Below, one piece after another: positions 1 to 64,000 of a stretch of 64,000 nt of DNA. A program made the position numbers and the translations under genes. This DNA comes from Ecytonucleospora hepatopenaei (Eukaryota; Microsporidia; Enterocytozoonidae). Below the pieces are notes generated by a model. It searched no databases and had not been told where the DNA came from. It worked only from the letters and a program-made list of their open reading frames with translations. The stretch's first letter is position 1. Each line of letters opens with the position of its first letter. The DNA is taken from assembly GCA_026692725.1 (NCBI GenBank), contig JAPMUG010000004.1:124001-188000 (forward strand), in the 5' to 3' direction.

Positions 1-928
1 CATCATTTTTATCTGTTGGCACTAATGAATTTGTTTCATTTTCTTCAACAACTGATTCTTCTTCAAGTTCTTCCTCTGTTTTTTCTTTTAATGTCAATTG
101 TTCTTCTAACTTAATTTTATTGTTTTCTTCTGTTAAAATCATGTCAAATAAATAACCCATTTGGTTTTCTTCATTATCTACATACTCATTGAGACATTCC
201 AAATTAAAAAAGCTTATAATTTTATATTTTTCTTTATTTTTAGTTATTGATTCTATTTCATTTTCATTTAGTGAAGCTTCTTCAAAAATGTATTTTCCAT
301 TTGAATTTTTTGAAAATACAATCTTACTTAAACTTTCTCCTTTTATATCTTGTTTATCCATGTTAAATTCACCATTGAATTTTTTTAAAATGTAAAATTG
401 TTTAACTTTATTATTTGTTAGTCTTTCTTCATTATTGTAACATAATACAACATTATCATATTCACCATTTTCTTTATAATTTGTTAAATCTACAAAAGAA
501 AATTCATATCCTTTAATACAATTGTTAACTATTCTTTTTGGTACATAATAATGTTTTCCTTCCACATGTATGCTATTTCCGTCTAAAAACACATACTTTT
601 CTTCTACATTAAGTTCAAATGTTTCATTTGCATCATTTTTATTAGTAAAAATTAAATCAAAACCATTATCTTCTATTTCTTCTTTATCTTCACTACTTAA
701 TGTGTTATGGTTTTTTGTTAATATTATTTGAAACGTAAATTGATCACCTTTTTGTAATGTTATTTCTCTACCCTCTTCTAATGTTATTTCTCTACCCTCT
801 TCTAATGTTATTTCTCTACCCTCTTCTAATGTTATTTCTTCACCTTTCTTAAATGTACCTTCTGTAGCACCTTCTACATCACTTCCTAAAGAGAAGTTTA
901 TTAAATATAAACTTATGTTTAGTAACAT
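1..928 (-). CDS. Type A surface protein A1, partial (3' end outside window)
   Basis: The ATG at 928 is directly preceded by ACCC. The frame stays open for 309 codons to the window edge, so the C-terminus is missing. The N-terminus (MLLNISLYLINFSLGS) is a short hydrophobic leader. Three copies of the octapeptide EEGREITL follow, then an ectodomain with blocks shared by the next three genes: FDLIFTNK, a CYNN..NKVKQFYI stretch, FNGEFNMDKQDI and GKYIFEEA. The C-terminal part seen here is Glu-rich and resembles the stalk of its paralogues; the expected membrane helix lies outside the window. It is the first of five tandem type A genes. The family is not one I recognise. The surface location is inferred from the leader and from the membrane anchors of the complete paralogues. 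Confidence 0.8.
   Translation of the reverse strand, partial: MLLNISLYLINFSLGSDVEGATEGTFKKGEEITLEEGREITLEEGREITLEEGREITLQKGDQFTFQIILTKNHNTLSSEDKEEIEDNGFDLIFTNKNDANETFELNVEEKYVFLDGNSIHVEGKHYYVPKRIVNNCIKGYEFSFVDLTNYKENGEYDNVVLCYNNEERLTNNKVKQFYILKKFNGEFNMDKQDIKGESLSKIVFSKNSNGKYIFEEASLNENEIESITKNKEKYKIISFFNLECLNEYVDNEENQMGYLFDMILTEENNKIKLEEQLTLKEKTEEELEEESVVEENETNSLVPTDKND
757..840. repeat. 24-bp in-frame tandem repeat in A1
   Basis: Three near-perfect 24-bp units at 757-780, 781-804 and 805-828, plus a partial fourth, encode EEGREITL repeats immediately after the leader. The unit length is a multiple of three, so copy-number change keeps the frame. Confidence 0.9.
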
Positions 929-970
929 GGGTATTAGGAGAAAAAAAGTTTAAAAATATGATTTTAAAAA

Positions 971-998
971 ATGATCAAAAAACAAATAACTAATAGTT
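971..998 (-). promoter_or_regulatory. Shared upstream element of A1
   Basis: A 28-bp block lies 43-70 bp before the A1 start. On the plus strand it begins ATGATCAAAAAAC and ends CTAATAGTT. The same 28 bp recur at 2787-2814 and 4898-4925, with one or a few changes at 7838-7865 and 9221-9248. A second shared block, with a GGAAAAATC-like part and TTTTAACCTATC, lies about 150-180 bp from the start. A role as transcription-factor site is inferred from conservation and position. Confidence 0.55.
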
Positions 999-1305
999 GG
1001 TTAAAACTTCTTTTTATATAAAATAAATTAGAAAAATCAACAAATATTTGTATTTACAAAATATCACTAAATTTTTTGATTTTTCCTTAATTCATTTTTT
1101 TGATAGGTTAAAAAATAAATATTTTTTATAAACTTCAATATAAACTATAATATTAAGTATTTAATTTAAAAACAATTTTTATAAAAATATTTATTTTCAA
1201 ATTATTTCTTATAATATATTTATTATTAAATTATTTCTTATACTTTTTTATTATTAAATTATTTATATAATATGTTTTTTATTAATTTATTAATATGTTA
1301 TCAAA

Positions 1306-2745
1306 TTATATTTCATCATCTTTTTCATTATTTTCTAATTTTTTTCTATATATGATAACACCTATCAATCCAAGTGATAATAAAATAACAATTGTCATAA
1401 TAGCAATTGAAATTTTAAATAATTTGCTGCCTTTTTTATTTTTTTTCTTTTTAATTTCTTTTTCAACATTAGCAGGAGTTTCATTACTAATTACAGTCTC
1501 AGCATTAGCAGGAGTTTCATTATTAACATTAGTCTCAGCATTAGGAGATTCCTCTTCTAAGGGTGAAGAAACCTTTTCATGTGTTACTAAAGTGTCTGTT
1601 TCTTTTTCAAGTTTATCATCATTTTGTGGATTTATTATGGTTTCATCTGTTTCTTTAAGAATTTCATTATTAGTTAAATTGTTACCATTTTGTAAATTTT
1701 CACCAGAATTTTCCTTATGTTCTGAGTTTAAAGTTTCTTCAGTGATATTTTCAGGCTTTTCTTCAGTGGAAATAACATCAGGCTTTTCTTCAGTGATATT
1801 TTCAGGCTTTTCTTCAGTGGAAATAGGAACATCAGGCTTTTCTTCAGTGGAAATAGGAACATCAGGCTTTTCTTCAGTGGAAATAGGAACATCAGTGGCA
1901 GTAGTATCAGGCTTTTCTTCATCGTCTTTACCTTTATTTATAGAAGACTCTTTTTTAATATCTTTTTTTTCATATAATTGCATTATTTCTTGTAAAATTA
2001 CAGGACTAACTTTTTTTTGTGTTTTCATTTCGACATAAACATTAAAAACATCCCTTTCTTTTTCTGTATAATAAATATTTAACTTATCTATATTAAGACA
2101 GCATATACACTCATATGAATTTTTATTATTCTTATAACTCAAATCAAATTCTTGTTTTTCCTTATCAGTCAGCTGTATTTCTTCAAAAATGATATTTTGT
2201 CCCTCATCTCTTGTAAAAACAATTTTAGATAAATTTTCACCTTTTAAAAAATCATTTGAAATGTCTAATTGAACATTTGAATTTTTAATCACGTAAAAAG
2301 TATCCACATTTTTAGTATTTATTTCATGTTTCTTATAACATAGTGTAATATAACCATCATTTTCAGTTTTATAATTAAGGTCCTTTGAATCTTCAAATCT
2401 AAACTTTACACCCAATGGTTGTTTTCCATCTTCTGATTTATCCAAATCACAACAATATGTTTTATCATCATTTATTTTAAATGTCATTTTTTGTCCAATA
2501 AAAAAGCTTTGTAAAATATTAAGAGCAATTTTGTCACGTTCATCATTTTTATTAGTAAAAACCAAATCAATAGAATCATTATTGGATTTATTATCTTTAT
2601 CAATTTTCTCTCTTTTTTTAAGTTCTATTAAAGTAAAATATGTAACATCTTTACAAATATCTATTATAGTACCTGGGTTTTCTATAAGTTCTTCAGTTTT
2701 TCCTAAAGAAAATTCTAAAGCTAACAGACTAATATTTAGTAACAT
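1306..2745 (-). CDS. Type A surface protein A2, repeat-stalk, single-pass
   Basis: This 479-residue protein starts at an ATG preceded by ACCC. It has a hydrophobic leader (MLLNISLLALEFSLG), an ectodomain to about residue 270 with the family blocks SIDLVFTNKND, FYVIKNSNVQLDI and IIFEEIQLTDKE, and a repeat stalk of EEKPDVPIST units around residues 275-340. A Glu/Asn/Thr-rich linker follows. A membrane helix lies near residues 440-462 (ISIAIMTIVILLSLGLIGVI) with the tail YRKKLENNEKDDEI. Architecture suggests a type I membrane protein displayed at the cell or spore surface. It is more diverged in the ectodomain than A1, A3 and A4. No enzyme motif is visible. Confidence 0.85.
   Translation of the reverse strand: MLLNISLLALEFSLGKTEELIENPGTIIDICKDVTYFTLIELKKREKIDKDNKSNNDSIDLVFTNKNDERDKIALNILQSFFIGQKMTFKINDDKTYCCDLDKSEDGKQPLGVKFRFEDSKDLNYKTENDGYITLCYKKHEINTKNVDTFYVIKNSNVQLDISNDFLKGENLSKIVFTRDEGQNIIFEEIQLTDKEKQEFDLSYKNNKNSYECICCLNIDKLNIYYTEKERDVFNVYVEMKTQKKVSPVILQEIMQLYEKKDIKKESSINKGKDDEEKPDTTATDVPISTEEKPDVPISTEEKPDVPISTEEKPENITEEKPDVISTEEKPENITEETLNSEHKENSGENLQNGNNLTNNEILKETDETIINPQNDDKLEKETDTLVTHEKVSSPLEEESPNAETNVNNETPANAETVISNETPANVEKEIKKKKNKKGSKLFKISIAIMTIVILLSLGLIGVIIYRKKLENNEKDDEI
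1739..1922. repeat. 30-bp in-frame repeat array in the A2 stalk
   Basis: Units of about 30 bp with shorter 24-27-bp variants encode EEKPDVPIST, EEKPENIT and EEKPDVIST. The three central copies are nearly identical at the DNA level, which points to recent expansion or homogenisation. Confidence 0.85.
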
Positions 2746-2786
2746 GGGTATAAGGAGAAAAAAAGCTTTAAAATATGATTCAAAAA

Positions 2787-2814
2787 ATGATCAAAAAACA
2801 AATAACTAATAGTT
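2787..2814 (-). promoter_or_regulatory. Shared upstream element of A2
   Basis: The 28-bp block is identical to that upstream of A1 and lies 42-69 bp before the ATG. The surrounding GGAGAAAAAAAG-like spacer is also conserved. Confidence 0.55.
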
Positions 2815-3557
2815 CATTTTTTATGTTTAAATAGTTAAAATCCATTTAAATTAAATAAAAAACATTATAAAAATATCAGTAAATTTTTGATTTTTCCTTT
2901 TTTTATTATTTGATAGGTTAAAAATTTAAACATTTTTTGATTTATACATAATTATTTTATGTTTATACGTAGTTAATAATATATAATAGATAGTTAATAA
3001 CCTAATAATATATAATATAAAAAATATTTTACATAATATTTTTACATATCAGTTATATACCATAATAAGACTAATCTTTACACTATATATAAAATTATTT
3101 TTTAATTTTTCTATTTCCCAGGTTATTTATATCAGATTTAGCTTTCAGTTTATATATTTATTAATATTAAAAAATCTAATCATAAATATTTCCTTATAAC
3201 TAAAAGGATGGGTTAAACTGTTTTAAATGTTTATAAAGTTTGGGTTAAGCTTATATAATAAACAAAAATAATAAACAAAAATAATAAACAAAAATAATAA
3301 ACAAAAGGTAAGGTTAAATTTAATTATGATTATACTATAATTAGACATATAAAACATTATAACATCTTAACTTATATAAATGCAATAAACAATATAGTCA
3401 TAATTTAATATAAAATAACATTAAAAAAATTAATAATTTATTTAAAAAAGATATTTATAATAAATACAATTTAATAATTTTTTAATAATAAGTTATTTAT
3501 ACAGTTTAATTTAATATAATTTAATATTATATTATATTATATTAGTGTGCTATTAAA
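2815..3557. other. Intergenic, no gene seen
   Basis: About 740 bp of AT-rich DNA. It holds the second conserved upstream block of A2 near 2886-2925 and a short tandem repeat of ATAAACAAAA-type units at about 3256-3306. No ORF with coding character was seen. Confidence 0.6.
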
Positions 3558-4856
3558 TTATATTTCAATATCTTTTTCATTATTTTCTATTCTTTTTCTG
3601 TATATGATTATACCTATTAATACTGATACTAATAAAATGATAATTGCCATAATAGCAATTGCAATTTTTAGTAATTTAATGCCTTTTTTATTTTCTTCTT
3701 TACTTTCTCTTTCAACATTAGCACTCTCATTATTATTAGCATTTTCAATATTATTAGCACTCTCATTATTATTAGCATTTTCAATATTATTAGCACTCTC
3801 ATTATTATTAGCATTTTCAATATTATTACTACTCTCATTATTATTATGAGATTCTGTTTCTGTAGAAAAATTATTAGGTGTTAATTTTTTAGTCTTATTT
3901 TTTATATAATTATATTCTTCAGCACTAAAAAAACTACTTTCACTACTTTCTTCATTTCCTTTACCTTCTAGCTTTACTGGAATATCCCTCCCAGTTTTTT
4001 CTTTTTTTAATGTCAATTCATCTTTTAACACAACTTTAGTGTTTTCTGAAAACATCATTTCATATACAAAAGAATCATATTTTTCTTTTTTAGTGTTCAT
4101 AAAATAATTGAAACAGCCCAAATTAATAAAGTTTATAATTTTATAATGTTCTTTGTTTTTATTTAATGCTTCTAATTCATTTTTATTTAGTGGAGCTTCT
4201 TCAAAAATGTATTTTCCATTTATATCTGTTGTAAATAATATTTTTGTTAAACTATCTTTATTTATGTCTTGTTTTTCCATGTTAAATTCACCATTGAAAT
4301 TTTTTATAATGTAAAATTGTTTTACTTTATTAGTTTCTTCTTTTTCTATATTATTATAACACAATGCATGATTACTAAATTTATTATTCTTTTTAAAATT
4401 TTCAAGACCTACAAAAGAAAATTCAGTTTTATTTTCTTCACCTTCTGGTAAATAATAAGGTTTACCATCCACATGTATTTTACTATCGTTAATAAACGTA
4501 TATGTGTAGTAAATGTTTAATTCAAGTGTTTCATTTTTATCAGTAAAAACTAAATCAAAACTATTACCACCTACTTGTTCATCTTCTTCATCTACTTGTT
4601 CATCTTCATAATCATAATCATAATCATCATAATCATAATCATCATCTTTATAAACTTGTTCTTCTTCACTATTTATTGTATTATCTTTTTTTGTTATTGT
4701 TAATTCATTGAAAAACAAATCATTTTTTTGCAATGTTAGTACATCATCTTTTTTAAATGTAATTTCTTTATCTTTTTCTATTGTAGCTCCTGTAGCACCT
4801 TCTGTAGCACTTCCTAAAGAATAGTTTATTAAATATAAACTTATGTTTAGTAACAT
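3558..4856 (-). CDS. Type A surface protein A3, repeat-stalk, single-pass
   Basis: This 432-residue protein starts with ATG after ACCC. The leader (MLLNISLYLINYSLGS) is nearly identical to that of A1. An acidic Asp/Tyr/Glu stretch (about residues 66-96) interrupts the ectodomain before FDLVFTDKNETLELN. Then come CYNNIEKEETNKVKQFY, FNGEFNMEKQDIN, GKYIFEEAPLNKNE and INLGCFNYFMN, which are strongly shared with A1 and A4. The stalk is a repeat of NNESANNIENAN units, followed by a membrane helix (IAIAIMAIIILLVSVLIGII) and the tail YRKRIENNEKDIEI. Function unknown; surface display is inferred. Confidence 0.85.
   Translation of the reverse strand: MLLNISLYLINYSLGSATEGATGATIEKDKEITFKKDDVLTLQKNDLFFNELTITKKDNTINSEEEQVYKDDDYDYDDYDYDYEDEQVDEEDEQVGGNSFDLVFTDKNETLELNIYYTYTFINDSKIHVDGKPYYLPEGEENKTEFSFVGLENFKKNNKFSNHALCYNNIEKEETNKVKQFYIIKNFNGEFNMEKQDINKDSLTKILFTTDINGKYIFEEAPLNKNELEALNKNKEHYKIINFINLGCFNYFMNTKKEKYDSFVYEMMFSENTKVVLKDELTLKKEKTGRDIPVKLEGKGNEESSESSFFSAEEYNYIKNKTKKLTPNNFSTETESHNNNESSNNIENANNNESANNIENANNNESANNIENANNNESANVERESKEENKKGIKLLKIAIAIMAIIILLVSVLIGIIIYRKRIENNEKDIEI
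3717..3842. repeat. 36-bp in-frame repeat array in the A3 stalk
   Basis: About three and a half copies of a 36-bp unit encode a 12-residue Asn/Glu/Ser/Ala motif (NESANNIENANN). It is unrelated in sequence to the repeats of A1, A2 and A4, although it sits at the same place as in A2. Confidence 0.85.
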
Positions 4857-4897
4857 GGGTATTAGGAGAAAAAAAACACTAAAATATGATTTTAAAA

Positions 4898-4925
4898 ATG
4901 ATCAAAAAACAAATAACTAATAGTT
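4898..4925 (-). promoter_or_regulatory. Shared upstream element of A3
   Basis: The 28-bp block is identical to those of A1 and A2, 42-69 bp before the ATG. The conserved upstream copy ends near 5040, where the inverted-repeat element begins. Confidence 0.55.
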
Positions 4926-5040
4926 GATTATTGATGTTTAAATAGTTAAAATATAGAAAAATAAATAAAAATCATTTTTAAAAAAATTTCAAAAAATATT
5001 CAGATATTTCCTTTACTATTTATTTTTAGGTGGATATTTC

Positions 5041-5243
5041 TTGACCCTTAAAAAATTCTCAAAACCCATAAAAAATTTTGTTCACCCATAAAGTCTGTCC
5101 GCCACCCCTTAAATTAATCTCTAAACCCATAAATTATGTATCTCTAAACCCATAAATTAGAAGCTTCATTTTCAATTAACCAAGGTAAATAATTGGTGTT
5201 TAGAGGTTTTTTATGGGTTTTGAGAATTTTTTATGGGTGTAGC
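5041..5243. mobile_element. MITE-like element with long terminal inverted repeats
   Basis: A perfect 26-bp inverted repeat lies at 5050-5075 and 5209-5234 (core TTCTCAAAACCCATAAA and its complement). It extends outward with one mismatch to about 5046 and 5240. The interior carries more copies of the CTAAACCCATAAA motif, so one short word is repeated about six times in both orientations. The element is richer in C and G than its surroundings and has no ORF. This fits a miniature inverted-repeat element or the scar of one. I see no clear target-site duplication. Confidence 0.5.
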
Positions 5244-5376
5244 TGTATTTATTCAATAAAATATAAGAATTAAATTTAATTTACTAAAAAGTAATAATTA
5301 TATATAAGTATGATTAACATAAAAATAAATCAATATATAATTTTTAATTAATACTTCTCATTATATTATTATATTA

Positions 5377-7794
5377 TTATATTTCATCCTCTATTTTATT
5401 ATTTTCTAATCTTTTTTTATACATAATAACACCTATTATTATAAACAAAAGTAAAAATGTAATAACCATCAATATTATAACAGTCATAATTAATTTTTTA
5501 TTCTCTTTTTTATTTTCTTCCTTACTCTCTGTTTGAACATTAGCAGTCTTATTATTATCAGTATTATTATCAGTATTCTTAATATTTTTATTTTTATTCT
5601 TATTTTTATTCTTAATAATATTTTTATTTTTATTCTTATTATTATTATCAGTATTCTTAATATTATCATTAGTAGATTCTTCTGTATTAGTTACAGTTAC
5701 TGGTAATGAATTATTATTATTTTTTATAATATTTTCTTGAGCATTAGTAACTTTACTATCTTCACTACCATTACTATTATGATTTATTTTATTATGAGAT
5801 TGTTTACCACTTTGATTGATACTTCCATTAATATGTTTGATATCATTATTCTTATGAGATTCTTTACTATTATCATTATTTGATTCTTTATGTGGTTTCT
5901 GACCATCTAATTTACTATTAGTATTAGTATTAGTATTAGTATTAGTATTAGTATTAGTATTAGTATTAGTATTAGTATTAGTATTAGTATTAGTATTAGT
6001 ATTAGTATTAGTATTAGTATTAGTATTAGTATTAGTATTAGTATTAGTATTAGTATTAGTATTAGTATTAGTATTAGTATTAGTATTAGTATTAGTATTA
6101 GTATTAGTATTAGTATTAGTATTAGTATTAGTATTAGTATTAGTATTAGTATTAGTATTAGTATTAGTATTAGTATTAGTATTAGTATTAGTATTAGTAT
6201 TAGTATTAGTATTAGTATTAGTATTAGTATTAGTATTAGTATTAGTATTAGTATTAGTATTAGTATTAGTATTAGTATTAGTATTAGTATTAGTATTAGT
6301 ATTAGTATTAGTATTAGTATTAGTATTAGTATTAGTATTAGTATTAGTATTAGTATTAGTATTAGTATTAGTATTAGTATTAGTATTAGTATTAGTATTA
6401 TTCGTATTATTGATTTCTTTTACACTATTACTTATATTACTTATATTACTGATATTACCTATATTACCATTATTACCATTATTAGTATGTTTAGTTTCAT
6501 TTATTTGTTTATGTTGTATTATACTTCCATTATTAGTTGGTTCTTTATTTTTATCACTTATCTTATTATTCTTATTATGTATGTCACTTCCAGTACTTTT
6601 TAAGTTATCCCCTGTATGCTTTGTTGTATTGTCGATTGTAGGTTTATGTTTTTTACTCTCACTGGTTACAGATGTATCTGGTTGACTTCTTTTATTTATT
6701 ATTTTATGAGATGATTCATTATCATTATCATTATCATTATCTTTTAAATTTATTTCAGATCCATTACCATTTTTTTTGTTTTCCTGTAACTTATTATCTT
6801 TTTTTCTTATATTATCAATACCACTGGTAATATTATTTTTAATTTCTTTAGTAATGTTGCTCATATTGTGTAATAAACCACTTGCTGTATTTTTAAATTT
6901 ACTACCTTGTGATTTATTTATACCTTTTATACATTTCTGTCCTTCTTCTACTTTTTGTACTGAAGTATTTGTATTATTAGCTATTTCTTCTTTTATTGTA
7001 ACTTTATCTTTCAATATAACTGTATTGTCCATTCCATCAAAAACCATATTTATGCTTATATACTTGTTTTGTAGGTCATTACGGTTCATAAAACAATTTA
7101 AAGCAAACAAATTAATAAAGTTTATAATTTTGTATTCTTTTTTGTTTTTATTAAATGTATCTATTTCTTCTTTTTTTAGTGAAACTTCTTCAAAAATGTA
7201 TTTTCCATCTGTTTCTTTTGTAAATACAATTTTTGTTAAACTCTCTTCATTTATATCTTGTTTATCCATGTTAAATTCACCATTGAAATTTTTTAAGATA
7301 TAAAATTGTTTTACTTTATTATTTTCTTCTTTTTCTATATTATTATAACATAATGTAACATTTATAGAAATATTGCTATTATATTTATATTTATATTCTT
7401 CTTTATTTTGAAAAATAAATGATATACCATTTTGTATGTTTGTATTATTTTCTTCTGTCTTATTTAAATTTGTAGAGTTTTTATTATTTTCTTCTGTCTT
7501 ATTTAAATAAACATTCGTATTATTATCAATAAAATATAATTTTTCTCCAGTAATAAGTTTATACGTATGGGTTACATTAAGTTTGATTGTATCATCTTTC
7601 TTATCTTTATTAGTAAAAATTAAATCAAAACTATTTTTTATATTATTACCTACTGCTTTAGTTTTATTTATAACCAGGATTGATTTAAATGAACAATCCT
7701 TTGAAAAATTCATTTCAGTATTTACGCCATACTTAGTTTCTTTATAGTTAGCAAAAGAAAAGACTAATGATAACAAGCTTATACTTAATAACAT
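5377..7794 (-). CDS. Type A surface protein A4 with giant Asn-Thr repeat stalk
   Basis: At 805 residues this is the longest member. ATG follows ACCC. The leader (MLLSISLLSLVFSFA) and ectodomain (to about residue 270) carry FDLIFTNKD, CYNNIEKEENNKVKQFYI, FNGEFNMDKQDIN, GKYIFEEVSLKKEE and INLFALNCFMN. A long hydrophilic region rich in Asn, Lys, Thr and Ser follows, with about 80 Asn-Thr dipeptides between roughly residues 465 and 627. Further Asn/Lys-rich sequence leads to a membrane helix (LIMTVIILMVITFLLLFIII) and the tail YKKRLENNKIEDEI. The stalk carries many Asn-X-Ser/Thr sites. Surface display is inferred. Length probably varies between isolates through the repeat. Confidence 0.85.
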   Translation of the reverse strand: MLLSISLLSLVFSFANYKETKYGVNTEMNFSKDCSFKSILVINKTKAVGNNIKNSFDLIFTNKDKKDDTIKLNVTHTYKLITGEKLYFIDNNTNVYLNKTEENNKNSTNLNKTEENNTNIQNGISFIFQNKEEYKYKYNSNISINVTLCYNNIEKEENNKVKQFYILKNFNGEFNMDKQDINEESLTKIVFTKETDGKYIFEEVSLKKEEIDTFNKNKKEYKIINFINLFALNCFMNRNDLQNKYISINMVFDGMDNTVILKDKVTIKEEIANNTNTSVQKVEEGQKCIKGINKSQGSKFKNTASGLLHNMSNITKEIKNNITSGIDNIRKKDNKLQENKKNGNGSEINLKDNDNDNDNESSHKIINKRSQPDTSVTSESKKHKPTIDNTTKHTGDNLKSTGSDIHNKNNKISDKNKEPTNNGSIIQHKQINETKHTNNGNNGNIGNISNISNISNSVKEINNTNNTNTNTNTNTNTNTNTNTNTNTNTNTNTNTNTNTNTNTNTNTNTNTNTNTNTNTNTNTNTNTNTNTNTNTNTNTNTNTNTNTNTNTNTNTNTNTNTNTNTNTNTNTNTNTNTNTNTNTNTNTNTNTNTNTNTNTNTNTNTNTNTNTNTNTNTNTNTNTNTNSKLDGQKPHKESNNDNSKESHKNNDIKHINGSINQSGKQSHNKINHNSNGSEDSKVTNAQENIIKNNNNSLPVTVTNTEESTNDNIKNTDNNNKNKNKNIIKNKNKNKNKNIKNTDNNTDNNKTANVQTESKEENKKENKKLIMTVIILMVITFLLLFIIIGVIMYKKRLENNKIEDEI
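5915..6400. repeat. Hexanucleotide array (TATTAG)n, about 81 copies, coding
   Basis: About 486 bp of uninterrupted hexamer, read on the minus strand as AATACT, encodes alternating Asn-Thr. Six-base units preserve frame whatever the copy number. The array is almost free of substitutions, which implies recent expansion. Confidence 0.95.
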
Positions 7795-7837
7795 GGGTAT
7801 ATGAGGAAAAAAAGTTTAAAAATTTGTTATTTAAAAA

Positions 7838-7865
7838 TTGATCAAAAAATAAATAACTAATAGTT
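7838..7865 (-). promoter_or_regulatory. Shared upstream element of A4
   Basis: TTGATCAAAAAATAAATAAC followed by TAATAGTT, two substitutions from the A1-A3 copies, 44-71 bp before the ATG. The second block (near 7955-7990) is also present. Confidence 0.5.
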
Positions 7866-8126
7866 ATTTATTTGGTGCTTAAATAGTTAAACTATAATAA
7901 AAAGTAATAAAAACAAACATAAAATTTTTTATAAAAAATATCACAAAAATATTTTGATATTTTCCTTTTTATATTTTTTGATAGGTTTAAAATAAAATAC
8001 TTTTATAATTAGAAAGTATATGATGTTTATAATCAAATAATATTTTTATAATCAAATAATATTTATTTAAGTTTATAATTAAATAATATTAATATATTTT
8101 ATTTATTTATTTATTTTTTTATTTAT

Positions 8127-9187
8127 TCATAATGTATTATCTGTATTATTATATAATACTCTTTTATTATATAATAATCCTATTAAGCTTAATAAAAATA
8201 ATAATGAAAATATTAGCAGTATAATAGCAAGTATAAATATTTTTTTACTCTTTTTATTTGTTTTATCTTTTTTTAATTTACTTTTGTTTATATCATTATT
8301 AACATTATTATTATTTAAATTATTATTATCATTATTTAAATTATTAACATTATTATTTAAATTATTATATTTATTATATAATAAATACATATCATCAAGT
8401 ATTTTTACTGTATTTTTATCACTCTTAAATATAGTGTATAATTTGTATATCCTATATGATATTTTGTCACTAAATAATTTTTCAATATCTTCTTTATACA
8501 GACTGATTACTTCATAACTCTCTTTATTTTCTTCAAATACCTCTTTTTCTTTATCTGTCAACTTTTTCTCATACAAACTAAATTCTGCAACTCCATTATA
8601 TGTAAAATACACTTTATAAACATCATTACAACTTACATTAAATGAGTTATCACCAATATTACCATCAAAACCATTTAGTAAATAAAACTGTGCTATCTTC
8701 CCTTCTTTATCCGCATCCTTTTTGTTATAACATAAAAAAGACATACAGTTATTGCATGTGAAATCATAAGCATACTGTTTATTAGGTAAAAATTGAATTT
8801 CTAGATTAAATCCTTTGTTAAGTGATTTTTCTGTTATATAGGAATATTGTTTACCATTGTATGATATATCATCAATATCTTGATCAATCACATATGTTTT
8901 ATTAATGATAAGTTCAATAATGTCTTTTTTATTGTTTTTATGAGTAGTGAATAATTTTATCACTTTTTTAATTTGACTCAATTATATCTTCTTCTATTTC
9001 TTTTATTTATATTTTCTTCTATTTCTTCTAATGTGATTGGTGATGAATGATCTTTTTTTGTAATGAAATATTTGATAGCAAAATTTGTATCTTTAGGTAA
9101 TTCTATACAATTATTTTTCTTTAAGATAATTCCATTTGCTTTTATTGTAGATTAAAATGTATTCAAAAAATAAAAATCAAATAACAT
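8127..9187 (-). pseudogene. Broken type A surface protein gene A5
   Basis: The family start ACCCATG is present at 9187 but its frame stops after 11 codons. A second frame carries an N-terminal part (residues such as ILKKNNCIELPKDTNF and FITKKD) until a stop near 8981. A third frame, open from about 8981 with no ATG at its beginning, carries the rest: LFTTHKNNKKDIIEL, FLCYNKKD, AQFYLLNGFDGNI, an Asn-rich linker, a membrane helix and a short tail. At least two frame changes separate the pieces. This is either a decayed paralogue or an assembly with indel errors in A/T runs. Its upstream element is also degenerate, which favours true decay. Confidence 0.7.
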
Positions 9188-9220
9188 GGGTATAATAAGG
9201 GTAAACTTGATGATAAAAAC

Positions 9221-9248
9221 TGATTAAAAAAATAAATAACCAATAGTT
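9221..9248 (-). promoter_or_regulatory. Degenerate shared upstream element of A5
   Basis: TGATTAAAAAAATAAATAAC then CAATAGTT. The TGATCA core of the intact copies is changed to TGATTA and CTAATAGTT to CCAATAGTT. Confidence 0.4.
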
Positions 9249-9658
9249 GGTTAAATAGTAAAAGTATTGTACAAAAAATAATTTTCTAAAAAATTTTAAA
9301 AACTTATGTTTTTTATGATTTATTCCTTTTTATATCAATCAAAAATCATTATTTTTACTGAAATATTCTTTTGTTTTATAAAAATAAAAATATTATAATA
9401 AAAATTATAAAAAATATAATTAATATAATTAATATACAAAAAATAAGATATAGCAACTTAATACTTTTATTTTCTGTTGTATTAAATTTTATTATGTTTT
9501 ATTTTTATTTAGGTTATAAACAATTTTATTAGGCATTTTATACAATTTTATTAAGGTTATAAATATAACACAAATATTAGTAAATAACATTTTAGTATAA
9601 TTCAATAATAATCTAATTATTTATTTAGTAATGATATTAATATTTAACTTTTATATAT
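9249..9658. other. Intergenic, no gene seen
   Basis: About 410 bp, AT-rich, between the 3' end of B1 and the upstream region of the broken gene A5. No ORF or clear structural signal was found. Confidence 0.5.
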
Positions 9659-10981
9659 TTATATATTTAAATTATTATTTTCTAATGTATTTTTAATCAA
9701 TGCATTTCTTTTTCTTTTTATTTTTATCACTAATAAAATAACTAAAACAAATAAAATCAAAACACATAAAATTATAAATAATATCTTAATATTTTTTCTA
9801 CTTATCTTTTTCTTAGTATTATTTAAATTATTACCAGTAATATTATTATTATCTTTTATACTATTTTTATTAGTAATATTACTGTTATTTACTTTATCAG
9901 TAATATTACTGTTATTTATTTTTTCAGTAATATTACTGTTATTTATTTTTTCAGTTTTATTACTGTTATTTATTTTATTAGTAATATTACTGCTATTTAT
10001 TTTATCAGTAATATTACTGTTACTGTTTACTTTATTAGTAATACTTTTATTTTTAATTTTATTATTATCTTTTATATTATTCACTTTATCAGTAATATTG
10101 TTATTTACTTTATTAGTAATATTTCTGTTATTTATTTTATCATTATTTTCTTTTATACTATTTACTTTATCAGTAATATTGTTATCTTCTAATATTTCTA
10201 CATAATTCTTATCCCCTGTAAATTTTGCATCTACTTCATATTCTAATATTTTCTGATCACTATTTAAAAACTTATTAAATTTTACTGAATCAAGATGTAC
10301 AGCCATGTACTTATTGCAAGCGCTGAGGAAAATGCTGCAATCGACACTTCGCTGGTTTTGTGATGTAATTTTATACCCTTCTGGGTATTTTTTTATTTTT
10401 AATATCCTAAAGCCATCTAATTCTGTACAATAATCGACATTTCTAATGCGATCTTCTATGGAACGCTCAAATTCATATTTTAATCCTGGAAATAAAATTA
10501 TTTCAACATCATTTTTTACATATGTATTTATATCCTTGGTAATATTTTTAAAACACGCTGAAGCATATAAATCATCAGTATCTTTTTCGTATTTATAGAT
10601 TTTTGTTGGTTTAAAATAGGTAATAGGCTTATTATTTATTACTTTAATGGTATTTTTTAAATTTACAATATTATTAGCATTTTTTACTGTTTCATATGAC
10701 ATGGGAAAGAAACATCTTTTCTCTATTAAAATGGTAAAAGACGTTGTTTTATTATTTCCTTCATATAAATATGAAAAGGCATAATCTATTACATTATAAT
10801 TCTTTGCTGTTAAATAATTTTTTCTATACAAATCAACATCATCAACTTTAGTAAATTTATATGATATTTTAAATGGCATGTTTTTAAGTATTTCCACTAA
10901 ATTAGACTCATCTATTTCTTCATTTTTATTACTAAATAAGTTATTTAAAAAACTTAATGTATTTGAAAAAAATTTAAACAT
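9659..10981 (-). CDS. Type B surface protein B1, single-pass
   Basis: This 440-residue protein starts at an ATG with CCCTAT just upstream. The N-terminus (MFKFFSNTLSFLNNLFSN) is only weakly hydrophobic. The conserved region, to about residue 265, has FKISYEFTKVDDVD, a YAFSYLYEGN stretch, KRCFFPMSYE, KYEKDTDDLYASACFKNITK, and a final YEVDAKFTGDKNYVEILED. A repetitive stalk of NNSNITDKV-like units follows (about 275-390). Then come basic residues, a membrane helix (ILFIILCVLILFVLVILLVI) and a tail with KIKRKR. It is the paralogue of the gene at 12405-13505. The last ectodomain block also resembles the matching block of types A and C. Function unknown. Confidence 0.8.
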   Translation of the reverse strand: MFKFFSNTLSFLNNLFSNKNEEIDESNLVEILKNMPFKISYKFTKVDDVDLYRKNYLTAKNYNVIDYAFSYLYEGNNKTTSFTILIEKRCFFPMSYETVKNANNIVNLKNTIKVINNKPITYFKPTKIYKYEKDTDDLYASACFKNITKDINTYVKNDVEIILFPGLKYEFERSIEDRIRNVDYCTELDGFRILKIKKYPEGYKITSQNQRSVDCSIFLSACNKYMAVHLDSVKFNKFLNSDQKILEYEVDAKFTGDKNYVEILEDNNITDKVNSIKENNDKINNRNITNKVNNNITDKVNNIKDNNKIKNKSITNKVNSNSNITDKINSSNITNKINNSNKTEKINNSNITEKINNSNITDKVNNSNITNKNSIKDNNNITGNNLNNTKKKISRKNIKILFIILCVLILFVLVILLVIKIKRKRNALIKNTLENNNLNI

Positions 10982-11264
10982 ATAGGGATGTGAAAAATTT
11001 TATTATTGACTATTGATTTTTGATCAATATTTAAAAAATAAAAATATAATCAATTGTTTTCGTTTTACAATTTATTAATTTAAATATTTTTTAATACTTT
11101 TGATTTTAATTGTCAAATAAATCACTATATTTTTCTATAAATGGTAAAGTTTTTAAATTTAAAAACAAATAAAATGTAGTGTAAAAATAAAAAGTATTAA
11201 AACTATATAATATCTTTAAGTCATAATTTTTATCCATAATGAAACTATTTTAATTATTATTTTA

Positions 11265-12260
11265 TTAACTATTTATGTTGTTTTCTTTTATTAATTTTAC
11301 TTTTTTAAGTCTTAATAATGTTAATGCTACCAATCCAACACAACTCATAACTACCATTGAAACAAATATTACAGCAAAAACTGTGCCTTTTTTCCCTCCA
11401 TGTGTGTTATGCGTATTAACTTTGTTTGTTTTATTTTCTTCTGTAACGTAACAATCATTTAAAAGTTTAACTTGCTGTTTGTTTTCACAGAAATTCATTA
11501 TACTTTGAAATGCACATGGATCTTTCGTATTTAGCAATTCCTCTAAAAATTCATTCTTTAACAAAATGCATTTATATTTATTTCTTAAAAAATCTCTATA
11601 TTCTGTCTTACTTACCTTTTTACCATGATTTATTTCATACATACTCTTTTTCTTAATAAACTCTAATTTACAAAGTTTATTTGAATCTATGGTAAAGTCT
11701 GTTGCTACTTCAGAATTTTTGTTTTTCTTTTCAAAAATGGACTTAAAATCATCAAAATAAAAGGCATCTTTATTTGTGAAAAAATTCTTTTTCTCTACAA
11801 TTGGAAAACAAAAGTGTTTTTTATCAACACCATTTTTATTAAATGCTGTGTATTTGCAATTAGACTCAAAATCAAAATAAAAAGCATTCTTAACATCTGC
11901 AAAAGACTTAAAAAATTCTTCTTTGGGCGTATAAGAATATTTTTTGTCTCCTACGGTAAAAAACACTTTTACACCAAAATGTGCATATGTTTTTATTTCA
12001 AACACTTTTTTAGTAAAAGCAGAAATGTCAACCATTACATTGCTAATATCAATGATTTGTGGAATTTTACCAATCTTTTTTATTTTTTCCTGATAACTTA
12101 ATTGTCTGTATTCCTTAGTTATATCTTTAAATTCATGACATAACCTAAATGTAGTTCCTTTATCAACGGTAACTACAGTTCCTTTTGGCAACAATACATC
12201 TTTACTAGCATTTATTTTTATTATATAAATATTTATTATATATAAAAATGTAAATATCAT
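11265..12260 (-). CDS. Type C surface protein C1, single-pass
   Basis: 331 residues; ATG with ACCC 10 bp upstream. A clear hydrophobic leader (MIFTFLYIINIYIIKINAS) precedes LLPKGTVVTVDKGTTFRLCHEF, then KYSYTPKEEFF, NAFYFDFESNCKYTAF and a final ectodomain block FCENKQQVKLLNDCYVTEE. A short Asn/Thr/His linker, a membrane helix (VFAVIFVSMVVMSCVGLVAL) and a basic tail end the protein. It has several cysteines conserved with C2, so the ectodomain is probably disulphide-bonded. There is no tandem-repeat stalk, unlike types A and B. Function unknown. Confidence 0.8.
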   Translation of the reverse strand: MIFTFLYIINIYIIKINASKDVLLPKGTVVTVDKGTTFRLCHEFKDITKEYRQLSYQEKIKKIGKIPQIIDISNVMVDISAFTKKVFEIKTYAHFGVKVFFTVGDKKYSYTPKEEFFKSFADVKNAFYFDFESNCKYTAFNKNGVDKKHFCFPIVEKKNFFTNKDAFYFDDFKSIFEKKNKNSEVATDFTIDSNKLCKLEFIKKKSMYEINHGKKVSKTEYRDFLRNKYKCILLKNEFLEELLNTKDPCAFQSIMNFCENKQQVKLLNDCYVTEENKTNKVNTHNTHGGKKGTVFAVIFVSMVVMSCVGLVALTLLRLKKVKLIKENNINS

Positions 12261-12404
12261 TCTTTTTAGGGTAAATAAAAATTTATTTAAAATTTATTAA
12301 AAAATGATAAAAAAATCAATAATTCATATTTAAAAATAAAACCACAATTTTGCTTTATTTCAAAAATTAAATCACTAAATTTTTATTTTTTATTTAGTGA
12401 TTTT

Positions 12405-13505
12405 TTATAGTTTAATATCACTAATTTTATTTCTGTTACGTATTTTTATTTTTAGTAAAATTATAATAATAAAAACAAATAAAAGCAAACCACTCGATAC
12501 TGATATAAATATAATAAAATATTTTAAAACTGTTCTTTTTCTTTTTTTCTCACTATCATATAAATCATCACTATCATATAAATTATCATATAAATCATCT
12601 CTATCATATAAATTATAATTTTTCTTATTTTTATAACTATATGTTTTATTAGACATATTAGTCCTTTTTACTTCTTCTAGAATTTCTATGTAATTTTCAT
12701 CACCAATGAACTGTGCATCAATTTCATATTCTAATGAACCTTTATTTCCTCTGATAAAATCATTAAATTTCTTTACATCAAGATCTACCAAAATGTATTT
12801 ATGCACTGTTTTTGCAAAATTTACAGAAGAATCTGTATATTGCTTACTAAATTTAATGTTTAAGGAATTGTCTTTTTTAGTTAATAAAACTCTTTTAAAA
12901 CTTACAGTGTCATAATTAAATCCTGGTGTTTTTTTAGAAGAGTTTTTTCTCGTTCTTTGTGATGTAATTTCTCTTTTTGGAAAAACTACAATTTCAACAT
13001 TCTTTTTAACATAACTTTCCTTCTTCTTTGTAATATGTTTAAAAAGTGTTGATAAAAGAGTGTTTTTTGTATTTTTAGCATATTTATATTCAGTTACTGG
13101 TTTAAAAAAGCATCTGTAATTTTTATTTGGTGGATTATTTACAGTATTTGAATTGTCTTTAGTATTTAAATCAATAGAATCATTTTTATTGTCATTTGCT
13201 TGTTGAAATGGTTCAGTAAAATAGCATCTTTTTTGCACTAATATGTAATATACCAGAGGTAAATTTTTTGTTCCATACAAAAATGAAAATGCGTATTCTG
13301 ACACATTTTTGTCTTTTATGTAACTTTTTTGCAATGTGTTTATATCTTTAACCTTTATAAACTCATAAGAAATTTTAAACTTAGTTTCTTTGGAAACTTT
13401 AAACAAATTTTTGTTTTTATTACTTGAAATATTACTTACTTTTCTATTTAAACTTTTAGTAGAGTCAAATAGCTTTCCAAAAAATAAATATAAATTTTCA
13501 AACAT
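12405..13505 (-). CDS. Type B surface protein B2, single-pass
   Basis: I place the start at the ATG at 13505, one codon inside a GTG, because the protein then begins MF like B1. It has 366 residues. Conserved with B1: FKISYEFIKVKDIN, EYAFSFLYGTKN, QKRCYF, EYKYAKNTKNTLLS, FKHITKKKESYVKKNVEIVVFP and YEIDAQFIGDENYIEILEE. The stalk is short, with LYDRDDLYDNLYDSDDLYDS repeats. A membrane helix (YFIIFISVSSGLLLFVFIII) and a basic tail follow. With its neighbour C2 it forms a duplicate of the B1-C1 pair. Confidence 0.8.
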   Translation of the reverse strand: MFENLYLFFGKLFDSTKSLNRKVSNISSNKNKNLFKVSKETKFKISYEFIKVKDINTLQKSYIKDKNVSEYAFSFLYGTKNLPLVYYILVQKRCYFTEPFQQANDNKNDSIDLNTKDNSNTVNNPPNKNYRCFFKPVTEYKYAKNTKNTLLSTLFKHITKKKESYVKKNVEIVVFPKREITSQRTRKNSSKKTPGFNYDTVSFKRVLLTKKDNSLNIKFSKQYTDSSVNFAKTVHKYILVDLDVKKFNDFIRGNKGSLEYEIDAQFIGDENYIEILEEVKRTNMSNKTYSYKNKKNYNLYDRDDLYDNLYDSDDLYDSEKKRKRTVLKYFIIFISVSSGLLLFVFIIIILLKIKIRNRNKISDIKL

Positions 13506-13668
13506 CACTATTTTATGTATGGTTTAAAATTATTGAAAAATTTTATATTTAAAAATGATATAAAAATCAATAATTAATAATTTGTTATAAGATGTATTTT
13601 AAAGTGTATCAATTGAATATAAAACACATTTTTATTTAAAAAATATATAAAATTATTTTTTTAGTATT

Positions 13669-14706
13669 TTATTTTATTAATTCTACCTTTTCACTAGACT
13701 CTTTTCTTAATTTAATAAAACAAAACAAAACCACACCAATACAAGATATTGTTAACAAAGAAACAAATCCTATAATAAAATTTCCTGTTTTTTTCTTTTC
13801 TGGATTATTTTTATTATTTAAGTTATTTAAATTATTTAAGCTTATTTCAGTAACATAACAATCATTAAGAAGTTTTACTTCCTGCTCATCTGCACAAAAT
13901 TTCATTGTCGTTCTAAAACCAATTTTACCATCAAAATCATTAGCCAATTTTGATAAAAAATCAAACTTTAAATAAAGACATTTGTATTCTGATAATTTTT
14001 TCATAACAAATTCTTTTTCATAAGCTTTCATTTTTTCTTTCCTCACTACATTGTTAATTAATTTCTTTTTTACATTTATACGACATAGATCATCCTGTTT
14101 AATGGTAAAATTAGTTCCTACTTTTGTAAACTCGTTTTTAACAGTAAACATCGGCATAAATGTGTCAAAATATAAAATTCTGTCCTTATTTTTCCTTTTT
14201 TTAGGAATTATTATATTTTTTATTTTGCTTAAAACATTTTTTTTATTTGAACCATTAAAAATGGGAAATAAAAACGCTTTAAAATCTGCATGGTATTTTT
14301 CAACAATTTCATACATGCAATCTGGTTGTAAATTAAAATAAAATGCATTTTTATCAGTAAGTAAATAATTATATGAATCCTTCTTAGGTCTATAAACATA
14401 TGTTTTATTTCCCATTTTTAAAGGAACATTTCTTGGAAAAAATGCATAAGTAGAAATAAGCAATTTTTTATTCTCTCCCGCATTATTTTTTAAACAAACA
14501 ATATCATGATCAACATTTTTACCAATTATCATTTTTTTATCTGAATTATACAAACCATTTAAATCTTTTTGAACATTATTGATCACAGAAAATTCATATT
14601 GCAAACAAAACATAGAATCCTTTTCAACTCTTACCACACTTCCTTTAGGCAGCAATATTTCTTTTTCTGCTAAAACACTATTAAATAAAATATATGTAAA
14701 TATCAT
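13669..14706 (-). CDS. Type C surface protein C2, single-pass
   Basis: 345 residues; ATG with ACCC a few bases upstream. The leader MIFTYILFNSVLAE is followed by ILLPKGSVVRVEKDSMFCLQ, TYVYRPKKDSYNYLL, NAFYFNLQPDCMYEI, ILYFDTFMPMF, the block KVGTNFTIKQDDLCRI and FCADEQEVKLLNDCYVTE. A short Asn/Leu linker, a membrane helix (FIIGFVSLLTISCIGVVLFC) and a basic tail end the protein. It is clearly homologous to C1 through the whole length. It is the last member of the array and lies 175 bp from the end of HSP90 on the same strand. Confidence 0.8.
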   Translation of the reverse strand: MIFTYILFNSVLAEKEILLPKGSVVRVEKDSMFCLQYEFSVINNVQKDLNGLYNSDKKMIIGKNVDHDIVCLKNNAGENKKLLISTYAFFPRNVPLKMGNKTYVYRPKKDSYNYLLTDKNAFYFNLQPDCMYEIVEKYHADFKAFLFPIFNGSNKKNVLSKIKNIIIPKKRKNKDRILYFDTFMPMFTVKNEFTKVGTNFTIKQDDLCRINVKKKLINNVVRKEKMKAYEKEFVMKKLSEYKCLYLKFDFLSKLANDFDGKIGFRTTMKFCADEQEVKLLNDCYVTEISLNNLNNLNNKNNPEKKKTGNFIIGFVSLLTISCIGVVLFCFIKLRKESSEKVELIK

Positions 14707-14881
14707 AATAGGGTAAAATAAAAAAATTTTATAAAAATGATATAAAAATCAATAATTAAAAAATATCAAAAATTATTTTTGACTAAAAATTTTAGTTTGT
14801 TTTAAAAGAAATGTTTAAATAGTATTGTTAAAAATATTTATATGAAAAACACTTTTATTGTTAATTTAATAATTAAATAAT

Positions 14882-16870
14882 TTAAATCAATTCAAATAAT
14901 TTCCTAATAAATCCTGTCGTATTATCAGATGGATAACCACATCCTACAACTGTTGCCTGGTACATGAAGTTAATTAACTCAACTGTCTTTTCTTCATTTC
15001 CTGCATCAAATTCTGCCTTTATTTTCTGTATAAACTCATTTTCCGGGTTTACCTCCAAAACTTTCTTCATTCCTAACATCATTTGATACATCATGTTATT
15101 TTCAACATTTGAATTGAATTTTATGATGCTTTCCATTGTGCTGGAATATCCAAACTTTTGAGTTAACAAAGTTGCTGGCAAACTCTTGTATCTTTTGCTT
15201 ACCACCACCTTCTCTACTTTTTCCTTAAGAACCTCTGCAATTTTCTTCTTAAATTCATCAAACTCAGGCATTGGTTCTTCTGCTCCACTGTTTTCAACTG
15301 AAATGTTCTGTAAGTCCATTCCTTTGTATTGCTTAAATCCCTGCATCATAATTTCATCAGATGCATCTGTCATTAACAATACATGTTTATCCTTATAAGC
15401 ATCCAAAAATATGCTGTTTTCAATGTCTTTCTGATTTAGAGCAGTCAAATACAAAATTTGCTTTTCTTCCTCTCCTATTAAATTCATGTACTCATCAAGA
15501 CCAATAAGCTTCTTTTCCTGGTTAGTGTAATACCTTAGGAACTTTGCAAATTCTTCTTGAGTGTTGTCTGTAGTTGTCTGAACTGCCATTTTTATGTTTT
15601 TAGCAAATTCTGCTGTAATTGTTTCTGCTTTCTTTTCATCCTTCATACACTCTTTAATCATGGATGCAATTGATTTAGGCAATTTGCTTTTCAAAATTTT
15701 AAGCGCAGTTTTTCCCTGTAAAAATTCTCTTGAAATGTTTAGAGAGAAATCGCTGCTTGTAACCGCTCCATACATAAAGTCCATCCACTCTGGAACTACA
15801 TCCCTAGGAAGTGAATCGGTGATAAACACATTGTTGTTGTATATTTTGATATTCTTTGCCTTTTCTTCCTGCTTAATGAAAAAGTTCATCCTTTGCTTTG
15901 AAGGAATAAACAGCAAAAGTTTAACCTCTACCAATCCCTGGAACTGGAAACTTTCTACTGCCAAAAATTCATTGGTATCTCCTGAAATGTGAGTGTAAAA
16001 CTTTTGGAGATCTTCCTTGGAAACTTCACTTACTTTCTTTTTCCAAACATTTACCTCTGAGTTGTTCACAACTTTCATTTCTTTGACAGTTTCTTCAACT
16101 TCTTCTACGTCCTTCTTTTCTTCTTTATTGTCCTTATTTTCATTTTCTTCTTTAACTTCCTCAACTTCATCCTTGTTTTCTTTCTTTGCTTCTTTTTTAA
16201 CCTTAACTTCAGATTCAACAAAGATAGGATATTTAATATACATTGAATGTTTTTTAACCAATTCAATCAATTTTTCAGAGCTGAGATATGCTTCTTCTCC
16301 CTCTTTAAGACGCAAAAAGATTGATGTTCCATGACTAAAACTTAAATCCTCTTCGTATTCTTTAATACTATACCCTGTCTGTCCTTTTGAAGACCAAAAG
16401 TATGCCTTATCCCTAGGATTCTTTGAAATGAGATCAACCTGCTCTGCTACCAAAAACAAAGAGTAAAATCCAAGACCAAACTGTCCGATCAAGCTTTCAA
16501 CGCTTTCTTTGTTGGTTGCCAAAGCTTCTCTAAATTTTGCTGTTCCTGATGCTGCGATATTTCCCAGGAAATTCTTAAGATCATCCTTGGTCATTCCAAT
16601 TCCATTATCTCTGATTATAAGTGTCTTGTTTTCCTTATCTGGGATAATTTCAATCTTAAGATCAGAATACATGTGAGTGCTATATCCTTCTCCATCTAAT
16701 TCTGACTTGATTCCTACAAACTTTGTAATTGCATCAGATGCGTTTGAGACTGCTTCTCTCAAAAACATATCTTTAGAACTGTATACGCTGTTAATAAACA
16801 TGCTCATTAGTTGTGGTACCTCCACTCCAAACTCAAATGTCTCTTCATTCTTATTTGTTGTTTTTTGCAT
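14882..16870 (-). CDS. HSP90: HSP90 molecular chaperone, cytosolic type
   Basis: A 662-residue HSP90. The GHKL ATPase domain shows the catalytic Glu39 and Asn43 in FLREAVSNASDAI, the DNGIGMT nucleotide motif (about 87-94), the lid region GNIAASGT and GQFGLGFYSLFLVAEQV. A charged, Lys/Glu-rich linker (about 225-265) leads to the middle and C-terminal dimerisation domains. There is no signal peptide and no ER-retention tail, so it should act in the cytosol. The sequence ends LFELI and lacks the MEEVD tail that recruits TPR co-chaperones in most cytosolic eukaryotic HSP90s. Composition is less AT-biased than the neighbouring surface genes, as expected for a conserved, highly expressed gene. Confidence 0.97.
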   Translation of the reverse strand: MQKTTNKNEETFEFGVEVPQLMSMFINSVYSSKDMFLREAVSNASDAITKFVGIKSELDGEGYSTHMYSDLKIEIIPDKENKTLIIRDNGIGMTKDDLKNFLGNIAASGTAKFREALATNKESVESLIGQFGLGFYSLFLVAEQVDLISKNPRDKAYFWSSKGQTGYSIKEYEEDLSFSHGTSIFLRLKEGEEAYLSSEKLIELVKKHSMYIKYPIFVESEVKVKKEAKKENKDEVEEVKEENENKDNKEEKKDVEEVEETVKEMKVVNNSEVNVWKKKVSEVSKEDLQKFYTHISGDTNEFLAVESFQFQGLVEVKLLLFIPSKQRMNFFIKQEEKAKNIKIYNNNVFITDSLPRDVVPEWMDFMYGAVTSSDFSLNISREFLQGKTALKILKSKLPKSIASMIKECMKDEKKAETITAEFAKNIKMAVQTTTDNTQEEFAKFLRYYTNQEKKLIGLDEYMNLIGEEEKQILYLTALNQKDIENSIFLDAYKDKHVLLMTDASDEIMMQGFKQYKGMDLQNISVENSGAEEPMPEFDEFKKKIAEVLKEKVEKVVVSKRYKSLPATLLTQKFGYSSTMESIIKFNSNVENNMMYQMMLGMKKVLEVNPENEFIQKIKAEFDAGNEEKTVELINFMYQATVVGCGYPSDNTTGFIRKLFELI

Positions 16871-16917
16871 GCTAAAGTTGGGGATTTAAAGTTAAAATTT
16901 TTTTATGTCTATTTTTC

Positions 16918-16955
16918 TTCTAGAAACCAAAACGGGAAATAAAATTTTTCTAGAA
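16918..16955 (-). promoter_or_regulatory. Paired heat-shock-element-like palindromes before HSP90
   Basis: Two copies of the palindrome TTCTAGAA lie at 16918-16925 and 16948-16955, exactly 30 bp apart and 48-85 bp before the HSP90 ATG. TTCnnGAA is the core of the HSF binding site. A CCCC run about 10-13 bp before the ATG is the microsporidian start-site motif. HSF control of this gene is inferred. Confidence 0.6.
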
Positions 16956-17145
16956 GGATTTTTTTGATTATTCATAAAGCAAATGCATTTATTTATATCT
17001 ATAAACTTATTTTAAGTTACGAAAAATATATTTCTACTGAAAATTTTACAAAAAATTTTATAAAATCACAAATAAAGTTTAAGCTTAAATTCAAATTTTA
17101 AATAATCTAAAAACACACTAAAAAATATTTTTTATTTAAATATTT

Positions 17146-18879
17146 TCATTCTTCTATTTCCTCTACAAATCCAGTTTCTAAAATCCTAAATTTTTTATTT
17201 ATCTTACTAATAATTATTGTATCATTTATAAATTGCCATTCATTTTCTAACATAAGTTTTTGTATCCAATGGTCTTTTTGTTTTACTGTCATTTTTACCT
17301 TATTTCTTGAGTTAAAGTCCGTTATGGTTAATTCTCCGTTTAAAAAGAGAGTTCCTTCTTCAACATGTAAATTGTCAATAACACTAAGTGTCACGTATTC
17401 TTTTACTTTTTTCATCTCTATTATTTCTTCATTGATAAAGATTCTTTTAACATCCATTTCCGTGTTCTTTACAATTTCACTTATTGTACTTTCCAGTTTC
17501 AGAGAAAAATAATATAAATTACTGTCTATCTTATCAACCTTTTTTTTATCTCTAATTTCACAGTTTACATCCACAATAATTTGTTCATCAAATATTTTTG
17601 GAATTTCTGTGAATTTATCGACAAAAATTATTTTTTGTTTTTGAGGAAAGTCAAAATTTAAATTTTCAAGGCTTTTAAAATTTGTGTATTCCTTAAAAGG
17701 AAAAGGTTCAGAATCAAATTCTGTGTCCAACCACTCAGTTTGATTATTTATCTGCCTGTAAAATCTATCAAATGAACGCATAACAACATACACATTTATA
17801 TTTGATTGTCTGAAATTATACAGCACATGCACCAGCAAATCTATCATATTCTTCTTAAAATCATACCTTATAAACATAGACATTTTCCAGTTGCTAAATG
17901 CATTAATCAAAAAAATGTTAAATTGCCTTAGCTGGTCAAATATTTCTATTTCTTGGATTGGTTGCTCTTCTTTTGTAAAAACATTTTGTTTTTCTTTGGT
18001 TTCTGGGTTATCTTCCTCACTTTCTGTGTATTTTTTATTTTCTATAAGTTTTTCATCCGTTATGTTGTTTATTTTCATTAATTCCTTTACATCCTTGATT
18101 TTTTCGGTTCTGACTCCATACTCGTCTATCATAGGAATTGTACTTCTGCATAGTGTTTTGTCTCCTATTACAAAATTATACTCTATTTTGTTAATAATCA
18201 AAAAATCACATGTTAACGCATCTGCATGTTTAAAAATCTTTGTTTCATTAAACCAACCTGTACAGTAAATTACCTTAGTAAAAAATTTTGAATTTGAAAT
18301 TTCACCTTTTTGTTTTTTCCCTTCTTTTCTATTAACTACTGTGTATTGATCATCAAAAACAAATTCTATGTTGGTATATCCCAAATTTATACCAGACGAC
18401 AATATTCTTGTTTTAAACCCAAGAAATTGTAATTCTTCATGGATATTTACATAAATTACTTTTCTTTTAAATTCTTCGATTAATTTTTTTGTAATTTTTA
18501 CAAATTCATAATTAATTTCTTCCTTATTCATCATTTCTCTTATTTCTCTATTAGTAAGATCTTCATAATACACGTGCATGTTCATATATTTTTCACATAA
18601 AATTAGAATTTGAAAACAAACTGGTTTGGATATATATATTTTCTTAGCGTTTGTAAAGATAGCACCTACGTCAATCTGGGTGACAAAAAGAACGTCATAA
18701 AAATCCTCATCAATAGTTAAATCCTTTATGAACAGTATTTCTTTTCCTTTTTTCTCAAATGTAGGAATGGAAGTATTTTTTCCAAAGAATGTCACAGTGT
18801 GATCTAAAAGAACAGATGTATGTTGGGTATTAAGAGTATAAAATGCTTTGTCTCCAATTTTGTGTCTTTTGAATTCCAT
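17146..18879 (-). CDS. Inactive MBL/beta-CASP protein, INTS9-like (possibly CPSF100-like)
   Basis: This 577-residue protein looks like the non-catalytic partner subunits of 3'-end nucleases. The N-terminus (SVLLDHTVTFFG, then DVLFVTQIDVGAIF) resembles a metallo-beta-lactamase strand pair, but no HxHxDH metal motif is present. The stretch VIYVNIHEELQFLGFKTRIL followed by SSGINLGYTNIEF (about 145-180) resembles INTS9. Around residues 375-425 QTEWLDTEF, EPFPFKEY and KQKIIFVDKF match the order of INTS9 beta-CASP segments. An acidic, low-complexity insert lies at about 270-315. INTS9 pairs with INTS11, and CPSF100 with CPSF73, in RNA cleavage. I favour INTS9 over CPSF100 on the motif near residue 145, but with limited confidence. 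Recognised from memory of family motifs only. Confidence 0.45.
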   Translation of the reverse strand: MEFKRHKIGDKAFYTLNTQHTSVLLDHTVTFFGKNTSIPTFEKKGKEILFIKDLTIDEDFYDVLFVTQIDVGAIFTNAKKIYISKPVCFQILILCEKYMNMHVYYEDLTNREIREMMNKEEINYEFVKITKKLIEEFKRKVIYVNIHEELQFLGFKTRILSSGINLGYTNIEFVFDDQYTVVNRKEGKKQKGEISNSKFFTKVIYCTGWFNETKIFKHADALTCDFLIINKIEYNFVIGDKTLCRSTIPMIDEYGVRTEKIKDVKELMKINNITDEKLIENKKYTESEEDNPETKEKQNVFTKEEQPIQEIEIFDQLRQFNIFLINAFSNWKMSMFIRYDFKKNMIDLLVHVLYNFRQSNINVYVVMRSFDRFYRQINNQTEWLDTEFDSEPFPFKEYTNFKSLENLNFDFPQKQKIIFVDKFTEIPKIFDEQIIVDVNCEIRDKKKVDKIDSNLYYFSLKLESTISEIVKNTEMDVKRIFINEEIIEMKKVKEYVTLSVIDNLHVEEGTLFLNGELTITDFNSRNKVKMTVKQKDHWIQKLMLENEWQFINDTIIISKINKKFRILETGFVEEIEE

Positions 18880-19144
18880 AAAAGTTTAAAGGCTTAAAAA
18901 ATATTTTTATTTTACACATTTATTTTATCTAATAAATTCCTATTCACTCTTTACACCGTATTATTATCACGATTTTATTACAATGTTATATCACAGTATT
19001 TTTTTAGTTTAAAAAAGTTTGATTTGATTTATTTTAAGTTTAAAATTAACTTTTTTAAACTTAAAACATTTATATATTAAGCTTATATAAATTTTTATGT
19101 CAACTATTTATACAGTGCAAAGAAATACTTTTTATAATCTTGTA

Positions 19145-19768
19145 TTAAGAAGAAGGCCATCTGTAGCAAATTTTAAGTTTTGGGAATTTTTTACAGCAAT
19201 CAGGTTTTGGTGGTTTACAACCTGATCCATGGCTAGATTTAGAACAATGACTAGATTTAGAACTTTTACTTGATTTAGAAGATTGACTATTCTTACTTGA
19301 TTTAGAAGATTTAGAACTTTTACTTGATTGACTTGGTTTGCTGCTTGTAGTTTGCTCAGAGTCAGTTTCTGGTTTGTTAGAATTCGTTTGTTCAGAATCA
19401 GTTTCTGGTTTATTAGAGTCAGGTTTACTTTCTTCAGAATCAGTTTCTGGTTTGTTAGAGTCAGGCTTCCCAGGTTTAGTAAGATCGGGTTTGCCAGGCT
19501 TTGTAAGACCAGGCTTTAAAGGCTTCTCTGGTGTAGGTTTTTCTGGCACTGGCTCTTCCGGCTGTTCTGGTTCTTTAGGTTTTTCAGGTGTAGTCTCCAC
19601 GGGTTCTTCAGACAGTGGCTTTACATTTTTTTTAGACTGTCTTTTTCCTTTCCCTTTATTTTTTATGTCTATCATTTCTTGTGCTGCTGGTGAAAGTGTA
19701 ACACCACTAGATGAAAGTGGAATGTTTGCAGTATTAATTAATTTTATTAAAATTGTATTGATCAACAT
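19145..19768 (-). CDS. Secreted Pro/Lys/Ser-rich protein, polar-tube or spore-wall candidate
   Basis: 207 residues; start supported by GACCCATT 12-19 bp upstream. A hydrophobic leader (MLINTILIKLINTANIPL) is followed by a strongly biased body: EKP/PEKP repeats, KPGLTKPGKPD units, NKPETDSEQ units repeated four times, then runs of SSKSSK. The C-terminus is Cys-rich (HCSKSSHGSGCKPPKPDCC). There is no membrane helix. Pro- and Lys-rich, secreted, cysteine-capped proteins are typical of microsporidian polar tube and spore wall, but I see no specific match to a named polar tube protein. Its upstream region carries the same TGATCA plus CTAATAGTT element as the surface arrays. Confidence 0.6.
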   Translation of the reverse strand: MLINTILIKLINTANIPLSSSGVTLSPAAQEMIDIKNKGKGKRQSKKNVKPLSEEPVETTPEKPKEPEQPEEPVPEKPTPEKPLKPGLTKPGKPDLTKPGKPDSNKPETDSEESKPDSNKPETDSEQTNSNKPETDSEQTTSSKPSQSSKSSKSSKSSKNSQSSKSSKSSKSSHCSKSSHGSGCKPPKPDCCKKFPKLKICYRWPSS

Positions 19769-19837
19769 TTTACGTTAATGGGTCATTGTGTTTTTTTCTT
19801 AAAAACTAAAATTGAAATATTATAAACAAAATTTTTT

Positions 19838-19858
19838 TGATCACTAAAACTAATAGTT
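19838..19858 (-). promoter_or_regulatory. Shared TGATCA / CTAATAGTT element before the Pro/Lys/Ser-rich gene
   Basis: TGATCA at 19838-19843 and CTAATAGTT ending at 19858, 70-90 bp before the ATG at 19768. The same two words in the same order form the upstream element of type A genes and of coiled-coil gene D2, although the coding sequences are unrelated. Confidence 0.5.
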
Positions 19859-19967
19859 CATAATAATGATGTTTAATGCTTTATTTTTAATAATAATCAT
19901 AATTTACTATAAATTAAAAATATTTAATATTTGTTTATAATATATCATATAATGTATTTTTAATATT

Positions 19968-20498
19968 TCATTCTTTGTTGTTGTGTACTTCAACAATTAT
20001 TTTTTTACTGTGAAAATGAACAGACGCAAAAACATCTTCATCTGTACACAAAAGTGACTTTTCATTACCATTACACACGTAAAAATTGAATTCTCTAAAA
20101 TCATCTAAGTTTATTTTTTCATTGTAAAGTGCTGGATAAAAATGCTGTGCTATTCTTCTTATGACATTTTCTTTAAGAGAATTTAGAGTAAAAATGCTAA
20201 AGAATGTGTAAAATATCTCATCATTAAATTTTACAAGAATAAAAGCACATTCTTCAAGTGCTTTTTTAGTGTCTATTATTTTGTGTTCAAGAATTTCTTT
20301 TATTTTTTCTGTTTCTTTTTTGGTTATACCAACTTTGTACTTTTTTCCATTTTTCAAGAAAAGTTTAAATTTTTTGCTAGAAAACTTTATTTTCTCTATT
20401 TCGCTAAAATTAACAGTGATAGTTTCATCATCTTCTTTAATTTTTATACAGTCGTTATCAATAAAAATTGTATATAAATTGCTGTTAAGTTCAATCAT
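19968..20498 (-). CDS. Hypothetical protein, possible PH-like fold
   Basis: I start at the ATG at 20498 rather than the upstream TTG, giving 176 residues beginning MIELNSNLYT. The first 70 residues alternate short beta-prone segments (TIFIDNDCIKIKEDD, ITVNFSEIEKIKFSS, FKLFLKNGKKYKVGI) before a helix, which is the pattern of a PH-like domain. The remainder has no motif I recognise. It is divergent from SEC15, with a 242-bp shared upstream region. Function unknown; the PH-like reading is only a secondary-structure impression. Confidence 0.6.
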   Translation of the reverse strand: MIELNSNLYTIFIDNDCIKIKEDDETITVNFSEIEKIKFSSKKFKLFLKNGKKYKVGITKKETEKIKEILEHKIIDTKKALEECAFILVKFNDEIFYTFFSIFTLNSLKENVIRRIAQHFYPALYNEKINLDDFREFNFYVCNGNEKSLLCTDEDVFASVHFHSKKIIVEVHNNKE

Positions 20499-20740
20499 GT
20501 AAAAAATATTTGTTTTTATTTGTTTCAATTTATAATTTTTTATTTTCCTAAAATTTTAAATTAGTTTAGTTTATAAAACATTTTAAAAAATTATTTAAAG
20601 GAACAAAACATACTGTTTATTTAGTTAATCGTTAAATATTTCTTAAATACAAATACACTTATCAAAGTATAATCAATTTACATTAGAAAAAACATTTTTT
20701 ATTTTTATAACCTTAAAATTTGTTTGTTTAAAATTTTAAA

Positions 20741-22639
20741 ATGAAATTAAGTCCTTACAATGAAAACTACTTAAAAGAGCATATAAATGAGAATGACACT
20801 TCTATTTTTATTTCTGAATTAAGCACAAAAATTGAAGAAACAGAAAAAGCAATGCTAGAAGAATTAAACACAGGATATCTAAATGTCATAAACAAATGTT
20901 CTAAATTAGAGCTTTTGAGTAACTACCTCCATAATGTACAGCTAACAAATAATGAGCTATTTTCAACTACAAATGAAATTATTTTAAGATCTTGTGATGT
21001 TGTGGATGAAAAAGAAACCATTCAAACTTACATGAGCAGACTGGAAGAGGTAAAACATGAAATCCAGCTGGTTAGTAAATTTATAAATCTTAGGTTTTTA
21101 TACAGCAATAAAAATCATTCATTAGGAAAAGAAGAAAAAACAATAAAAATAAGTTGCTTTGAAACAGTTAACAATTTAAAGCAGATGGAACAATCTCTGA
21201 CGTATTTTAAAAAATACAATTTTTATATGGCTTTAAACCAGGTATACAGAGAAATGTATACAAATTTTATGGGATATTTACAAACTCAAATAAAAGAATG
21301 GCTGTATAATTTAGATTACATTGAAATAGGTAAAAGCGTAAAAGTCATGGATTACAAGCGTGGAATATTTGACCCCCTGAAAATTCACAGAAAAGATTTA
21401 ATCACCACTAAATTTCTTAAGGTGTATTATGCATCAAAAGAATTGCATATAGAAAATCTTATAATTGAAACAATAAATAGCAATAGAACAGTAGAACATC
21501 ATGGAATATATAAAAAAAGTGATAAAAGTACAAAAAATAAAAAAGCAGTGGGAACACTTTCTTCAATGTTGGATGCTACACAAACTGAAAGTTTAAGTAA
21601 GAATTCAAATAATATTTCAAATACTAAAAATACTAATACTAAAAACAACAATAAAATCAATACTAATACTAATAATTTAAATGATACTAATAATTCAAAT
21701 GATAATTCTAATAAAGATGATTTTAATTCTAATGCACCAGTAGTAGAAGAAAGAAACAAAAATCCACCTAATTTAGCCAAACACAAAAAAGTTAAAGATA
21801 GTATTGATAAACTAGACAGAGATTTTTTGCTGCATAATCAAATTTTAGGTCGAAATACACCTGAATATGGCAATGTAAATGAAGAATTTTTTGCGTTGAT
21901 TTCAAATATTTTGCTCTCATATTTTTTATGTGATTTTTATCCACAAATTCAAACATTTTATGATGACATTTTTGATACTTTACAAGATTTAGACATAAAA
22001 TACTACAATCAAATGGCAGAAACGCTACTTCCATTGAAAAAGTTGGTTACTCTTCTTAAAATCGATTCTGAAAAACTTGATCTGCATATAGAAAAAATAG
22101 CATGTGAGTTTTTTAATTCGCACAAAGAAGAAAGCAAAGATATTGAGTATTTGTACAAATTCATAGATGACAGTGTTGCTTTTTTAAATCACCTAACACA
22201 GTTTAACAATGAATTGGACGAGATGTTGGTTTTAAAAGTAGACAAAACCCTTAACAAATATTTTGACAAATTTGACACAACGGATGCAGAGATATATAGC
22301 AAGGTAAGGGATGAAATATTAGGGGTGCTTATTCACCTAAAGAAAAAAGATAAATTTTATGACCGTAAAAATTACGAGGTAGAAAACCAGCTGTATTTGG
22401 CAGAGGAGAGGTTTATAAACATAAAAGCAGGAACAATCCTTGAAAATAAAAACATAAATAGCGTGGTAAAGGAGCTAGTGGGTTTAAAGAACTTTATGGA
22501 TGAAACAACACAGAGGAAAATAATAAAAAAGATAAATTTAGAGTTATCTTCATATTACAAAGGAGATGATTTGATTTTGTTTAAGGACACATTAAAGAGG
22601 AATTTTGGAGATTTAGGGGGAATAAATTTAGAAAAGTAG
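20741..22639 (+). CDS. SEC15: Exocyst subunit Sec15-like
   Basis: 632 residues, mostly helical. The N-terminal part has the layout of Sec15: a coiled-coil region with LSTKIEETEKAMLEELNTGY, then KISCFETVNNLKQMEQSLTYF and KKYNFYMALNQVYREMYTNF, followed by FDPLKIHRKDLITTKFLKVY. The EEFFALISNILLSYFLCDFY segment resembles the central region of the family. An Asn/Thr-rich low-complexity insert at about 285-345 separates the halves. Sec15 is the exocyst subunit that binds Rab GTPases (Sec4/Rab11) and directs secretory vesicles to the plasma membrane. The protein is shorter than yeast Sec15, as usual in microsporidia. Another helical tethering-complex subunit cannot be fully excluded. Confidence 0.6.
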   Translation: MKLSPYNENYLKEHINENDTSIFISELSTKIEETEKAMLEELNTGYLNVINKCSKLELLSNYLHNVQLTNNELFSTTNEIILRSCDVVDEKETIQTYMSRLEEVKHEIQLVSKFINLRFLYSNKNHSLGKEEKTIKISCFETVNNLKQMEQSLTYFKKYNFYMALNQVYREMYTNFMGYLQTQIKEWLYNLDYIEIGKSVKVMDYKRGIFDPLKIHRKDLITTKFLKVYYASKELHIENLIIETINSNRTVEHHGIYKKSDKSTKNKKAVGTLSSMLDATQTESLSKNSNNISNTKNTNTKNNNKINTNTNNLNDTNNSNDNSNKDDFNSNAPVVEERNKNPPNLAKHKKVKDSIDKLDRDFLLHNQILGRNTPEYGNVNEEFFALISNILLSYFLCDFYPQIQTFYDDIFDTLQDLDIKYYNQMAETLLPLKKLVTLLKIDSEKLDLHIEKIACEFFNSHKEESKDIEYLYKFIDDSVAFLNHLTQFNNELDEMLVLKVDKTLNKYFDKFDTTDAEIYSKVRDEILGVLIHLKKKDKFYDRKNYEVENQLYLAEERFINIKAGTILENKNINSVVKELVGLKNFMDETTQRKIIKKINLELSSYYKGDDLILFKDTLKRNFGDLGGINLEK

Positions 22640-22734
22640 AATAGCAATAATTAAATATAAAAAACAATTTAAATATCAGAAAATATTTAAATATAAATAA
22701 TAATTGAATATGTTAATTACTTAAATAATATTTT

Positions 22735-22965
22735 TTATATAAATTTATTTTTTACCTTTCTAACTAACTCATTGCTTTTTTTTACTTCTTCTTTTAGTTC
22801 ATTAATTACATCATAAACATTTAAACAAAAAGAATTAATTTCATTACAAAAATCATCAATTCCTATATTATTATTGTTATTAATAATATTATTACTATCA
22901 TTTAATGTATCATCTTTTGTCTTGTCAACATTAAGTTTATTTTCCAAAATATTATCTTGACTCAT
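22735..22965 (-). CDS. Small hypothetical protein, C-terminal helix
   Basis: 76 residues from an ATG (MSQDNILENK). An Asn/Asp-rich N-terminal half is followed by an amphipathic helix from about residue 38 (DFCNEINSFCLNVYDVINEL) ending in basic residues. It is convergent with SEC15, 95 bp away. Size and layout would suit a small subunit of a helical complex, but nothing identifies it. The ORF is short and could be spurious, though its codon use in the helix is less AT-extreme than the flanks. Confidence 0.45.
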   Translation of the reverse strand: MSQDNILENKLNVDKTKDDTLNDSNNIINNNNNIGIDDFCNEINSFCLNVYDVINELKEEVKKSNELVRKVKNKFI

Positions 22966-23405
22966 TTTGATTTTTTATTTATACAAATCTAAAATATTTA
23001 ACTATTTATATTATACCAATAAAAACAATGTTTATAACTTATTAAACAAAATAATAAGCAAAGCTAGTAAAAATAAACCAAAACAAACAAAGCCACAAAG
23101 GTGAGGGTAAAAATACACTAAAATTATAATTATATTAATAGGGTTATGTAATATATAAAATATTTTACTTACAAATATTATAAAATATATTTATATATAA
23201 AATAATTTAAGCTTAATTTATTAGTTAAACCTTAAAATTTATAACCATATAAAATTAAACTAATCAATATATTATATTAAAGAATTCTAATCAATATATT
23301 ATTATATTAAAAATATTCTAATCAATATATTATTATATTTATATATCAAATAATATTATATACATATAAAATATAATACAATATTATATAATATTATATA
23401 ATATA
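22966..23405. other. Intergenic, AT-rich, short degenerate repeats
   Basis: No coding signal. From about 23260 there are three copies of a TCTAATCAATATATTA-like unit followed by TATAATATTA runs. This marks the border of the extremely AT-rich segment. Confidence 0.5.
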
Positions 23406-25705
23406 ATGCATTTTAAATTTCTTTACTGTGTATTTTATAAAAGATACATAAATATAGAAAATACTTTTAACGAAGCATATTATGAATATAAAAATGGATC
23501 AATTACCAAAATATATACCACTGACAAATTCTGTGAAGAGTCAACTGCTCAGGTCATGTGGTCCAAACTCACCCTGTGCATGACCAAGAAGAACACAAAT
23601 GATTTTTATGAAACCCGCATAAAGTTCAGAAGCAAAAGCAGCCTAACACTAAATGAATTGCATATGGATGTTATTGTGTAAATGAATATTTTAAAGAAAT
23701 AACAGAAAATACAACTAGTAACATTAATGATAATGATATTTTATATAATAATTTTATAACATATATGGATGATAATAGTATATCATATAAAAATATTATA
23801 TAATTTAATATTTTCAAAAATAATATAAATAATACTAATATATTAAATAATAATACTGATATATTAAATAATTTTATAAAATCAAATGGATTGTTAATGA
23901 TGCTAATATATTTTATTTTGATTTTAATAAGTACAAATATATTTTATAAATGATATAGAATATTTTATATAACAGGATATAATAATATAAATAATAAAAT
24001 ATATAAAACAAAGATATATAAAGTAAATTATAATAATACTGATATATTAAATAATACTGATATATTAAATAATCTGATATATTAAACAATACCTTAATTA
24101 ATAAAGTTAGAATAAATGATATAATAAATGATTTAAAGTATACTAAAATATATGATAAGAATTTAAAAAGAGATGCTCATATGATTTTAATGTAAAAAAG
24201 AATATATAAGAGGAAAGACGTATTATAAATATAAAATAAATGAATATATTATACAGTAGTATACAATATATAAATAATAAATATTTATAATAATATAATA
24301 ATATTAAAAATGATATTTTTAAAAAGATTATAAAAAATTTTATACGTTATATATTTATTTTATATTATATTTTATATATATTTATAATATTCTTAATATA
24401 ATGTATTATATCAATATTTATGTATATGTTTGTTTTGTTTATATTTTATACCAAACAAACATTATAAACATTATAAACATTAACCTTAATTATCAACATT
24501 AGAAAATATACTATATAATAATATACATAATATTTTATATAATAATATACATAATATTTTATACTGTAATACATATATAACATATATACTAATATATTAT
24601 TTATATAATACATATACTAATATATTATACAGCAATACAATATATAATACTAATATATTATACAGCAATACACTTTATTATATTAATATAATGATCATAA
24701 CTTCATTTAGATAATTATGGTTCTATTTAAAAAGTAATATGGAAATTGATTTTATAATCACTCCAATAATACTTATATTAAGGCACCAATTATATGTAAC
24801 TACCAGAGAGAAAGCTACAAGAAGATAAATTATCATTATCAATAAAAGATTTAAAGGTAATAGATTATAAAAAACTAAAACAGAAGATATAATAGAATAT
24901 TATAATATAAATGATACTGATATATTAAATAATAGTAAAAACATATTAAATAATAGTTAAAAATATATTAAATAATAGTAAAAACATATTAAATAATAAA
25001 TCTAATAATATTTCAAATGATAATGTTAATCTATATGCCTTTGTACATGATGGTAATGAAGGTGAAGTAATTAAAAAGTATAATGATTTATTTTATAATA
25101 AAAATGTAATATCATTTTTAGTGCATAGACCAATATTACAGTTTATATTGTTTTATAAGCCTAAGACAGAGGTAAAGAGTGATACTGAAAATACACTCAG
25201 TCTATCGGTATATAAGACATATAAGTATGTAGTGCCACTGGCAGTGATACTCTGTATGTTTATGTTTATAATGTCAAACTACGTGTGTTACGTGATAATA
25301 AGAAAGATGGCAAAGTATGAGCCAGACTTTAGAGGGTTTGTGATAAAAGATTCAGTGACAACAACATATGGAGAGTTAAAGAGGAAGATATGTAATAATA
25401 CAAACAGTACATTATGTAAAAATACTGATATATTAAATAATGGTAAAAATACTGATATATTAAATAATACTGATATATCTAATAATACTGATATATCTAA
25501 TAATACTAATAATGTTACAGATGATAATATTAGAGCATTAGAAGATAGTTGTATAATATGTCATGAAGAATATACTGATAATGATAAAATAAGAGACTTA
25601 CACTGTGAACATGCATTCCATGCTGAGTGTATAGATAGGTGGTTATTATCAAGACAGCATTATTGTCCAGTGTGTAGGAAAGCAGTGAATATATTAGAGA
25701 GATAA
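23406..25705 (+). pseudogene. Frame-broken membrane-anchored RING-H2 ubiquitin ligase gene
   Basis: An ATG at 23406 opens a 91-codon frame whose coding sense continues past its stop in another frame (CVNEYFKEITENTT). Further scattered open pieces, with repeated DILNN-type sequence, lead to a frame open from about 24950. That frame encodes a short N-terminal region, a membrane helix (YVVPLAVILCMFMFIMSNYV), an Asn-rich spacer, and a C-terminal RING-H2 finger (CIICHEEY ... CEHAFHAECIDRWL ... CPVC). The gap contains several stops and frame changes. The last 194 codons have no ATG at their start. The layout (lumenal domain, one helix, cytosolic RING-H2) is that of a transmembrane E3 ligase such as the RNF13/GRAIL type. 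It is either a recent pseudogene or a gene hit by indel errors in an AT-rich tract. Confidence 0.6.
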
Positions 25706-26150
25706 TAATATAATATAATATAATATAATATAATATAATATAATATAATATAATATAATATAATATAATATAATATAATATAATATAATATAATATAATA
25801 TAATATAATATAATATAATATAATATAATATAATATAATATAATATAATATAATATAATATAATATAATATAATATAATATAATATAATATAATATAATA
25901 TAATATAATATAATATAATATAATATAATATAATATAATATAATATAATATAATATAATATAATATAATATAATATAATATAATATAATATAATATAATA
26001 TAATATAATATAATATAATATAATATAATATAATATAATATAATATAATATAATATAATATAATATAATATAATATAATATAATATAATATAATATAATA
26101 TAATATAATATAATATAATATAATATAATATAATATAATATAATATAATA
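25706..26150. repeat. Pentanucleotide array (TAATA)n, about 89 copies
   Basis: About 445 bp of nearly perfect TAATA starts immediately after the stop codon of the RING gene and ends about 175 bp before the Mec1 start. The remaining gap to 26326 is plain AT-rich sequence with no gene. Confidence 0.95.
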
Positions 26151-26326
26151 TAATAATAAAATTGTAATAATATTTTTTTAAAAAATTATTTTATACCTTA
26201 TACAAATATAAAAATATAATTATATAATTATTAATTTATAATATTTACTAATATCAATTAATATAACAATATAATATAATATAATAATATCAATTAATAT
26301 AATAATATCAAACAATATATTTTAAT

Positions 26327-29300
26327 ATGTTTCTTAATTATATTATTAGAATCAACAAACAAATAACTAATCCTATATTAAGATATAAGCATAATGTTGA
26401 TAATATAGGATGTGATAATATTACAATAGAATGTTTTATGTCATGTACATCTAATGATATATTAGAACTACTTAATGAATATTATAAATATAATAGTAAT
26501 ATATACAATATAATAAATAGTAACATACATAATAATACATTATATAATCATATAATAAACATAATAGATGAATGTAATATATCATATGATGAATATATAA
26601 AATATAAACATATATCAGTATTATTTAATAATAAAAATAATAATAATAATTATATATTTAAATATAAATATACTAATATGATATTTAATGATAATAATAA
26701 CAATATATTATATAATGATAAAAATAATATATTATATAATGATAATGATATAAATTATAATAATATAAATTATAATAATATATATAATATTATATATACA
26801 TTATATAATACACTAAATAATGATATTAGTAATGATATTAGTGATAATACTAAATTAAATAACAATACTAAATTAAATAATATATTATGTAATAATATAA
26901 AATGTATATATTCTTATATTATATTTGGTAATGTTATTATGTTACATTTAAATAAGCATAAAGAGATATATAGTTATGAATATATTATAGAAATATATTA
27001 TAAATTATATAAGAAGTATATAGAATATATTTATATAAAAAACAATAGTATAACTACTAATAGTACACTATATGATAATATCAGTAATATAGTATATGAT
27101 AATATCAGTAATATAATATATTATAATATAATATATAATGATATATCTATATTATCTGCTAATAATATTTTATACTTATTAAGTCATACTGTTAACATAT
27201 ATCATAATAATATTATATTATATAATATATTTAAATATTATTATGATAATATTATACATAATAATATACATAATATATTTATTAGTAATGAAAATGATAT
27301 ATATGAAATATATAAAGATATATTAGAAATATTAGGATATAGTAATACTTTAATTAACAGTAATATAATCAGTAATAGTAATATAATCAGTAATAGTAAT
27401 GTATTTAATTATAATAATGTTTTTGATATATTAATTTATATTTTAAGCAATCATTATATTACTAATAATTTATTACATAATTATTTTACTGATAGTTTTA
27501 TATTAAAATATAAACATTATATGATATATAATAGTAATTTATTATATAATATAAATGAAAATGATAATACTAATACTAATACTAATAGTATATATAACAG
27601 TAATACTGATAATAATAATATTTTATATAATATAAATGTTAATGATGTTAATGTTCATTTACTTGTTTATATTTTATTTAAGCATAATATTACTAACAAA
27701 AGAATAAGCTTACTTATGGAGAAATATAAAAAAATATTAGAAGATGATATTCATATAAATAGTATAAAGATAAGTAATATAAATATATTATGTAATAATA
27801 CTAATAATATAAATATATTATGTAATAATGACAATAATAACGATAGTAATATAAATAGTATTGTTATTGACACTAAATTATTATCTTATTTATTTAAACC
27901 TAATATACATGAATATATTAGAAATAATATAGGTAGTATTATATATTATATAAGAAAGAGTAATTTATATTATACAGATAATATTATGTGTAATGGTAAT
28001 GTTTGCATTTTTGACATTCTTGTTTTTATTTTGTCTAACTTTGACTTTGACATACTTAACCTTATTGTTGACTACATTTACTTGGACTTGGAACACTTTA
28101 TTGATGCTCATGAGTGTGGGAAGAGGGAGGCTTTTATGAGATGTTTGGGTATAGAAAACTATATGAGGAATTATAAGAGTATGATTTATTATTTAGCTAT
28201 TAACAATACTTATATATATGATACATTGTATAATATCACTAATTGTGATACTTATAATAGTTGTAATATTAATTTATATAATACTAATTTATATAATATT
28301 AATGTTTTGTTTGCTTTAGAATTTATGCTTAATTTAAATACGCATAAAACTATAAAACATAACAATTTATTAAACCATACAAAACATGTAGATAGCTTAC
28401 TTTTTAGAGATTCAAAGGATATTAATTTGTTATTTTTAAATGGTGATATGTTTGAGGAGAAAAACAATTTTATTACCAGCAAAAATAACAATAGCTATAA
28501 TTACATTCTAAATAACTATTTATTAAAGAATTATACCAATAACATTGATAATATTAATTTGTTTGTTATACAGGAATACGTTAAACACAAAAATACTAAA
28601 AACATTTATTTAGAACAGTATAAAAACACATCATTTGTATATAAGGGAAAAGATATAGATAAATATTACAGAGAATTATTAGAGAAATATAATTATTTTA
28701 TAGATTATAAAATAAAAAATAACAGCAATAATACAAATTTAAATAATAATTTAAATGATAATATTAATTTAAATGATAATATTACTTTAAATGATGGTAT
28801 AAAATCAATTTATTATTTATTATACATTTCATTAATTAATTATGATAAATCATATGAATATTATAGGTGGATTATTTTGTTAGATACAGAAACAGTCTCT
28901 AAAATAATGAATAATATGCTTTTTGATATTTTAAGAAATGAAGTTGAAATTGTTTATGATATTAAAAATATTATTCAAAATAGATCAAATAGTGAGATTA
29001 ATTTAAATAATAAAAGTAATAAATCAAATACTGATATTAATAATAAAAGTAATAAATCAAATACTGATATTAAAAGCAATAAAAATAAAAATGTTAAAAA
29101 TATTTTGAAAAATAATTGTGGTGACTTTCTTAACAGCTCTTTTGATAGCAGTGCTGTTTGTAAGGAAAATATCACAAATGTTGTTGTTTTTTTGCTAAGC
29201 TGTAAAATTTCTATTTCTCATCTTAGCAGTGTCATTTCTAGCAGCATTTCTGTTTTTGATGTTATTTCAGCCATGAATTTGTATGATGATTTGTATGAAA

Positions 29301-32300
29301 TGCTTTTTGATAATTTTATAAAGTGCCTAATAAAAGAAAAAAATCATTACAAAATAATTCATAGCATAGAATACATAATAAACCATGAAACAGCTTCTTC
29401 TCTGTTTAACAGCAGTAAATTGAACGTAACAAATTTAAATTTTGCATCACATGAAAATTTAAAAAGCAAAAGCAATCTGTTTGTGTGTGATATCAAGTAT
29501 TTTGCAATTAGAAACATAATACGTATCAAATATTTTGAAAAGTATAAAATTGATTTGATTTACGCGTATTTAGAGGTAGGTGATGTATACAATGCCATGA
29601 ATGTTGAAAAGGAAGAATACAGTGCAATAAGCATTTTTGTTAAAAATAAAATCAAGAAAGTAGATAATAGCAAAATATTGTCTTTCTTAATAAAAAATAA
29701 TCATAAGGAATTTAAATCAGACTGTAATATCAGCAATAATTGTAGCAATAACTGTGATAATGTTTATAATTTAAATAATAACGAAAATATCATAAAATAC
29801 AAAAATAATGAAAATGTTTTAACAGATGCTGACAAAATTATTAATTATGAGAAAGATAATAAAACAAAAGAAAATAACTTTTCTATTGATATGCATGTAT
29901 ACAGCGATAGAAAAATTATATTTGACTTTGTAAAATGTGAAAAAAAAGTTTTTAATGATCATCAGGTTTTTTACATGCTAAAAGAAAGATTGGAAAGAGC
30001 TGTGCATGTAAAGGAAATCGTTAAAAAGCATTTTACTTTACTGTCTAATAAAAATTCATTCGATACAAAATTTATAGCTTACGATAACCAAATTGAAAAT
30101 AGTAAATTGTATTATATTTTTTATAAACACATCACTAATAAATATATTCAATATTTAAATGAAATAGACAAACAAACATTTATTATTGATGGAATTTTGG
30201 AAGGAAATAAAAATATGTTTTATGCATATGCAGAAATGAAAATTAAAGAAAACAAGAGAGAAGATGCATTAAATGCACTTAGTAAAGTTATAAATGAGTA
30301 TGAATCTTACACAACTAATGATATTATTTTAAATTGTGATCATAAAATAGCTTTAGAAAATATTGCTTCTATACCTGTTGATGATAAGGTAAAGAATATA
30401 AATAATGAAAACAATTTAAATAGTAAAAACAACATCAATAACACAAACAATTTAAATAGTAAAAACAAAGATGAAGATATACTTGGAATTAAAAAATTTA
30501 AAGAAAATATTGACAATAAAATTGATTCATCTAAAACCAATCATAATGGCAGTAATAATGACAGTAAATTACAAGATAAATCTATTTCCAAATGTATACA
30601 AAATAATATGGTTGATAAAGATGTTTATTCTAAATCAGTTGTTCTTAAGTGTAGCATAATAAAAAACAAAAAAACATTTCAGGAAGGAATTGAAAAACTA
30701 AAAAAAAGTGCATTTGTAAAAAAACATGTTAAAGAGGAACATCCAAAAGAAATTGAAAAAGAAAATGTTTCAGAAAAAAGTAAAGATGAAAATGATATTT
30801 TACAACTTTATTTTTTATATGCAAAATATTTAGAACAGAACAAAAAAACCATTTTAGCCATATATTACTATTACATGTCATTTGAATATAATTATGCTTC
30901 TATACCCAGATTTATACACCTTATAAACACAGTAGAAACATTTAAATACGTTGATATAAGTAATAGCGATCCAAATAAGATAATAGACATTGATTTTCTT
31001 CTTAAAAAAGATAAATTAGACACTGATAAAATACTTTCTTATATTTTACATGGAATTAAAAAAAGAAATATTTTACATCTTTTTATCAATTATTACCAGC
31101 ACCTACTGACAAACTATAAAAATGAATTTATTAAGATTTTGATCAACATGATGTTATTTAAATACAACAATTTAATTTACAAAACCATGATATTAATAGA
31201 TAAAAAGACGGGATTTAACATAGATTTGGAGCATCCGCTAAATTGCATTGACATTCCCCATAATAGCAGTAATTTATTTGATTCTAAGAAATACATAATA
31301 GACATATCAAGATTTGTTAAGATTTTGCATCATATAGGACAGTACGATTGTAGCAAACTAAAAGGATCTAAGATTTCACTTCGAAAGATATTAAATTTAC
31401 CACAAATTGATAATAAAGCGGATAATAAAATAGATAAAGCAGATAAAATAGAAAATACAATAAACACATGTTCAAAAGGGAAAGGAGCAGACAAAGATGT
31501 GTTTAAACTTATAAAAAACAACAAAATTGGGCTACCAGGTCACCCTACAAATGAAATCTACATAGAAGACATTTTGGATGAAGTGCATGTTTATAGCAGT
31601 TTACAGCGACCTAAAAGAATATGCATAATAGGAAGTGATGGTAAGAAATATCATTACATAGTGAAGGCAAAGGATGATTTAAGAAGAGACAGTAGATTTA
31701 TGGATGTTAATGAATTAATAAACAAAATACTAATGGAAGACACTAATGTAAATAATAGTAACTTTAATAGTAATTTAATTAATGAAAATAATGCTAATAG
31801 TAATTTAATTAATGAAAATAATGCTAATAAAAAAGTTAAAAATATTGATCAAAAAAGTATTTTAACCTACATGGTTATTCCCTTTACTAAAAATAGTGGA
31901 ATATTAGAGTTTATACCTGATTTGGTTACATTAAAACAAATAGCAACAACTTTTGATTTAACTCACTTTAATAAAGAAGAAAAAGACTCAAGTGCTCTTT
32001 TTAAAACAGATAAAGAAACAAGCATTTTAAACAGTAAGGCAAAATATAAGGAGGAATGCTATAACACAGCACTAAAATATGCACAGAAATATTATAAAAA
32101 GAGAAAGTTTGATAAACACTCTTTACTTACTCTTTATGACTTATTTAAACACAATGTTAACATGAAAGATTACATGTTTTATCTGTGTAAAGACAAAAAT
32201 ATAGCAGAAGTACACGCTGCCATAAAAAGATACACTAAAACATATGCAACAATGGCAGTGGTAGGGTGGATCATGGGACTGGGAGACAGGCACCTTGAAA

Positions 32301-32797
32301 ATATTTTGATAAACAAAAATTTAGAGGTGGTTCATGTTGATTTAAATTTGCTGTTTAACTTAAATCAGCTGTTAACAATTCCAGAAAAAGTTCCTTTTAG
32401 ACTTACACCGATCGTAATAGACGGATTTAGCAGCTTAGAAGAGTTCAGACACATGTTCAATGAAATTTTAGGAAAGCTTTGCAAACATAAAGACACAATT
32501 ATCAGTAATCTACTCTCTTTTGCATACGATCCAATAATCACTCAGAATTTAAACAGTAAAAAAACAGGAAATATAATTGAAAATACTACAAAATGCACCA
32601 ATGATATTTTTAACATTAACAATACAATTGATAACATGCATATAAATAACAATTTAAACAGCAAAAATATTTTAAAGGAAATAGCAAAGAAGTTGGAAGA
32701 TAAGGATGTGGTAGAGAGAGGAAATAAGGTAATAGATGAGGCAATGTCAATAGATAATCTAAGTGAAATGTATGTTGGATGGTATGCATTTATATAA
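26327..32797 (+). CDS. MEC1: ATR/Mec1-type PI3K-like DNA-damage checkpoint kinase
   Basis: 2156 residues, close to yeast Mec1. The C-terminal quarter is diagnostic. SSLQRPKRICIIGSDGKKYH then KAKDDLRRDSR (about 1755-1790) is the ATR-type kinase N-lobe. GWIMGLGDRHLENIL (about 1980-1994) is the catalytic loop, and VVHVDLNLLFN (about 2002) is the metal-binding segment in its ATR form, with PEKVPFRLTPIVIDGF after it. A FATC end, DEAMSIDNLSEMYVGWYAFI, closes the protein. The N-terminal two-thirds should be HEAT-like and FAT repeats but are swamped by Asn/Ile/Tyr-rich low-complexity sequence encoded by AAT, ATA and TAT. ATR senses RPA-coated single-stranded DNA with a partner subunit. The kinase lobe is interrupted by Asn-rich inserts around 1805-1830. 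Confidence 0.92.
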   Translation: MFLNYIIRINKQITNPILRYKHNVDNIGCDNITIECFMSCTSNDILELLNEYYKYNSNIYNIINSNIHNNTLYNHIINIIDECNISYDEYIKYKHISVLFNNKNNNNNYIFKYKYTNMIFNDNNNNILYNDKNNILYNDNDINYNNINYNNIYNIIYTLYNTLNNDISNDISDNTKLNNNTKLNNILCNNIKCIYSYIIFGNVIMLHLNKHKEIYSYEYIIEIYYKLYKKYIEYIYIKNNSITTNSTLYDNISNIVYDNISNIIYYNIIYNDISILSANNILYLLSHTVNIYHNNIILYNIFKYYYDNIIHNNIHNIFISNENDIYEIYKDILEILGYSNTLINSNIISNSNIISNSNVFNYNNVFDILIYILSNHYITNNLLHNYFTDSFILKYKHYMIYNSNLLYNINENDNTNTNTNSIYNSNTDNNNILYNINVNDVNVHLLVYILFKHNITNKRISLLMEKYKKILEDDIHINSIKISNINILCNNTNNINILCNNDNNNDSNINSIVIDTKLLSYLFKPNIHEYIRNNIGSIIYYIRKSNLYYTDNIMCNGNVCIFDILVFILSNFDFDILNLIVDYIYLDLEHFIDAHECGKREAFMRCLGIENYMRNYKSMIYYLAINNTYIYDTLYNITNCDTYNSCNINLYNTNLYNINVLFALEFMLNLNTHKTIKHNNLLNHTKHVDSLLFRDSKDINLLFLNGDMFEEKNNFITSKNNNSYNYILNNYLLKNYTNNIDNINLFVIQEYVKHKNTKNIYLEQYKNTSFVYKGKDIDKYYRELLEKYNYFIDYKIKNNSNNTNLNNNLNDNINLNDNITLNDGIKSIYYLLYISLINYDKSYEYYRWIILLDTETVSKIMNNMLFDILRNEVEIVYDIKNIIQNRSNSEINLNNKSNKSNTDINNKSNKSNTDIKSNKNKNVKNILKNNCGDFLNSSFDSSAVCKENITNVVVFLLSCKISISHLSSVISSSISVFDVISAMNLYDDLYEMLFDNFIKCLIKEKNHYKIIHSIEYIINHETASSLFNSSKLNVTNLNFASHENLKSKSNLFVCDIKYFAIRNIIRIKYFEKYKIDLIYAYLEVGDVYNAMNVEKEEYSAISIFVKNKIKKVDNSKILSFLIKNNHKEFKSDCNISNNCSNNCDNVYNLNNNENIIKYKNNENVLTDADKIINYEKDNKTKENNFSIDMHVYSDRKIIFDFVKCEKKVFNDHQVFYMLKERLERAVHVKEIVKKHFTLLSNKNSFDTKFIAYDNQIENSKLYYIFYKHITNKYIQYLNEIDKQTFIIDGILEGNKNMFYAYAEMKIKENKREDALNALSKVINEYESYTTNDIILNCDHKIALENIASIPVDDKVKNINNENNLNSKNNINNTNNLNSKNKDEDILGIKKFKENIDNKIDSSKTNHNGSNNDSKLQDKSISKCIQNNMVDKDVYSKSVVLKCSIIKNKKTFQEGIEKLKKSAFVKKHVKEEHPKEIEKENVSEKSKDENDILQLYFLYAKYLEQNKKTILAIYYYYMSFEYNYASIPRFIHLINTVETFKYVDISNSDPNKIIDIDFLLKKDKLDTDKILSYILHGIKKRNILHLFINYYQHLLTNYKNEFIKILINMMLFKYNNLIYKTMILIDKKTGFNIDLEHPLNCIDIPHNSSNLFDSKKYIIDISRFVKILHHIGQYDCSKLKGSKISLRKILNLPQIDNKADNKIDKADKIENTINTCSKGKGADKDVFKLIKNNKIGLPGHPTNEIYIEDILDEVHVYSSLQRPKRICIIGSDGKKYHYIVKAKDDLRRDSRFMDVNELINKILMEDTNVNNSNFNSNLINENNANSNLINENNANKKVKNIDQKSILTYMVIPFTKNSGILEFIPDLVTLKQIATTFDLTHFNKEEKDSSALFKTDKETSILNSKAKYKEECYNTALKYAQKYYKKRKFDKHSLLTLYDLFKHNVNMKDYMFYLCKDKNIAEVHAAIKRYTKTYATMAVVGWIMGLGDRHLENILINKNLEVVHVDLNLLFNLNQLLTIPEKVPFRLTPIVIDGFSSLEEFRHMFNEILGKLCKHKDTIISNLLSFAYDPIITQNLNSKKTGNIIENTTKCTNDIFNINNTIDNMHINNNLNSKNILKEIAKKLEDKDVVERGNKVIDEAMSIDNLSEMYVGWYAFI

Positions 32798-32907
32798 TAA
32801 ATTAAAATTATTTATATTTACTAAATTAATTTATAATAAATTTAAATTATTAAATATAAATTATAATTATAGTATTGTTATATAAAAAAATATATTTTAT
32901 TATTTAT

Positions 32908-33795
32908 TTACATATTTATTTTTATCATTATTTCTTCTATTTTATCAATTGTTGCTTTTCTATTATATTTTTTTAGTATTTCTTTTATTTCAAATAAAAC
33001 AAAAAGACAAGAATGTTGCATTTCCAGGTATTTTTTATATTTAGGCTCTATTTCTTTTAACTGTTCTTTATACAATGCTAATTTACAACTATACTGTATA
33101 ATTCTAAGTTTAGAATTTTTTAATAGATTTTTGTATACTTCTATAATCTCCTTGTTTTTTCTTATGTTGTATGGCGATTTGTCTTTTTTTAGTTTTTTGA
33201 TTATTTTCTTGTATTCATCATTTTTCTGTATTTTATTGTTTATTAAATTGCTTAAATGCAATATATTGTACTTTATTTTATTGTGTTTGTTTTCTATTTC
33301 TTTTTTTGTTTTTATACAAAAAAATGCATTCTTAACACCTAACAATTCTTCAGATTCTTTTTCTAACGATAAAAGTTTATCTACAAGTATTTTAAGTTTT
33401 TCATTTTCTATGAAATTTATTTCTTTATGGTTGATATATTTGAATAATTGATGTAAAATATGTTCATTTTTAGTATATTTAAGTGGTTTGCTTTTTGTAA
33501 TTTTTGTTACTTTAATTGATTTAGTGTTTTTTATTTCTACAGTATTTTTTATTTTATCTTTCAAATTACTAACATTTTTATTTTCGTTTTCTAAAACATT
33601 TTTACTTTTTATTATATTGTCATTGCCACTATTTTTATCTAAAAAATCTAAATATTCTTCTGTGAAATCAAACAATTCTCCACTTTCAGTAGAATTTGAT
33701 AAACTTTTGTGATCTTTATCACATAAATCCCTTTCATTTTGTAATTTAATGTTTAAAGAACATAAAATACATTTAAGTAGAGTAAAAGTTAGCAT
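32908..33795 (-). CDS. Coiled-coil secreted protein D1
   Basis: 295 residues. A hydrophobic leader (MLTFTLLKCILCSLNIKL) precedes an acidic Ser/Glu/Asp region (to about 60), a Lys/Thr-rich linker, and from about 110 a Lys/Glu-rich helical region with long heptad-like runs (ENEKLKILVDKLLSLEKESE, then KYKKYLEMQHSCLFVLFEIK). There is no membrane helix. It is the last gene of the eight-gene minus-strand array and is convergent with MEC1 110 bp away. The plan of leader, acidic segment and helical domain is shared by the array. Function unknown; secretion is inferred from the leader. Confidence 0.7.
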   Translation of the reverse strand: MLTFTLLKCILCSLNIKLQNERDLCDKDHKSLSNSTESGELFDFTEEYLDFLDKNSGNDNIIKSKNVLENENKNVSNLKDKIKNTVEIKNTKSIKVTKITKSKPLKYTKNEHILHQLFKYINHKEINFIENEKLKILVDKLLSLEKESEELLGVKNAFFCIKTKKEIENKHNKIKYNILHLSNLINNKIQKNDEYKKIIKKLKKDKSPYNIRKNKEIIEVYKNLLKNSKLRIIQYSCKLALYKEQLKEIEPKYKKYLEMQHSCLFVLFEIKEILKKYNRKATIDKIEEIMIKINM

Positions 33796-33947
33796 TTATT
33801 TTATTATTTATTATTAAAAAATAAATCTTTTTTATCATTATTAGTAAACAATAAACAATACTTGTATACGCTTAATAAAAAAATAAGTTACTAAATAAAA
33901 CATAATAAAAATAATTTACAAAATTTATTAAATTTTTAATAAATAAA

Positions 33948-34622
33948 TTAAATATCTCTAAGTTGTTCATATAAATGTGTTTTTATCTCATTATTACATA
34001 ATAAAATTTGTTTTTTTCTTAATATGTGACCAATAAAATGTATAAGTGTTTCCAGTTCTTTCTTTTTATCTTTAAAATGTGTATTTATCAATCCAATCTT
34101 CTTTTTGAGAATTTCTTTTTCTTTTTCCATTAAAATGTATGAATCATCTGTAAACGGATCATTTTTTGATTCTAAAGAAATGTTTGTTTCCTTAACACTT
34201 CTTTTTATACACTTTACTGTGCGTGGATTTGTCTTTTGTTTTTCTATCCTTTTAGTCTCTAATTCTGTGTGTTTTATCATATCATCTGTGCTTTTAGTTA
34301 TGTCTTTATAAAATTCTAATAATTTTTCATCTGCATATGGATTATCGGTAAAAATAAAATTAGGTTCAACATAATCAAATATTTTTTTGATTTTTATAAT
34401 TTTTGCTAATGATTCTGTAATTTTTGTTTCTTCTTCTAATTTAAGTGATTTTGAGCCGATAAAAAAATTACAGATTTTTGATGCTACTTCATTTATCTCA
34501 AATTCTTCATCTGAATCATTTTCTTCAAAAACATTATCTGATTGTTTTGGTAAATTATCAAAAGCATCTAGTGGTATGTTTGATGCAGCATTTGTTACTT
34601 TTATTAAAAAATATAAAAACAT
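33948..34622 (-). CDS. Coiled-coil secreted protein D2
   Basis: 224 residues. Leader MFLYFLIKVTNAASNIPL, then an acidic stretch (NVFEENDSDEEFEINE) and a helical C-terminal domain ending in a region rich in Lys and Leu (KKKIGLINTHFKDKKKELET, then HFIGHILRKKQILL). The post-leader sequence NAASNIPL resembles NTANIPL of the Pro/Lys/Ser-rich protein at 19145. The upstream element TGATCA plus CTAATAGTTT lies at 34682-34702. Function unknown. Confidence 0.7.
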   Translation of the reverse strand: MFLYFLIKVTNAASNIPLDAFDNLPKQSDNVFEENDSDEEFEINEVASKICNFFIGSKSLKLEEETKITESLAKIIKIKKIFDYVEPNFIFTDNPYADEKLLEFYKDITKSTDDMIKHTELETKRIEKQKTNPRTVKCIKRSVKETNISLESKNDPFTDDSYILMEKEKEILKKKIGLINTHFKDKKKELETLIHFIGHILRKKQILLCNNEIKTHLYEQLRDI

Positions 34623-34681
34623 TATTTGTTTATTTCACAAACATTTTTTATTTATAAAAATATAAATATTTTTATCTAAAA

Positions 34682-34702
34682 ATGATCAAAAAACTAATAG
34701 TT
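34682..34702 (-). promoter_or_regulatory. Shared upstream element before D2
   Basis: ATGATCAAAAAACTAATAGTT, that is the type A element with the middle eight bases removed, 60-80 bp before the D2 start. Related TGATCAAAAT sequences lie before D3 (35461) and D4 (36456), and TGATCA before D6 (39088). Confidence 0.5.
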
Positions 34703-34768
34703 TAAATTTATAAATTTAAATTACATATTTAAACAATATGTAAAGATCATAACAATGTTTTTTATTTA

Positions 34769-35434
34769 TTATTCGATTGTTTTTTGTTTTTCTTCGAGAA
34801 TTTCAAGAATTTTATTAAAAGTCATTTCAATTTTTGACGCTTTTAAACAATAAAAAATTGTTTTTAAACATGTTTCAAAAATTGTGATTATCTCAAGTTT
34901 CAATTTTATTTTGTTTATTTCCTCAATTTTTACACTAATTTGCTTTTCTAATTCTGCATCGTCACTTTCTTGTGTCCACCCATATGGTTTGGTTTGTTTT
35001 GCTTCTTTTAATGATCTTACTTCATGCCTCAAAATTTCGAGATTTGTCTCGTGTTTTTGTTGATCAGACTTTTCTACATCTTTAAATGAATTTTTGTACA
35101 ATTTTATCTGTATTAATTTTAACAGTGTTTTTTTAACAGTACATTCAGTTGTATCATCTACTTTTTTATCAAATAAATCACAAAAAATAGCCTCTATAAC
35201 TCTAAAATCATGAATTTTTTCTAAATTTTCTTTAAAAAATTTCAAAAATTCATCATGACATTTTCCTGTTGGTGGAAATATTTTTGCACCTGAGTCCGTT
35301 TCAAAAAAATTTTTTATATCAAGGCTTACATCTTCTTCATCATAACAATCATAAGAATGTTCATTTGAATATTTCTCATAAGCAGCTGCAGCAAACACGT
35401 TTTTAACGAACAAAAGAATTGTTTGTAAAAACAT
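34769..35434 (-). CDS. Coiled-coil secreted protein D3
   Basis: 221 residues; ATG directly after ACCC. Leader MFLQTILLFVKNVFAAAAYE, with an Ala-rich likely cleavage site. A short acidic region is followed by helical sequence with VEKSDQQKHETNLEILRHEV and KQISVKIEEINKIKLKLEII. No membrane helix. Four cysteines lie in the middle and C-terminal part. Function unknown. It is clearly of the array type by plan, though sequence identity to D1 and D2 is low by eye. Confidence 0.7.
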   Translation of the reverse strand: MFLQTILLFVKNVFAAAAYEKYSNEHSYDCYDEEDVSLDIKNFFETDSGAKIFPPTGKCHDEFLKFFKENLEKIHDFRVIEAIFCDLFDKKVDDTTECTVKKTLLKLIQIKLYKNSFKDVEKSDQQKHETNLEILRHEVRSLKEAKQTKPYGWTQESDDAELEKQISVKIEEINKIKLKLEIITIFETCLKTIFYCLKASKIEMTFNKILEILEEKQKTIE

Positions 35435-35652
35435 GGGTTGTTACTAACAAAGATTTAAAATGATCAAAATAACAATAATAAATAATAACAACTTTTCGGT
35501 TTGTTCTAAAAAAATATTTTAAAAAATTAAAATAATCAAATTATTAAAACTTTATAATAAATTAGAAATAAAATAATTTTTTGGTTTGTTACAAACAATT
35601 CTTATATATTAAATTTTTAATAAGTACATATATATTATTTTATTTTACAATT

Positions 35653-36405
35653 TTACTTATCATCATTAGTTATATAATCTATAACTTTATGTAAAATATC
35701 AACACCTTTTGTTTTTATATCTTTTTTCTGTAAAATTCTAACAATGTCATGAACTTGTTTTTGTACATCTACAAATCGATTTTCTTGGATGGTTTCTAAC
35801 TTTTCAATACGATTCTTAAGTTTATCACATTCTTTTCTATTATGTGCCAATGCATTTATAATAAATGTTAGTTTATTTTTATTCTTTGGGTCTTGTGCTA
35901 ACTTGTTGTTTATTTTATTGTCTTGTTGATAAAATTCTAACACTTTTTTATTTTTTTCAATTTCTTCTTCTAATTCTTGATTTGTCTTAAAACCTTCCCG
36001 TGAAATATTTTGATATTCTACTTTTTCTACCACGCACCAAATAAGTTTCTTTAATTTTTTCATGTCTGATAAATCAAACACAATTTTTTGTGTTAAATCG
36101 ACATATATTCTTTCAACTAAATCTATCAAATCTTTTTTTGTTTTTTTAATATATGGTATGACTTCATCTTCACTTTCCTGACTACTTTTATGACTAAAAG
36201 TTCTCATTTTTTCAAATATTAAACTAAATGAAGTAGTGGGCGAATCACCTTCTATACTTTCTGATTTTTTTAGTGTAATAGATTCTTGAACAACAGGATT
36301 AGGTAAAAATACTTCATCACTATCAGAAAGAACATCAACTTTTTCAAACTGATAGTAAGTACTTTCTGCAGCTTTTATACCTTTTAAAAGATGCAAAAAT
36401 AACAT
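35653..36405 (-). CDS. Coiled-coil secreted protein D4
   Basis: I start at the ATG at 36405, not at the upstream TTG, because it has CCCTATT just before it and gives a normal leader (MLFLHLLKGIKAAES). The 250-residue product has an acidic/Ser-rich region (DVLSDSDEVFLPN), then a helical domain with KKTKKDLIDLVERIYVDL, NQELEEEIEKNKKVLEFYQQ and CDKLKNRIEKLETIQENRF. A TGATCA-type element lies at 36455-36476, about 50 bp before the start. Function unknown. Confidence 0.7.
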   Translation of the reverse strand: MLFLHLLKGIKAAESTYYQFEKVDVLSDSDEVFLPNPVVQESITLKKSESIEGDSPTTSFSLIFEKMRTFSHKSSQESEDEVIPYIKKTKKDLIDLVERIYVDLTQKIVFDLSDMKKLKKLIWCVVEKVEYQNISREGFKTNQELEEEIEKNKKVLEFYQQDNKINNKLAQDPKNKNKLTFIINALAHNRKECDKLKNRIEKLETIQENRFVDVQKQVHDIVRILQKKDIKTKGVDILHKVIDYITNDDK

Positions 36406-36584
36406 AATAGGGATATTGTTTGTTTTTCTTTTATTTATCATTTTCAAAACAAAAGTGATCAAAATGTTGATAGTTTAAATATTGTAATTTTATACTAACA
36501 TATAGAAAATAAAAAATATCATATATATATAATAAAATAATAATAAAATTTATTTTTTGTATGTAAATAATAAATTAAATAAAT

Positions 36585-37361
36585 TTAAAATTCATCTTTT
36601 ATAAAAGCTAATATTTTTTTGTGTTTAATAAAAATTCCTAAGATGGATAAAATATGACATATTCGATCTGTAAAATATTTATGTTCTCTATATCGTTTAT
36701 CTTTTTCAGCTTTTAGTTTTTTAAATTCTTCTTCGGTATCTTTTAACATCTTCTTTTTTATATCAAGCATTGTATTATATAAAGCTCTTTTAGAAAAATC
36801 TGCTATTCTTTCATTCTCTTCATTGTATTTTATAATATTCTGTAAACTACGGATTTTAGTTTTAAGGTCTTTTAATTTTTTAGTTAGATTATCATTAGAT
36901 AATATTATATGATCATACATAGTATACTTTTTAAATAAAGCTATTAAAGACCAAATTGAATTTTTAATTTTATTTTCATGTTTGCTTATTAATTGTTTTT
37001 TGCCTACAATTTTTTTATATACATTGGCCACTATTTGACTATATTCTACAGCAGATTTTATTTCATAACTTTTTTCGTTATGTGTAAAATTCCATTTTTT
37101 ATCTAATTCATCGGCTAACTCATCAACTAGTAAATCAAATGAATCTTCATCACTATAAATTTTTTGCTTATTAACACCAGTTTGTATATCTTGGACATCT
37201 TCTTCTTCATTACAAACATCTTTTGATAAACTTTCAGATTCGCTGGAATATGTATGCCCCTTATCTCTAAAACTTCCTGAAAATTTTAAAGGCGCGCTAT
37301 TATCGTCTTTCTTTAAACTACTTTTAATTTTATAAATAAAAACCATATTTAAAATAAACAT
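36585..37361 (-). CDS. Coiled-coil secreted protein D5
   Basis: 258 residues. The leader is MFILNMVFIYKIKSSLK and is followed by a Ser/Asp/Glu-rich region to about residue 75. The helical domain has EYSQIVANVYKKIV, a central LTKKLKDLKTKIRSLQNIIK, KRALYNTMLDIKKKM and, near the end, KDKRYREHKYFTDRI. These four blocks align with D6 (KDKRYRDYKSYTDQI and others), so D5 and D6 are recent paralogues. A CCC run lies about 25 bp before the start. No TGATCA element is close to this gene. Function unknown. Confidence 0.75.
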   Translation of the reverse strand: MFILNMVFIYKIKSSLKKDDNSAPLKFSGSFRDKGHTYSSESESLSKDVCNEEEDVQDIQTGVNKQKIYSDEDSFDLLVDELADELDKKWNFTHNEKSYEIKSAVEYSQIVANVYKKIVGKKQLISKHENKIKNSIWSLIALFKKYTMYDHIILSNDNLTKKLKDLKTKIRSLQNIIKYNEENERIADFSKRALYNTMLDIKKKMLKDTEEEFKKLKAEKDKRYREHKYFTDRICHILSILGIFIKHKKILAFIKDEF

Positions 37362-38288
37362 GACTAATTTTTGTTTTTTTAATAAGGGAGACTTTTTTTT
37401 AAAAAATTAACAATTAAATTACAATTTAAACATTTTTTAAAGATTAAACAATATGTATTTTTTAAAACTTTTCATTTTTTATTTATAATAAAAATATTTA
37501 ATATTTAACAATGTTTTTTCTTTAAATTTCTTTTGATTATATTTCATAAGCACGTATAATAAAATACTTCAAAAATATTAAATTTATCTTTTACAATTAT
37601 TAAATTTTTTTAAATGCAAATTATTTTTTTACAATGCGATTTACTTTTCTGTTCTATATTCTTTAAATTATATGGTTTTTTAATTTTTTTTAGTTTTTTA
37701 ACATACTGTTTAAGTAGCTCAGTTACCTTTGACGAACCTAAAAGTGACTGCGTATAATTTTTAAAATTTTATTCCGATTTTCAAATTTCGTAAATTCTTA
37801 TAGGAAAATAATACAGGCAGTTTTTTTATTTAATAAATAATAGAGCATTTTAATTATTTATGCATTTGTTTTTTATTCATTTTAGCAATTTTTATTTTCC
37901 ATAATTATGATAAACTATTTAAAAGCTTATTTTCCCTCTTTTTTGTGTTTTTTTGCTTTGATTTTACTAACCGGTAAAAGAGACATGTTAGATTTTAATA
38001 TTAATATTTGAATGTATAAAACTAAAAATTAGTACAATAAAAGCAATACATAAAAATATTACAAACACATACCATATTATTCAATAATAATATAAAATTT
38101 GTTTTCTTAAATTTTAAGAGCGAAATTGTGTTAGCTTTTCCTAAATTCGGAAATCTAGGAAAAAATTAAAAAATCACGCAACCACTTTTTGTTACGTATA
38201 AGGGACCTAATGCCATCTTTTTTAAAATAAAATTGATCAAAATATAAATAATCATAAATAGCAAAAATTAATAACAAGTAAAGTGATT
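37362..38288. other. Long intergenic region with orphan upstream element
   Basis: No gene was found in about 930 bp, although array spacing is otherwise 110-230 bp. Two patches, 37700-37810 and 38100-38215, have more C and G than the rest. The second holds an 8-bp stem (TTTTCCTA / TAGGAAAA) with a 12-base loop near 38135-38162. A TGATCA element at 38234-38239 faces an ATG that opens only 16 codons. This may be a dead array member or an uncharacterised non-coding transcript. Confidence 0.4.
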
Positions 38289-39050
38289 TTAATTATTTTT
38301 AAATTCTTTTTCTATAAATTGTAATATTGTTATCTCTTCAAGAAAAATATTATAAAGCTCCAAAAAATAAATTATTTGATCTGTATAAGATTTATAGTCT
38401 CTATATCTTTTGTCTTTTTCAGTTTCTAATTCTTCAAAATCTTTTTTTAAATTTTTTAAAGTTTTTTTATTATATGCTAATATACCTTTATATAGCGCCT
38501 TTTTAGAAGGATCTGTGGGAAATTCTTTTCCTTCTTTATATTTTATTATATTTTCTAGTTTTAAAATTTCATCTCTAAGAAATTTTATTTTTTCTTTTAT
38601 TTGATTATTGGTTAATATCTTAGGATGAGGTACATTATAGGTTTCAAATAGACTAACCAAAAGCCAAATTGAACTTTTAATTTTAAATTTGTCTTTTTCT
38701 TTTATATCTTTTTCTCTGACAAGATTTTTATAAACATTTTCCACTATTTTTCTTAATTCTTCTACAGGCTTTTTTTTCATAACTTTTTGTGTATCTGTAA
38801 TTGTACATTTGTTAACAAAATCTCTGTCTATATCTTTGCTTCCACATGCTCCTTGTTCAGAAACATCTGCTTTTTCTTCTTGATCTTCTTCATCAATATT
38901 TTTAGCATCTGTAAATTTTTCTTCTAGTTCACTGTAATCTAGGAAAACATCATCACTTAGACTATCAGAACATTCTATGGGCATATCATTATCGTCAAAC
39001 ATTAAACTACATTTTATTTTTATCCAAAAACTTAAATTTAAGATAAACAT
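38289..39050 (-). CDS. Coiled-coil secreted protein D6
   Basis: 253 residues. The leader is MFILNLSFWIKIKCSL, close to that of D5. The acidic region (SDDVFLDYSELEEKFTDAKN) is followed by a helical domain with VENVYKNLVREKDI, ILTNNQIKEKIKFLRDEILK, LENIIKYKEG, KKALYKGILAYNKKTLKNLK and KDKRYRDYKSYTDQI. It aligns with D5 over the whole length. TGATCA words lie at 39088 and 39129 before the start. Function unknown; secretion is inferred. Confidence 0.75.
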   Translation of the reverse strand: MFILNLSFWIKIKCSLMFDDNDMPIECSDSLSDDVFLDYSELEEKFTDAKNIDEEDQEEKADVSEQGACGSKDIDRDFVNKCTITDTQKVMKKKPVEELRKIVENVYKNLVREKDIKEKDKFKIKSSIWLLVSLFETYNVPHPKILTNNQIKEKIKFLRDEILKLENIIKYKEGKEFPTDPSKKALYKGILAYNKKTLKNLKKDFEELETEKDKRYRDYKSYTDQIIYFLELYNIFLEEITILQFIEKEFKNN

Positions 39051-39223
39051 TGTTTGTTATTATTTTATTTCAGGGGTGAAGTGAATTTGATCAAAAGATT
39101 TTTTAATAAATTTACTTTAACACAATCCTGATCAAAAAGATTAAATTTTTAAGAACTTCAAAAATAATTATAGACAACATTTAATTATTAAAAATAAAAC
39201 GCAATTTTATATTTTATATTTCC

Positions 39224-39940
39224 TTAAGATAGAATATTATTAACAATTTCCTTAATTTTTTCTTCAGCTTCTTGTATGCCGTATTTTATTAATATCGATT
39301 TTAGTGTATTTTGTAATATTTCAAATTTACCTTTTTCACTTACTAAATTCCTTTTAAAAAGTGTTAATTCTTTAATTTTTTTACAGTACTTTTCCTTTAT
39401 TTTCTGTTTCTTCTTTTCTAAGCTTATTTAGTTTTTTAACCAACCTTTTTATTTTATCTTCAAGATCTTTTAAATACATTTTAAATGCACATTTACTATT
39501 AGATTTGTCATCAACAGTAATGCTAGTTAAGTCACTTTATAACATAGGATCTGCTAATTTAGAAAAGCTTGTTTTTATTTGCAACATTTTTAAAATTTTC
39601 TTCTCTATTTCACTTTTTTAACCTGTATATTTTTATAATGTATCATATGTTTGTGTACAATTTCTTTAGATTTTTCTTTTAATAAATCATTAAATTCATT
39701 ATTTGATACGTTTAATTCTTTGCTAATATTATAACTTGAACTACTATTAGAATATATGCTACTATCACTTTTATCACTATCACTTTTATCACTACTAGTT
39801 TTATCACTACTAGTTTTATCACTACTAGTTTTATCACTACTAGTTTTATTACTACTTGATGATGATTCCCATTCTAATTCTAATGTTGATTGAGTAGTTT
39901 GTATTATATTTTTGTTTAATAACATAATAACTAATTTCAT
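39224..39940 (-). pseudogene. Broken coiled-coil array gene D7
   Basis: The frame from the ATG at 39940 encodes 111 residues with SSDKTSSDK repeats and stops at 39605-39607. Just before, a run of A suggests a lost base, because the shifted frame continues as EIEKKILKMLQIKTSFSKLA, then meets a TAA (near 39538). It resumes with YLKDLEDKIKRLVKKLNKLR, then needs another shift before KIKELTLFKRNLVSEKGKFE and the end near 39224. Two frame changes and one internal stop therefore separate pieces of one coiled-coil protein. The upstream element (39996-40014, ATGATCAAATAACTAATAT) is still present. Only the N-terminal 111 residues could still be made. Confidence 0.65.
39785..39850. repeat. 15-bp in-frame repeat in D7
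   Basis: Four near-identical 15-bp units encode DKTSS. They are followed by degenerate DKSDS units. This mirrors the in-frame repeat expansion seen in the surface array. Confidence 0.8.
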
Positions 39941-40128
39941 TTTGTTTGTTTACTTTATGTTTTATAAATAATATAATTAATTTAAAAGGTTAAAAATGAT
40001 CAAATAACTAATATAAAAAAGTATACATACTAAGTAAAATAAAATTAATAATACAAATTATTCTTATTTAATAAAAAATATATTTTTATACATTTGTTTA
40101 TTTACTATTCATTCTAACAAATTTACTT

Positions 40129-40947
40129 TCATTCTAACATTTTTTCTACTTTTTCCTGTAATTCTTTTAAATTCAATTTAACCTTACATGAATCTAATAG
40201 TAAATATGTTTTATGAAGTATTCTTTTATATTCTTCATATTTATCTTGTAATTCTTCAAGAGCTCTTTTTTCTTTACATATTTTATTATATTCTTCTTTA
40301 TAAGCTTCCAATACATTACTTTTACTTGTACCCTCTAATTCTTTTAAGCTACTACTACTTTTTAAGCTACTACTTTTTAACCTACTACTTATACTACTAC
40401 TTTTTAAACCACCTTTTCTAGTTGTAGATTTCATTGGTATTTCCTTTGTATATTTTAATACTGTAGGTTCTTGTCCATCTCTCTGTTCTGTCTCAGTATA
40501 TTTTACCAAACATTTTCTAGGTTCTTTACTAGATACTGTCATTTTTAGTTCTTGTTCTCTAATGTACATCCCTCTATACTCTACCTCTTTTTGTTTTCTC
40601 TCTAGCATCTTCTTTAAACCCCTCTGGTTTAAGAATAGTCCCTTACTACATTTTTCAAACTCATCCCTAATTTTACATATATTTGCCAAATATCCTACAA
40701 TTTTACTGGTCTTAAAAATATGCTTTTTATAATCTTTATCAAAAATATTGAGAAATAGTGCAATAGCTTTATCAAGAAGATCTTTATTTCCAATTATGTC
40801 ACTATGTTTAGAGTCTAAAAACTGAACAATCTCATCATATTTAGGTAAACCATCATATTTTGGTAAAGACACTTGTATGCTACTTTCACTACTTGTATCA
40901 CTACTTATATTTATACCTTGAAATTTAGAATATTTCTTTACATCCAT
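40129..40947 (-). CDS. Coiled-coil protein D8, no obvious leader
   Basis: 272 residues from the only ATG that fits (MDVKKYSKFQGINI). Unlike the other seven members it has no hydrophobic N-terminus. The frame is open a little further upstream but without another ATG. Acidic/Ser-rich sequence leads to helical segments (DKAIALFLNIFDKDYKKHIF), a Ser/Leu/Lys repeat (LKSSSLKSSSSLKELEG) and a C-terminal coiled coil (EYNKICKEKRALEELQDKYE). It is the first gene of the array in transcription order. Either the leader exon was lost or shifted out of frame, or this paralogue works inside the cell. Confidence 0.65.
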   Translation of the reverse strand: MDVKKYSKFQGINISSDTSSESSIQVSLPKYDGLPKYDEIVQFLDSKHSDIIGNKDLLDKAIALFLNIFDKDYKKHIFKTSKIVGYLANICKIRDEFEKCSKGLFLNQRGLKKMLERKQKEVEYRGMYIREQELKMTVSSKEPRKCLVKYTETEQRDGQEPTVLKYTKEIPMKSTTRKGGLKSSSISSRLKSSSLKSSSSLKELEGTSKSNVLEAYKEEYNKICKEKRALEELQDKYEEYKRILHKTYLLLDSCKVKLNLKELQEKVEKMLE

Positions 40948-41711
40948 TCTAGATGTAGATGGTCTTCTTCTAGAGTAAAAACTAAAAGTAAAAAATTAAA
41001 AATTGATATCATTTAAAATATAATGTAATATCTGATATATATTATTAATTATATATATTATTAATTATTAATTATATATATGTTATTATCTATTATTAAT
41101 TATTAATTATATATATTATTAACTATTAATTATATATATCTGTAATGGGTATATTATATTTATTAATTGTTTATAAATTAAAAAATATAAATATTATGAT
41201 GATAAACAAATAACATATAGTATAATAAAATAGTATATAATTATATTTATATAATACTAAAAAATATATTAATTATAAAATAATATTTTGATATAATATA
41301 TTTGTTTATTTATATAATTTTATTTATTTAATATAATATATAATAAAATATAAATATAAATATAAATATAAATATAAATATAAATATAAATATAAATATA
41401 AATATAAATATAAATATAAATATAAATATAAATATAAATATAAATATAAATATAAATATAAATATAAATATAAATATAAATATAAATATAAATATAAATA
41501 TAAATATAAATATAAATATAAATATAAATATAAATATAAATATAAATATAAATATAAATATAAATATAAATATAAATATAAATATAAATATAAATATAAA
41601 TATAAATATAAATATAATTCTATTTATATAATAAAATATAACTACAAATATAAATATAAATATAAATATAATATATAAATATAAATATAAATATAAATAT
41701 AATATATAATT
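40948..41711. other. AT-rich intergenic region with repeat arrays
   Basis: No gene. 41030-41150 holds degenerate ATTAATTATATATATTA repeats. From 41346 a hexamer array fills most of the remainder, followed by short AAATAT blocks at 41648-41705 that run to the 3' end of the helicase gene. Confidence 0.6.
41346..41617. repeat. Hexanucleotide array (AAATAT)n, about 45 copies
   Basis: About 270 bp of uninterrupted AAATAT units. It is non-coding, between convergently placed array gene D8 and the helicase, both on the minus strand. Confidence 0.95.
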
Positions 41712-44700
41712 CTATTTATATATTTGTATATTATCATATGTATCAATAACATATATAATATATTTATTATGTATATTATTAACCTTAATATTAATACCTT
41801 TAAATATAAATATATTAGTATTATTACTATTATTTATTATATTAGTATATTCTTTTATATCCTTAACTATACTATTATCAATAATATGTTTATATGTATT
41901 AGTATTATATAATATATTTAAAGATAGTATAGTATGATCAATATCATATTTATTAGTAAATATAATAATGTTATTTATATTAGTGTTACTTATATTAGTG
42001 TTACTTATATTAGTATTGTTTATATTATTTATATTAGTGTTACTTATATTCGTATTATTTATATCAATATTATTTAATATATCTATTATATTATAATTCA
42101 TATGCATTAATCTCTCATTATAATGTATGTTGTTAACCTGTATAATATTTATATTGGTATATGCCATATTAACATATTTATATATTATATTGTTACACAT
42201 ATATCTATGATTATATGATATAGTGATATTAGTATAATCTATGATATGTATGTTAAATACATAATATGATTCATATATATCTGATATATATAATATATTA
42301 GTATTATGGTATATTACTATATTGTGTATATTATGTGTATTATGTAATATATACCATGTATTATTTAATATGGTAACATATAATTTAATATTACTATTTA
42401 ACATGTTATTATATAATATGTTATTATTAGTATTATTTAATATATTATTAGTATTTAATATATTGTTAGTATTTAATATATTATTATATAATATACTGTT
42501 ATTATTAGTATTATCTTCTAATCTATTTAATATCCATTCATATATCATATATGTATTATACTGTTTATTATGTAATAATATCTTACCTATTACTTTTATT
42601 ATTCTCCTACTATTCTCTACCATATATATCATATCCATATATAATGAATAAGATATATTATATTTATTAGTAATATGTTTATTACTGTTACATTTATTGT
42701 TACTGTTATGTATTATATAATATATTAATAATATTATACACTTATCACTATTTATTAATATATTACTATCATCTAATATATTAGTATGTAATGATTTAAT
42801 ATAATTATATATATCATTATATACAATATATAATACATTAGTATTAGTATTATTACGTATATTACTATTGTTTAATATTATATTAATAATATTTAATAAT
42901 TCAATATCTTCATTATGTCTTATTATAATATTATCAAATATATTACTACTAACTAACAATATAAATATATTATATAATATATTAGTATTATCATTATATA
43001 ATATATTAGTATTATTTATATTACTGTTTGTGTTATTATATAATATATTAGTATTATCATTATATATTTTATATGTATATATATTTACATAATATAATAT
43101 ACTATATGACATTATACTATTGATATTATATTTATTAGTATATAATGTATTATTATAATTATCAGTATATAATATACTATTGTTAGTTAGTAGTAATATA
43201 TCATCATTAATCATATCATATATTATATTATCAATATAATCAGTATATGATACACCACCATATACTGTATTGGTGCAATATGCATATGTGTTCCTATACC
43301 ACTCATATGCATCTGATATATTCTGTATGTTGTGTAAGTATACTTCTGACAGTATACACTCATGTATGTTAGTATGCAATCTACTCTTTATTTTATAGGT
43401 GGATGATAGTTTACTAATATAATTATTGGCATTAATGGAATCAGTAAGGATATAAGTATAGGCTATATTACATATATTATTAGTATTATTACATATATTA
43501 GTATTATATAAACTATTATCATATAAACTATTATTATATAAACTATTAGTAGTAATCCTACCTGCTCTACCCTGTATCTGATATATGTCTAATATGTCCA
43601 TATGCTTATATGCCCCTATTGCCCTATCATAATATTCTGTATTGTATATGAATACCACATCTGCTGGTAGATTTACACCCCATGCCAGGGTGGTAGTGCA
43701 TACTAATATGTTGATATGTTTATGTTTATATGCATATTCAGTAGATAGTCTATCATTACGAGACATACCAGCATTATGAGTATAAATATATTTAGTATTA
43801 CTTATATTGTTATTGTTACTTATATTGTTAGTATTATTGTTATTGTTACTTATATTGTTAGTATTATTGTTATTTATATTGTTATTATTTAATATATTGT
43901 ATTTTATTATATTACTGTTATTCTTAATTATATTATTCATTATTTTATATGTTGATTGTCTTGTTGTTGTAAATATTAATATTTGTTTATCAGTATATTC
44001 ATATAACTTATTAAGTAAATAATCTAATTTATTATTATCAACATTAAGATATTTATATTTATTACATATATTATCAGATATATTATTGTTTATATTATTA
44101 TATAATATACTATTATCAGATATATTATTATTGTTATTATATAATATACTATTATCATTTATATTGTTATTATATAATATACTATTATCAGATATATCTT
44201 CTTCTAATATTTCATCTAATATATTATTATCATTTATGTTATTTATATCATCTATATTTATATTATTTATTTTACTATTATTATTTATTATATTAGTATT
44301 ATTTATTTTACTATTTATTATATTAGTATTATTGTTTATATTAGTATTATTTAATTTACTATTTATTATATTATCATTATTTTTTACTCTTCTCTTAAAT
44401 CCCACTATGTAACTCTCTAACTCCACTGGCCTATAACTTATGTCATAGTGCAGTGCCTTTCCATGTATAAACGATGCTATGTCCTGGTGGTTGGGCACTG
44501 TTGCGCTCATTGCCACTATGCGGATGGGCTGTTGCTGCTGCTTCTCCATGCTTCTGATGCGTGCCACTATGCTTTCCACCACTGGGCCCCTGCTGCTGTC
44601 CAGCATGTGTATTTCGTCTATGACCAGGAGGGATATGCCGGTGATTGAGTTAGTTAGTTTCCTGGTGGCAAAGTCAAACTTCTCAGGGGTGCATATGATG

Positions 44701-45722
44701 ATGTCAGCATTATTGGCATCATAAGTAGAAATATCAGTATCACCAGTGAATTCAACTACTTTACCATTATTATATATATTACTGTTTGTATTATATAGTT
44801 TATTATCTGTATTATTATCTGTATTATATATTTTATTATCTGTATTATATATTTTATTATCTGTATTATATATTTTATTATCTGTATTATATATTTTATT
44901 ATCTGTATTACTGTTTATATTATTATAATTATTATATATCTTATTATATATTTTATTATATTTATTTACTACTTCTGTTGCTAATGCACGCATAGGTACA
45001 ATATATATAACTTTATTAGTATTATATGTATTATTAGAATATAATGTATTATTGGTATTATTAGAATATAATGTATTACTATTATATGTATTATATTCTA
45101 TACTACTATTATATCCATTACTAAATAATACTCTTATTATACTTAATAATGCTACATCTGTCTTACCTGACCCTGTTGGTGCACTCAATACATAATTGTC
45201 ATTTGTATTATATGCTATGTGGTATGATTTGCTTTGTATAGGATTGAAATATTCATAATTAAATATATTACTACAATTATGTGTATTTATATTTATATTT
45301 ATTCCCTTATAATATATTTCTACTTCTGATGTATTTATTAACTTAATATTCTTATTAGTATAATTAGTATTATTTATTTTATTAATTTTATATTCCCAAT
45401 ATGTATCGCTGTTTAATATGTTATTATCATTATATGTTGTATCATTAGTATCACTATTTAATATATTATTAGTATTATATGTTGTATTATTATTAGTATT
45501 ATATGTTGTGTTATATAATGTATTATTAGTATTATTATATATTATATTCTTATTCTCTAATATATAAAATATCTCTTCTATCTTGTCATACCCTAATAAA
45601 TCTATTAGACTGTCTTCTGGTGTTTTAGTTCCTAATGCTTCTTTTACTAGCTTTATTAGTGTATCACTGGATATATTCATGTCATTGCTAATATTATTAA
45701 GTATATCATATAGTTTATCCAT
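41712..45722 (-). CDS. Ski2-like helicase, Brr2/ASCC3 (Slh1) type, single cassette
   Basis: 1336 residues. Helicase motifs: I SAPTGSGKT (about 180), Ia VPMRALA, II DEIH (about 370), III MSATVPN, IV-V TLAWGVNLPA, VI QIQGRAGR (about 714). After the core come winged-helix-like sequence (DAYEWYRNTYAYCTNTVYGG) and a Sec63-like unit: FDNIIIRHNEDIELL, then MDMIYMVENSRRIIKVIGKI, as in the Brr2/ASCC3 family. Members normally have two cassettes; here one fits the length, which is inflated by Asn/Thr/Ile/Tyr low-complexity inserts, including a KIYNTDN repeat. Brr2 unwinds U4/U6, ASCC3/Slh1 clears stalled ribosomes, and HFM1/Mer3 is a meiotic single-cassette relative. The exact orthologue is uncertain. 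Confidence 0.8.
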   Translation of the reverse strand: MDKLYDILNNISNDMNISSDTLIKLVKEALGTKTPEDSLIDLLGYDKIEEIFYILENKNIIYNNTNNTLYNTTYNTNNNTTYNTNNILNSDTNDTTYNDNNILNSDTYWEYKINKINNTNYTNKNIKLINTSEVEIYYKGINININTHNCSNIFNYEYFNPIQSKSYHIAYNTNDNYVLSAPTGSGKTDVALLSIIRVLFSNGYNSSIEYNTYNSNTLYSNNTNNTLYSNNTYNTNKVIYIVPMRALATEVVNKYNKIYNKIYNNYNNINSNTDNKIYNTDNKIYNTDNKIYNTDNKIYNTDNNTDNKLYNTNSNIYNNGKVVEFTGDTDISTYDANNADIIICTPEKFDFATRKLTNSITGISLLVIDEIHMLDSSRGPVVESIVARIRSMEKQQQQPIRIVAMSATVPNHQDIASFIHGKALHYDISYRPVELESYIVGFKRRVKNNDNIINSKLNNTNINNNTNIINSKINNTNIINNNSKINNINIDDINNINDNNILDEILEEDISDNSILYNNNINDNSILYNNNNNISDNSILYNNINNNISDNICNKYKYLNVDNNKLDYLLNKLYEYTDKQILIFTTTRQSTYKIMNNIIKNNSNIIKYNILNNNNINNNNTNNISNNNNNTNNISNNNNISNTKYIYTHNAGMSRNDRLSTEYAYKHKHINILVCTTTLAWGVNLPADVVFIYNTEYYDRAIGAYKHMDILDIYQIQGRAGRITTNSLYNNSLYDNSLYNTNICNNTNNICNIAYTYILTDSINANNYISKLSSTYKIKSRLHTNIHECILSEVYLHNIQNISDAYEWYRNTYAYCTNTVYGGVSYTDYIDNIIYDMINDDILLLTNNSILYTDNYNNTLYTNKYNINSIMSYSILYYVNIYTYKIYNDNTNILYNNTNSNINNTNILYNDNTNILYNIFILLVSSNIFDNIIIRHNEDIELLNIINIILNNSNIRNNTNTNVLYIVYNDIYNYIKSLHTNILDDSNILINSDKCIILLIYYIIHNSNNKCNSNKHITNKYNISYSLYMDMIYMVENSRRIIKVIGKILLHNKQYNTYMIYEWILNRLEDNTNNNSILYNNILNTNNILNTNNILNNTNNNILYNNMLNSNIKLYVTILNNTWYILHNTHNIHNIVIYHNTNILYISDIYESYYVFNIHIIDYTNITISYNHRYMCNNIIYKYVNMAYTNINIIQVNNIHYNERLMHMNYNIIDILNNIDINNTNISNTNINNINNTNISNTNISNTNINNIIIFTNKYDIDHTILSLNILYNTNTYKHIIDNSIVKDIKEYTNIINNSNNTNIFIFKGINIKVNNIHNKYIIYVIDTYDNIQIYK
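44805..44905. repeat. 21-bp in-frame repeat in the helicase gene
   Basis: About five copies of a 21-bp unit encode KIYNTDN, inserted between helicase motifs Ia and Ib/II. The position suggests a surface loop that tolerates length change. Confidence 0.85.
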
Positions 45723-45865
45723 ATTATACTTATATGTTAATTATAATAATATTTTATACCCTTATAATAAATATTTTATTTGTTTATTTATAATATACTA
45801 TACTATTTAATATATTTATAATATTTATAATATAATATACTATTTAATACAATATAATATTTAAT

Positions 45866-46522
45866 ATGATAAAAACAAATACAAATAATACAAATAATAC
45901 TAATAATATATTTAATTATTATAAATATAGTAATATTACCACTGATATTTATGATATAAATAAGGTTAAACTTACCATTGACTCATTTATTACCTACTAC
46001 TTTATGTCATGTGGATATAGCAGGTGTAACCTATATGATAACATAAACATACTAATAGGTATAGTAAGTACCATATGTGCTATATGCATTAGCATGTTAT
46101 CAATGTATTGTGAGTGGGATGCAATAAAGTATTATATACAAATAATGGTAATGGTGTATTATGTAATAAATGGTATATATTATATAATAGAATATAAAGA
46201 CAGTATAATAACATATACTGATAACACTAATATAAATATTAAAAACACTAATACTAGTATTACATATAGATGTAATATAAATAACAATGGTGTATATAAT
46301 ATAATATATGGTAATAAGACATATAAGATATATGTATATGATATAATATATGATAATGGTGTATTAGATAAAGAAGGATTATATAAAGAAATACATAATA
46401 TATTTAATATAAAGAGTAGTATAATATATAATAATAGTAATACTAAAAATAGTAACAATACTAAAAATAAAGATATTGCTAATAAAAAAGATATTGCTAA
46501 TAAAGATATTGATTGGGAATAA
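45866..46522 (+). CDS. SPC2: Signal peptidase complex subunit SPC25/Spc2-like
   Basis: 218 residues. After an Asn/Thr-rich N-terminus comes DINKVKLTIDSFITYYFMSC, then two adjacent membrane helices (ILIGIVSTICAICISMLSMY and YIQIMVMVYYVINGIYYIIE) separated by a short turn with CEWDAIKY. A cytosolic region with beta character follows (NGVYNIIYGNKTYKIYVYD) and a final helical stretch. This order, with both termini cytosolic and a C-terminal beta-rich domain, is that of the 25-kDa subunit of the ER signal peptidase complex. The gene is divergent from the helicase, with a 143-bp shared upstream region. The call rests on topology and weak similarity. Confidence 0.6.
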   Translation: MIKTNTNNTNNTNNIFNYYKYSNITTDIYDINKVKLTIDSFITYYFMSCGYSRCNLYDNINILIGIVSTICAICISMLSMYCEWDAIKYYIQIMVMVYYVINGIYYIIEYKDSIITYTDNTNINIKNTNTSITYRCNINNNGVYNIIYGNKTYKIYVYDIIYDNGVLDKEGLYKEIHNIFNIKSSIIYNNSNTKNSNNTKNKDIANKKDIANKDIDWE

Positions 46523-46631
46523 TATAATAAAATAATATAATATAATATAATATAATATTGTTTAATAAATAATATAATATAATATAATATTGTTTAATAA
46601 ATAATAATATATAATAATATATAATATAATC

Positions 46632-47426
46632 TTATGTATGTTTTCTTTTATATTTTCTTATATAATATATTATATATGTTATTAGTAATATTACTATTAT
46701 ACTTATATATAATATATATTTTATATACATAATATACTTAATATATTTTATATTATCATTATATAATACATTATCATTATATAATATATTATCTTTATAT
46801 AATATATTTTTTATTCTTTTTAATTTATATCTATTATATTTATTATTATGTTTATTATTATATTTATTATTATATTTATTATTATATTTATTATGTTTAT
46901 CATTTATATAATTATTTATATTATTATAATCATCACTATTATATATATCAATATTACCATCTAATGATATATTAAATATATTGTTATTGGTATCATACTC
47001 TTCTATATGTTTATTATATATCAAATATACTATACTACTTTTACTGTTATCATGCATATCAATATATTTTATTATCATATGTCCTATTGATGGTATGTCA
47101 TATTTAATATGTATGTTAGTGGTATTAAGTATACTATTAATTATAGTATAATCATTATCAATATGTTTTAATATGACATGTTTAATATGTAACATATCAT
47201 CAGTATTTAATATATGATATAATCTATAATAGTCATATAGAGTAGAATTATAATTTATATTAAACTTATTTAATATGTTAATAATATTGGTATTGTTAGT
47301 GTTATTTAATATATTATTTAATATATTATTACTTATTATATTTATATGTTTATTATCTATACTAATATTATTAATAATTATATTATATATAAATATAAAT
47401 GAATTAGTATTAATAAAAATATTCAT
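46632..47426 (-). CDS. Hypothetical type I membrane protein
   Basis: 264 residues. A hydrophobic N-terminus (FINTNSFIFIYNIIINNISI) may be a signal. A region with HIKHVILKHIDND, IHIKYDIPSIGHMIIKYID and SSIVYLIYNKHIEEYDTNNN follows, then a KYNNK tandem repeat (about 190-205), and a membrane helix (YIKYILYISIIVILLITYII) with a basic tail (RKYKRKHT). The overall plan of lumenal domain, one helix and short basic tail resembles p24-type cargo receptors or other ER/Golgi proteins, but I see no specific signature. Codons are almost all A/T. It is convergent with the SPC25-like gene. Confidence 0.55.
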   Translation of the reverse strand: MNIFINTNSFIFIYNIIINNISIDNKHINIISNNILNNILNNTNNTNIINILNKFNINYNSTLYDYYRLYHILNTDDMLHIKHVILKHIDNDYTIINSILNTTNIHIKYDIPSIGHMIIKYIDMHDNSKSSIVYLIYNKHIEEYDTNNNIFNISLDGNIDIYNSDDYNNINNYINDKHNKYNNKYNNKYNNKHNNKYNRYKLKRIKNILYKDNILYNDNVLYNDNIKYIKYIMYIKYILYISIIVILLITYIIYYIRKYKRKHT

Positions 47427-47502
47427 ATGGTAGAAAATATTATAATTTAAATATTTTAAATATTTTAAATATTTTTATATCCTTATAAAAAAAATAGTAA
47501 AT

Positions 47503-47794
47503 ATATAATAATATAATAATATAATAATATAATAATATAATAATATAATAATATAATAATATAATAATATAATAATATAATAATATAATAATATAATAAT
47601 ATAATAATATAATAATATAATAATATAATAATATAATAATATAATAATATAATAATATAATAATATAATAATATAATAATATAATAATATAATAATATAA
47701 TAATATAATAATATAATAATATAATAATATAATAATATAATAATATAATAATATAATAATATAATAATATAATAATATAATAATATAATAATAT
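47503..47794. repeat. Octanucleotide array (ATAATAAT)n, about 36 copies
   Basis: About 290 bp of perfect 8-bp units fill almost the whole gap between the divergent genes at 47426 and 47795, ending within a few bases of the second gene's ATG. Because eight is not a multiple of three, it reads as YYYIIILL in any frame on the minus strand; I treat that as noise. Confidence 0.9.
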
Positions 47795-48439
47795 ATGAAT
47801 AATAGTAGTGATAGTGATATTAATGAAAGTATATTAAATAGTTCATTTTCTATCTTTGACCAGACTGACATGTCTAAGTTAACATATAGACAGCAGAGTA
47901 TAGTTAATAAATATAAAAGTAACAATAAAGAAATAAATCCATATTATAAATTAATATACAATATAAAAGATGATAATATTAAATTAAATACTACTGATAA
48001 TGATAATAATACTAATAATACTAATATATGTAATGATAATATTAGTGTTAAAGAAGATAATGATAATATTATAGATAATAATATATGTAATGATAATGAT
48101 AATATTGTAGATAATATTAACGATATGTTAAAAGATACAGTAGAAGTAAAAGAAATAGAAAATAACACTAAAATAGATGAAAATACTAAAATATGTAATA
48201 ATGATAATAACACTAAAATATGTGATAATGATAATATATCTAATTGCTTTTGTTTTACCATGGCTAATAAATACTTACCATTTGTTAAATACATGGAAGG
48301 TAAAAAGACACACAGATTTGAAGTCAACAGAATTACCAAGAGACTGCTTAAGTGTATGAAGGAATGTAACTGTAAGACTATAAAGACTACTTTTAGATAC
48401 ATTAATGAATTATGTATTTTATTTGATAATAATGAATGA
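47795..48439 (+). CDS. Hypothetical protein with conserved basic C-terminal domain
   Basis: 214 residues. The N-terminal 45 residues look specific (SFSIFDQTDMSKLTYRQQSI), then a long Asn/Asp-rich low-complexity section, and a C-terminal domain of about 65 residues (YLPFVKYMEGKKTHRFEVNR, then LLKCMKECNCKTIKTTFRYI). DNA composition becomes more balanced over the C-terminal domain, which suggests that part is under selection. The C-terminal domain is basic and could bind nucleic acid. I do not recognise the family. The ATG lies at the edge of an octamer array. Confidence 0.6.
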   Translation: MNNSSDSDINESILNSSFSIFDQTDMSKLTYRQQSIVNKYKSNNKEINPYYKLIYNIKDDNIKLNTTDNDNNTNNTNICNDNISVKEDNDNIIDNNICNDNDNIVDNINDMLKDTVEVKEIENNTKIDENTKICNNDNNTKICDNDNISNCFCFTMANKYLPFVKYMEGKKTHRFEVNRITKRLLKCMKECNCKTIKTTFRYINELCILFDNNE

Positions 48440-48467
48440 TTACATTTATTAAATTTATATTATATTT

Positions 48468-49343
48468 TCATAATATATCATTACTTGCTATTCTTTTTAT
48501 ATTTAACATTGATGCCACTTTTTTATATATTTCATATCTGCTTTCTGCCAAATGTAACAGGTTGTTCTTTGGATCCAATTCCATGGGATTTATTGCTCTG
48601 GTTGAATTGCAGAAATTATCTGCGCTATATTCTTCCTTTCTAACAAACACATTCCAATACCAAAATGACACTTTGTATGCCAGATATGGATTGGTACTCA
48701 CTAACCATGGCTTTCTAAGGAGTAGATCATTGCCAAAAAGATCTTTTGAACATCTTTCATAATTATATGTGTGTGTTAGTTGTATGAACCCTCTTCCTAT
48801 ATAACTTATTTTTTCATCATTCACATTTTTTATTGCTTTAAATGATGGTTTTAGTATGCTTCTTTGTTTTTCTATGCAGTTGATGACTGCATTTTTCAAA
48901 TTTAATCTTGAATCATATAATTTTTGTTTACTGGGTGATAATTGATTATATTCTTCTTGTGTTAATTCTTGAAAATTTTTTAATTTTTCTAACTCTTTAG
49001 CTTCTTTTAGACTTTGCTCTTTTTTTATTTCTTCCCATTTGTTTTTTTCGTCTTGATCTTCTAGTAAAAAATAATAATCTACTTCTTTATCTCCTTCTGG
49101 TTCTTCAAAATCTGTGTTGAAATCTTTAGGGATGTAGCCATCTGCTGGTGGATTTTCCTCTACTATTTTTTGTAAACCAAATGACTCGTGAAAAAGCTGT
49201 GACAAAAATTGAGCTACTTCTTCTGTATCTGTAAAGTCTTGATTTATACCATTACAAACACTTGTTATGTTTTTTTTATTTTCAGTAGGATATTTTAACG
49301 TTTTAAGTATATCAACTAATTTTAAATATGAAATAATTTCCAT
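48468..49343 (-). CDS. Chitinase-like protein, glycoside hydrolase family 19 type
   Basis: 291 residues. GH19 features: AQFLSQLFHESFGLQKI with the likely catalytic Glu53, ISYIGRGFIQLTHTYNYERC (about 178-200, matching the family GRGxxQLT motif), PYLAYKVSFWYWNVFV and CNSTRAINP. An insert rich in Glu and Lys (about 70-140) lies between the two halves of the catalytic cleft. GH19 enzymes cleave chitin, a component of the microsporidian spore wall. No signal peptide is visible, so if active on the spore wall it must leave the cell another way or act after lysis. A degenerate lectin-like role is possible. Confidence 0.75.
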   Translation of the reverse strand: MEIISYLKLVDILKTLKYPTENKKNITSVCNGINQDFTDTEEVAQFLSQLFHESFGLQKIVEENPPADGYIPKDFNTDFEEPEGDKEVDYYFLLEDQDEKNKWEEIKKEQSLKEAKELEKLKNFQELTQEEYNQLSPSKQKLYDSRLNLKNAVINCIEKQRSILKPSFKAIKNVNDEKISYIGRGFIQLTHTYNYERCSKDLFGNDLLLRKPWLVSTNPYLAYKVSFWYWNVFVRKEEYSADNFCNSTRAINPMELDPKNNLLHLAESRYEIYKKVASMLNIKRIASNDIL

Positions 49344-49477
49344 TTGTTATGGTAAACAAACAAAACAATTTAAACATATTTTAATGATTACTATTTTCTG
49401 ATTACTATTTTAATAATATAACAATTTATAATTTTAAACTGGTATTTTGTTAAATTCTAGTATTGTTTATTATGTTA

Positions 49478-50116
49478 TTAAAATTTACATAATAACAAAT
49501 ATGCCCATGTTGCATTTGTTGCCTTAAAAATACGTAATACATCACTTCTTTTTATTCCTTTTGCTTTGGCATATTTTTTATACTCTTCTAAAGTGACATT
49601 TCCATCATTTCTTATGATTCTTTCCATCCACTTTACTTTCTGTGTTATCGAGTAAAGTGCTCGATAATGAAATACTTCTAGATTATCTGTTTCTTTGTTT
49701 AAATTGTTAATTTCTTTAAAAAATTCTTTTCTCTTAAATGCATGAAAAAGACCTGTAAATAAAATAAAAACTTCATATGACTCAAATATTACATCATTCT
49801 TTAATAAATCACTTATAAAAGTATCACTCTCGGTATTCTTATTCTTTTTAGTAATATTATATTTTGTTTTTTTAAGTTTATTTTTCATGTTTTTAGAAGC
49901 GGAATCCTTAGTAAAACAGGAAAGATATTCATAACAATCAATATATAAATTAAGATAGTCTATTTCTTTGTTTGTAAACTCATTATGTCTTAAAAAGAGT
50001 CTAGCTTGTGCTACATCACCATAAAAAAGACATGTTTTTACTATTTCTTTAATCCATTCAAGATTTGTTCTTTTTTCTTTGATATTTTGTAAATATTTCA
50101 GTCGTTTTTTAAGCAT
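49478..50116 (-). CDS. Hypothetical helical protein
   Basis: 212 residues from an ATG, MLKKRLKYLQNIKEKRTNLE. The sequence is basic and mainly helical, with a Lys/Asn-rich low-complexity section at about 80-98. Segments such as WIKEIVKTCLFYGDVAQARL, FLRHNEFTNKEIDYL and EVFHYRALYSITQKVKWMER look like short helical repeats of TPR type but no consensus is met. No leader or membrane helix. It lies 134 bp upstream of the chitinase-like gene on the same strand and is divergent from the CDK gene. Function unknown. Confidence 0.65.
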   Translation of the reverse strand: MLKKRLKYLQNIKEKRTNLEWIKEIVKTCLFYGDVAQARLFLRHNEFTNKEIDYLNLYIDCYEYLSCFTKDSASKNMKNKLKKTKYNITKKNKNTESDTFISDLLKNDVIFESYEVFILFTGLFHAFKRKEFFKEINNLNKETDNLEVFHYRALYSITQKVKWMERIIRNDGNVTLEEYKKYAKAKGIKRSDVLRIFKATNATWAYLLLCKF

Positions 50117-50447
50117 TTAAATGCAAATAAAATAATATAATATTAAAATAGACTGTTTAAAGACTGTTAAATATATGATAATCTATAAAAAACTATGTAA
50201 ATAATATATTTGTTTGTATAAAACTATTTTATAAACTAAAATTTAGTAATAAAATAAAAAAAGATGGTTTAAAAAAATATAAAAATAAATAGTTTAAAAT
50301 TAAAAATCTGAAGCAAATTATAATAGTAAATAAATTTATTGCATAGCTTTATACAGTTTAGTATATATTTTAATTATATAAATAACAAATCAGTAAACAT
50401 TTGAAATAAACAAATAATTAACATTTAAAAAATAAACAAACTCCTTT
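50117..50447. other. Intergenic between divergent genes
   Basis: About 330 bp upstream of both the 49478-50116 gene and the CDK gene. AT-rich with no recognisable motif beyond A/T runs. No CCC run lies near the CDK start. Confidence 0.5.
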
Positions 50448-51242
50448 ATGGCTCGTTTTATACAAGGACGGAAAATAGGTGCAGGTACATATGCATCTGT
50501 GTATGAAGCAATGGACACACATAAAAATAACGTTGTTGCGCTTAAAAAGATAGTCCTAAATGAAAAAGAAGGATTACCGTCGACTGCACTTCGTGAAATT
50601 TCCATCTTAAAGCTTTTAAATCACCCTAACATCATTGGAATTGAACAAGTTATTCATAGAGAAGACTTTCTCATAATGGTCCTTGAATTTGCAGAATATG
50701 ACCTTATAAAATATATCAAGAAATTTGGTAATAAAATATGCAAATATACAATAATTAACCAGTTAGTAGCAGGTGTTGCTAATATGCACTCACACAACGT
50801 AATACACAGGGATTTAAAACCAGCAAACATTTTGATGACCAGAGAAAACATTTTAAAAATTGCTGATTTTGGTTTGGCTCGAGTTGTCAGCTCCATGGAT
50901 GCGTCATATAGCACTGAGGTAATTACACTATGGTACAGACCACCGGAACTATTTGAAGGTGTTTCCATGTATTCCTTCGAAGTTGACATTTGGTCACTCG
51001 GATGCATAATTTATGAAATTTTAATGGAAGAGCCTCTTTTTCCAGGGGATAATGCAGAGGAAATGATTGAAATGTTTAAAAAACTTAACTTATCGGCTAT
51101 TGAAAAAAATATGGTTAAAAACAACAATATAAGTGGTGTGTATGCAAAATTAGTAACAAAATGCTTAAATAAACATCCATCTTGTCGTATAACGGCTAAT
51201 GAAATTATTTTATTATTGGAAAACAATAAAAAATTTAAATAG
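50448..51242 (+). CDS. Cyclin-dependent protein kinase, CDK5/Pho85-like
   Basis: 264 residues, shorter than the usual 290-300. Gly loop GAGTYASVYE (11-20), ATP Lys33 in ALKK, cyclin-contact helix PSTALRE (44-50), catalytic loop HRDLKPAN with Asp122, DFG 140-142 and SLGCI 183-187 are all present. The activation-segment position that is Thr160 in CDK2 is Ser155 here, in YSTEVITLWYRPPE, which is the CDK5/Pho85 pattern. The LEFAEYDLIKYI hinge also resembles that group. The C-lobe is trimmed after the APE-like motif, without the usual insert, as often seen in microsporidian kinases. It probably acts with a cyclin in cell-cycle or nutrient control. Confidence 0.85.
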   Translation: MARFIQGRKIGAGTYASVYEAMDTHKNNVVALKKIVLNEKEGLPSTALREISILKLLNHPNIIGIEQVIHREDFLIMVLEFAEYDLIKYIKKFGNKICKYTIINQLVAGVANMHSHNVIHRDLKPANILMTRENILKIADFGLARVVSSMDASYSTEVITLWYRPPELFEGVSMYSFEVDIWSLGCIIYEILMEEPLFPGDNAEEMIEMFKKLNLSAIEKNMVKNNNISGVYAKLVTKCLNKHPSCRITANEIILLLENNKKFK

Positions 51243-51330
51243 ATTTTATATAATAGATGTAAATTAAATATTAAATTTAATATATGTATATAGTTTTAAA
51301 AAGCAAAACATTTTAAACACTAAATTTTAA

Positions 51331-54300
51331 TTAACTTTTCTTAAATAACTGCTCAAACCTTTTAACCACTACATCTTCTGTTAAATTATATTCATCATAT
51401 AGCTTAACAAATCCCTCTGTTAACAAAAATAATCTTAATTCCTTGTCCTTTTTACTGTTCCATGTTTTAGGCATCCCTGTTTTTCTTATAGGTGCAAATT
51501 CCTCCAATTCTTCAAGATTATCAAAAAACACTATTCTTTCATAACACGTTGCTTCAGGGGTGTCCTTTCTTGCTCTTTTTGTCATAGAACAAATTTTGTT
51601 TATGAGTTCCTCTAAATTTGTTGTGTCTCTTCCTATGTACTGTTGTACACTTTCCTTGTTCATTACGGTAACTCTACCAAAATTTAAAATTGCTTTGAGA
51701 TACAAATTGTCATAATCCTGTACATCTTGCTTATGATACAAAACTGTAAGTATTTTTCTAATTCTCTGATTTACTTCTTCTGATGTTTTTCCTTTAAGTG
51801 TAAAATTTCCATATCCCATCACTACTGTTTGATTACAAATAAACTCATCATCTTCTTTTGAAAACCCTCTTGCTTTTTCAACGCTGCTAACTTGCCCTAG
51901 AATGTTGTATACTAACACTGGAACCTGGATCCTAAAAAGAAACTGTTCGTGATGTTTAAGATACGTTGCAGAAAATGTTTCGTATAAATTAACATCATAA
52001 TCAAGCAAATACTCGTCCATTTTCTCCATAAAATCCATTTTTACCTTTTCACTGTTTATCAAATCCAAACAATATTTATACAACTGCTTAATGTCATTGT
52101 CTACTATGTTTTTCTTTAAGTCAAATTTACCTGATAAATTCTTAAATCCGTTAACGAGAATTTCCAAAAACAACTTGTATACTTCCTTTTCCTTAGATGA
52201 AACCGAATTTACACTTTTTAGCTCAGACTCCAATTCATCTAAATCTTCTATATTTCCATCCCTTGATAACTTTCTACATAATCTTTTTATCCTTCCTTCC
52301 TTTTCTGAATTTTTCTTAGTATTTAACAAATTATCCCAGAAAAATGGATCGTCAACTTCCTCTTCGACCTGGAAAGTTGCCTTAGAAAACACATTTCCTC
52401 CATCCTCGTGTTTGATAACTTTTGTTCTTCTTTCTAAAATTTGATCAATATCTTCTTCACAAAATTGATCTCCTTCGTCTTCCTGATCCATCAACACTCC
52501 ATATGCTCCCTTTCTTAACAACATTTGTATCATTTCACCCTTGTCCTTTCCTCCATCTTTTTTAACTTCCTTTTCAATTGCATGAGTATCTCCTTCCATG
52601 TATGTCATTTTTTGTAAAACAGCTCTGTCAAGTCCCAACTTCATTCCTGCTCTGTCAAACATCTCCCTTTCGTAACTATTCCTTGTCACCAACCTGTAAA
52701 TCTTAACTTGATTTTTCTGACCGATTCTGTGACATCTAGCCTGTGCCTGTAAATCATTTTGTGGGTTCCAATCAGAATCGAAAATTACACACGTATCCGC
52801 TGCTGTCAAATTGATTCCAACACCCCCGGCTCTGGTACACAATAAAAATACAAAAGAATCCTCTGTTGAAAATCTATCAATTGCTTCTTGACGCTTCTCT
52901 GCTTTAACACCTCCGTCAATTCTTTCATATTTAAATTTCCTGTATGACAAATACTCCGATAGCAGGTCCAAGCACATTGTCATTTGACTAAAAATTAAAA
53001 CTTTATGCTTTCCATGCAATTTGTTAAGCAATTTGTCTAAAAGCACTAATTTACCACTAGATTGTATTAGTATCTTATAATACAAGTCACACTTATTAAT
53101 ATACCTTAAATCCAAGTCATACCCTTTTAAATTTTCAACCTTAACATTAGAATTTAAAATGTTTTTTATTTCTTCTTTTTCTACATTTTTTGTTTGTAAA
53201 AAATCCTTGATGATCGATTCTTCAGCTCCTTTTATAAGGTAAGGGTGTATACAACACTTTCTAAGCTCCATCATTGCATTTATTAAGTTAGGCACATTAT
53301 TTTTGTTGTTGTTAGAAAGAAAATCCATGTTTTTCTCCAAAATTGCCCTGTAATATCTTTTCTGAGTCATTGTTAGCTCAACCTCAATGATTGTTTCTTC
53401 TTTTACCGGAATGGTCGTTTCCACGTCTTCCTTCATTCTCCTTAACATCAGCGGCTTTAAAACAGCTTGTAGTTTATCAACGTCACTTGCATTTTTCATT
53501 TTATACTCAGCCAAAAAAGCATCTAAATTTGAAAATCTTTGTGGGTCTATAAAATTAAAGAGTGCCCATAACTCAGACAAATTGTTTTGGATTGGGGTAC
53601 CTGTCAACAAAACCCTGTGGTTGGTTTTTAAAGCTCTGAGCGCCTTTGCTGCTTTGGAATTTACGTTTTTAAGCCTATGTGCCTCGTCAATTATCGCAAT
53701 TGAAAAATCAATCTGTCCTAAATGCTCCATTCCTGTCATAACCATCTCATATGTTGTTATTATTATGTCAAACAATCTCACATTTATATTTCCTGTTCTG
53801 TGCGTGAATTCGTATTCTGCTACCACATCTCTACCTTCGACAGTTCCACGGTACGTAAGAACCCTTAGATCGGTCCATGCTGCAAACTCTCTTTCCCAGT
53901 GAACAATTGTAGAAAGCGGTGCCACCACAATCACAGGATGGTTGTAGCTGAAAAACTTTGAAAGCGACTGAACAAAACAAACGGATTGAACAGTTTTTCC
54001 CAGCCCCATTTCATCTGCAATAATGCACGAACTGTTCCAATACCACCTGTTTAATAACCAATTGACTCCTTCCAGTTGGTAAGATCTGAGTTTATTGTTG
54101 TTTTTGTATGTCTCATCTGCATCCAGTGTTTTTTGTAGATTTTTTGCAGGTCTCCACTCGATTGGATATTTACTGTGTCTCATTTTCTTCCTCTCTTTGA
54201 GATCTTCTAGTCCTTCTTTAAACCCTTCGACATTTATCAAGTCTTCCTTCAGTTCCACTGTAGAAAATTCATATGGCATGCTTTTCCACTTTATCATAAA

Positions 54301-54888
54301 AGTTTCTCTGTTTTCATCATCTCTTCCTTCTGCTAATATTTTACCAATCACCAGATAGTCTGGATCAATATCGACAGGCTTGAACTTTTTTATTTTAATC
54401 ACGCCGGCCCTTGTTTTGGCTATCTCATCTTCTTCTACCCAGTCACAGTGAATATATGACATATTTCTAAACTTTACAAAATATTTGCCATTATCATATT
54501 TTAGCAATTTTTCATACGGATCTTCTTCAATTTGCGTATCTAACGAGTGATTTTCAGATTCTTCGATACTGCTTTCTGATTCAACATTTTTCTTTGTCTT
54601 TGTGATTTGACTGACACTTTTAAGTGCGGCTGCTCTTTTAACTCTTGGTTCATACGAAAAATCTTCTTGTGTGATGATTCCTCCCTCTTTACTCGGTCTT
54701 GAAGATCTTGGTTGATTTATATATTGTGGTGTTGATGCTGGAACGCTCATATTCACATTAAAAAAGATAGGTTGTGTATATTGGTAACCCAGTGGTGAAT
54801 TGTATACCGGTGGTTTGAAATTATAACTTGGTTGATTTTTTCTGGGTCTTCCACGTCCTCTTTGTTCTGTTTCTTGTGGTTGATTCAT
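51331..54888 (-). CDS. CHD1: CHD1-type chromatin-remodelling ATPase
   Basis: I start at the ATG at 54888, with a CCCC run a few bases upstream, rather than the TTG at 54903; 1185 residues. An AT-hook-like GRGRPRKN motif near residue 12 precedes chromodomain sequence (KYFVKFRNMSYIHCDWVEED and ETFMIKWKSMPYEFSTVELK, the second containing the aromatic cage region). The Snf2 ATPase follows: ADEMGLGKTVQS, IIDEAHRLKN, LLTGTPIQNN, then the C-lobe with SQMTMCLDLLSEYLSYRK and QAQARCHRIGQKNQVKIYRL. The C-terminus looks like the SANT/SLIDE region and ends near QLFKKS. CHD1 spaces nucleosomes on transcribed genes. It is divergent from MRE11. Confidence 0.92.
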   Translation of the reverse strand: MNQPQETEQRGRGRPRKNQPSYNFKPPVYNSPLGYQYTQPIFFNVNMSVPASTPQYINQPRSSRPSKEGGIITQEDFSYEPRVKRAAALKSVSQITKTKKNVESESSIEESENHSLDTQIEEDPYEKLLKYDNGKYFVKFRNMSYIHCDWVEEDEIAKTRAGVIKIKKFKPVDIDPDYLVIGKILAEGRDDENRETFMIKWKSMPYEFSTVELKEDLINVEGFKEGLEDLKERKKMRHSKYPIEWRPAKNLQKTLDADETYKNNNKLRSYQLEGVNWLLNRWYWNSSCIIADEMGLGKTVQSVCFVQSLSKFFSYNHPVIVVAPLSTIVHWEREFAAWTDLRVLTYRGTVEGRDVVAEYEFTHRTGNINVRLFDIIITTYEMVMTGMEHLGQIDFSIAIIDEAHRLKNVNSKAAKALRALKTNHRVLLTGTPIQNNLSELWALFNFIDPQRFSNLDAFLAEYKMKNASDVDKLQAVLKPLMLRRMKEDVETTIPVKEETIIEVELTMTQKRYYRAILEKNMDFLSNNNKNNVPNLINAMMELRKCCIHPYLIKGAEESIIKDFLQTKNVEKEEIKNILNSNVKVENLKGYDLDLRYINKCDLYYKILIQSSGKLVLLDKLLNKLHGKHKVLIFSQMTMCLDLLSEYLSYRKFKYERIDGGVKAEKRQEAIDRFSTEDSFVFLLCTRAGGVGINLTAADTCVIFDSDWNPQNDLQAQARCHRIGQKNQVKIYRLVTRNSYEREMFDRAGMKLGLDRAVLQKMTYMEGDTHAIEKEVKKDGGKDKGEMIQMLLRKGAYGVLMDQEDEGDQFCEEDIDQILERRTKVIKHEDGGNVFSKATFQVEEEVDDPFFWDNLLNTKKNSEKEGRIKRLCRKLSRDGNIEDLDELESELKSVNSVSSKEKEVYKLFLEILVNGFKNLSGKFDLKKNIVDNDIKQLYKYCLDLINSEKVKMDFMEKMDEYLLDYDVNLYETFSATYLKHHEQFLFRIQVPVLVYNILGQVSSVEKARGFSKEDDEFICNQTVVMGYGNFTLKGKTSEEVNQRIRKILTVLYHKQDVQDYDNLYLKAILNFGRVTVMNKESVQQYIGRDTTNLEELINKICSMTKRARKDTPEATCYERIVFFDNLEELEEFAPIRKTGMPKTWNSKKDKELRLFLLTEGFVKLYDEYNLTEDVVVKRFEQLFKKS

Positions 54889-55018
54889 TCGTTGGGGTAA
54901 CAAACTTTGCTTTATTTTTTTAAAAGTTCGAGTTTTGGAAAGTTTATTTTTTCAAAAAATAAAAAATATTTTTGAAAGTTTTTTCGTATTATCTAAAAAC
55001 AACTTCATATACAATAGA
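54889..55018. promoter_or_regulatory. Shared CHD1-MRE11 upstream region
   Basis: Only 130 bp separate the two divergent ATGs. The CHD1 side has CCCC a few bases before its ATG; the MRE11 side has no C run close to its ATG. The region is otherwise A/T runs. A bidirectional promoter is inferred from the spacing. Confidence 0.5.
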
Positions 55019-56380
55019 ATGGTAAAGTTTTTAATTACGTCGGACAACCACTTAGGCTATAATGAAACCAATCACATAAGCGGTAATGATTCTTTTAGAA
55101 CATTTGGTGAAATTTTACAAATAGCAAACAATGAAAATGTCGATTTTATTTTACAAGGTGGTGATTTATTTCATGAAAATAAACCGAGTAGGAATACATA
55201 TAACAAAACAATACAAATACTACGGAAATATTTATTTAGCAGTGCAAACAAAGAGTTAAAAACAAACATACATGCAATACATGGAAACCATGACGATCCT
55301 AGTGGATTTAATTCGGTTTCTCCTATGGACATTTTGCACTCAACAGGTCTTATAAATTACTTTGGCAAAATAAATTCACTTGACTCTATAAAAGTAGAAC
55401 CTATTCTTATAAAAGTTAACAATCCTATCAAAATAACCATTGCAGTGTATGGCTTGGGATATTTAAAAGACAGAAGGTTGTTTAAACTGCTTGAACAAAA
55501 TAAAGTAAAATTTATTAAACAAGATGCAGCAGATTTTCATATTTTGATGGTTCATCAAAACAGGGCGTTTAGGAAGGAAAATTATTGGCCAGAAGAAAAA
55601 CTACCAGAATGGATGGATTTGGTGATTTTTGGTCATGAGCATCTTAGTGAAATTTTAACCACGAAACATTTTAAATTGATCCAAGTAGGAAGTTCAGTGC
55701 GTACATCTTTGTGTTTGGATGAAGTTGGTGAAAAATACACGTATCTTGTTACAATTGACGAACATAAAAAAATGCATATTGAGAGAAAACCACTTCAGTC
55801 TGTAAGATTTTTTAAGATGAAAACATTTAGTGCCAATGGTTATACAGATGAAAAAGAATTGCTGAATAAAATCAAAGAAGAAATTGACGGGCTAAACAGT
55901 GAAAAAGAAACACTTGAAGAATCTGGAGAAAATTTGAAAAGTATGTTGCCATTGCTAAGACTTCGTATTGAATGTGAAAAATATAATTTTATGGATAAAT
56001 TTAAGCTTGAAAAGATTGCAGAAGGTAAAATTGCAAATCCAAAAGATTTTATAAGGTTTTTAACGGTAAAAAAGAAAAAAGAACAGGAAATAGTTAAAGC
56101 AAATGAAGTTACACACAAAGCAAATTCTTTTGAAGAAATATTTAGAGATAACCTTGTCAAAATTGGGTTAAACATAATTGATGGAAATTTGTTTATAGAT
56201 GCACTCAAAATTTATTTGGGTAAAGGAGAAAAAGATATTTTTAGTAGTGAAATTGACAAAAATACTCAAAATATTTTAGAAAAAATAAACCTTAAAGAAG
56301 TTGGTGCTGAAAATTATGAAGATGTAATTAAAAGAGCATATGAAGCCAAGGAAAACAACGAAAAAAGATTTAAGCACTAA
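55019..56380 (+). CDS. MRE11: Mre11 DNA double-strand-break nuclease
   Basis: I start at the ATG at 55019 (MVKFLITSDNHLGY) rather than the TTG upstream; 453 residues. All phosphoesterase motifs are visible: DNH at 9-11, GGDLFHENKPS (47-57), GNHD (89-92), MVHQNRAF and FGHEHLSE (about 208). The capping domain follows, then a helical, charged C-terminus. The protein is shorter than yeast Mre11 (about 690), mainly by loss of the C-terminal DNA-binding tail. Mre11 works with Rad50 to process broken ends and activates ATM/ATR-type checkpoint kinases, so it connects functionally to the Mec1 gene in this window. Confidence 0.95.
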   Translation: MVKFLITSDNHLGYNETNHISGNDSFRTFGEILQIANNENVDFILQGGDLFHENKPSRNTYNKTIQILRKYLFSSANKELKTNIHAIHGNHDDPSGFNSVSPMDILHSTGLINYFGKINSLDSIKVEPILIKVNNPIKITIAVYGLGYLKDRRLFKLLEQNKVKFIKQDAADFHILMVHQNRAFRKENYWPEEKLPEWMDLVIFGHEHLSEILTTKHFKLIQVGSSVRTSLCLDEVGEKYTYLVTIDEHKKMHIERKPLQSVRFFKMKTFSANGYTDEKELLNKIKEEIDGLNSEKETLEESGENLKSMLPLLRLRIECEKYNFMDKFKLEKIAEGKIANPKDFIRFLTVKKKKEQEIVKANEVTHKANSFEEIFRDNLVKIGLNIIDGNLFIDALKIYLGKGEKDIFSSEIDKNTQNILEKINLKEVGAENYEDVIKRAYEAKENNEKRFKH

Positions 56381-56613
56381 TTAAAATTTGTTATTTATTT
56401 AAATAAGATTTTTTATAACCAAATAGTTGTGTTTACACCCAAATAATATTTCATAAACTATTTGTTTCATTAATTTTAAGGTAAAAAATCATTTTTTTCA
56501 AAAAATTAATATTGGTTTATTGTATTATAAATTAAAAAAATTGATTTCTTTTAAGTTTTGTTTATCATTTTTATGCAAATTGACATGCATAAAAAAAGAA
56601 ATAATTTAAACCC

Positions 56614-57264
56614 ATGTCTACATTCAAATTTATATTTGGTCCTGTTTCTTGTGGTAAAACAATAGAGTTGGTCAAACAAGCACACCAAATTACCAAAATA
56701 CATGGTAAAGGTGCAGTTAAGTTAATGAAGCCTGATTTTGACACTAGATATGGAGCAGAATCCATAAAATCAGCATGTGGATTAACCATGAAAGCAGATT
56801 ATATTGTTGGTAAAAAAGACAACATATTAGATTTAGAAATTGAGCCAGAAATATATCTGTTGGTAGATGAAGTTCAATTCATGACAGTGGATCAAATGAT
56901 TCAGCTGAGAAAATTGTCGCTAGAAAAAAACATAGCTGTAGAATGCTATGGTCTTCTTAAAGATTTCAGAAATGACATGTTCCATGCAAGTGCAAAACTG
57001 CTAGAATTGGTGGATAACATGAAATTGGTGAAGACTTTTTGTTATTTTTGCTCAAAAAATAAACTACCGACTAAACAGGCAAATGCTACGTGCAGTATGA
57101 AAATTATTAAAGATGAAAATGGCAATATTTTTCCAACCACAGAAGGAGAAAAATGTCAGTGTGGAGGAATCGAAACTTATGTGCCTACATGCAGCAAATG
57201 CTTTATGATGGCATTTAAAGAGGTTGAAATGACACCATTTGTACTGTCGCAGTATGAGCAATAA
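56614..57264 (+). CDS. TK: Thymidine kinase, type II (TK1-like)
   Basis: 216 residues; ATG directly after AACCC. P-loop GPVSCGKT (9-16), where most relatives have GPMFSGK[ST]; DEVQFM (about 89-94) is the Walker B/catalytic Glu region; YGLLKDFRNDMF is the substrate-loop region; and a lasso with aromatic residues follows. Two Cys pairs of the structural zinc site are present (FCYFCSKNK, then TCSKCF near the C-terminus), with extra CQCGG in an insert. The enzyme phosphorylates thymidine in nucleotide salvage. Microsporidia lack much de novo nucleotide synthesis and rely on salvage and import. Confidence 0.92.
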   Translation: MSTFKFIFGPVSCGKTIELVKQAHQITKIHGKGAVKLMKPDFDTRYGAESIKSACGLTMKADYIVGKKDNILDLEIEPEIYLLVDEVQFMTVDQMIQLRKLSLEKNIAVECYGLLKDFRNDMFHASAKLLELVDNMKLVKTFCYFCSKNKLPTKQANATCSMKIIKDENGNIFPTTEGEKCQCGGIETYVPTCSKCFMMAFKEVEMTPFVLSQYEQ

Positions 57265-57287
57265 ATTTATTAAAATAATTTCATTAA

Positions 57288-58547
57288 TTATGTATATTGT
57301 TCTCTTAATAAATCATAATACATTTCTAATGTATTTTTTAAACTAAAGCCAAAATTTACAGTTTTAAAGCCTAGATGTCCACCTTCTAATAAAATTAAAC
57401 CCGTGTTTTTGTTTTTTAGTATTTTTTTGTATGGAACAACTTCCAATGGTATTATAGGATCATCTGTTATGTTGATAAAAAGTGTATTTTTCTTTATCTT
57501 ATGGATATAAAATGAACAAGAGTTTTCATATAAAAATGTTTCTACATTTTTAGCCTTTAAAATTGAATTTTCTATTAAATTTTGCGTAATAGAAACACAT
57601 GTGGGTTTATTTACAATTTCTTTTATGTTTTTTACGTGATTTAACACTTGGCAGAGATGTGTTTGAAATAACTTAACTATCTTTTTGGTACATAAACTTG
57701 CAATAAACCCTTTTTGCATCATAACATCCTCTAATTTTTTAAAATCAAATGGATTGCATATGCTTACTGCCCCTAAAACATCACTGTGAATTTTAAAAGT
57801 GTCTTTTTTGTGCATGTCTTTGGCTACTTTGATAATAGACATGCTATCTGCTTTGTTTTTAGTTTTAAAAGAAAATCTTCTTTTCCTTTTTTTAGCCATA
57901 AACATAGCTATTTGATTAGATCCCTGTGAATATCCTATAAGTAAAATTTTACTGTTATAAAATTGCTTGATATAACTGCATAACATTTCAATATCTTCTG
58001 TATGTCCTATATGTGTATAATCTGTTGTTTTGCAAATTGATCCATTTATTCCTCTTGCATTGAGACAAAAAACATTGCAATTTTTGTTTAAAAATACGTT
58101 GACTGTTTTAATTATGTAATTGCATTCACTATGTCCATGCAAACCATGCACAATTAAAACATTGTCTGGTTTTTCTAAGCACAAAACATTGTTTTTGATT
58201 TTCCTAAAGAAAAAACTTACTAAAAAACCACAACTTTTCTGTAACAAATTTTGAGTCGTTTTTATGTTTTCGTTAAATACAGAAAAATATCTATAATGAT
58301 CCACATGAATTTTAAGATCATCTGATATCTCAAAAACTAACTTTCTTTTTACTGCGTATTTACTTGGTTTACACATGATTTTATCTCTTAATAAAGTTTG
58401 AAAATATCCAGAAAAGACAAAAAACAATGGAAAAACAAATGAAAGTGACATTGATTTGAACTTTTTATTGCTACTGTGTATAGTCGGTTTTTTTATCTTG
58501 ATGGTATAAAGTACGACCATAAATAACAAAATAGTTTTTCCTAACAT
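57288..58547 (-). CDS. Alpha/beta hydrolase, ABHD1/2/3-YheT type
   Basis: 419 residues. An N-terminal membrane helix (MLGKTILLFMVVLYTI, with a second hydrophobic stretch LSFVFPLFFVFSGYFQTLL) suggests an ER or other membrane anchor. The core has VLIVHGLHGHSE (oxyanion loop), a CLNARGINGSICKTTDYTHI stretch followed by GHTEDIEMLCSYIKQF, the nucleophile motif GYSQGSN and a late LLEGGHLGF with the catalytic His. The Asp is probably in NITDDPIIP. The order and spacing are those of the ABHD1/2/3 family, whose members are lipases or lipid-remodelling hydrolases. It ends 24 bp from the convergent thymidine kinase gene. Confidence 0.85.
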   Translation of the reverse strand: MLGKTILLFMVVLYTIKIKKPTIHSSNKKFKSMSLSFVFPLFFVFSGYFQTLLRDKIMCKPSKYAVKRKLVFEISDDLKIHVDHYRYFSVFNENIKTTQNLLQKSCGFLVSFFFRKIKNNVLCLEKPDNVLIVHGLHGHSECNYIIKTVNVFLNKNCNVFCLNARGINGSICKTTDYTHIGHTEDIEMLCSYIKQFYNSKILLIGYSQGSNQIAMFMAKKRKRRFSFKTKNKADSMSIIKVAKDMHKKDTFKIHSDVLGAVSICNPFDFKKLEDVMMQKGFIASLCTKKIVKLFQTHLCQVLNHVKNIKEIVNKPTCVSITQNLIENSILKAKNVETFLYENSCSFYIHKIKKNTLFINITDDPIIPLEVVPYKKILKNKNTGLILLEGGHLGFKTVNFGFSLKNTLEMYYDLLREQYT

Positions 58548-59196
58548 AACCTTAAAAACTAAAATATTTTTATTTTTGATATTACAGTTTCAATGATGTA
58601 AACAACTGTGTTTTTAGTTTTTGTGACAAAATATTGAAAGATTTTTATAAAAAATCTAAATAAACATCTAAAAAACAATTTTTAATTTTTATAAAAAATA
58701 CAAATAAATTTTACCCTTATAAAGCTATTAAGTTATTGTGCTTATGTGCTATGATCAGTCATGCTTTATACACTTTGTTTGTTTAAGAGCATTTGTTGAT
58801 TATTTAGCAAATGTGTCATAACAAACTCACATTTATAATAAATTTTTTAAACTATTTTTTACCGTGAAACTTTGTTGTTGTATTTTTTATAAATTACAAT
58901 CAAGTGGTTTTGCACAATTGTTTGATTTTGAAAATTGAACGTACAATTTTATTAAATTTATTTGATTTTTACAATATTTTTTAAATAAAAATATAAATTA
59001 CCTCTTAGAAAATAACTATATAAAAAATTTTTAGTATCAAATTATATTTTTTTGAAGCCTTAAACTTTTTTTTAAAAATTTAAAAAAACAAAATTTTTTA
59101 CCCTGTAAAACATGGTGGTTATTTTTCTCATGAAAATATAATCAATACGTTTTATACACATGTTTAAAACTAGAAAAAACGAACATTTTAATTAAA
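58548..59196. other. Long intergenic region, no gene recognised
   Basis: About 650 bp between two minus-strand genes. 58735-58930 is less AT-biased than its flanks (for example around ATGTGCTATGATCAGTCATG). I find no ORF, no tRNA boxes and no recognisable snRNA, SRP or RNase P signature. It may hold a non-coding RNA or only a long 5' region of the hydrolase gene. Confidence 0.4.
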
Positions 59197-60486
59197 CTAT
59201 TCATTTCCATACATCTCATATCTATTTAAAACTTGAATAAGATGGACTGAAGTTAAAACTCCTTGTGTAAATAGTATTTCCATGAGTCGTAGAGTGTTTT
59301 TTGAAATACCAAATTGTTTTAGAACTAAATATAAAATTTCAGAAATACAATCGTTTTTATCCTCGCACATTTCATATCTTTCAATTTTTAACTTATTCCA
59401 ATATTCCATAAGATCCCTTGATCCGTCGTTTTTTATTAAAAAATTATCAAAACGCATGTTTATGTGTTTTGTTAATGCATCTGAATAATCATTGTTATCG
59501 TATTCTTTTTCAATTTGACTTTTATCATCATATTTATACAGTAAAACTTTTATTAAATAATTCTTATGCCACATGATTTCATATTTTTTGTCTTTTATGG
59601 ATATCTCTTCCATTTTTTTATATTTAAATTCTGCTTCCTTATCAAGTTGATTGGTAATTTGCGCATTTCTCCCTCTGTATTTTTTGCTATAAAAAACAAA
59701 TTCTTTGCTTAATAAAATTTCGGTATCGGCTGCCTCAATACATAAATGTTTTTCATAAAAAATTTCATTGTTGTTTGGCCTGTTGTCTATATGATCTTCA
59801 TCATATTTAATACCATTATCTTCTATAATCTTTGATTTGAAGTATAAATGTTGATGGTTTACATGAGCATTTAATTCTTGTAAACAACAAAATTTTCTCA
59901 TGCAGAAAATGCATTTAAAATCATTGACTAAATACTTCTCGTTTAAAAACAAAAGAGTATATGTTTGCTCTTTATGTAAATTCTTGGGCAAACAAGAAAA
60001 ATCACTGCTCTCTATATTTGTTCCATAATGATATCCTGTTTTTATATTTTCTTTTAAGTTTTTTACTTCAACCAAAACAACAATTTCTTCAAATCCTTCT
60101 TCTATAAACGTAGATTTACCAAAAAATTCTAAATTTCTTGCTTTTAATTCTATTTCTCCCCATTTACCACATACAGTAGTTTCACAGAAAAATACCTTTT
60201 TGTCTTCTTTATTTACTGTGTATAAAAAAAGTTGTAAAGTCGAATAACACGAATACAAATAAACAGAATTGCTAACTGAAAAATCAATGGGGTTCATTGC
60301 ATTTTCATTTACTATGTATCCTCTAATCAAAAATTTACCATATGGTGAAATTATAGATTTTATAATTACCTTGCAGCATTCTCTTTCTAAACATTTAAAT
60401 CTGTGTTTTTTGCAGCATTTATGAACATTTTTTAAATTTAGAATATTGTTCATGCCCAGTTGATTCTCAACCAACCATTTGCCCAT
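59197..60486 (-). CDS. C2H2 zinc finger protein with VEFS-box-like C-terminus, possibly SUZ12-like
   Basis: 429 residues; GGG/CCC run just upstream of the ATG. The N-terminal half has several Cys clusters and beta-prone segments. A single C2H2 finger (CIFCMRKFCCLQELNAHVNH, about 190-212) is followed by YFKSKI. The C-terminal part begins EFVFYSKKYRGRNAQI and ends with a segment containing NDGSRDLMEYWNKLKIERY, then TLRLMEILFTQGVLTSVHLI. In SUZ12/EMF2 proteins a lone C2H2 finger is followed by a VEFS box that starts with FxHSRTxxP-like sequence and contains (K/E)xLMxxWNxxV; the order and spacing match. SUZ12 is the scaffold of PRC2. The call is tentative. Confidence 0.45.
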   Translation of the reverse strand: MGKWLVENQLGMNNILNLKNVHKCCKKHRFKCLERECCKVIIKSIISPYGKFLIRGYIVNENAMNPIDFSVSNSVYLYSCYSTLQLFLYTVNKEDKKVFFCETTVCGKWGEIELKARNLEFFGKSTFIEEGFEEIVVLVEVKNLKENIKTGYHYGTNIESSDFSCLPKNLHKEQTYTLLFLNEKYLVNDFKCIFCMRKFCCLQELNAHVNHQHLYFKSKIIEDNGIKYDEDHIDNRPNNNEIFYEKHLCIEAADTEILLSKEFVFYSKKYRGRNAQITNQLDKEAEFKYKKMEEISIKDKKYEIMWHKNYLIKVLLYKYDDKSQIEKEYDNNDYSDALTKHINMRFDNFLIKNDGSRDLMEYWNKLKIERYEMCEDKNDCISEILYLVLKQFGISKNTLRLMEILFTQGVLTSVHLIQVLNRYEMYGNE

Positions 60487-60598
60487 AAAACAGGGAAAAT
60501 TTTTTGTTTAAATTATTTAAAGGTGCTTTTATAAAAAACCTATCTTATATATTTACAGAATTGTTCATTACTATTTTAATTGCTAAATATCTTAAAAC

Positions 60599-61225
60599 AT
60601 GGAAAAATACTCAAAAGAAGACCTAAATAAAAACAATACAGAAATAACCAAGGAATTTGAAGAGGCATATTTTAATGCATTTAGAGAAGAGGTGAAAAAA
60701 CTTACTTTGTTAATAAAAAAGGATGAACTTGATGGGCGTATTTCATTGCTTAAAGAACTCATCCAAAAGAAAAATTCACTTGAAATAAAATATCCCATTG
60801 TGTTGGGTGGAATAAAATGCAGAATTAGTGTGATGAACATGGGAGACATTAAAAATGCGTCTAAAATGTACTTAAGTGAAAATGACAGTATAAATAATAA
60901 TATTGAAAAATTAAAAGTGTTTAATTTAAATTTGTCAGAAAAGGATATTAGAAACAACAAACTTAGTCATTTTTACTATTTAAACAATTTTTTGTCTAAA
61001 AGAAAAGTGACTTTCGATGATAAAAAATTAAACATAACGTGTAAAATAACTTTAAGTGGCCCTGTTATAACGTGTGAAAACAAAAAAGAATGGAAAGGCG
61101 AAAATTTCTTTGAAAAATTTACAAGCGAAATCGATTTTGTAGAAGAATCCAATTGGATAGACTTTTTTGGGCTTTTGTCCCCAAAAATAAACCAAATGGT
61201 TTCAAATCATCTGGATTTTAGTTAA
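60599..61225 (+). CDS. Hypothetical protein, N-terminal helix and C-terminal mixed domain
   Basis: 208 residues from ATG (MEKYSKEDLNKNNTEIT). The first 60 residues are helical and charged (EEAYFNAFREEVKKLTLLIK). Then come segments with beta character (PIVLGGIKCRISVMNMGD), a short Asn-rich linker and a second mixed region (FDDKKLNITCKITLSGPVIT, then FFEKFTSEIDFVEESNWIDF). This coiled-coil-plus-small-domain plan resembles kinetochore or tethering subunits, but no motif identifies it. It is divergent from the zinc finger gene (112 bp) and overlaps the next gene tail to tail by eight bases. Confidence 0.6.
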   Translation: MEKYSKEDLNKNNTEITKEFEEAYFNAFREEVKKLTLLIKKDELDGRISLLKELIQKKNSLEIKYPIVLGGIKCRISVMNMGDIKNASKMYLSENDSINNNIEKLKVFNLNLSEKDIRNNKLSHFYYLNNFLSKRKVTFDDKKLNITCKITLSGPVITCENKKEWKGENFFEKFTSEIDFVEESNWIDFFGLLSPKINQMVSNHLDFS

Positions 61226-61394
61226 ATTCGTCTTTGTTCAATAATTCTTTGATTTTATTGTTTATGATTTCCTGTACTTCTTCTGGTGGTAATATAAGCG
61301 TTTTAATTTCTGTTTTTTTAAGTTTTTTAATTTCTTCTATGATACTTACAGATTCATTATCAACAACACTGCTTGTTTCAAATACAAATGACAT
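61218..61394 (-). CDS. Small hypothetical protein, 58 residues
   Basis: ATG at 61394 with GGG a few bases upstream; a single open frame of 58 codons ends at TAA 61218-61220. The protein has a short polar start (MSFVFETSSVVDNES), then two helical segments (VSIIEEIKKLKKTEIKTL and VQEIINNKIKELLNK) split by LPPEE. The helical, charged character and balanced codons argue for a real gene. It overlaps the 3' end of the convergent gene at 60599-61225. Function unknown. Confidence 0.5.
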   Translation of the reverse strand: MSFVFETSSVVDNESVSIIEEIKKLKKTEIKTLILPPEEVQEIINNKIKELLNKDEFN

Positions 61395-61544
61395 TTACCC
61401 ACTAAAATATTTGAAAATTAAAATACAAATTATATAATTTGATTTGCTAAATAATGATTTTTGGTTTTAAATAATTTATAAGGGATAATAAAATAAATTA
61501 TTTTATAAAAAAGATTAATTCAATTTATTTGTTAATATTTTATC

Positions 61545-61763
61545 CTATAAATATTTAAGTCTAAGTAATTTGTTAAATATTTCTGTTATTTTATTGCATA
61601 GCAAAATTGCTCGTCTTTTAGCTGACACTAATTTTTCTAGTTCTTCTCTTTTACTGCTTGAAGTTTTGAAGTTTAATAAAAGCTCTACATATTCATCAAC
61701 CATACTTTCTAAAAGTTCATTTATCTCTTTAACAATGTCACTTGCAAGAGGATTTGATTTCAT
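61545..61763 (-). CDS. Small helical protein, 72 residues
   Basis: From ATG MKSNPLASDIVKEINELLES. The whole sequence is predicted helical with regular Leu/Ile spacing (DEYVELLLNFKTSSSKREEL, ASAKRR-like basic turn, CNKITEIFNKLLRLKYL). Such two-helix proteins are common as small subunits of Mediator, DASH or BLOC-type complexes; the EINELLESMVDEYVELLLNF stretch is faintly like Mediator subunit 22, but I do not rely on it. It lies between the 58-residue gene and SEC24 on the same strand. Confidence 0.5.
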   Translation of the reverse strand: MKSNPLASDIVKEINELLESMVDEYVELLLNFKTSSSKREELEKLVSAKRRAILLCNKITEIFNKLLRLKYL

Positions 61764-61918
61764 ATAAATTTTATAAGGATAAAATATTTTTAAATTTAAC
61801 CTTAATATTTATATAATTTTAGTTTTCTCAGTTAAAAGTATACTTTTCATTAGATTTTGATAATTTTTATAATAAAATAAAATAAAAATGTGTTATAAAA
61901 GTGTTAAACAAATAAAAA

Positions 61919-63892
61919 CTAATTGTTTAATAAACTATTGTAATAAGTCATTGCATCTGGAATGTTTTTTTGTGAATCATCATATAAATGTTTTCTAAAT
62001 ATTTCACTTAGCGGACTGTTTTCCCTATCAACAACCACAATATACTTTGGTTTTATGGTACATCCATTTGTAAGCCATGCTATTGTTTCTGCCAGATATT
62101 TTCCATTTTCATTTTGTGAAAAATTATCCAACAAACACAATCCACTGACAGGCACCTCTTCAAAAAATTCTCCATAATTTTCATTGTTTTTTCCTATAAA
62201 AATGTATAAATTAACTCCAGAATCCAACAAGTAAATTGACTCATCATTTATACTATTTTTGCTCAATGGCAATGCACTTTCTAAATTTGTAAGATCAACC
62301 AGTAAAGGATAAGAAATTTTATCACAAATTGAAATTGAGCTGTTAGTTAACAAATATGCATAATACGCTCTAAAATCACTTGAAATAGACTGGTCAAAAA
62401 TGAGATTCTTTTTATATGCACTAAAAAACATTGCTAACTCGTGATTGCTTATTTTTAAACTACTATCATTTATGATTGACTTTAAGGTTTGATCTAAAAA
62501 AATCCCTCCTGTTCCCTGTTTTATAAACTCCTTTTCTTGTGCAATTTGCATAAAACCCAATGCACATTGATTTATGCTGTTAAAACAATTTTCTGGTGTT
62601 CTGTTAAAAAACGTTGCAATTCTAATAGTTTTAATACCGTTTTTTCTCGTCCTTACCATGGCAATTTGTACATATTTATCTTGATCTCCTTGAACTTCAA
62701 ATGAAATGCTGTGCTTGCTATTGTAATTTGCAAATGCACATAAATTATTTTCTCTTTGGATAAAATTTCCTACTTTTCTTTTTACAACTAATCCCTCGCT
62801 TGCTCTTATCCTCATAAGTGCATTGTATGATACTTCAGAATTTATAAGTTCATTTAGATCAGCATATAATTTTTCTGTATATGTGCTGTCTTCTCCGTCA
62901 TAATTTGTATAGTGAAAGATTTGACCTCCCGTTGAAACTAAAGACCTAAACTGGGCCAATTCAAGTGTTTGTTTAGTGCACATAAACAAATTCATGGCTA
63001 TTGCTTTTATGTCCATCGAAATTGTGACTTTTTTATACGCTTCACTTTCTACCAACTTGTTTGATTCCTTAAGCATTCCTGACCCTGTGTTTGGCATTGA
63101 ACACATAAAAGTATAAACAGATGCCGACTTAAAGACAGAAGAAATAAATTGCATGCTTTGTAACAAACAATTACCATTTGTGTGTGTATTTGCAAAATAA
63201 GTTTCTAAACTATTGAATAAATTCGTCATTTCTTCAAAATCTTCGTATAAATTAAAACAAATTTCATCTCTTAAAACTTGCGGGATTGCACCTGTGATTG
63301 CAGTCATTGTCTTGTTTTTATTCAGAACAAACAGATGGTCTGAATAAAAAATAAATGCTACTTTTGTCCTTGTGTCATATTTTCCTTCTTCGACCGCCGC
63401 CTTTAGACTTTCTTTTATGCTTGTTAAAAGAGAGGGAAGTAAGGCATTTCTTTCTGACTGTAAAGTAACTTCAATATTAAAAACAAGCGTAGGTGCATCG
63501 GTTGATTTGATGTTAAATCCCTCAGGTGCTTCTATTTCAAAAATGTTTGAAGTTAACATTGGATGTTCAAATGTAATTTTGTTATAAAATTCAACTGTTT
63601 CTGTCTGACGGTAATTATTGTTTAAATATGTAAAAGGAACATCAACTCTGTTTTCAGACCCACATAGGACACATATCCATTTTTGACCTGGTGCAATAAT
63701 TTCACAAAAACAATTTAAATATCCCTGGCATTTTACGCACCTTTCCAATTCAAAAACATTAATGGGAAGTTGCAACTTATCAAATTCAACTGTGTAAAAT
63801 GTTGAGTTTAAAACTTTAGGACTTTGTCTGTACCACTGGATTTCTTCTTGGTTGTTAAAATTTTCGTCATAAACTTGCGTAGCGTCTTGCAT
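61919..63892 (-). CDS. SEC24: COPII coat cargo-selection subunit Sec24
   Basis: I start at the ATG at 63892 (MQDATQVYDENFNNQ) rather than the TTG at 63994; 657 residues. The N-terminal disordered region is very short. The zinc finger follows at Cys52-Cys55 and Cys74-Cys77 (RCVKCQGYLN, then WICVLCGSENRVDVPF). The trunk domain has VFNIEVTLQSERNALLPSLL and EEGKYDTRTKVAFIFYSDHL. The beta-sandwich part has LINSEVSYNALMRIRASEGL, the helical domain comes next, and the gelsolin-like end has SIYLLDSGVNLYIFIGKN. The RxRxSxGL block and the gelsolin segment favour Sec24 over Sec23. It selects cargo for ER-to-Golgi vesicles, and so serves the secreted arrays. Confidence 0.85.
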   Translation of the reverse strand: MQDATQVYDENFNNQEEIQWYRQSPKVLNSTFYTVEFDKLQLPINVFELERCVKCQGYLNCFCEIIAPGQKWICVLCGSENRVDVPFTYLNNNYRQTETVEFYNKITFEHPMLTSNIFEIEAPEGFNIKSTDAPTLVFNIEVTLQSERNALLPSLLTSIKESLKAAVEEGKYDTRTKVAFIFYSDHLFVLNKNKTMTAITGAIPQVLRDEICFNLYEDFEEMTNLFNSLETYFANTHTNGNCLLQSMQFISSVFKSASVYTFMCSMPNTGSGMLKESNKLVESEAYKKVTISMDIKAIAMNLFMCTKQTLELAQFRSLVSTGGQIFHYTNYDGEDSTYTEKLYADLNELINSEVSYNALMRIRASEGLVVKRKVGNFIQRENNLCAFANYNSKHSISFEVQGDQDKYVQIAMVRTRKNGIKTIRIATFFNRTPENCFNSINQCALGFMQIAQEKEFIKQGTGGIFLDQTLKSIINDSSLKISNHELAMFFSAYKKNLIFDQSISSDFRAYYAYLLTNSSISICDKISYPLLVDLTNLESALPLSKNSINDESIYLLDSGVNLYIFIGKNNENYGEFFEEVPVSGLCLLDNFSQNENGKYLAETIAWLTNGCTIKPKYIVVVDRENSPLSEIFRKHLYDDSQKNIPDAMTYYNSLLNN

Positions 63893-64000
63893 GTTATAAA
63901 ATAATGTTATACTATAAAAAATTCTTAGAAACCTTAATTGTTTGTAAAATGTTTGCTTTAAATGTTTACTTTTTGTGAGGGTAAAAAACAACAAAAACCT

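Follow-up and report, generated by a model that had tools for sequence, protein, structure and literature searches.

Results

Organization of the array

On the minus strand of contig C8 of Ecytonucleospora hepatopenaei (EHP), a shrimp-gut microsporidian that stunts farmed shrimp and whose host-facing proteins are mostly uncharacterised, positions C8:123012-138706 hold a head-to-tail array of five A, two B and two C genes. Positions below refer to the 64,000-nucleotide stretch analysed (the window). The original prediction of a nine-gene tandem array on one strand was borne out, with A1 completed beyond the window edge. The array is contig-internal (123-139 kb on a 235,882-base contig), and its neighbours, named from their sequences, are a Rad3-like helicase on one side and HSP90 on the other.

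2..928, minus strand: A1, first 309 codons (full gene of 638 aa, C8:123012-124928, runs past the window)
972..989, minus strand: A1 promoter element
1306..2745, minus strand: A2, 479 aa (allele in other record, EHP00_817, 459 aa)
2788..2805, minus strand: A2 promoter element
3558..4856, minus strand: A3, 432 aa
4899..4916, minus strand: A3 promoter element
5377..7794, minus strand: A4, 805 aa
5912..6400: A4 stalk repeat, 6-base unit x 81.5, 99% matches, (Thr-Asn)n
7839..7856, minus strand: A4 promoter element
8127..9187, minus strand: A5, broken copy (ATG at 9187; open ORF 8127-8744, 205 aa from ATG)
9216..9234 (C8:133216-133234), minus strand: A5 degenerate promoter element
9659..10981, minus strand: B1, 440 aa (without a recognised promoter element or a clear signal peptide)
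9865..10180: B1 stalk repeat, 27-base unit x 11.6
11265..12260, minus strand: C1, 331 aa
12305..12322, minus strand: C1 promoter element
12405..13505, minus strand: B2, 366 aa
13556..13573, minus strand: B2 promoter element
13669..14706, minus strand: C2, 345 aa
14738..14755, minus strand: C2 promoter element
33948..36441, minus strand: second secreted-type array, three genes (33948-34622, 34769-35434, 35653-36441), element-like sequence upstream

The eight readable genes follow the common plan that had been proposed, with a head of ~250 residues, a low-complexity stalk, one hydrophobic helix taken to span the membrane and a tail of 14-21 residues, and the last block of the head can be aligned across A, B and C. 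A5, counted among the nine genes, is not intact: the first half of its head is disrupted. Its ATG at window position 9187 and a degenerate promoter survive, and the frame opened there stops after 11 codons; the N-terminal half of the head is split over two frames, while the second half, stalk and helix are still open (8127-8744). We assign A5 to the family because the A profile matches this open half with an E-value of 5e-12, and not on the superprofile described below (whole-sequence E 23, best domain 1.9e-4).

Simple hydropathy was computed for 23 proteins of groups A, B and C and the dispersed groups D-F, which include three of the eight F copies. The best N-terminal 11-mer reached 1.4 or more in 19 of them and 1.55-2.55 in A1-A4, C1 and C2. 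The four exceptions, all of which have a C-terminal helix, were B1, B2, the open half of A5 and an ORF at L068; with values of 0.83 and 0.90, the N termini of B1 and B2 give no convincing signal peptide.

Across six pairs of A heads, dN/dS was 0.86-1.16. This equals the level simulated as neutral for the base composition, and we therefore do not claim positive selection on the A heads. Lowered dS was seen in one block, among A1, A3 and A4, and together these values support, inside A, the recombination and rapid divergence suggested for the array. The head of A2 is identical to that of EHP00_817, from another isolate's record, the sole difference being a 20-residue indel that leaves the EHP00_817 stalk shorter. 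The C1 head is identical in its one other sequence, and B2 is identical at 364 of 366 residues.

A promoter element before surface- and secreted-type genes

The array promoters have in common an element consisting of a T-tract, (G/T)ATCA and a further T-tract; none was found before B1. Across the many members of the superfamily defined below that carry it, the element reads TATT..TTTT(G/T/A)ATCA(T/A)TTTT and lies about 10-165 bases upstream of the ATG. The element was derived from the array itself and counted afterwards. Its exact core has 12 matches in the genome versus 0 for the reversed pattern, and the gapped form 30 in 3.09 Mb versus 3. Among 26 gapped matches inspected, 22 precede a secreted- or surface-type gene or gene remnant, including 15 before members of the superfamily, and four precede none. 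A WTATCA form gave 11 matches versus 3, five of them not upstream of such a gene, and one core match lies before a uridine-kinase-like gene. A longer first form, TTATTKNTTTTTWNATCA, was abandoned as too loose, since just one of its eight genome matches outside the array (at L026) stood before a secreted-type ORF. The element is enriched before surface- and secreted-type genes. Its carriers outside the superfamily include L042, L079 and the three genes of the second array in the window, these three being missed by the superfamily profile.

One superfamily at seven loci

Compared directly by profile (hhalign), A, B and C gave no significant match: local P values were 0.07-0.3 and global ones 0.28-0.94. 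The three top local matches of one run were mutually consistent in register, and the best match fell off that register in one A-C and one A-B run. As the direct comparison was not significant, we sought bridging proteins. The genome search with the promoter element had returned further secreted or membrane proteins, and these bridged the gap between A, B and C: E-values were 7e-6 for B-D, 3e-5 for B-E, 4e-4 for C-E, 2.8e-4 for D-E and 8e-5 for D-F, and 36 reversed controls reached a top score of 17.3.

A profile built from B, C and D-F detects A over its full length (E 3.8e-4, score 33.8, 225 columns), the top score among 60 shuffles being 17.9. With B left out of the profile, B was detected with E 3.5e-5 over 39 columns, and with C left out, C with E 4.8e-5 over 111 columns (60 shuffles each). 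In a search of 231 ORFs with the superprofile, the top non-member had an E-value of 0.2. Family-level permutation gave z values of 4.0 for A-B, 5.1 for A-C and 5.5 for C-B. The observed score was reached by none of 1,000 shuffles under BLOSUM45 and by up to 9 of 1,000 for A-B under BLOSUM62, and decoys made from 76 unrelated local ORF chunks had a mean z of about 0 and an sd of about 1. The z values alone are not decisive, since three of ten further non-members exceeded a single-family z of 3 (3.1, 3.7 and 4.0). Two genes at C8:118310 and 119015, with z values against A of 2.8 and 4.0, were rejected as members, the first having a superprofile E of 4.3 and the second being unlisted.

Two AlphaFold models from disjoint sequence sets have the same secondary structure in all 56 columns assigned by both; both are of low confidence (mean pLDDT <50), and agreement over all aligned columns is 0.60. 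The view that A, B and C are deeply diverged branches of a single surface- and secreted-protein superfamily holds, on the bridging groups, leave-one-type-out detection, permutations and the secondary structure common to the two models; the direct profile matches that should have supported it did not reach significance.

In all, the superfamily numbers 28 genes spread over seven loci: five in A, two each in B and C, six in D, five in E and eight in F, four of the F copies being read as sequence. Searching the whole genome with individual A, B and C proteins had returned the array alone and suggested a family confined to it, which the dispersed members rule out; the original prediction, made from the window, could not see these loci. 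Loci on contig C12 lie at 45-111 kb of its 170,298 bases, and one further locus lies 12 kb from the start of contig C11. A stalk, a membrane helix and a tail follow the head in groups A, B and C and in four of the six D genes. No such helix is present in E, in two D proteins or in the three F proteins that were checked, and two D genes are two-headed. Groups G (contig C1), H (contig C6) and I (contig C2) carry the promoter element and the family architecture. They were missed by the superprofile and are excluded from the 28 copies: G scored a marginal 21.2 against a shuffle maximum of 20.6, and the homology of H and I to A-F is marginal or absent.

Pfam gave no match above cut-off in eight array proteins (all but A1; best sub-threshold E 0.0012) or in ten dispersed ones (eight of D-F and two of G-H), and sequence searches of solved structures (PDB) nothing significant (best E 0.07), although absence from these match lists is not evidence of a new fold. 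Weak Foldseek rows for a PCNA/sliding-clamp fold appeared with the A model but not with the C model, and VIA did not support this fold. The proposed search for relatives elsewhere was made with the A, B and C profiles in a word-based search, limited in one case to the best 7998 candidates, and its five matches were all alleles of the array.

Discussion

We consider it about two-thirds probable that the array is a cluster of a lineage-specific, probably co-regulated superfamily of host-facing proteins, stalked at the surface or secreted. The sequences show the homology of these proteins, their dispersal over at least seven loci, their architecture and the enrichment of the element. The common unit would be an alpha/beta head of ~250 residues lacking a significant Pfam or PDB match, set in A, B, C and four D proteins on a stalk of variable length with a single membrane helix and short tail. 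Duplication would have spread the superfamily; inside A, copies would have been partly homogenised and stalk repeats would have undergone slippage. We infer surface location and host binding: the heads most likely sit on the parasite plasma membrane or are released, contacting host components, and B may reach the membrane through its C-terminal helix.

As the element is common to many members and to other surface and secreted genes, the genes bearing it are probably expressed together, at a single stage of the life cycle. Whether it amounts to a dedicated cis-regulatory code, marking a stage-specific regulon of the superfamily (at least seven loci) and unrelated secreted and spore-surface proteins, we regard as an even call. 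A doubtful alternative is that the element was merely inherited through duplication and marks no regulon. The 15 of 26 inspected matches before members of one superfamily fit this, but the element also precedes five genes outside the superfamily, and in A, C and B2 it has kept its place close to the ATG although the heads have diverged beyond pairwise detection. The microsporidian CCC-like upstream signal (PMC2803860) offers a parallel, A1-A4 having CCC just before the ATG. In the main text of that paper, where GATCA and TATCA are absent, CCC-like and AAATTT-like signals are found at most genes, or at those of ribosomal and abundant proteins, whereas the EHP element is rare and lies mainly upstream of surface- and secreted-type genes.

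Rather unlikely is a structural role for the same superfamily, its proteins anchoring the spore wall at the plasma membrane or endospore during sporogony instead of binding host molecules. A stalk with a helix suits wall tethering, and L042, with the element upstream, agrees with OQS54917 in length, mass and pI; mass spectrometry places OQS54917 on EHP spores, among the high-abundance surface proteins (PMC8874471). According to the protein descriptions in that paper, several of the spore-surface proteins EhSWP1/2/3/7 and OQS54917 have a membrane helix, C-terminal in EhSWP3, as the array proteins do; L042 differs in lacking a match to the superfamily profile. Against a structural role, no array protein fits the length and mass of any of the 15 high-abundance spore-surface proteins listed there, a comparison weakened by the variation of stalk length between isolates, and structural parts do not usually show a dN/dS of about 1 such as that of the A heads. 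A2, which in its EHP00_817 allele has the 459 residues of OQS54917, was rejected as that protein (52.8 kDa and pI 4.75 versus 50.6 and 5.01).

That A, B and C are unrelated and converged on one architecture would agree with the nonsignificant direct matches; it is very improbable, being already largely refuted by leave-one-type-out detection, with the bridging groups, permutations and matching secondary structure also against it. Least probable, and not supported, is antigenic variation as in protozoan parasites, the likeness originally drawn from tandem copies, fast-changing A heads and repeat-rich stalks: the array is contig-internal where variant antigen families are subtelomeric, the A2 and C1 heads and nearly all of B2 are identical in one other sequence each, and shrimp have no adaptive immunity and no antibodies.

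A host-facing superfamily would have counterparts among the microsporidian large gene families, defined in PMC5423893 as at least 10 homologues in one species, mostly with a signal peptide or membrane helix, host-exposed and lineage-specific; EHP has 28 copies. The families described in PMC5423893 and PMC10393165, such as NemLGF and InterB/DUF1609, likewise have at least 10 paralogues in one species and mostly unassigned folds. They also have signal sequences or membrane helices and no relatives found elsewhere, features that the EHP superfamily probably shares. The EHP superfamily differs in combining membrane-anchored, soluble and two-headed forms, in having a promoter element in common with other surface genes and in lacking any indication of DUF1609, LRR or ricin-B lectin, as no Pfam match rose above cut-off.

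The promoter element finds members that had escaped when the whole genome was searched with the array's own proteins, and the outcome is a candidate list of surface and secreted proteins. The stalk repeats may be usable for strain typing. The approach may also lead to the host-exposed proteins of other fast-evolving microsporidia and, if the regulon reading is true, a microsporidian exported repertoire would be readable from promoters where sequence homology fails.

The Array and Its Surroundings

In the genome assembly searched (3,094,744 bases in 13 contigs; the window is C8:124001-188000), the array occupies C8:123012-138706, that is, window 1-14706 plus the 989 bases preceding it. It holds nine minus-strand genes, bordered by what we take from sequence to be a Rad3-like helicase on one side and HSP90 on the other.

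Genes of the array (minus strand)
A1: C8:123012-124928, partly before the window; open, 638 residues
A2: open, 479 residues
A3: open, 432 residues
A4: open, 805 residues
A5: first half broken; start and a degenerate promoter still present
B1: open, 440 residues
C1: open, 331 residues
B2: open, 366 residues
C2: open, 345 residues

Searching the whole genome with single proteins gave array loci only: the A3 head had 8 matches, every one within the five A genes, and B1 and the C2 protein had 2 each. Profiles of A, B, and C run against 5.8 billion proteins found five proteins, two of them the window's own and all identical to the array at 99-100% barring a stalk indel; no relatives beyond array alleles were among the matches listed, the best 7998 candidates being scored in one search. 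One database protein assigned to the species Ecytonucleospora hepatopenaei, EHP00_817, is A2 with a stalk 20 residues shorter and the remainder identical. Stalk tandem repeats are present in A2, A3, A4, B1, and B2; the near-perfect one in the coding stalk of A4 (window 5912-6400, a 6-base unit repeated 81.5 times) is possibly hypervariable and could be useful for strain typing.

Other features of the window and genome
C8:97797 and 112512, upstream of the array: transposase-like pieces
C8:104201-111503 (L009, L010), upstream of the array: presumably retroelement ORFs with LINE-type and Ty3-type reverse transcriptases
C8:118310-118903 (+) and 119015-119668 (-), adjoining the array: two small proteins, each with a signal-like N-terminus and, at the C-terminus, a hydrophobic stretch
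Window 41712-45722 (-): helicase-like protein of 1336 residues, enlarged by Asn/Thr/Tyr-rich insertions and encoded where GC content is 17%
Window 48468-49343 (-): presumably a GH19 chitinase
C5:49333 (L055) and C5:65237 (L056): near-identical P-type-ATPase-like genes on opposite strands, 16 kb apart, differing in one local segment

Dispersed Members

Genome searches with three proteins linked to the promoter element of the array genes added further loci, and an F protein as query brought up eight copies at C12:45377-57427, the query among them. Seven loci together hold the 28 genes counted for the superfamily (A 5, B 2, C 2, D 6, E 5, F 8).

Superfamily loci
C7:129-133 kb
C8
C11:12-16 kb
C11:100-106 kb
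C12:45-57 kb
C12:79 kb and C12:110 kb, single genes
(D, six genes on C7, C11, and C12; E, five genes on C11 at about 100-106 kb)

A 227-residue ORF preceding the L068 gene on C11 represents one more head fragment (E 4e-8), outside the 28. It lies at positions 537-1217 of that locus, just ahead of a 449-residue gene (1336-2682) that lacks a signal peptide, as if a two-headed gene had split or the assembly had broken between them. The head-stalk-helix plan was also seen in a three-gene array (L075, C1:65400-70350), a pair on contig C6 (L043), and a single gene on contig C2 (L054), designated groups G, H, and I, with the element upstream of five of the six genes. Profile comparison relates group G to group I (E 5.8e-7); kinship of the six genes to A-F is unproven.

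Types A, B, and C as One Superfamily

The original prediction held that the three types are one deeply diverged superfamily. The direct profile (HMM-HMM) matches it looked to did not reach significance (pairwise hhalign local P 0.07-0.3). In a family-level test permuting alignment columns jointly, which preserves within-type relatedness, z under BLOSUM45 was 4.0 for A-B, 5.1 for A-C, and 5.5 for C-B, and none of the 1000 shuffles per pair scored as high as the actual families; across the three matrices and two kinds of shuffle tried, z spanned 2.6-6.7 and at most 9 of 1000 shuffles scored that high. Reversed-sequence controls gave z of -0.9 to 1.3, and 76 decoy chunks from other local ORFs a mean of about 0, sd of about 1, and maximum of 2.9. 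This test is insufficient alone, because three of ten further non-members exceeded z 3 against one family (3.1, 3.7, 4.0). The small proteins at C8:118310 and 119015 scored z 2.8 and 4.0 against A, and the superfamily profile finds neither.

Profile comparison of nine groups connected B-D (E 7.1e-6), B-E (3e-5 over 211 columns), D-F (8.4e-5), D-E (2.8e-4), C-E (4.1e-4), E-F (2.5e-3), and A-D (0.041), the top score of 36 reversed comparisons being 17.3. When each type was left out in turn, the BCDEF profile found A end to end (score 33.8, E 3.8e-4, 225 columns), CDEF found B (40.3, 39 columns), and BDEF found C (39.1, 111 columns), against maxima of 17.9, 17.4, and 18.8, respectively, in 60 column shuffles per test. 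The predicted kinship was thus borne out, and in our judgement leave-one-type-out detection settles that A, B, and C belong together. A 24-row superfamily profile over 231 ORFs gave E <=4e-8 for the seeds and their fragments, partly circular for the seeds, and >=0.2 for others; the exception is the open half of A5 (whole-sequence E 23, best domain 1.9e-4; A profile E 5e-12).

Structure prediction upheld the claim in part. With disjoint AlphaFold inputs (A sequences only for the A4 head, C and B sequences only for the C1 head), the models placed on a sequence-only nine-member alignment had the same secondary structure in 56 of 56 columns where both were helix or strand, and agreement peaked at zero offset within -60 to +60; mean pLDDT was 49.2 and 48.5, however, and agreement across all aligned columns 0.60. 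No solved structure matched convincingly.

The Promoter Element

The sequence TTATTKNTTTTTWNATCA recurs upstream of genes of types A, B, and C. It is matched exactly at 7 places in the window, each of them before an array gene, and at 11 with one mismatch (shuffles: mean 0.95, largest 3). A matrix built from A1-A4 only scored 17.1 bits at gene C1, 13.9 at B2 and at gene C2, 6.3 at A5, and 0.0 at B1; the 49 other local ORF starts averaged 2.6 (sd 5.6), the top three of them (21.9, 14.1, 12.0) belonging to a second array of secreted-type genes (window 34-36 kb). "Secreted-type" here denotes a hydrophobic N-terminus, by eye or hydropathy.

Second array
Window 32908-39050 (-): six small genes in tandem, each encoding a hydrophobic N-terminus followed by a charged body of helix-rich appearance; the genes at 36585 and 38289 are evident paralogues (z 32.6), and the element is present at three of the six

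Genome-wide, the TTATTKNTTTTTWNATCA pattern had 15 matches vs. 1 for its reverse. Of the 15, 8 lie outside the array, and a secreted-type ORF follows just one of these (L026). The shorter core TTTTTGATCATTTTT had 12 vs. 0: three before A1, A2, and A3, one before the second array (L049), four before superfamily members (L045 and L052, D; L050, E; L051, F), and one each before L043 of group H, L042, L041 (ORF of 130 residues, hydrophobic at the start), and the uridine-kinase-like L044. For TTTTWTATCATTTTT the counts were 11 vs. 3, 6 of the 11 fitting (genes C1, B2, and C2; L054, L058, L063) and 5 not. The gapped form had 30 vs. 3. Among the 26 inspected, 15 precede A-F copies (including broken A5, a head fragment on C11, and, at C12:46.6 kb, an F copy with no ATG-started ORF in its first half), 5 precede G-I genes, and 2 other secreted-type genes; 4 are without a surface or secreted-type gene downstream (C2:35407, C6:185212, C8:162229, C12:71093).

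The L042 protein (459 residues, 50.6 kDa, pI 5.01) matches, by length, mass, and pI rather than sequence, OQS54917, which Table 2 of PMC8874471 lists as a spore-surface protein of this species with 11 unique peptides. The superfamily profile does not find L042, so descent within the family is not the whole explanation for the element. CCC-like and AAATTT-like signals were already known (PMC2803860), and term searches of that paper's main text gave neither GATCA nor TATCA. None of the papers listed by literature searches dealt with the superfamily or element, promoters being a minor search target; supplementary family lists may include the superfamily.

Evolution and Proposed Role of the Heads

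In the A heads dN roughly equals dS: dN/dS values were 0.31/0.28 for A1-A3, 0.48/0.47 for A1-A4, and 0.40/0.44 for A3-A4, with dN 0.64-0.74 and dS 0.61-0.74 in A2 pairs; the ratio was 0.41 for the B pair and 0.45 for the C pair. Because neutral change simulated at the array's base composition gave mean ratios of 0.73-1.34, the A heads are unconstrained or mixed, and positive selection is not proven. In the LCYNN-YKII block dS is lower than in the rest (A3-A4, 0.18 against 0.55; A1-A4, 0.28/0.50; A1-A3, 0.22/0.35), as partial gene conversion would leave it; A2 pairs lack this lowering. Compared with one other-isolate sequence each, A2 differs in the stalk only, B2 at 2 of 366 residues, and the C1 protein at 0 of 312 aligned.

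Microsporidia are known for large families that are lineage-specific and bear signal or membrane sequences (PMC5423893, PMC10393165). A signal sequence or a helix at the C-terminus, the head carried on a stalk, the fast evolution of the A heads, and a promoter shared with a spore-surface gene suggest that the superfamily proteins are displayed towards the host; their heads, we infer, would bind host molecules.
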